Virus record (IMG/VR): IMGVR_UViG_3300017758_005199
Location: 1 to 23,687 of that record
DNA from: a virus
Length of the DNA: 23,687 nucleotides
Reading direction: 5' to 3' (one strand)
The translations under genes and the position numbers were made by a program. The notes under the pieces were generated by a model, which was not told the DNA's origin, did not search any database, and was given only the letters and a program-made list of their open reading frames with translations. Below, in pieces: positions 1 to 23,687 of the stretch (position 1 is the first letter of the stretch; every line of letters begins with the position of its first letter).

Positions 1-448
1 TATATTCATTACTATTGAAACTGAAGGATCTCATTTCCTTCCTACTGATTATCCTATTAATCTTCTGTCAATTTCTCCTAAGTTTTCTAATAGCGTTCCC
101 GTTCTTGGTGTTGCTACCCCTCAAGGAGCGACTACAGACCAGAGAATGATTGATAGACACAATAAATTTAGATTAAATAATGAAGCGATTAAAAAGAGTA
201 TTGATTATCATTCTGACTACCATATTAAGCCTGTCCTTGACAAAGACCTTTCAATGGTGGGGGAAGTAGAAGACTTCCTAAAAGAATTAGAAATACCTGA
301 TGATAAAGTTTGGGCTATGCCTGCGGGAGATGATAGAGAATCTTTATTTGAAAGTTACGGACCTGTAATGAACTTTGTAAGAGACAGAGGATGGAGATAT
401 ACAGGTAGAAGTCACATTATGGCATTTGGAACAGAAAGGTGTGTCTAA
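1..448 (+). CDS. queE: QueE-like 7-carboxy-7-deazaguanine synthase, C-terminal part (5' end outside window)
   Basis: The reading frame is open from base 2 with no start, so the N-terminus lies upstream; about 148 residues are visible. The first ATG in frame (146) is internal, because conserved QueE-like sequence precedes it: an ITIETEG strand near the left edge, then SISPKF. The C-terminal part has VWAMPAGDDRE followed by RGWRYTGRSHIMAFGTERCV, matching the usual QueE ending (LMPEG ... R.H...WG..RGV). QueE is a radical-SAM enzyme that contracts CPH4 to 7-carboxy-7-deazaguanine on the route to preQ0. Its CxxxCxxC cluster motif would be upstream and cannot be checked here. The nearby folE supplies the first step of the same pathway, which supports the call. 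Phages use this route for 7-deazaguanine DNA bases or tRNA queuosine; which applies here is not visible. Confidence 0.82.
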   Translation, partial: IFITIETEGSHFLPTDYPINLLSISPKFSNSVPVLGVATPQGATTDQRMIDRHNKFRLNNEAIKKSIDYHSDYHIKPVLDKDLSMVGEVEDFLKELEIPDDKVWAMPAGDDRESLFESYGPVMNFVRDRGWRYTGRSHIMAFGTERCV

Positions 449-575
449 GCAAGAAGCCCTTCGTATATTAGAAGAAATCAGGGAAAATGTAAATACATGC
501 TGTGCCATTACTATGGAACCAGATGATGTATTAGTATTAATTGATAAATTGGAGAATTATATAAATGGAGAATAA
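441..575 (+). CDS. Small unknown protein, 44 aa, GTG start
   Basis: A short frame runs from GTG at 441 to TAA at 573-575. It overlaps the end of queE by 8 bases and the start of folE by 11, the same end-to-start packing seen throughout the window. The peptide starts MSKQEALRILEEIRENVNT and looks like a charged amphipathic helix followed by a second helix (DDVLVLIDKLENY), with a Cys-Cys pair near residues 20-21. No ATG begins the frame at this site; the only internal ATG (513) would leave about 20 residues. I recognise no family. Support is the otherwise unexplained gap between queE and folE and the protein-like composition. It could be a non-coding stretch, so confidence is moderate. Confidence 0.5.
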   Translation: MSKQEALRILEEIRENVNTCCAITMEPDDVLVLIDKLENYINGE

Positions 576-1260
576 ACGTAGAAAAATCCACGAGGAATTA
601 GAAGTAGTAAAAGTAGGTTATGCGAATGGTGTTGCTGAAGGATTCCCACTTACAGACAAACAAAAACTAAAAATGATTAACCAAGCAGAAAAGGCTTATG
701 GTAAATTCTTAGATGCATTAAAGTGTGATTGGAGAAATGATCCTAATTCAATGGAAACACCTCGGCGTGTAGCTAAAGCTTATGTGAATGATTTATGGGA
801 AGGTCGTTATACAGCTATGTCTCCTATTACTTCATTCCCTTCAGATGGTTATGATGGTATTATTATAGAACGTAATATACCATTAACTTCAATGTGTTCT
901 CACCACCATCAAACCATTGGGGGTGTTGTTCATATTGGATATATAGCTGGAGAAGGTGGACAAGTAATTGGTTTATCCAAACTAAATAGAATTGTAGAAT
1001 TGTTTGGTAGAAGAGGAGCAATTCAAGAACAATTAACATCAGCTATCCACAATGCTGTAGATAAAATTACAGATGGAAATAAAGGTGTTGTTGTTACTAT
1101 AGTTGGAACACACAATTGTGTTAGCTGTAGAGGAGTTAAACATCAAGGTGCAGCAATGGTTACTACTAAAGCATCTGGTGTATTTAGAGATAATGATAGT
1201 TTAGCACGTAAAGAGTTTTTCGATTCATTAAAAATTAATAATGGGGGACATAATATTTAA
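565..1260 (+). CDS. folE: GTP cyclohydrolase I
   Basis: This 231-residue protein has the length and motifs of FolE, which converts GTP to 7,8-dihydroneopterin triphosphate plus formate. Visible motifs are TPRRVAKAY (about 65-73), the zinc and active-site segment SMCSHHH (C111, H114), VHIGYIAG, VIGLSKLNRIVELFGRR (about 134-150) and HNCVSCRG carrying the third zinc ligand C185. The loop after the first zinc motif reads HQTIGG rather than the usual LLPFFG, a departure from bacterial housekeeping FolE. With the QueE-like gene just upstream, the product probably feeds 7-deazaguanine (preQ0/queuosine-type) synthesis rather than folate. It begins 11 bases inside the preceding small ORF and ends 2 bases before the next gene. 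Confidence 0.95.
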   Translation: MENKRRKIHEELEVVKVGYANGVAEGFPLTDKQKLKMINQAEKAYGKFLDALKCDWRNDPNSMETPRRVAKAYVNDLWEGRYTAMSPITSFPSDGYDGIIIERNIPLTSMCSHHHQTIGGVVHIGYIAGEGGQVIGLSKLNRIVELFGRRGAIQEQLTSAIHNAVDKITDGNKGVVVTIVGTHNCVSCRGVKHQGAAMVTTKASGVFRDNDSLARKEFFDSLKINNGGHNI

Positions 1261-1262
1261 TT

Positions 1263-1673
1263 ATGTTAAAAATAGACGATAATAAAATAAAAATAAGTTG
1301 GTGGGATTTAGATGATCTTATTGATGAGTTATGCGAAAAGATAGTAACCGAAACCCCACTAATAGATTCAGTTTGTGGTATTCCTAGAGGAGGACTTATC
1401 CCAGCAACTTTGATATCTCATAAATTATCCGTACCTTATGTAAGTCTAATAGGTAAAAATACATTAGTGATAGATGATATTTGTGATAGTGGAGTAACAT
1501 TAAAAAATTCTCCTGGGGTGTACCATGCTGTTTTACATTATAAACCCCATACTTCATGTTTTGAACCTGATATATATGCTAAATTACATGAAGGAGATGA
1601 ATGGTTAATTTATCCTTGGGAAGGATTTGATTCCCCAGCAATGCAAGATTATTTAATTAATAAACCAAAATAA
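1263..1673 (+). CDS. Purine phosphoribosyltransferase (Gpt/xanthine-guanine type)
   Basis: A 136-residue type I phosphoribosyltransferase. The PRPP-binding loop is LVIDDICDSGVTL (68-80), with the paired acidic residues and Ser-Gly-Thr-type loop of the family. GIPRGGLIPA (about 39-48) is the substrate-side loop, and EWLIYPWEG near the C-terminus matches the WxxxPWE ending of Gpt-like enzymes. Such enzymes add ribose-5-phosphate to guanine, xanthine or hypoxanthine. It is somewhat short, the segment between residues 60 and 68 being compressed compared with cellular Gpt. Placement between folE and a MazG-family gene suggests adjustment of the purine nucleotide pool during infection. A role in handling a 7-deazaguanine base is possible but unsupported by sequence alone. 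Confidence 0.85.
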   Translation: MLKIDDNKIKISWWDLDDLIDELCEKIVTETPLIDSVCGIPRGGLIPATLISHKLSVPYVSLIGKNTLVIDDICDSGVTLKNSPGVYHAVLHYKPHTSCFEPDIYAKLHEGDEWLIYPWEGFDSPAMQDYLINKPK

Positions 1674-1675
1674 AT

Positions 1676-1873
1676 ATGGAATATTGGCAAGTTAAAACTC
1701 AAAGTGAATTCGAAAATGATAAAGGACGAATTCAAAAAACAACTGAATTATATTTAGTTGATGCAGTCTCAGCAACTGATGCTGAAGCTAAACTCTATAA
1801 AAGAAATGAAGGTTTTTCTAATTTTAGAGTAGTAGAAGCAAAGAAAACTAAATTTTTAGAAGTTATATCATGA
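1676..1873 (+). CDS. DUF4494-like small protein
   Basis: A 65-residue protein starting with ATG two bases after the upstream stop and overlapping the next start by 4 bases (ATGA). The pattern W-x-V-x-T near the start, then ELYLVDAVSATDAEAKLYK in the middle, resembles the DUF4494 family of Bacteroidota genomes (a YLVDA-S-TEAE core). No function is established for that family that I know of, and no catalytic motif is visible. Its value here is as a host indicator: family members I recall are mostly from Bacteroidota and their phages. Assignment is by remembered pattern, not alignment. Confidence 0.6.
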   Translation: MEYWQVKTQSEFENDKGRIQKTTELYLVDAVSATDAEAKLYKRNEGFSNFRVVEAKKTKFLEVIS

Positions 1874-2391
1874 AAAAATCAAATGTACCATTTGTAAATG
1901 AAGTAGAAGAATTTAATGCTACATTTGGCAAACCAAACAATTATGAACCGACAATACCGGAAGAAAAGGAGTGGAAATTCGTATACGACTTTGTACTTGA
2001 AGAGCTGGAAGAATATAGACAGGCATGTGAAAAAGGAGACATCGTGGAAATTTTGGATGCTCTGTGTGATATTGCTTATGTTTCCCTCGGGAACGGCACT
2101 ATGTTACACGGCCTTAAGGATAAAATATGGCCAGCCTATGAAGAAGTACAAGCCAGCAATATGTCGAAGTCTTGTAGCACTGAGAAGGAAGCCATGGAGA
2201 CTGTCACCCTCCGCTCTAAAGAACAAAATGAGCCATGTCACTTTGAACAGGTCGAAGACCGATTCGTAGTGTATAGAACAAGAGATAGAAAGGTTATGAA
2301 GTCAATCAATTACTTCAGACCTGACTTACACCAATTCTTTACAGGAGAGGAATTACAAAAATCTAAACCACAGCAACACTTAGGAATTTAA
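1870..2391 (+). CDS. MazG / phosphoribosyl-ATP pyrophosphohydrolase-family protein
   Basis: A 173-residue all-alpha NTP pyrophosphohydrolase-like protein. The metal-binding pattern is visible: EELEEYR (E44, E45, E48) on one helix and EILDALCDIAYV (D63, D67) on the next, followed by the typical VQASNMSK segment near residues 93-100. The C-terminal region (about 101-173) ends with VVYRTRDRKVMKSINYFRPD, a tail I associate with Bacteroidota members. Family enzymes hydrolyse (d)NTPs or (p)ppGpp-like nucleotides; phage versions are thought to adjust host nucleotide signalling or remove unwanted dNTPs. Base composition is odd: hand counting 1981-2280 gives 130 G+C of 300 (43%), against 43 of 180 (24%) at 3241-3420. 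Codons such as CTG, GCC and CCG-C contexts are common here and rare next door, so recent acquisition is likely. Confidence 0.85.
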   Translation: MKKSNVPFVNEVEEFNATFGKPNNYEPTIPEEKEWKFVYDFVLEELEEYRQACEKGDIVEILDALCDIAYVSLGNGTMLHGLKDKIWPAYEEVQASNMSKSCSTEKEAMETVTLRSKEQNEPCHFEQVEDRFVVYRTRDRKVMKSINYFRPDLHQFFTGEELQKSKPQQHLGI

Positions 2392-4175
2392 TGTATAAAA
2401 AATGCTATCAGGGTAAAAATATAGGTAAAAACCTGTATGAAATGCATCTATGGGAGTCTGATGGTAAACATCAAAGAATTAACTATCTTGTAGAAGCATA
2501 TCAATTATGTGGTGAAAACCAAGCAGAAGCTCATGGGTTAGGAAGTGAACCTCTACGTAAAATTAAAAATTGGAAATTTAGTAGAAGCGAAAAATATAGA
2601 CATGATAATACTCCTAATTTATATTATGGGGATTCAAGACTTGCTAAAGATGGTTGGGTTCAAAATTTTTTAATTGATCGTTATGGGACTAATGATGAAC
2701 CTTCCACAGGACATCGTGAATTATACTTTGATATTGAGTGTGAAATTGGAGGTGCTTTAACAGAGGAATACATTGAACGTGCTCCTATGACTATTACTTC
2801 TATTGCTTGGTGGGATAAAATAGAAGACCATTGGGCAATTCTTATTTTAGATACTAAAGACCAATTAAAACATACTAAAACAGGAAAAAATAAAAATAAA
2901 GAAATCATTCCTGTAAGGACTGAACAAGAACTACTTGGAAAGTTTATTGAAAACTTTAGACGTATTGATCCTGATATTTTAATTGGTTATAATAGTGATT
3001 TTTTTGATATTCCTTATTTATATTATAGGATTTGCAATGTATTAGGAAAAGAATTTGCCGATCATTTATCTCCTTTAGAAGGAGAAATTGATGAACCTAT
3101 TTCATCTAAAAAATATTCTCAATATTATTTTTCTAAAGACCAATCTGTAAGGATTAAAGGTGTTGAGTCTTTAGATTACATGAAATTACATAGAAAATAT
3201 AGTTGGAAAGATGAACCAAGTTGGAAATTAGATGCTATTGGAGAAAAATATGCTAGTGTAAATAAAATTGAATATGAAGGGAATTTAGATCAATTATTTG
3301 AAACCGACATACATAAATTTATAGAATATAATTTCCGTGACGTTGAAATATTAAAATTATTAGACGAAAAACTTCAGTATATTGCTTTAACTAAAAATCT
3401 ATCTCATAAGGGTAAACATAATTATGAAGATATTTACTATAATAGTGTAACCCAAGATGGAGCAATTTCTGCTTATTTATTATCTCAAGGAATTGTACCT
3501 CCTAACAAAGAAATGAACCCAGCAAATAAAAAAGGATATGCTGGTGGTTACCTTTTTTGCCCCAAAGCTGGTTTATATAAATACATGTTTGATGAGGATT
3601 TAACATCGCTATATCCTTCAATTATTATGTCATTAAATATTGGTAAAGAGACATTACTAGCAAGAATAGTTGATGCTGATGATCGTAATAATAGATTAGG
3701 ATTAAATGATTTAAAAGAAATGGATCCTAATAAAGAAATATTAGTAGAAAACTTTGTAAAAAATACCCAAAAAATGCAACCTGTATCTAAAGTTATTGAA
3801 ACTATAGAAAAATTTAATTTAGCTGTATCTGCAAACGGTTGCATGTTTAGAACTGATAAAGAATCTGCCCTATCAACTATATTAGCTAAATGGTTTAATG
3901 AAAGAGTTGAGTATAAGAATAAAATGAAAGCTGCATACAAGGCAAATGATAAAGAAGCAGGTGAATATTATCATTTAATGCAGTACACAATGAAAATTTT
4001 GCTTAACAGTTTATATGGGGCAACAGCATTACCTAATTTTAGGTATGGAATGAATTATGCTATATTAAGCGAAGCAATTACATTATCAGGTCACAGAATT
4101 ATCCAAGAATCAGCTTTATGTGCTAATAAACATATGAATAAAGTTATGAGAGGAAAAATTAAATTAAATATATAA
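2391..4175 (+). CDS. 43A: Family-B DNA polymerase, N-terminal part (exonuclease, palm motif A, fingers motif B)
   Basis: The 594 residues cover the first two thirds of a T4 gp43-type polymerase. The 3'-5' exonuclease motifs are YFDIECE (D114/E116), GYNSDFFDIPY (199-209, D206) and YNFRDVE (Y313, D317). Palm motif A is DEDLTSLYPSIIM (D403) and fingers motif B is MKILLNSLYG (K535, N539, Y542, G543). The protein stops about 50 residues after motif B and lacks motif C (YxDTDS), which is found in a separate gene at 5234-6229. The two lengths sum to 925, close to the 898 of T4 gp43, so essentially nothing is missing. The last residues (NKVMRGKIKLNI) are in the region that precedes motif C in intact enzymes. 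The two chains presumably assemble into one active polymerase. The start ATG directly follows the mazG stop. Confidence 0.93.
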   Translation: MYKKCYQGKNIGKNLYEMHLWESDGKHQRINYLVEAYQLCGENQAEAHGLGSEPLRKIKNWKFSRSEKYRHDNTPNLYYGDSRLAKDGWVQNFLIDRYGTNDEPSTGHRELYFDIECEIGGALTEEYIERAPMTITSIAWWDKIEDHWAILILDTKDQLKHTKTGKNKNKEIIPVRTEQELLGKFIENFRRIDPDILIGYNSDFFDIPYLYYRICNVLGKEFADHLSPLEGEIDEPISSKKYSQYYFSKDQSVRIKGVESLDYMKLHRKYSWKDEPSWKLDAIGEKYASVNKIEYEGNLDQLFETDIHKFIEYNFRDVEILKLLDEKLQYIALTKNLSHKGKHNYEDIYYNSVTQDGAISAYLLSQGIVPPNKEMNPANKKGYAGGYLFCPKAGLYKYMFDEDLTSLYPSIIMSLNIGKETLLARIVDADDRNNRLGLNDLKEMDPNKEILVENFVKNTQKMQPVSKVIETIEKFNLAVSANGCMFRTDKESALSTILAKWFNERVEYKNKMKAAYKANDKEAGEYYHLMQYTMKILLNSLYGATALPNFRYGMNYAILSEAITLSGHRIIQESALCANKHMNKVMRGKIKLNI

Positions 4176-4438
4176 TGACTTTAAAGAAACAATCAATTAG
4201 AAGAGGAATGCATGTAGTATTAGATGGACGTCTTGTAGAAAAAGATGAACTAATACAATTAAGTGAAAATTGGACTGAATCCCAAGAAAACTTTTTTAGA
4301 AAAATGTTAAAACAGGGTGGTGAGTTTAAAATTCAAGGGAAAAAATTTAATATTACTTTACAAGATAAAATATTAGACTCAACTGGAAAAAAAGATACAG
4401 GTATAATCACAATCCCGGGATTAGATAGTAGATTTTAA
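4175..4438 (+). CDS. Unknown protein inside the split polymerase, 87 aa
   Basis: The start overlaps the polymerase stop by one base (TAATG), so translation is probably coupled. The 87-residue product is basic at the N-terminus (MTLKKQSIRRGMHVVLDGR), has a helix-forming middle (SENWTESQENFFRKMLKQGG) and a strand-rich end. No membrane segment, signal peptide, metal-binding motif or homing-endonuclease motif (LAGLIDADG, GIY-YIG, HNH) is visible. I do not recognise the family. It is the first of three ORFs separating the two polymerase genes; its base composition resembles the polymerase. Confidence 0.75.
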   Translation: MTLKKQSIRRGMHVVLDGRLVEKDELIQLSENWTESQENFFRKMLKQGGEFKIQGKKFNITLQDKILDSTGKKDTGIITIPGLDSRF

Positions 4439-4440
4439 AT

Positions 4441-4860
4441 ATGGAATATAATAGAAAAATAGGAATAGTAGCGGGTTGTTTTGATGTAATGCATCCTGGG
4501 TATGTACAAATGTTTAAAGAAATAAATAACAATTGTACTGATTTATATATACTATTACATGATGACCCTTCAATCGAAAGACCTGAAAAATTAAAACCAA
4601 TACTTTCAGTACAGGAAAGAAGAGAATTGTTGGAGCAGGTAAGTTATTTTTCATACCCAAATATACTCTCTTATAATACAGAAGAAGAATTATTATTTCT
4701 AATTAAAAGTATAGACCCAGATATAAGGTTTTTAGGAGATGATTATGCTGATAAATCTTATACAGGTGATGAATTAGGCATTCCTGTTCATTGGGTAGAA
4801 AGAAACCATAAATGGTCTACAACATTGTATAAAAAATTAATAGCTGAATCATGCAAGTAG
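4441..4860 (+). CDS. Nucleotidyltransferase-like protein (TagD/RfaE cytidylyl- or adenylyltransferase fold)
   Basis: A 139-residue protein with the HIGH-superfamily nucleotidyltransferase layout: IGIVAGCFDVMHPGYVQMFK at 7-26, FLGDDYADKSY near residues 98-108, and a late WSTTLYKKL segment comparable to the ISST-type motif. Relatives couple CTP or ATP to glycerol-3-phosphate, heptose-phosphate and similar substrates for polysaccharide precursors. The HxGH motif reads H18-P-G20-Y21: the second histidine, normally catalytic, is tyrosine. Either this is a diverged subfamily with altered chemistry or activity is reduced. It lies between the polymerase halves and precedes a DUF6165-like gene, which suggests a small sugar-related cassette. 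The substrate cannot be predicted. Confidence 0.8.
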   Translation: MEYNRKIGIVAGCFDVMHPGYVQMFKEINNNCTDLYILLHDDPSIERPEKLKPILSVQERRELLEQVSYFSYPNILSYNTEEELLFLIKSIDPDIRFLGDDYADKSYTGDELGIPVHWVERNHKWSTTLYKKLIAESCK

Positions 4861-5237
4861 AAATTTCTATAGGAGAATTCCTAGATAAAATTAGTATTTT
4901 AGAACTTAAGCTTTTACATATTGCTGATAAGAGCAAATTAATGAATGTTCAAAAAGAGTTATACCATCATAGTCCTCTTTATAGTGACTTAATAGAAGTA
5001 TATGGAGATGAGCTAAAAGGTTTGTATCTTAAATTATCACAAGTAAATAGTAGTTTATGGGTTATAGAAGATAAAATAAGAGAATTAGAATCTAAAAAAC
5101 GTTTTGATGATGAATTCATAGAACTAGCTAGATCAGTATATTTTACAAACGATAAACGTGCTGAAATTAAAAAGGATATTAATTTATTAACTGGTAGTGA
5201 ACTTATAGAAGAAAAGTCTTATAAAGATTATAAATGA
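4851..5237 (+). CDS. DUF6165-like protein
   Basis: A 128-residue, mostly helical protein. The sequence starts VEISIGEFLDKISILELKLL and contains VNSSLWVIEDKIRELE, then FIELARSVYFTNDKRAEIKK and GSELIEEKSY. This order of conserved segments (SxGELLDKIxILExKL, VNxxLWxIED, FIxLARxVYxxND, GSxLxEEKSY) is the DUF6165 family as I remember it. The family's function is unknown to me, but members often sit beside glycosyltransferases. It overlaps the nucleotidyltransferase by 10 bases and the second polymerase gene by 4, so the cassette appears to be translated as part of one transcript with both polymerase parts. Confidence 0.75.
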   Translation: MQVEISIGEFLDKISILELKLLHIADKSKLMNVQKELYHHSPLYSDLIEVYGDELKGLYLKLSQVNSSLWVIEDKIRELESKKRFDDEFIELARSVYFTNDKRAEIKKDINLLTGSELIEEKSYKDYK

Positions 5238-6229
5238 AACACTTAGAAGAAACACCTTGGTTTATTTGCGATAAAGAAGATGAGAATTATTGTGCATATG
5301 TAGACACAGATTCTAACTATTTTAATGCAGAACCATTATTACTTCATTTATATCCTAATTTTGAATCCTTTCCTGATAAAGAAAAAGATGATAAATTAGA
5401 AGGTGTAGCTTTAGCTTATCAAGATATTATTACTGAATATTATAATAAATTAGCCAAAGAATGTTTTAATGTTTCTACTCATAAGCTAGAAATGAAAACT
5501 GAATGTGTAATTAGATCAGCATATTTTAGAAACACTAGACGTTATGCCCAATGGATTACTAAACAAGAGGGAATTGAAAAAGAAATTTTAGATATTAAAG
5601 GATTAGAATTTCAAAAAACTAATTTCCCTCCTATTTTAGGAAATTTCTTTAATGATATTTTACAACAAATATTAAAAGGAGCAAATCACAATGAAATTTT
5701 AATTCAAATTAAAGATTTTAAAAGTAAAATACTTGAAGGAGAAATCCCATTTACTAAATTAGGTAATCCTACTGCTGTTAAAAAATTAGAAAAATACCAA
5801 GGTGCTAAACCTAGAGCAGGTGAAATGTTTACTGAGATTTTAAAACCTTTAAGTCAAGCTAAAATAGATGATAGGGGAAAATTAATAAGACCCCAAAGAC
5901 AATTAGGCGCACCCGCCCCAGTCCGAGCTGCTATTCGTTATAATGATTTACTTAGGATATGGCAATTAGATAAAAAACATAATTTAATGACTAATGCAGA
6001 TAAAGTAAAATGGATTTATCTAAAAGAAAATCCTTATAAAATAGAAGCACTAGCATTTATGGAAAACGATTTACCTGAAAAAATAAAAGATTTTTTAGAG
6101 AAATATGCTGATCGTAAAAAAGTATTTGAAACTATTTTATTAAATAAGTTAGAAGGCCTTTTTGGTGATTTAGGGTGGTCTTTAGATCTAAATCCTTATT
6201 TAAAAAACTTAAAATATTTTGAAATCTAA
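5234..6229 (+). CDS. 43B: Family-B DNA polymerase, C-terminal part (palm motif C and thumb)
   Basis: The 331 residues begin just upstream of palm motif C, AYVDTDSNYF, with the catalytic aspartates D24 and D26. Downstream is HKLEMKTECVIRSAYFRNTR (about 82-101), in the position of the DNA-contacting basic motif before the thumb, then a thumb-like helical region ending LNPYLKNLKYFEI. Motifs A and B are absent here and present in the gene ending at 4175, so the two proteins are complementary. The start overlaps the previous stop (ATGA). In T4 the polymerase C-terminus docks on the sliding clamp, and the clamp gene follows here after 23 bases. Whether this tail serves that role is inference. Confidence 0.92.
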   Translation: MKHLEETPWFICDKEDENYCAYVDTDSNYFNAEPLLLHLYPNFESFPDKEKDDKLEGVALAYQDIITEYYNKLAKECFNVSTHKLEMKTECVIRSAYFRNTRRYAQWITKQEGIEKEILDIKGLEFQKTNFPPILGNFFNDILQQILKGANHNEILIQIKDFKSKILEGEIPFTKLGNPTAVKKLEKYQGAKPRAGEMFTEILKPLSQAKIDDRGKLIRPQRQLGAPAPVRAAIRYNDLLRIWQLDKKHNLMTNADKVKWIYLKENPYKIEALAFMENDLPEKIKDFLEKYADRKKVFETILLNKLEGLFGDLGWSLDLNPYLKNLKYFEI

Positions 6230-6252
6230 AAAAAAATTCGTATATTATAATC
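6217..6252 (+). promoter_or_regulatory. Candidate promoter before the sliding clamp gene
   Basis: The 23-base gap holds TATATT at 6241-6246, only six bases before the clamp ATG. TTTTG at 6217-6221 lies 19 bases upstream of it, the spacing of Bacteroidota promoters (-33 TTTG, -7 TAnnTTTG). The -7 match is partial (TATATTAT). If used, the transcript would be leaderless or nearly so. The same hexamer occurs in the four other longer gaps. Confidence 0.4.
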
Positions 6253-6990
6253 ATGATAAATCAAAAACTACTAACTAGCGTTATATCAAAATATTATTTA
6301 AATGGGATGTTCTCCCAGGTTAAATGGCGTATTAAAGATAACACTTTAACTATTTATGCAAGCGAATCAGGAAGAGCAGTAAAAGTCCACCTTAAAAATT
6401 TTAAATTTGAAGATTGTGAATTAGGTATATTTGACACTTATAAACTTTCAAAATTATTATCTATTTGTAATGGAGAACTATTAATAACAGCTGAAAAAAC
6501 TCATAAAATCTACACTAGATTACATATAGCTGATTCAAATTTTGATTTAAATTATGCATTAGCTGATATATTTGTAATTCCTAAGGTTAAATATCTCCCC
6601 CCTATAGAAAACCCACATGTTGATATTGATTTAACAGTTGAAGATATTGATGCTTTAATAAAAGCAAAAAATGCATTATCAGATCAAAGTAATTTATTAG
6701 TTAAAACTACTACTGATTTAGATGGAACTCCTACTTGTGAATTTACTTTTGGGGATATTGATGACTATTCAAATAAAGTAACTTATACTTTGAAAGGTGA
6801 TATTACAAAACAAAATGTAGAATTACCTTTTGATTCTGATGTCCTTAAAAATATATTTTCTGCTAATAAAGACATGACCCAAGGAAAATTAAAAATTGAA
6901 GACACTCCAGAGGAATATATAGGATTAATCCAACTTAATTTCTATTCAGAAGATATAGAAACAGAATATTTTATTACTAGGAATGAGTAA
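6253..6990 (+). CDS. 45: Sliding clamp (T4 gp45-like)
   Basis: A 245-residue protein, close to T4 gp45 (228). Clamp proteins lack catalytic motifs, so the call rests on the overall pattern and context. It opens with a helix (QKLLTSVISKYYLNGMFSQV), followed by repeated strand-helix units, IFDTYKLSKLLSICNG near residues 60-75, acidic strands, and a second-domain helix ENPHVDIDLTVEDIDALIKA. It lies directly after the polymerase genes and upstream of gp44 and gp62. It would form a ring around DNA and tether the split polymerase; phage clamps of this type can also act in late transcription. It has its own candidate promoter and overlaps the next gene by 8 bases. Confidence 0.85.
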   Translation: MINQKLLTSVISKYYLNGMFSQVKWRIKDNTLTIYASESGRAVKVHLKNFKFEDCELGIFDTYKLSKLLSICNGELLITAEKTHKIYTRLHIADSNFDLNYALADIFVIPKVKYLPPIENPHVDIDLTVEDIDALIKAKNALSDQSNLLVKTTTDLDGTPTCEFTFGDIDDYSNKVTYTLKGDITKQNVELPFDSDVLKNIFSANKDMTQGKLKIEDTPEEYIGLIQLNFYSEDIETEYFITRNE

Positions 6991-7366
6991 AAATAAACCA
7001 GACATGTATGCTGAAGATAAAGCAATTATGCCTTATGGTGATAGTGTAGCTGCTCCTAAAATAGAAGTAGAAAATATTGCATTATGGAAATCTGAAAAAG
7101 TAGGAAAAACAAACGAGTATTTTAAAAGCAGATTTGATGAAATTAAATCTGAATATTTAAAATTAATAGAAGAGTTTAAATGGAATGATTTAGTATATAA
7201 AGCTGAAATTCGATTTACACCTTCAAAAGGAAATACTTATTACCTTTATCAAAGAGAAAATGAAAAATTATTTTTATCTCTTATAGAACCTGAATATTGG
7301 GATCAAATTTATATTGGTTCTTTTAGATTAGATTCTAATGATAAATGGGAAAAAGTAGAAAGTTAA
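6983..7366 (+). CDS. DUF2452-like protein
   Basis: A 127-residue protein. The C-terminal half, AEIRFTPSKGNTYYLYQREN then FLSLIEPEYWDQIYIGSF and DSNDKW, fits the DUF2452 pattern of Y-x-A-E-I-x-F-x-P-x-x-G-x-x-YYLY followed by LSxIxPxEW. A preceding helix (TNEYFKSRFDEIKSEYLKL) is also typical. The biochemical role is unknown to me. It starts 8 bases before the clamp gene ends and closes that transcription unit; an 89-base gap follows. Confidence 0.7.
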   Translation: MSKNKPDMYAEDKAIMPYGDSVAAPKIEVENIALWKSEKVGKTNEYFKSRFDEIKSEYLKLIEEFKWNDLVYKAEIRFTPSKGNTYYLYQRENEKLFLSLIEPEYWDQIYIGSFRLDSNDKWEKVES

Positions 7367-7455
7367 TATATTTATAATAAAGTAACAATGTAGCTAGGGC
7401 ACAATGTTATGTTTTAATTAACCGACGATCTTAGGACGTCACAAATTTAAATGAT
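7367..7455 (+). promoter_or_regulatory. Leader/promoter region of hsp20
   Basis: This is the longest gap in the window. TATATTTA sits at 7367-7374 and an overlapping TATAAT at 7373-7378. The 16-mer at 7366-7381 recurs exactly at 15405-15420. Downstream, ACAATGT occurs twice (7385-7391 and 7401-7407), and GACG/CGTC arms (7424-7427 and 7437-7440) could pair weakly. A transcript from this site would have an unusually long leader (about 70 bases) for this window. There is no Shine-Dalgarno motif and no ORF in the gap. Confidence 0.4.
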
Positions 7456-7866
7456 ATGAGTACATTATTTTTAGAACGAAATCCGTTCGACATTTTAGTA
7501 AGGAATTTTTTCCAAGAAGCAGGAGCATACCGACCTCTTGCAGAATCCAAATTACCCCACCCTTTAGATATTTACGAAAGAGACAATGGTTTAGGCATTG
7601 ATATTGCTTGTACTGGAATCTCTAAAGAAGATATCGAAATTCTTATTGAGGGTAATATCATCAGAGTAAATTACGAAAGACCAAAAGATGAATTAGACGA
7701 TGTCTATATCCATAAGGGTATTGCCAAACGCTCATTCAACCTAGGTTGGAAAATTGATAGTAAGTTTGATTTAAGCACAGCAACAGCTGATTTTAAAAAC
7801 GGACTATTACAAATAGTTATACCTTATGCTGAAGGATCAAAGCCAAAAACTTTGAAAATTAAGTAA
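7456..7866 (+). CDS. Small heat-shock protein, Hsp20/alpha-crystallin family
   Basis: A 136-residue protein with a short N-terminal arm (LERNPFDILVRNFF) and an alpha-crystallin domain from about residue 37. That domain includes LDIYERDNGLGIDIACTGIS, the DIEILIEGNIIRV strand pair, KRSFNLGWKIDSK and ATADFKNGLLQIVIPYAE, which carries the conserved A-x(n)-G-L-L signature. The C-terminal tail ends KPKTLKIK; the I-x-I/V anchor is weak (LKIK). Hsp20 proteins form ATP-independent oligomers that hold unfolding proteins for refolding. T4-like cyanophages also carry Hsp20. Here it heads a folding block with GroES and GroEL and has its own leader region. Confidence 0.93.
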   Translation: MSTLFLERNPFDILVRNFFQEAGAYRPLAESKLPHPLDIYERDNGLGIDIACTGISKEDIEILIEGNIIRVNYERPKDELDDVYIHKGIAKRSFNLGWKIDSKFDLSTATADFKNGLLQIVIPYAEGSKPKTLKIK

Positions 7867-7906
7867 AAACAATTGTAAAAAAGCGTGTCCTAGCGCCATT
7901 GTTTTT
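7865..7906 (+). terminator. Possible terminator-like hairpin after hsp20
   Basis: AAAAACAAT (7865-7873, starting within the hsp20 stop codon) and ATTGTTTTT (7898-7906) form a perfect nine-pair stem with a 24-base loop, ending in a T run. The stem is almost all A-T and the loop is long, so it would be weak. The next promoter candidate begins two bases after the hairpin. Confidence 0.3.
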
Positions 7907-7920
7907 GTATATTCACGCAT
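7907..7920 (+). promoter_or_regulatory. Candidate promoter hexamer TATATT before the gene at 7921
   Basis: GTATATT at 7907-7913 lies seven bases before the ATG, nearly the same placement as before the clamp gene (six) and gp44 (seven). No convincing -33 element is present at the expected spacing. A transcript from here would be essentially leaderless and would carry groES, groEL and the genes after them. Confidence 0.35.
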
Positions 7921-8215
7921 ATGAAAAAATTTAAACAAATACAAACAATCACTGACCCTGTATTAGAACCTTATTTCATCACTAGAGATGAATATAGTTT
8001 TACTGTGAAAGAAAATGTAGCACCTAATTCTAACCATTTTAGAACGAAAGGAAAAGGGAAATCCTATGAGAAATCATTATCTTATTATCCTACATTTGAA
8101 GCCGCATTAAAAAAGATAGCTGTATTAAAGTTATCACAAAAAGAAAATTATACTTCAATAAATAGTTATATTGAAGAATATAATACAATTAGTAACCAAA
8201 TAAAAATTTTTACCG

Positions 8216-8238
<23 letters not shown>
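7921..8238 (+). CDS. Unknown protein, 105 aa, upstream of groES
   Basis: A basic 105-residue protein. The N-terminal half is strand-rich (EPYFITRDEYSFTVKENVAP); the segment SLSYYPTFEAALKKIAVLKL followed by a helix resembles small phage proteins with a YYPT-x-E-x-ALKxI core. I know no function for that group. The ORF overlaps groES by 23 bases, the largest overlap in the folding block, so the two are probably translated in coupled fashion. No signal peptide, membrane span or metal site is visible. Confidence 0.7.
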
Positions 8239-10118
<1,880 letters not shown>

Positions 10119-10136
10119 ATTTAAATTTAATTAATT

Positions 10137-10304
10137 ATGACAAAGCAAGAAATTTTCGAGCAAATTGGTGAACTGTATGAAACATTTGTAACAGAACACA
10201 ACACAACAACCAAAGCAGGAGCACAACGTGCTCGTAAAGCCATTGGTAGTATCAAGAAATTGGTAACAGATTATAGAAAAGCTTCAGTAAATGAAAGCAA
10301 ATAA
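10137..10304 (+). CDS. Hc1/histone H1-like small nucleoid protein, 55 aa
   Basis: A short frame from ATG at 10137 to TAA at 10302-10304, overlapping the next ORF by 14 bases. The peptide starts MTKQEIFEQIGELYETFVTE and continues TKAGAQRARKAIGSIKKLVT then DYRKAS. This helix-loop-helix pattern with a KAGxxRARKAxxxIxKL core matches the Hc1-type histone H1-like proteins of Bacteroidota, which share KAAGxRARKxxLELxKLxKxxRK and bind DNA non-specifically. The C-terminus stops at SVNESK and lacks the long lysine/alanine tail of some relatives. It probably packs or coats DNA. The call is from remembered pattern; the coding nature is supported by position and overlap. Confidence 0.72.
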   Translation: MTKQEIFEQIGELYETFVTEHNTTTKAGAQRARKAIGSIKKLVTDYRKASVNESK

Positions 10305-10569
10305 TCCTGAAATCAATGTTATTGAGGATAACGTTCTTATTGCCAGGCGAGTTCCCCCTGGTGATAAGTGGCGTTTAGTGGCTAATGAGCCAGATGGTAA
10401 AGTACATTCTTCTTTAACTGATACTTTAGAAGCATATATGATGGCAACTGGATTTAAAGGTGAATATAGATTAGCTCCTTTAAAAAGTGAATTATATGCC
10501 GTATCAACTACTGAAGAAGTAATAGAACCAGAACCAGAAAAAAGATATTCAATCTACGGGGAGTACTAA
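10291..10569 (+). CDS. Unknown protein, 92 aa
   Basis: A 92-residue protein with strand-forming segments (NVIEDNVLIARRVPPGDKWR) and a helix (LTDTLEAYMMATG), ending in an acidic tail with EPEPE. No catalytic or binding motif is recognised. It starts within the Hc1-like gene and ends 24 bases before gp44, closing the folding/nucleoid block. The second Met lies far downstream (about residue 49), so the ATG at 10291 is the only reasonable start. Confidence 0.65.
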   Translation: MKANNPEINVIEDNVLIARRVPPGDKWRLVANEPDGKVHSSLTDTLEAYMMATGFKGEYRLAPLKSELYAVSTTEEVIEPEPEKRYSIYGEY

Positions 10570-10579
10570 AATAAAAGTT

Positions 10580-10593
10580 GTATATTGGGGCAT
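10580..10593 (+). promoter_or_regulatory. Candidate promoter hexamer TATATT before gp44
   Basis: The 24-base gap contains TTGTATATTGGGG, with TATATT at 10581-10586, placed seven bases before the gp44 ATG at 10594. TATATTGG partly fits the Bacteroidota -7 element TAnnTTTG. No TTG element is seen at 19-21 bases upstream. This matches the arrangement before the sliding clamp gene and the gene at 7921. Confidence 0.35.
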
Positions 10594-11496
10594 ATGAAGC
10601 AACATACATTATTAAATGAAATTTATCGGCCTAATGATTTAGAAAATTATGTAGGCAATGCAACCCTAAAAGCATCTATAGGGAAACAATTAGAACAAAA
10701 TGATATTCAAAATTATTTATTCTATGGACCCGCGGGATGTGGTAAAACAACTTTAGCTAAAATTATTATTAATAACCTCGATTGTGAATCACTTTATATA
10801 AATGCGAGTGATGAACGAGGAATTGAAACTATCAGAGATAAGGTAGTAGGGTTTTCTTCTGTTGCTAGTTTAAAACCTTTAAAAGTAGTAATATTAGATG
10901 AATCTGATTTTTTAACAATTCAAGCACAAGCTTCTTTACGTAATGTAATTGAAACGTTCTCAAGAACTACTAGATTTATTTTAACATGTAATTTTGTAGA
11001 GAGAATTATTGATCCAATTCAATCACGTTGTCAAACATTTAAAATAGTTCCACCAACTAAAAAAGAAGTTGCAGTCCATATAGCTGGCATATGTGATAAA
11101 GAAAGTATAGGTTATGAAGTTCCAGCTTTGGGAAAACTAGTAAGCAAGTATTATCCAGACATTCGTAAAATGTTAAATGCAGTTCAAGCAAGTACAATAG
11201 ATGGTCATTTACAGCTTGATAAAGATTTACTAGTATCGTCCAGCTATATGGATTCTGTGCTTGAAAAGTTAAAACAAGATGATTTTAAAAATATTAGACA
11301 AATAATAGCAGATTCAGGAGTAAGTGATTTTGAAGAATTATTTCGATTTTTATATGATAATGCTTCAGAATACATGCCTAATAAAGAAGGAACAGCTGCT
11401 ATTTTAATTAATGAACATTTATATAAATCAAATTTTCGTATAGACAAAGAGATCAACTTAATGTCTTTAATCCAAACCTTAATAAATAATAAATAA
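10594..11496 (+). CDS. 44: Clamp loader ATPase subunit (T4 gp44-like)
   Basis: A 300-residue AAA+ protein (T4 gp44 is 319). The order is NEIYRPNDLENYVG (N-terminal RPxxLxxxVG motif), Walker A GPAGCGKT (45-52), NASDERGIETIR (70-81), Walker B VVILDESD (98-105), sensor 1 LTCNF (130-134) and the SRC motif (144-146) supplying the arginine finger. A C-terminal collar domain follows. With gp62 it would open the gp45 ring and load it on primed DNA. I chose the ATG at 10594 over an in-frame TTG at 10585, because the TTG lies inside the promoter-like TATATTG and the ATG gives the family's usual N-terminus. Confidence 0.96.
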   Translation: MKQHTLLNEIYRPNDLENYVGNATLKASIGKQLEQNDIQNYLFYGPAGCGKTTLAKIIINNLDCESLYINASDERGIETIRDKVVGFSSVASLKPLKVVILDESDFLTIQAQASLRNVIETFSRTTRFILTCNFVERIIDPIQSRCQTFKIVPPTKKEVAVHIAGICDKESIGYEVPALGKLVSKYYPDIRKMLNAVQASTIDGHLQLDKDLLVSSSYMDSVLEKLKQDDFKNIRQIIADSGVSDFEELFRFLYDNASEYMPNKEGTAAILINEHLYKSNFRIDKEINLMSLIQTLINNK

Positions 11497-11738
11497 TGGA
11501 ACAACAAGTTCAACAACCACAAATTGATTTAAAAAACACCCAAGCTGTTAAAACAAGTGATAATACTAATGTATTTCAACAAGGAGTAATTTTACGTAAA
11601 GTATCTAAGTTTGTAACTGGTACTCAAGAAGATGCATTAATGCCTATTCCTGTATTTTATGAAGCAAATACTGGTAAAATTTTAACTGATTCTGTACCTA
11701 AAGAACTAAGAGAAGAGTTAGCTGATGAACTTATTTGA
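11496..11738 (+). CDS. Unknown protein between the clamp-loader genes, 80 aa
   Basis: An 80-residue protein whose start overlaps the gp44 stop by one base (TAATG). It has a Gln-rich N-terminus (MEQQVQQPQ), then FQQGVILRKVSKFVTGTQ, PIPVFYEANTGKIL and an acidic helix KELREELADEL. I have a vague memory of similar short proteins in marine T4-like phages but cannot name a family. It overlaps gp62 by 14 bases. Being placed between two subunits of one complex, it may work with the clamp loader; this is inference. Confidence 0.7.
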   Translation: MEQQVQQPQIDLKNTQAVKTSDNTNVFQQGVILRKVSKFVTGTQEDALMPIPVFYEANTGKILTDSVPKELREELADELI

Positions 11739-12135
11739 TTGGCTTAAAGAGATTAACTCTAAAAAGTCACCTGTTGAGTCATTTAATGATGATGATTGGG
11801 AACAATTTAATTCATATATGATTCACAGGTTTCTTAGTATGAATACTGATCTTATCGAGTTAGTAAATGAGACACAATCCTTTCATCCTACTGAAAAAAA
11901 ACAAATTTATCAAGTTTACAAAGAATTTATTCCAAAAAATAATAAATGGAATAAATATATTAAACCCAATAAAAAATCCCCTAATAAAGATTTATTAGAA
12001 TATTTAAAAAACTATTTTAAACTATCTACTAGAGAAATTCTAGATTATTTACATATTTTAGATAATACAGAATTAATTCAAATATTAGGCCAATTAGGGG
12101 TAGATAGTAAAGAATCAAAAAAATTAATTAAATAA
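11725..12135 (+). CDS. 62: Clamp loader small subunit (T4 gp62-like)
   Basis: A 136-residue protein, shorter than T4 gp62 (187). Features shared with cyanophage-type gp62 are the opening LFDWLKEINSKKSP, DDWEQFNSYMIHRFLSMNTD and LVNETQS, KKQIYQVYKEFIPKNNKWNK, and a helical C-terminal region with YFKLSTREILDYLHIL. It has no ATPase motifs, as expected of the non-catalytic subunit. Position after gp44 strengthens the call, since sequence similarity across this family is weak. It would complete the loader ring and open the clamp interface. Confidence 0.75.
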   Translation: MNLFDWLKEINSKKSPVESFNDDDWEQFNSYMIHRFLSMNTDLIELVNETQSFHPTEKKQIYQVYKEFIPKNNKWNKYIKPNKKSPNKDLLEYLKNYFKLSTREILDYLHILDNTELIQILGQLGVDSKESKKLIK

Positions 12136-12141
12136 AATTTA

Positions 12142-12876
12142 ATGATAACTGTTATTTTAAATGGATATAAAAGACCATATGCCTTAGCTCAACAGTTAGA
12201 AGCAATAAAATCTCAAACCCTTCAAGCCCAAACTGTAATGATGTGGCAAAATAAAGGTAGTGAGTTTGATTTTGATTTAATTAATTCTACTCAACATGCA
12301 AGTTGTAATTCTAATTTAGGAGTATGGGCTAGATTTTCATATGCTTTAAATGCTAAAACCCCTTATATTTGTATTCTAGATGATGATACTATTCCGGGGA
12401 GTAAATGGCTAGAAAATTGTATTAGCACTATCCAACAATATGATGGATTATTAGGTACTATAGGAGTTAGATATGAAAGTAATGAAGCATATTGGCCCTC
12501 TCATAGGATAGGATGGGCAAACCCAAACGAAAATGTTGAACAAGTAGATATTGTAGGACATTCTTGGTTTTTTAGGAGAGAATGGCTTTCTACCTTTTGG
12601 AGAGAACTTCCTGAAATAGACCAATCAGTTTATGTAGGAGAAGATATTCATTTTTCTTATACTTTACAGAAATATTTAAATAAAAATACTTATGTTCCTC
12701 CCCATCCTGCTAATGATATTGAAATGTGGGGTAGTAAACCTGAAACAGCTTGGACTATAGGAAACGGCCCAGATAAAGTAGGAATATCCCAATCCCCAGA
12801 ATCTTTTGAGGCATTTAATAATATTTATTCTTTTTATATTAAAAAAGGATTTAAAATACTAAAAAATATTAATTAA
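12142..12876 (+). CDS. GT-A type glycosyltransferase (GT2-like), paralogue of the gene at 21990
   Basis: A 244-residue protein starting MITVILNGYKRPYALAQQLE, the first strand and helix of a GT-A fold. CILDDDTIPG carries the acidic nucleotide-sugar/metal motif (D80-D82). Later landmarks are DIVGHSWFFRREWLS, GEDIHFSYTLQKY and TYVPPHP. A second copy with the same landmarks lies at 21990-22760. The ED of GEDIHFSY is a candidate catalytic acid/base. Donor and acceptor are unknown. No membrane span or signal peptide is visible, so it should act in the cytoplasm. It begins six bases after gp62 and opens the glycan island. Confidence 0.85.
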   Translation: MITVILNGYKRPYALAQQLEAIKSQTLQAQTVMMWQNKGSEFDFDLINSTQHASCNSNLGVWARFSYALNAKTPYICILDDDTIPGSKWLENCISTIQQYDGLLGTIGVRYESNEAYWPSHRIGWANPNENVEQVDIVGHSWFFRREWLSTFWRELPEIDQSVYVGEDIHFSYTLQKYLNKNTYVPPHPANDIEMWGSKPETAWTIGNGPDKVGISQSPESFEAFNNIYSFYIKKGFKILKNIN

Positions 12877-12877
12877 A

Positions 12878-13789
12878 ATGGAAAAATCATTTATTTTACA
12901 TTCTAATGAAAAATATTTTGATATAGTATCTACTTGTATTAAATCAATAAGACAATACAGTAATTTACCTATTTACTTATATTTAATTAATAGTAATAAA
13001 AAATGCAATATAGCTGGTGTTACTACAATTAAATGGGATATATCATTCAAAGAACAAAAAAACAATTATATTGAAGAAGGTAATAACTTTTATATAAATA
13101 GAAACAGTAGCGAAATTTATAATATCCTAATCCAAAAACCATTAATTACTAAACATGCTTTAGAAAATTTTTCAGACATAGTAGCATATATTGATAGTGA
13201 CTCAATTGCTACTCCTTATGTAGAAAATATTTTTAATTATTTTAATCCTAGTGAATCTTATCCTTATTTTAGTCAAGGAATATACCAATTTTTACATTGG
13301 AATGGAAGAGGAGGAGCAATGGATGAAAATGATTTAAGTACCACTTTAGAACATCCTATAAGCGAATTATTTAGGTTAAATCAATATAATAGAATAGCTA
13401 GATTTTATAGACAAACTGGGTATTTTATAACAGGAAAAAACAATATAGATTTTTTAGAAGAATGGGATTGGATGTGTAAACATCCCACTATATTAAAAGA
13501 CACAGCTTACTATGCTCCTTTTCATGAAGAAACAGTATTAAATCCTTTACTTTGGGACAGAGAATTTTATAATGGCTTGCCTCTTGTATATATTAATGGT
13601 ACATTGGAGACAATAGATGAAATTTATTCTCATTTAGGTTTTACGGGAGATGTAAGAGATATAAGACCATGGCTAAAAATACCCGCTAATAAAGAAGAAT
13701 TATTATTTTTCCATGGGGAAAAAAGAATAAATGTAATGAATAAAATGATAACTAAACTAAATCAACTATATGAAACCGGAACTATTTGA
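12878..13789 (+). CDS. GT-A type glycosyltransferase-like protein (DxD, GT8-like)
   Basis: A 303-residue protein. The N-terminus is strand-helix-strand (SFILHSNEKYFDIVSTCIKS, then LPIYLYLINS). Residues 102-110, VAYIDSDSI, hold a DxD motif (D106, D108) of the kind that binds a metal and nucleotide-sugar. A segment near 195-240 includes TGYFITGKNNIDFLEEWDWM and FHEETVLNPLLW, typical of GT8-like and related enzymes. The C-terminal HGEKRIN could supply a late histidine ligand. The precise family is uncertain. It starts one base after the preceding GT gene stops and overlaps the next ORF by 20 bases. Confidence 0.75.
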   Translation: MEKSFILHSNEKYFDIVSTCIKSIRQYSNLPIYLYLINSNKKCNIAGVTTIKWDISFKEQKNNYIEEGNNFYINRNSSEIYNILIQKPLITKHALENFSDIVAYIDSDSIATPYVENIFNYFNPSESYPYFSQGIYQFLHWNGRGGAMDENDLSTTLEHPISELFRLNQYNRIARFYRQTGYFITGKNNIDFLEEWDWMCKHPTILKDTAYYAPFHEETVLNPLLWDREFYNGLPLVYINGTLETIDEIYSHLGFTGDVRDIRPWLKIPANKEELLFFHGEKRINVMNKMITKLNQLYETGTI

Positions 13790-14000
13790 AATGTTAATGG
13801 CACAAGCAGTGGCCGAAAGAACAAAAGCAATTCTTACTTTAAACTTATTAAGCGAACACCCCGCTGGAATTGGAGACCATTCAACAGATGATTTTTATAA
13901 TAATGCTAATGAAGCATTATCCGTTTTAGTAGATGCAGATGATAAAATTGAGACATTAAATAAATATTTTACATTACCAAAAGAACAAGTTAATGGGTGA
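13770..14000 (+). CDS. Unknown conserved-looking phage protein, 76 aa
   Basis: A 76-residue, mostly helical acidic protein. The middle reads LNLLSEHPAGIGDHSTDDFY and the end VLVDADDKIETLNKYF. I recall short phage proteins with a GIGDHST core and a DAxDKxETLxxYF tail, but no function. It overlaps the GT gene by 20 bases and the following gene by 8. It sits with DNA and nucleotide genes rather than sugar genes, so a replication-related role is more likely. Confidence 0.7.
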   Translation: MKPELFEMLMAQAVAERTKAILTLNLLSEHPAGIGDHSTDDFYNNANEALSVLVDADDKIETLNKYFTLPKEQVNG

Positions 14001-14424
14001 TATAGTATCAAAAGCATTTGAATTAGAAGAAAACGCTAAACTAAAAGGTATGAGTGATAGAGAGATTATGGATGCAAAAAATCCAGATGCAGCAGCAGTT
14101 AGAAAATTTGAAAAAGACTATCCTGAATTATCTCAAGAATTTAGGGAAATACAAAATGAAATGTATGAAATGTTTGCTCGTAAACATCTTGATTATGGTC
14201 TAAATAATATCGCTTTAGGAGGAGATTTGACTAATGATGATGATAAAAAGTTTTCACTTACTGGTTTAACTATTAGATTAACTGATAAAATTAGTAGATT
14301 AAAAAATTTGCTTATTAATGGTAAAAACTTTGTTAAAGGCGAAGGAATGGAGGACACGTTTATTGATATAGCTAATTATGGAATAATTGGTTTATTAGTA
14401 GGACGTGACAAATGGAAAAAATAA
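13993..14424 (+). CDS. Nmad1/DUF1599-like protein
   Basis: A 143-residue helical protein. The conserved-looking core is ARKHLDYGLNNIALGG (about 62-77), then LTIRLTDKISRLKNLL, and FIDIANYGIIGLLVGRDKW at the C-terminus. This order (K-x-x-DYG, R-x-x-DK-x-x-RLKNL, D-x-DIANY) fits the DUF1599 family, also called nucleotide modification associated domain 1, which is related to MazG/dUTPase-like all-alpha nucleotide hydrolases. The acidic residues of DKI and DIANY could bind metal. If right, it adds to the evidence for base modification or pool cleansing alongside queE, folE and mazG. Assignment is by pattern memory. Confidence 0.6.
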   Translation: MGDIVSKAFELEENAKLKGMSDREIMDAKNPDAAAVRKFEKDYPELSQEFREIQNEMYEMFARKHLDYGLNNIALGGDLTNDDDKKFSLTGLTIRLTDKISRLKNLLINGKNFVKGEGMEDTFIDIANYGIIGLLVGRDKWKK

Positions 14425-14427
14425 ATT

Positions 14428-15396
14428 TTGGCTAGAAAAATACCTAAAATAGTAAGGGAGATTCGTTCGAATCCTCCCCAAGAGATTAATTTTGCTTATC
14501 AAAAGAATGTCTCATACTCACAAATGTCTATATTTCGTGGTTGTCCATATCGTTGGAAGTTACAATATAAAGACAAAATAAAGGCATTCACTTCATCAAT
14601 CCATACCGTATTTGGAACTGCTATACATGAAGTACTCCAGCATTATTTAGATGTAATGTTTGATACAAGTGCGGCGGGTGCCGACAGAATTGATCTAGAA
14701 GAATTATTCAATGAAAAATTTATTGAAGAATATCAATCCCAATACAAACGAAACAAAAATCAGCATTTTTCATCTGCTGAAGAAATGAGAGAATTTTATG
14801 AAGATGGAATTGGTATTTTAAATTGGTTTAAGAAAAAACGTGCTAAATATTTTTCTAGAAGAGGATGGCATTTAGTTGGTTGCGAAGTACCTTTAGTTAT
14901 TTCCCCAAATAAAATGTATACTAACATAAAATATACAGGTTTCCTTGATGTGGTATTATATAATGAAAAATACAATACATTTAAAATTATAGATATTAAA
15001 ACTAGTACTCGTGGTTGGAAAGAACGAGATAAAAAGAATGAAGATAAACAATATCAATTATTATTGTATAAACAATTTTTTAGTGAGCAATATGGTATTC
15101 CTTTAAAGGATATTGAAATTGAGTTTTTTATTGTAAAGAGAAAAGTATTATCGTTTGATGATGAAAATATTATGTCCCCTCACCAGGCATATAGGGTACA
15201 AACATTCAGTCCACCTAGTGGGAAAATAAAATTAAGTAGAGCTAAAAAAGCTATAGATAATTTTATAAAAGAATGCTTTGTATCAAGTGGTGAAATAAAA
15301 GAAATTGAATATCCTAAATCACCTTCAAAGTGGAATTGTACTTTTTGCCCCTTTAAAGAAAATTTAGAACTTTGTGGAGAAGGGTTAAAATTTTAG
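14428..15396 (+). CDS. Cas4/RecB-type PD-(D/E)XK nuclease with Fe-S cysteines
   Basis: A 322-residue protein with the full nuclease signature: SYSQMSIFRGCPYRWKL (SxSxxxxxxxCPxxW), GTAIHEVLQHY (H67), GFLDVVLY (D174), IIDIKTS (D189, K191) and QYQLLLYKQF. Four cysteines are arranged as in Cas4/AddB Fe-S nucleases: C39 near the start, and C304, C307, C316 at the end (CTFCPFKENLELC). It should be an exonuclease or end-processing nuclease with a 4Fe-4S cluster. I accept a TTG start at 14428, four bases after the previous stop; the next in-frame Met (residue 33) would cut off part of the first motif. Similar genes occur in marine T4-like phages. Confidence 0.88.
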   Translation: MARKIPKIVREIRSNPPQEINFAYQKNVSYSQMSIFRGCPYRWKLQYKDKIKAFTSSIHTVFGTAIHEVLQHYLDVMFDTSAAGADRIDLEELFNEKFIEEYQSQYKRNKNQHFSSAEEMREFYEDGIGILNWFKKKRAKYFSRRGWHLVGCEVPLVISPNKMYTNIKYTGFLDVVLYNEKYNTFKIIDIKTSTRGWKERDKKNEDKQYQLLLYKQFFSEQYGIPLKDIEIEFFIVKRKVLSFDDENIMSPHQAYRVQTFSPPSGKIKLSRAKKAIDNFIKECFVSSGEIKEIEYPKSPSKWNCTFCPFKENLELCGEGLKF

Positions 15397-15404
15397 AGAT
15401 ATAC

Positions 15405-15439
15405 ATATATTTATAATAAACGTTTTAATAATAAAGATT
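15405..15439 (+). promoter_or_regulatory. Candidate promoter and operator before the RHH gene
   Basis: The 43-base gap holds TATATTTA (15406-15413) and an overlapping TATAAT, within a 16-base sequence identical to 7366-7381. Immediately downstream is a perfect eight-base palindrome, AAACGTTT (15418-15425), a reasonable operator candidate since the next gene encodes a ribbon-helix-helix protein. Confidence 0.4.
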
Positions 15440-15625
15440 ATGCCAACAAAAGACATGACACTTACAAGTGTAAAAGTTAAAAGCGATTTATTTGAGAACT
15501 TCAAGATTGAATGTGTAAAGCGTAAATTTTCATTCCAAAAACTTGCCGATCGGGCTATTTATTTGTATCTTACAGATGAAGATTTTCGTAAACAAATTTC
15601 TAATCAAAATACTCTCGAATTATAA
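15440..15625 (+). CDS. Ribbon-helix-helix DNA-binding protein
   Basis: A 61-residue protein with the classic layout: a short strand (TLTSVKVKS), helix 1 (DLFENFKIECVKRK), a turn beginning FSFQ, and helix 2 (KLADRAIYLYLTDEDF). Such Arc/CopG-type proteins dimerise through the strand and bind short inverted repeats. The AAACGTTT palindrome just upstream is a possible autoregulatory site. It may control the glycosyltransferase genes that follow after 12 bases. Identity is by secondary-structure pattern and short motifs. Confidence 0.65.
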   Translation: MPTKDMTLTSVKVKSDLFENFKIECVKRKFSFQKLADRAIYLYLTDEDFRKQISNQNTLEL

Positions 15626-15637
15626 ATCCAAAAATTA

Positions 15638-17077
15638 ATGAAAAATAGTTTTGAACATGTTCCTAAAGAAGATAGGAAAAAAATCCTCTTAATTTGTGAT
15701 GACATTAGAGTACACTCAGGAGTAGCTACAGTTGCTCGTGAAATAGTAGTACATACTTGCCATCACTTTAATTGGTGCCAAATTGCAGGAGCAATTAAAC
15801 ATCCAGATAAAGGTAAAGGGTTAGATATTAGTAAAGATACTGGTGACCAAGTAGGAGTAAATGATGCTTATGTAATGATGTACCCAGCTGATGGTTATGG
15901 TAATATTGAGTTATTACGTCAAGTTATAGCTAGAGAAAACCCAGATGCATTATTACTAATTACAGACCCAAGATATTTTACTCATGTATTTAATGCTGAA
16001 CAAGAAATACGTAAAAATATTCCAATTGCTTACTTAAATATATGGGATGATTATCCTGCTCCCATGTATAATCGTGCATTTTATGAAGCATGTGATTTAT
16101 TAATGGGGATTTCGAAACAAACAGTAAATATAAATAAAATTGTATTGGGTGATGCAGCTAAAAATAGAATATTTAAATATGTTCCACATGGCCTAAATTC
16201 TGATGCTTTCAAACCCTTACCAGCAGATAATAAAGAATTATTAGAAACAAAAAAGAAATTTTTTGGTAAATCAGATCCTAAATTTGTTTTATTTTTTAAT
16301 TCTAGAAATATTAGACGCAAACAAATCCCAGATGCTTTATTAGCTTTTAGATCATTTTTAGATCAATTACCTTATGAAGAAGCATTACAATGTAAATTCT
16401 TATTACATACCGAAATCAGAACAGATGCTGGAACAGATTTAGGAGCAGTAAAAGAATATTTATTTGATGAAAAATATCCTGATAATGTTTTATTTTCTAC
16501 AGGTAAACTTTCCACTAATCAATTAAATCACTGTTATAATATTGCAGATGTCCAAATACTATTAACATCAAATGAAGGTTGGGGACTAACAATTACAGAA
16601 GCAATGTTAGCTGGAACTCCTTTTATAGCTAATGTTACAGGAGGTATGCAGGATCAGATGCGATTTGAAGATAAAGATGGTAATTGGTTTACTCCATCCC
16701 CAGAATTACCTTCTAACCATAGACAAACAATGAATAATCATGGGGAATGGGTTTTCCCATGTTTTCCTACATCACGTTCGGTTCAAGGTTCACCTATGAC
16801 CCCTTATATTTTTGATGATAGATGTAAATGGGAAGATGCTAGGGATCAAATTATAGAATTATATAAAATGACTCGAGAACAACGTAAAGCATTAGGTTTA
16901 AAAGGTAGAGAATGGGCTTTAAGTGATGAAGCTGGATTTACCTCTAAACATCAAGCTAACAGAGTAATGGAAGCTTTTACTGAATTATTTGAAACTTGGA
17001 AACCAAGAGAAAAATATGAAATAATAAACGCTACCGAATTTAATGGAAGACATTTAAAACACGAAATTATATACTAA
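15638..17077 (+). CDS. GT-B glycosyltransferase (GT4-like)
   Basis: A 479-residue protein with two Rossmann-like halves. The N-terminal half starts ILLICDDIRVHSGVATVARE, with a Gly-containing acceptor-side loop. The C-terminal half has VLFFNSRNIRRKQIPDAL and, near residues 311-323, NEGWGLTITEAMLAGTPFIA, the EGxGLxxxEAMAxGxPxxA signature of GT4 enzymes with the donor-phosphate-binding glutamate. It would transfer a sugar from an NDP-sugar with retention of configuration. An insert with several aromatic residues (about 350-390) is unusual compared with short bacterial GT4 proteins. The acceptor is unknown. The next GT gene overlaps its stop by one base. Confidence 0.88.
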   Translation: MKNSFEHVPKEDRKKILLICDDIRVHSGVATVAREIVVHTCHHFNWCQIAGAIKHPDKGKGLDISKDTGDQVGVNDAYVMMYPADGYGNIELLRQVIARENPDALLLITDPRYFTHVFNAEQEIRKNIPIAYLNIWDDYPAPMYNRAFYEACDLLMGISKQTVNINKIVLGDAAKNRIFKYVPHGLNSDAFKPLPADNKELLETKKKFFGKSDPKFVLFFNSRNIRRKQIPDALLAFRSFLDQLPYEEALQCKFLLHTEIRTDAGTDLGAVKEYLFDEKYPDNVLFSTGKLSTNQLNHCYNIADVQILLTSNEGWGLTITEAMLAGTPFIANVTGGMQDQMRFEDKDGNWFTPSPELPSNHRQTMNNHGEWVFPCFPTSRSVQGSPMTPYIFDDRCKWEDARDQIIELYKMTREQRKALGLKGREWALSDEAGFTSKHQANRVMEAFTELFETWKPREKYEIINATEFNGRHLKHEIIY

Positions 17078-18372
17078 TGAATAAACCAGTTTTTGCAATA
17101 AGTTGCCCTTTTGATACTTACTCCGGTTATGGCGCTCGTGCTAGAGATATAGTTAAAGCAATAATTAATACCGGTAAATACGATGTAAAATTAATGGCCC
17201 AACGTTGGGGATCAACTGCTTGGGGGTTTTGTAAAGATAACCCTGAATGGGAATTTTTAAACAATCATAGATTACCTGAAAATAAGCTCACAACAAAACC
17301 CGATATTTGGATGCAAATTACTATTCCAAATGAATTTCAAACAGTAGGAAAGTATAATATAGGATGTACTGCTGGGATTGAATCTAATTTATGCAAACCA
17401 GAATGGATTGAAGGTTTAAATAGAATGGACATGAATTGGGTATCATCTAATTTTGCAAAGCAAACTTTTGAAAGTGTTAATTATGAAAAAATTAATAAAC
17501 AAACAAATCAAAAAGAAGGGAATATTACTTTACAAAAACCAATTGAAGTAATATTTGAAGGTGCTAATTTAGATGTATATAAGCATATTACATCCAAAGA
17601 AATTAAAACAATTGATTTAAGTGAAATAAAAGAATCTTTTTGTTATTTGTTTGTAGGACATTGGATGCAAGGACATTTTGGTCATGATAGAAAAAATGTA
17701 GGTAAAATGATTAAAGCATTTTATGAAACTTTTAAAGGACCAAATAAACCAAAACCTGCTTTAATTTTAAAAGCATCTATAGGAGTATCTTCTTATATGA
17801 GTAGAGAAGAAATTTTAAAGCGAATTAAAAATATTCGTAAAACAGTTAATTCATCTACTTTACCTAACATTTATGTTTTAAATGGAGAATTTAGTGATCA
17901 AGAAATGAATGAATTGTATCACCACCCTAAAGTAAAATCTATGATTAGCTTTACTAAAGGAGAGGGATATGGTAGGCCCTTACTTGAGTTTAGTCTAACA
18001 GGTAAACCCATTATAGCTAGTAATTGGTCAGGACATACTGACTTTTTAAAAACATCCTTTACTACTTTAATTGGGGGTGAATTAGAAAATGTACATGAAA
18101 GTGCAGCTAATGATTGGCTAATTAAAGAATCTAAATGGTTTAAACCACATGATGGAGAAATAGGAAAATCTTTAAAAGATGTTTATAAAAAATATAAACA
18201 ATATTTAGTTAAATCTAAACAACAAAAGAATTTTAGTAGATCTAGATTTAGTTTTGATAAAATGCAAGAATTAGTTGATAGTGTTTTAGAGGCAAATATA
18301 CCTAAATTCCCAACACAAACTGAATTGAAATTACCTAAATTAAATATTCCAAAATTACAAAAAGTAGAATAA
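17077..18372 (+). CDS. GT-B glycosyltransferase (GT4-like), second copy type
   Basis: A 431-residue protein. The N-terminus, FAISCPFDTYSGYGARARDI, has the strand and Gly-rich loop (SGYGxxAR) of a GT-B acceptor domain. The C-terminal domain includes LFVGHWMQGHFGHDRKNVGK and, around residues 295-305, KGEGYGRPLLEFSLTGKPII, the E-x-x-x-R-P-x-x-E-x-x-x-x-G-x-P donor motif. The last 25 residues (KFPTQTELKLPKLNIPKLQK) are Lys/Pro/Leu repeats that look like a linker or docking tail. The pair with the preceding gene is translationally coupled (TAATG), so the two may act on the same glycan in sequence. Confidence 0.85.
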   Translation: MNKPVFAISCPFDTYSGYGARARDIVKAIINTGKYDVKLMAQRWGSTAWGFCKDNPEWEFLNNHRLPENKLTTKPDIWMQITIPNEFQTVGKYNIGCTAGIESNLCKPEWIEGLNRMDMNWVSSNFAKQTFESVNYEKINKQTNQKEGNITLQKPIEVIFEGANLDVYKHITSKEIKTIDLSEIKESFCYLFVGHWMQGHFGHDRKNVGKMIKAFYETFKGPNKPKPALILKASIGVSSYMSREEILKRIKNIRKTVNSSTLPNIYVLNGEFSDQEMNELYHHPKVKSMISFTKGEGYGRPLLEFSLTGKPIIASNWSGHTDFLKTSFTTLIGGELENVHESAANDWLIKESKWFKPHDGEIGKSLKDVYKKYKQYLVKSKQQKNFSRSRFSFDKMQELVDSVLEANIPKFPTQTELKLPKLNIPKLQKVE

Positions 18373-18809
18373 TGGCTTATGATAATTTAATAGAGTGCAC
18401 CCGCTGTGGTTCAGATGCATGTTATGTATCTGAAGTAACTAAAGATATAAAAATAGAATTATGTTATGGGTGTGGTTTTCAATCTAATTCTTTAATGACA
18501 GTTGATAGCCAATTTTTAAAGGAACAATTAGAAACCCTTCCAGATCTTTATAAAGCTTTAATAGGTGAAGAAGAATCAAGTAAAGTATGGATGCCCTCAT
18601 TTCATAATGTAGAAGGAAAAGGTATGGTGTTTGCTGATGGCAGTGGCCCAGAAAACTGGAAATGGGGAGCTGTAAAACATGTTAAAGTACCTAAAAAAGA
18701 AAGAAAAAAATATAAGAATGCTAAATATAGAGCAGACATGTCTACAATAAAACATTTTGAAGAACGTGATTTTATGGATGCTCTATCATATATTAAAGTA
18801 ATACCATGA
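18372..18809 (+). CDS. Zinc-ribbon protein of unknown function
   Basis: A 145-residue protein. The first 35 residues form a zinc-ribbon pattern, CTRC (C9, C12), then CYGC (C31, C34), with an extra C17. The rest has an aromatic-rich stretch (GPENWKWGAVKHVKVPKKER) and a basic Lys/Arg segment near residues 110-120. Nothing identifies a partner or nucleic-acid target. It sits between GT genes, overlapping the upstream stop by one base and the next start by four. It could be a regulator or a structural small protein. Confidence 0.7.
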   Translation: MAYDNLIECTRCGSDACYVSEVTKDIKIELCYGCGFQSNSLMTVDSQFLKEQLETLPDLYKALIGEEESSKVWMPSFHNVEGKGMVFADGSGPENWKWGAVKHVKVPKKERKKYKNAKYRADMSTIKHFEERDFMDALSYIKVIP

Positions 18810-19255
18810 AATTAGGAGATTTAGTAGAAAAAATAATTCGAGTTATTACCTTTGGTCAAGGTAAAAAAATAGCAACTAGGGTAGCTAAACTACGGGGAAA
18901 AGAAGATTGTGGTTGTGATAGAAGACAACAAAAATTAAACAATTTAAGTGATAACCTTTTTAAATTTACAGAAGTGGGTACCCAATCTTCTATAAATGTT
19001 AGTTGGAAAGAAGAATGGAAGGAAATTAGAAAACAAGTTAGTTGTTCCTGTAATTTTGTAGAAGGAATAGTTGAAATAAAAGATGCTAACGGGGCTCTTA
19101 TTAAAAATATTAAGTTTGATAGGTTAGATTTATTAAATGGGACTAAACGAAATATAACCCTTGAATACCCATCCAAAGCAACCCCAGTTATAGCAGAAAT
19201 AAAATATAAACAAAAAGAAGGTGAATTCACTACCCCAGTAATTATAAAAATATGA
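18806..19255 (+). CDS. Unknown protein with two CxC pairs
   Basis: A 149-residue protein in two parts. The N-terminal part (MKLGDLVEKIIRVITFGQGK onward, with CGCDRRQQKLN at 35-45) resembles a short N-terminal unit that I recall in proteins of Bacteroidota phages and prophages. The C-terminal part (about 83-149) alternates strands like a small beta-sandwich. Cysteines occur as C35-G-C37 and C80-S-C82, a possible metal site. No signal peptide is convincing; the N-terminal helix is amphipathic. It overlaps its neighbours by four bases each side. Confidence 0.65.
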   Translation: MKLGDLVEKIIRVITFGQGKKIATRVAKLRGKEDCGCDRRQQKLNNLSDNLFKFTEVGTQSSINVSWKEEWKEIRKQVSCSCNFVEGIVEIKDANGALIKNIKFDRLDLLNGTKRNITLEYPSKATPVIAEIKYKQKEGEFTTPVIIKI

Positions 19256-19875
19256 AAATAAGTTATGCTATTACTGTTTGTAATGAGTTTGTAGAGATAC
19301 AAGAGCTTATAAGATTCCTTGTTAATAATAAAAGAACACAGGATGAAATTATAGTATTATTTGATGAAAAAAATGGAGATGAAGGAGTAGAGTTTTTCTT
19401 AAGAGCCAAATCAGTTAATTCTTCGTTTGGATGGCATTCAGGAGAATTTAATAACCATTTTGCTGATTGGAAAAATAAACTAACAAGTTTATGTTCTGGT
19501 GATTATATATTTCAAATAGATGCTGATGAAATCCCTAATAAAATCCTTATAGAACAACTACCTGCAATATTAGAATCTAATCCTGATAATGAAGTTTATT
19601 TAGTTCCTAGGGTTAATACAGTAAAAGGTTTAACAGAAGCTCACATTCAAAAGTGGGGATGGAAAGTAGATGATAAAGGATGGATTAACTATCCTGACTA
19701 CCAATGGCGTATATGGAAGAATAAACCAGAGATAAAATGGAAGAATAAAGTACATGAAGTATTAGAAGGATTTAAAACATATGCTCCATTGCCTGCTCAA
19801 GAAGAACTTTCACTATACCATCCAAAAGATATTAAACGCCAAGAAAAGCAAAATAATTATTATGAAACACTCTAA
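19252..19875 (+). CDS. GT2-family glycosyltransferase
   Basis: A 207-residue GT-A protein. It begins KISYAITVCNEFVEIQELIR, the usual first strand-helix of GT2 enzymes. FQIDADEIP supplies the DxD(E) motif (D90, D92, E93). WRIWKNKPEIKWKNKVHEVL near residues 150-170 is shared with LPS-core-type GT2 proteins (R-x-[WF]-R-x(n)-G-x-VHE). It would transfer a sugar with inversion. It lacks the C-terminal membrane segments of many GT2 proteins, so it is probably soluble. It overlaps the sugar dehydrase gene by 14 bases. Confidence 0.88.
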   Translation: MKISYAITVCNEFVEIQELIRFLVNNKRTQDEIIVLFDEKNGDEGVEFFLRAKSVNSSFGWHSGEFNNHFADWKNKLTSLCSGDYIFQIDADEIPNKILIEQLPAILESNPDNEVYLVPRVNTVKGLTEAHIQKWGWKVDDKGWINYPDYQWRIWKNKPEIKWKNKVHEVLEGFKTYAPLPAQEELSLYHPKDIKRQEKQNNYYETL

Positions 19876-21013
19876 AAAAGTTTGGTATGCCCCCAATAAA
19901 TTTGAATCTTATGGGGAAGAAGAAATCAAAGCAGTAGAAAAATGTTTACAAGATGGATGGTTAGCTGGCTTTGGGCCTTATTCAATTGAGTTTGAAAAGA
20001 AAATAGCTGAAGAATTTGGTAAAAAGTATGGGGTGTTTGTTAATTCGGGTTCTTCTGCCTGTTTATTAGCTTTAGCTGCTTTAGATTTACCTAAAGGGAG
20101 TAAAATTATTACCCCTGCTTTAACTTTTTCTACTACGTTAGCCCCAATTATACAACTGGGTTATATCCCTATTTTTATTGATTCAAATTTAACTTCCTAT
20201 GTTCCTACAGTTGAAGATATTTTAGATAAAGTTACTCCGGAAGTTAAAGCTATAATGGTGCCTAATTTAATAGGCAATAAACCAGATTGGTCTTTATTAA
20301 AAGCGGGGTTAGAATTAATAGATAGAACAGATATTATAATAGTAGAAGATTCAGCTGATACCGTTACTTATACTAAAGATTCTGATGTTTCAACTACTAG
20401 TTTTTATGCCTCACATGTTATTACTGCTGGTGGGATGGGTGGAATGGTAATGTTTAACGATAAAAAATATGTTAAGCGCGCACTTATGTATAGAGATTGG
20501 GGTCGCATTGGAGATAACAGTGAAAACATGGATGAACGTTTTGCTCATGATGTTGATGGTTTGCCTTATGATTATAAATTTTTATATGGTGTTTTAGGTT
20601 ATAACATGAAATGTAGTGAAATGAGTGCTGCATTTGGTTTAGTTCAACTAGAACGTTTCCAAACATTTAAACAAAAAAGAAGAGATAATATTGAACGTTA
20701 CCTAGAAAATCTCAAAGATGTAAAAGAATTAATCCTTCCAGATGATAGCATTAAACCAAATTGGTTAGCTATTCCATTCCAAACTGAACGTAGATTAGAA
20801 TTACTAAATTACTTAGAAAATAATAATATCCAAACACGTGTTACATTTGCAGGTAATGTTACTAGACACCCAGTTTATAGAGAATACTTACAAGATTTTG
20901 AAAATGCTGATACAATTATGAAAAATGGGTTTTTATTAGGTGCCCATCATGGAATGGATTTAGATGATGTAGATTATGTTTGTGATAAAATTAAAGAATT
21001 TTTTAATAAATGA
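19862..21013 (+). CDS. PLP/PMP-dependent NDP-sugar 3-dehydrase-like enzyme (DegT fold, Lys replaced by His)
   Basis: A 383-residue DegT/DnrJ/EryC1-fold protein. VNSGSSACLLALAAL (60-74) binds cofactor phosphate and VEDSADTV (161-168) supplies the aspartate facing the pyridine nitrogen. In aminotransferases of this fold the segment SF-x-x-x-K carries the PLP lysine; here it is TTSFYASHVITAGG with H185 at that place, as in E1/DdhC (SFYPAHHIT) and ColD. The later RDWGR, RF, LPYDYKF, LGYNMK and GLVQLERF stretch follows the E1 layout closely. The C-x-C-type cysteines that hold the E1 2Fe-2S cluster are absent (RDWGRIGDN instead), a ColD-like feature. I predict removal of the 3-hydroxyl from a 4-keto-6-deoxy NDP-sugar. 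The start at 19862 is preferred over ATG 19781, which would add 27 residues read inside the upstream gene. Confidence 0.8.
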   Translation: MKHSKKVWYAPNKFESYGEEEIKAVEKCLQDGWLAGFGPYSIEFEKKIAEEFGKKYGVFVNSGSSACLLALAALDLPKGSKIITPALTFSTTLAPIIQLGYIPIFIDSNLTSYVPTVEDILDKVTPEVKAIMVPNLIGNKPDWSLLKAGLELIDRTDIIIVEDSADTVTYTKDSDVSTTSFYASHVITAGGMGGMVMFNDKKYVKRALMYRDWGRIGDNSENMDERFAHDVDGLPYDYKFLYGVLGYNMKCSEMSAAFGLVQLERFQTFKQKRRDNIERYLENLKDVKELILPDDSIKPNWLAIPFQTERRLELLNYLENNNIQTRVTFAGNVTRHPVYREYLQDFENADTIMKNGFLLGAHHGMDLDDVDYVCDKIKEFFNK

Positions 21014-21993
21014 AAATTGCTTTCTTAACAGAAATGGACTTTGGGGGTAAAATACCTCCATCACACCCAAACGCTCGAACAGAATTTGCTTGGATGAATG
21101 CTTTAGATGCTACCCATTTTAATATAAGGAAAATTGAAAATGTAAAAGAATATGATATTGTTTTTATAATATTACCTAAAGGGGAAACTTATTTAAATGC
21201 CGTTGGGGTAACAATATCCCAAAATCAAAATCCAATAAAAGATATATTAAAACTTCCTTTAATTGATATATTAAAAAAACAAAATTGCAAAAAAATATAT
21301 TTTATACAAGAAGGTCCTACTTGGTTATTTAATGATTATGATATGGAGGATCAAATTAATTTTTATAATTTATTAAGTAATTTTGATGGTATATTCGCCC
21401 ATAATAAATTTGATTCAAAATTTTATAAAGGACTACTCCCAGATAAAAAAGTAGAAGTAATACCCTCTTTATTAATAGAAGACTTAATACAAGAAATTAA
21501 ACCAAACCCTGAAGATAAAGTTATAATAGGAGGTAACTTTGCACGGTGGTATGGTGGTTTTCAAAGTTATATGATAGCCCAGTCTTTTAATCTTCCTATT
21601 TGGGCACAGGATTCTCATTGCAAAAGAATAGGAGAAGATCAACTTCCTAATTTATCTCACCTTCCAAGGTTAATTTGGGTAGATTGGATGAAGACTTTAT
21701 CTACATTTAAATATGCAGTACATTTAATGCCTACAGTTGCTGCTGGAACTTTTAGTTTAAATTGTGCCTATTTTGGTATCCCTTGTATTGGGAATGAAAA
21801 TGTAGATACACAAATAAACCTCCATCCATTAACTTCTGTTAGTTCTGAAAATGTAGAAGAAGCTAGAAAATTAGCATTAAAATTAAGTACTGATAAAGGT
21901 TTTTATAATGAGTGTAGTCAAGTATCAAAATCCCAATATACTTCACTTTATAAAAAAGAAAAATGGCTAACTAATATAAAAGAAAAAATATGA
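21010..21993 (+). CDS. GT-B-like glycosyltransferase-family protein
   Basis: A 327-residue protein starting KIAFLTEMDFGGKIPPSHPN. The middle, CKKIYFIQEGPTWLFNDYD, and the later AVHLMPTVAAGTFSLNCAYF with GIPCIGNENVDTQ resemble the C-terminal half of GT-B enzymes, where a conserved turn precedes a G-x-P strand. The full E-x7-E donor motif is not obvious, so activity is uncertain. Overlaps of four bases with both neighbours show that it belongs to the same transcript. A role in building the same glycan is likely by context. Confidence 0.65.
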   Translation: MKIAFLTEMDFGGKIPPSHPNARTEFAWMNALDATHFNIRKIENVKEYDIVFIILPKGETYLNAVGVTISQNQNPIKDILKLPLIDILKKQNCKKIYFIQEGPTWLFNDYDMEDQINFYNLLSNFDGIFAHNKFDSKFYKGLLPDKKVEVIPSLLIEDLIQEIKPNPEDKVIIGGNFARWYGGFQSYMIAQSFNLPIWAQDSHCKRIGEDQLPNLSHLPRLIWVDWMKTLSTFKYAVHLMPTVAAGTFSLNCAYFGIPCIGNENVDTQINLHPLTSVSSENVEEARKLALKLSTDKGFYNECSQVSKSQYTSLYKKEKWLTNIKEKI

Positions 21994-22760
21994 TCACAGT
22001 TATATTAAATGGTTATAAAAGAAAAGATTATTTAGATGAACAATTAATTGCACTAGAAAATCAAACAGTTAAACCAACTGAAATACTTTTATGGTATAAT
22101 AACCCAGGAGATGGTAATGAACCTAATTATGAAATAGGAACTAAAATCCCAGTAGCATACTGTAACTATAACTTTGGGGTGTGGGCAAGATTTTATTTTG
22201 CTATGAATGCTAAAAATCCTTACATTTGTGTTTTTGATGATGATACAATCCCAGGAAAAAGATGGTTAGAAAATTGTTTAGAAACAATGAAAACACATGA
22301 AGGGTTACTTGGATCAATTGGTGTTCTATACCCAAACCCATTACCCCCAGAACATTCATCCTATTATGAACATTACCTTAGATTTGGGTGGGTACCTGCT
22401 GGAAATAATGATGTACCTGTTCAGGTTGATTTAGTTGGACATAGTTGGTTTTTTAAAAAAGAATGGTTATCTTATATGGTAAGAGAATTACCTGATCCAA
22501 AGTATAATACTTGTGGTGAGGATATGCATTTTAGTTATATGTTGCAAAAATATGCTAATATTCCTACTTATGTTCCTCCTCACCCTAGAGATAATAAGGA
22601 ATTATGGGGGAGTATTAAAGGAGGCGAATATGGGGGTGATGCTGTATCTCTATGGGAAACTAATCAAGCTAGTATTGAGGGAGTACCATTTAAAGAATTA
22701 ATGAATCAATATTTTAAAGAACAACGATTAAAAGGTTGGAAATTAGTAAATGAAAGATAA
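21990..22760 (+). CDS. GT-A type glycosyltransferase (GT2-like), paralogue of the gene at 12142
   Basis: A 256-residue protein. It shares with the gene at 12142 the opening MITVILNGYKR, then GVWARF, AKNPYICVFDDDTIPG (acidic motif D83-D85), RWLENC, DLVGHSWFFKKEWLS, GEDMHFSYMLQKY and TYVPPHP. The two differ most in residues 30-60, around residue 110, and at the C-terminus, which suggests different acceptors or donors. The start overlaps the previous stop by four bases and the end overlaps the epimerase gene by 11. No membrane segment is visible. Confidence 0.86.
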   Translation: MITVILNGYKRKDYLDEQLIALENQTVKPTEILLWYNNPGDGNEPNYEIGTKIPVAYCNYNFGVWARFYFAMNAKNPYICVFDDDTIPGKRWLENCLETMKTHEGLLGSIGVLYPNPLPPEHSSYYEHYLRFGWVPAGNNDVPVQVDLVGHSWFFKKEWLSYMVRELPDPKYNTCGEDMHFSYMLQKYANIPTYVPPHPRDNKELWGSIKGGEYGGDAVSLWETNQASIEGVPFKELMNQYFKEQRLKGWKLVNER

Positions 22761-23687
22761 ACCAATATTATTATGTTTTGGTACTAGACCAGAGTGGTTA
22801 AAAATTAAACCATTAATTAAACTTATGGATAGAAGTGAATATAAACTTTTATTCACAGGCCAACATGTTGATTTGTTAAAAAACATAGAAGTTGATTACC
22901 AAATTAATATGAGTACAACAAATAATAGACTAGATTCAATTATATCAGATTGTATGTTACAATTCCCAAATGGTAATTTTAGGGGTGTATTAGTACAAGG
23001 TGATACTGGGTCTGCATTTGGTTGTGCTTTAGCAGCATTTAATAGACAAATTAAAATTTATTACTTAGAAGCAGGTTTAAGAAGTTATAATTTAGAACAT
23101 CCTTATCCTGAAGAAGGTTATAGACAAATGATTGCTAGAATTTCTGATATTAATTTTTCTCCTACTCAAATATCTTCTAGTAATTTATTTAATGAAAAAG
23201 CTAATGGTTATACTCATGTAGTAGGAAATTCTGTATTAGACAATTTAGTTGAATATAAAGATAAGTGTGAATATACTAATAAAGTATTAATTACTTTACA
23301 TCGTAGAGAAAATCATCATTGGATGGACAAATGGTTTACCAATATAAATCAACTAGCAAAATTAAATACAGATTTAGAATTTATTTTACCTATTCACCCA
23401 AATCCTAATGTCCAAAAACATAAACATTTACTTACTAATATAAATGTAATTAACCCTTTATCTCACTCTGAATTATTAAAAATATTAGTTAAATGTAAAT
23501 TTGTGATAAGTGATAGTGGGGGGTTACAAGAAGAAGGTTCTTTTTTTAATAAAAAAGTAATTGTATGTAGAAAAACCACTGAAAGACCCGAAGCAATTTA
23601 TACAGGTCATTTGCATATATGTTCTACCCCTGGTGAATTAGAAAAAATATTTGATAAAGTAAATAAAGATCCATACATTAACAAAAA
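22750..23687 (+). CDS. wecB: UDP-N-acetylglucosamine 2-epimerase, 3' end outside window
   Basis: The frame opens at ATG 22750 and stays open to the window edge, giving about 312 residues; the missing C-terminus should be roughly 40-60 residues. Motifs of the non-hydrolysing epimerase family are clear: FGTRPEWLKIKPLI (R13), TGQHVD, VQGDTGSAFGCALA (D85), LEAGLRSYN (E107), PEEGYRQMIARISD (E121/E122), GNSVLDNL, LHRRENHHW and DSGGLQEEG. The enzyme interconverts UDP-GlcNAc and UDP-ManNAc, a precursor for surface polysaccharides. Its place at the end of a string of GT genes indicates that the phage makes at least one of its own sugar donors. It overlaps the GT gene by 11 bases. Confidence 0.92.
   Translation, partial: MKDKPILLCFGTRPEWLKIKPLIKLMDRSEYKLLFTGQHVDLLKNIEVDYQINMSTTNNRLDSIISDCMLQFPNGNFRGVLVQGDTGSAFGCALAAFNRQIKIYYLEAGLRSYNLEHPYPEEGYRQMIARISDINFSPTQISSSNLFNEKANGYTHVVGNSVLDNLVEYKDKCEYTNKVLITLHRRENHHWMDKWFTNINQLAKLNTDLEFILPIHPNPNVQKHKHLLTNINVINPLSHSELLKILVKCKFVISDSGGLQEEGSFFNKKVIVCRKTTERPEAIYTGHLHICSTPGELEKIFDKVNKDPYINK

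Follow-up and report, generated by a model that had tools for sequence, protein, structure and literature searches.

The results of this analysis demonstrated that the essential DNA polymerase is made as two proteins in a large marine phage family, and that the gap between its gene halves is a site held by endonucleases in related phages. From purifying selection and translational coupling, we infer that gene 43 of the window (the whole analysed stretch of 23,687 nt, IMG/VR record IMGVR_UViG_3300017758_005199, positions 1 to 23,687) encodes a two-subunit gp43, the halves of which would assemble non-covalently. The gene was most likely opened by a free-standing homing endonuclease and the gap later filled with swapped cargo, a reading whose probability we put at about 0.7. 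Both split polymerases and phage genes with homing endonucleases had been described before, though only case by case; the hundreds of related phages compared here display most of the steps, namely the intact gene, endonuclease insertion, endonuclease with cargo, cargo only and an empty split. It is suggested that a selfish gene, by damaging an essential replication gene, can leave inside it an enduring and rapidly changing slot for adaptive genes.

The preliminary description of this DNA had placed a split of gene 43 between motifs B and C, three complete ORFs separating halves that sum to 925 aa. The coordinates agreed with this (Table 1), with motifs A and B in 43A and DTDS in 43B, two ORFs in different frames (594 + 331 = 925 aa). 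43A matched columns 20-567 of phrog_262 (full gp43; E 8e-106) and, in Pfam, PF00136 (DNA_pol_B) and PF03104 (exo1), and 43B matched columns 565-742 of phrog_262 (E 1e-39) and phrog_1918 (E 4e-40). The AF2 model of 43B resembled RB69 and T4 gp43 (Foldseek E 1e-11). Between them, the two chains carry the Exo motifs, motifs A, B and C, and the palm and thumb known from RB69/T4 gp43; the protein belongs with T4-type gp43 but is not a single polypeptide, and this family has other known split members. Alignment to intact gp43, which had been proposed as a check, mapped the break to the loop that links the helix following motif B to the strand of motif C, at about RB69 residues 610-615. The identical loop was broken in the window clade, L369, the freshwater clade and LR756508.

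Table 1. Features of the split gene 43 locus (positions are those of the window).
Feature	Position	Strand	Remarks
43A	2391..4175	+	594 aa; exonuclease, palm motif A and fingers/motif B half of split gp43
ExoI DIE of 43A	2730-2738	+	
Motif A DLTSLYPSI of 43A	3597-3623	+	
Motif B KILLNSLYG of 43A	3993-4019	+	
New short 43A C-terminal tail (..RGKIKLNI, stop)	4143..4175	+	without counterpart in intact gp43 (alignment)
ORF87	4175..4438	+	87 aa; conserved small protein, no family; 1-base overlap with 43A stop (TAATG)
Cytidylyltransferase-like cargo	4441..4860	+	139 aa; PF01467 CTP_transf_like (E 5e-8); phrog_7878, heptose-1-phosphate adenylyltransferase type
DUF6165 cargo	4851..5237	+	128 aa; PF19662 (E 7e-11); overlaps both neighbours
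43B	5234..6229	+	331 aa; palm motif C and thumb half; start in ATGA overlap with preceding stop
New conserved 43B N-terminal extension (MKHLEETPWFICDKEDE)	5234..5284	+	missing in intact gp43 (alignment)
Motif C DTDS of 43B	5303-5314	+	
Putative sliding clamp	6253..6990	+	245 aa; directly 3' of 43B; named from position and comparison with relatives

Both halves were under purifying selection, with dN/dS of 0.15-0.23, and of about 0.03 in most close pairs. The 43B start lay at -4 or -1 relative to the preceding stop in 70/95 loci and within 30 nt of it in 91/95. The 17-residue N-terminal extension of 43B was as conserved as the remainder of this protein (0.83 vs 0.84) and was disordered in the isolated AF2 model, and the junction alignment showed that 43A reaches only about 10 residues beyond its homologous part. 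Since the break in this natural two-subunit gp43 separates the chain parts carrying the two catalytic aspartate motifs, the enzyme would be useful for studying an active site built from two chains.

The window is a 23.7-kb metagenome contig, and the preliminary description had recognised that an assembly artefact would undo its claim. However, the same split in the same loop recurred in 97 distinct junction sequences taken from numerous independently assembled metagenomes, and the split was also present on two contigs in bacterial MAGs; the split is thus not an assembly error, and the chance that it is one is vanishingly small. Rejoining of the halves into a one-chain enzyme by a group I intron or a split intein is highly improbable as well. 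While L199 and LR756508 have inteins or split inteins at or near the same site, the gap of the window is filled by complete, coupled ORFs, and 43B has no Int-C sequence following the short end of 43A. A permissive Rfam search (E up to 5) for a group I catalytic RNA core in the gap gave only chance matches in the window, and the Rfam intron search of L369 gave nothing; group I and II introns were rejected on this basis. A split intein was rejected by the junction alignment, in which no intein residues and neither Int-N nor Int-C were seen at the window-clade junction, in contrast to L199, whose polymerase gene is in two pieces at motif C with an endonuclease ORF between them (split-intein type).

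A search for relatives with an uninterrupted gene or with an endonuclease at the same site, which had also been proposed, found both. Gene 43 was intact in about 130 relatives; it was so in 79/80 loci of one sister clade, which has the same gene order as the window, and in 57 loci of another. One GIY-YIG/NUMOD endonuclease family (53-100% identical) was located in exactly this loop in 12/12 loci of two related clades, and 67/68 more distant relatives had no gene 43 nearby. Endonucleases occurred at the site of the break in L245, L369, L417, L448 and L465-L476, and other nuclease types, PD-(D/E)XK-like and HNH-like genes, lay in the loop in L397 and L421. The loop contained an endonuclease alone in L474, L417, L448 and L369, an endonuclease with cargo in L469, L470 and L471, and cargo alone in L391, L396, L399, L433 and L461. 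The idea of an endonuclease-driven split that was later filled is therefore well supported in the sister clades. In the window's own clade, L245 carries a GIY-YIG gene in the gap; it is a different GIY-YIG, 27-29% identical to the gene-43-specific family found in the sister clades, and may have invaded later. No window-clade member had that family. Neither the gap ORFs of the window nor the neighbours that were tested included an endonuclease, as the preliminary description had said of the gap, and a search for intermediates with LR756508 43A as the query found nothing. The passage of the window's own lineage through an endonuclease stage is what we infer from these relatives.

Further evidence came from the freshwater clade. 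A tree in which its split rows form a single clade was rejected (AU p 1e-41), yet these rows have in common a long and specific 43A tail. In the two flanks of the break, 7/9 and 9/9 of them were mutually nearest, as against 0-2/9 elsewhere, a result equalled by 0/2000 random sets, and their mutual likeness was confined to about 25-50 codons around the break. Such a tract is as expected from homing co-conversion. That it reflects convergent adaptation of a new subunit interface instead of gene conversion is unlikely: the tract is short and located at the expected interface, and the synonymous-site component of the test was weaker than the amino-acid component, but codon identity at same-residue positions shifted too (in 7/9 rows at the break, compared with 0-2/9 in nearly every other segment), and a common tail of that length and specificity argues against convergence. 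For a co-conversion-like tract to arise, some mechanism must spread the split allele. This counts, together with the dedicated endonuclease family in the loop, against the view that the loop is the sole break-tolerant place in the palm, where any insertion survives and homing is unnecessary. Although this stretch from motif B to motif C varies in length and sequence and holds cargo of many kinds, we regard that view as very unlikely to be a sufficient account. A tolerant loop is itself compatible with an endonuclease origin.

It is unlikely, too, that relocation of ORF87 split gene 43 in the window clade, with endonucleases and sugar genes arriving later. ORF87 was in the gap of 94/97 distinct split loci, the earliest-branching ones included, and, in relatives whose gene 43 is intact, lay between GroEL and gp44. 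ORF87 is an older phage gene and, being carried by all early-branching members, could be the founding insert in the window clade. On the other hand, L079 and L046 are split without it, the gap of the same-loop splits in two other clades and LR756508 lacks ORF87 and in many cases contains an endonuclease, and ORF87 has no nuclease or integrase likeness. Searches with it gave no Pfam match and only a chance-level PHROG match, and its AF2 model, of modest confidence (pLDDT 68), had no PDB match. A degenerate homing endonuclease among the inner ORFs, which would have contradicted the preliminary description, was not found by profile searches, and this identity was rejected for ORF87, which also occurs outside gene 43. 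ORF87 was absent from GenBank phages, and in the bacterial genome collection it was found on two MAG contigs only.

Based on these results, the endonuclease origin is envisaged as follows. A free-standing homing endonuclease gene would have inserted in the motif B-motif C loop and opened gene 43, both halves being translated from one message via stop/start coupling and assembling non-covalently, perhaps aided by the new short segments flanking the break. As exact repair of the split gene would be unlikely, the gap between conserved flanks would become a neutral landing site. The endonuclease would then be lost or replaced, ORF87 would move in, and genes concerned mostly with sugar or surface chemistry would come and go, presumably by recombination in the conserved polymerase flanks during co-infection.

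The window-clade gap is a fast-turnover slot for unrelated, mostly sugar-related genes, in which the split is fixed and the endonuclease almost always gone. It held 28 gene arrangements, and the cargo differed in 213/260 pairs with at least 90% polymerase identity. DUF6165 was present in 58/97 loci, while the presence of the cytidylyltransferase-like gene, whose product has HPGY where HxGH is expected, varied between relatives. In L079 the gap was empty and the gene was still split by an ATGA overlap. Since the split is constant while sugar genes are gained and lost, the earlier alternative that the cassette itself caused the split is unsupported for these genes. The identification of the inner ORFs as an unknown, a nucleotidyltransferase-like and a DUF6165-like protein held (no family, PF01467 and PF19662), and the term sugar-type cassette proved incomplete because ORF87, a near-constant resident, has no likeness to sugar genes. 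We tentatively propose, at somewhat less than even odds, that the split is kept as a cassette-exchange locus, the conserved 43A and 43B ends serving as fixed homology arms with which co-infecting phages swap surface-sugar, tail-fibre and other host-interaction genes within an essential gene that is among their most conserved, long after the loss of the opening endonuclease.

A natural split family B polymerase, like that of the window but archaeal, is present in Methanothermobacter, with motif C on the small subunit. To our knowledge, its halves lie far apart and enclose no cargo slot. The insertion of a homing nuclease gene has been named as the cause of that split (Methanobacterium), as cited in PMC5374615. 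Fractured genes with split inteins (Dassa 2009, as cited in PMC6892783; phage MIJ3 polymerase) consist of two pieces with an endonuclease ORF between, as in L199, but are rejoined by protein splicing, whereas the window has no intein parts. In HEG-islands, homing endonucleases beside essential phage genes move neighbouring cargo (PMC10448857); there, essential genes are the cargo and at least two endonuclease genes flank it, whereas in the window a broken essential gene encloses accessory ones, with the endonuclease mostly gone and none among the gap ORFs or tested neighbours. The nrdA gene of Aeromonas phage Aeh1 is split by mobE and the T4 topoisomerase gene by mobA, and the two-chain enzymes stay active (PMC2988022). 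In these, a free-standing homing endonuclease divides an essential enzyme gene, as proposed for the window, where the coding region likewise falls into two complementary ORFs and is uninterrupted in relatives; unlike in the window, where an endonuclease is seen at this site in relatives, the endonuclease is still in the gap and no cargo is exchanged.

The comparison with Aeromonas phages drawn in the preliminary description was apt in kind, as T4-type gp43 of 44RR2.8t and 25 is also two polypeptides, but not in position: their break precedes motif B, which lies wholly in 43B (alignment), whereas that of the window follows it. Between their halves lies either untranslated sequence or an endonuclease, without cargo genes, and phage 25 has in its 43B a group I intron, which the window lacks. 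A seg-type homing endonuclease separates the halves in phage 25, whose 43A and 43B co-purify with polymerase activity (PMC2988022). In the open literature, we found neither an account of this clade nor one of cargo within a split gene 43.

A consensus scan of the operon gave 40 promoter-like sites (34 ± 5 in shuffles), and terminator-like sites were not above shuffled sequence. The gene at the clamp position had no Pfam match; by synteny, the order 43 - clamp - Hsp20 - GroES - GroEL - gp44 was common to the window and its relatives.

The preliminary description placed the halves of the gp43 DNA polymerase, 43A and 43B, in separate ORFs with three complete ORFs between them, and this layout of five ORFs was recovered in the window, a 23.7-kb IMG/VR fragment. 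Since 43A and 43B together span the phrog_262 columns listed in the table, the gp43 chain is complete and cut once. Of the three inner ORFs, the first (ORF87; 87 aa) matches no family, and the other two encode proteins of the CTP_transf_like and DUF6165 families. No intron signal was found in the window.

Features of the window at and downstream of gene 43
Feature	Position	phrog_262 columns	Remark
43A	2391-4175	20-567	
CTP_transf_like ORF	4441-4860		nucleotidyltransferase signature HPGY, not HxGH; same in relative locus L069
43B	5234-6229	565-742	
Two small ORFs	10137-10569		55 and 92 aa, between GroEL and gp44
Sugar-related genes	12142-23687		
Glycosyltransferases	12142-12876 and 21990-22760		paralogue-like

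When viral contigs were scanned, 43A retrieved 182 relatives and 43B 152, and 97 distinct junctions were compared after pooling. 43A and 43B were separate ORFs in every window-clade locus holding both halves, with a gap of -4 to about 4200 nt; the split in this clade is neither an artefact nor rare. The 43A ends have a short tail in common (..NKV.R.E.KLEI), and 43B starts with MKHLEETPW.ICD..D.NYC. Longer C-terminal tails were seen in 43A of L132, L020, L033, L046 and L154; the ending was QPRPMW in several of them and SPRPYGI in one. Two more split copies lie in bacteria-binned contigs, one of them a Flavobacteriaceae MAG, which hints at the host.

Alignment to intact gp43 of T4, S-PM2, HTVC008M, Mel-JY01 and the sister clade mapped the break between the post-motif-B helix and the motif C strand (T4: NKVCGTN / DEDFIAAGDTDS). 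43A matches the RB69 gp43 structure in the PDB up to residue 609, indicating that the break is the turn ahead of the catalytic DTD, unlike that of Aeromonas phages 44RR and 25, whose split lies before motif B. Each chain has additional residues where the break falls, and the extension of 43B shows the same degree of conservation as the remainder of the protein. The split polymerase is probably functional: the catalytic motifs are kept across both halves, and the predicted 43B structure matches RB69 and T4 gp43. As estimated from dN/dS, 43A and 43B are under purifying selection, with values of 0.15-0.23 against window relatives for both halves and about 0.03 for the majority of close pairs; one close pair (dS 0.006) was uninformative. 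The 43B start lies at -4 or -1 of the upstream stop in 70/95 loci and within 30 nt in 91/95, indicating that translation is coupled regardless of cargo. Phage 25 is the sole literature case of co-purification and activity (PMC2988022).

In the sister clade, retrieved with the L248 polymerase, gene order is the same as in the window (43, clamp, Hsp20, GroES, GroEL, gp44), and 79 of 80 loci keep gene 43 in a single frame. The sole split locus, L369, is broken in the same loop and holds a 209- to 221-aa GIY-YIG/NUMOD gene. Gene 43 is intact at 57 loci of a third clade, from freshwater, and split at 12, in each case in the window's loop. Three freshwater gaps (L413, L417 and L448) contain the GIY-YIG family of L369 alone, that of L397 a treble-clef/PD-(D/E)XK-like protein and that of L421 an HNH-like protein (motif read by eye, without a Pfam match); further gaps contain non-endonuclease genes only, one of them (L391/L390) a tail-fibre-type, collagen-like protein of 1037 aa. 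The L413 endonuclease is in two ORFs (2343-2990; 57 and 156 aa), as if decaying. A GIY-YIG profile scan found 12 loci with identities of 53-100%, every one in the gene-43 loop, and 68 more distant loci, 67 without gene 43 nearby. In L469, L470 and L471, the endonuclease is followed by one to four more ORFs and then 43B. In L245, a member of the window clade, a GIY-YIG gene separates 43A from ORF87; its identity to the gene-43 family of the sister clades is only 27-29%. The split of L079, also in the window clade, is empty. Thus, intact, endonuclease, endonuclease-plus-cargo, cargo-only and empty states all exist among the relatives.

In a tree of the polymerase core, built with the loop columns excluded, the window clade was a single, entirely split branch, and the sister group was mixed. 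A single origin by descent of the freshwater split was rejected (AU p 1e-41). All freshwater split 43A carry a new tail, NNEYLQLSKEELIKKFNL (diverged in L397), that intact alleles lack. In a sliding comparison, freshwater split rows were nearest to other split rows only near the break (7/9, 9/9, 8/9 and 8/9 in windows 526-650), and mostly nearest to intact rows away from it. With the loop excluded, the break flanks still gave 7/9 and 9/9, which 0/2000 random intact-row sets reached. Same-residue codon identity shifts there too, less strongly. This pattern is what co-conversion at a homing site would be expected to leave. The likeness of split alleles at the break may instead be due in part to convergent adaptation of the interface.

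Inteins occur in this region in other phages. The polymerase of L161 (LR756508, a 484-kb phage; 3364-6417 and 9423-11288) is split at the window's loop with five ORFs between, and carries inteins at motif B (327 aa) and motif C (312 aa, LAGLIDADG-like). In L199 (6001-10084), a split intein interrupts the polymerase at GDTDS, and an endonuclease-like, free-standing gene of 322 aa lies between the halves; the break of this fractured gene is about ten residues away from that of the window.

No test run here marked ORF87 as a nuclease, and its model (pLDDT 68) had no PDB match. It was present in 94/97 window-clade loci, being absent from L079 and L046 and with no corresponding ORF found in L115, and in only 2/23 long sister-clade records. 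It lies between GroEL and gp44 in L248, L288, L293, L294, L315, L316 and L369, and at another location in L219, indicating that ORF87 moved; in the window clade it settled inside gene 43. The window itself carries two different small ORFs at the GroEL-gp44 site, the 92-aa one with counterparts in L079 and L046.

Cargo occurs on either side of ORF87, on the same strand, in 28 arrangements in the window clade. DUF6165 was found in 58/97 gaps, a mannose-6-phosphate-isomerase-type cupin in 26/97 and CTP_transf in 18/97, each of the three requiring 16-19 changes on the tree; rarer cargo included DegT aminotransferase, FkbM and other methyltransferases, formyltransferase, phosphomannomutase, glycosyltransferases, 2OG-Fe(II) oxygenase and Smr. 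Gap content differed in 213/260 pairs at >=90% polymerase identity. We conclude that this is a homing-endonuclease-type split of a replicative polymerase, now a fast-changing cargo slot, and infer the endonuclease stage for the window's lineage. Such splits are already known; the novelty is the cargo-slot variant. The gene-43 cargo fits the window's downstream sugar repertoire. By eye, that region encodes glycosyltransferases, two of them paralogue-like, a DegT-like aminotransferase and a UDP-GlcNAc 2-epimerase-like gene.
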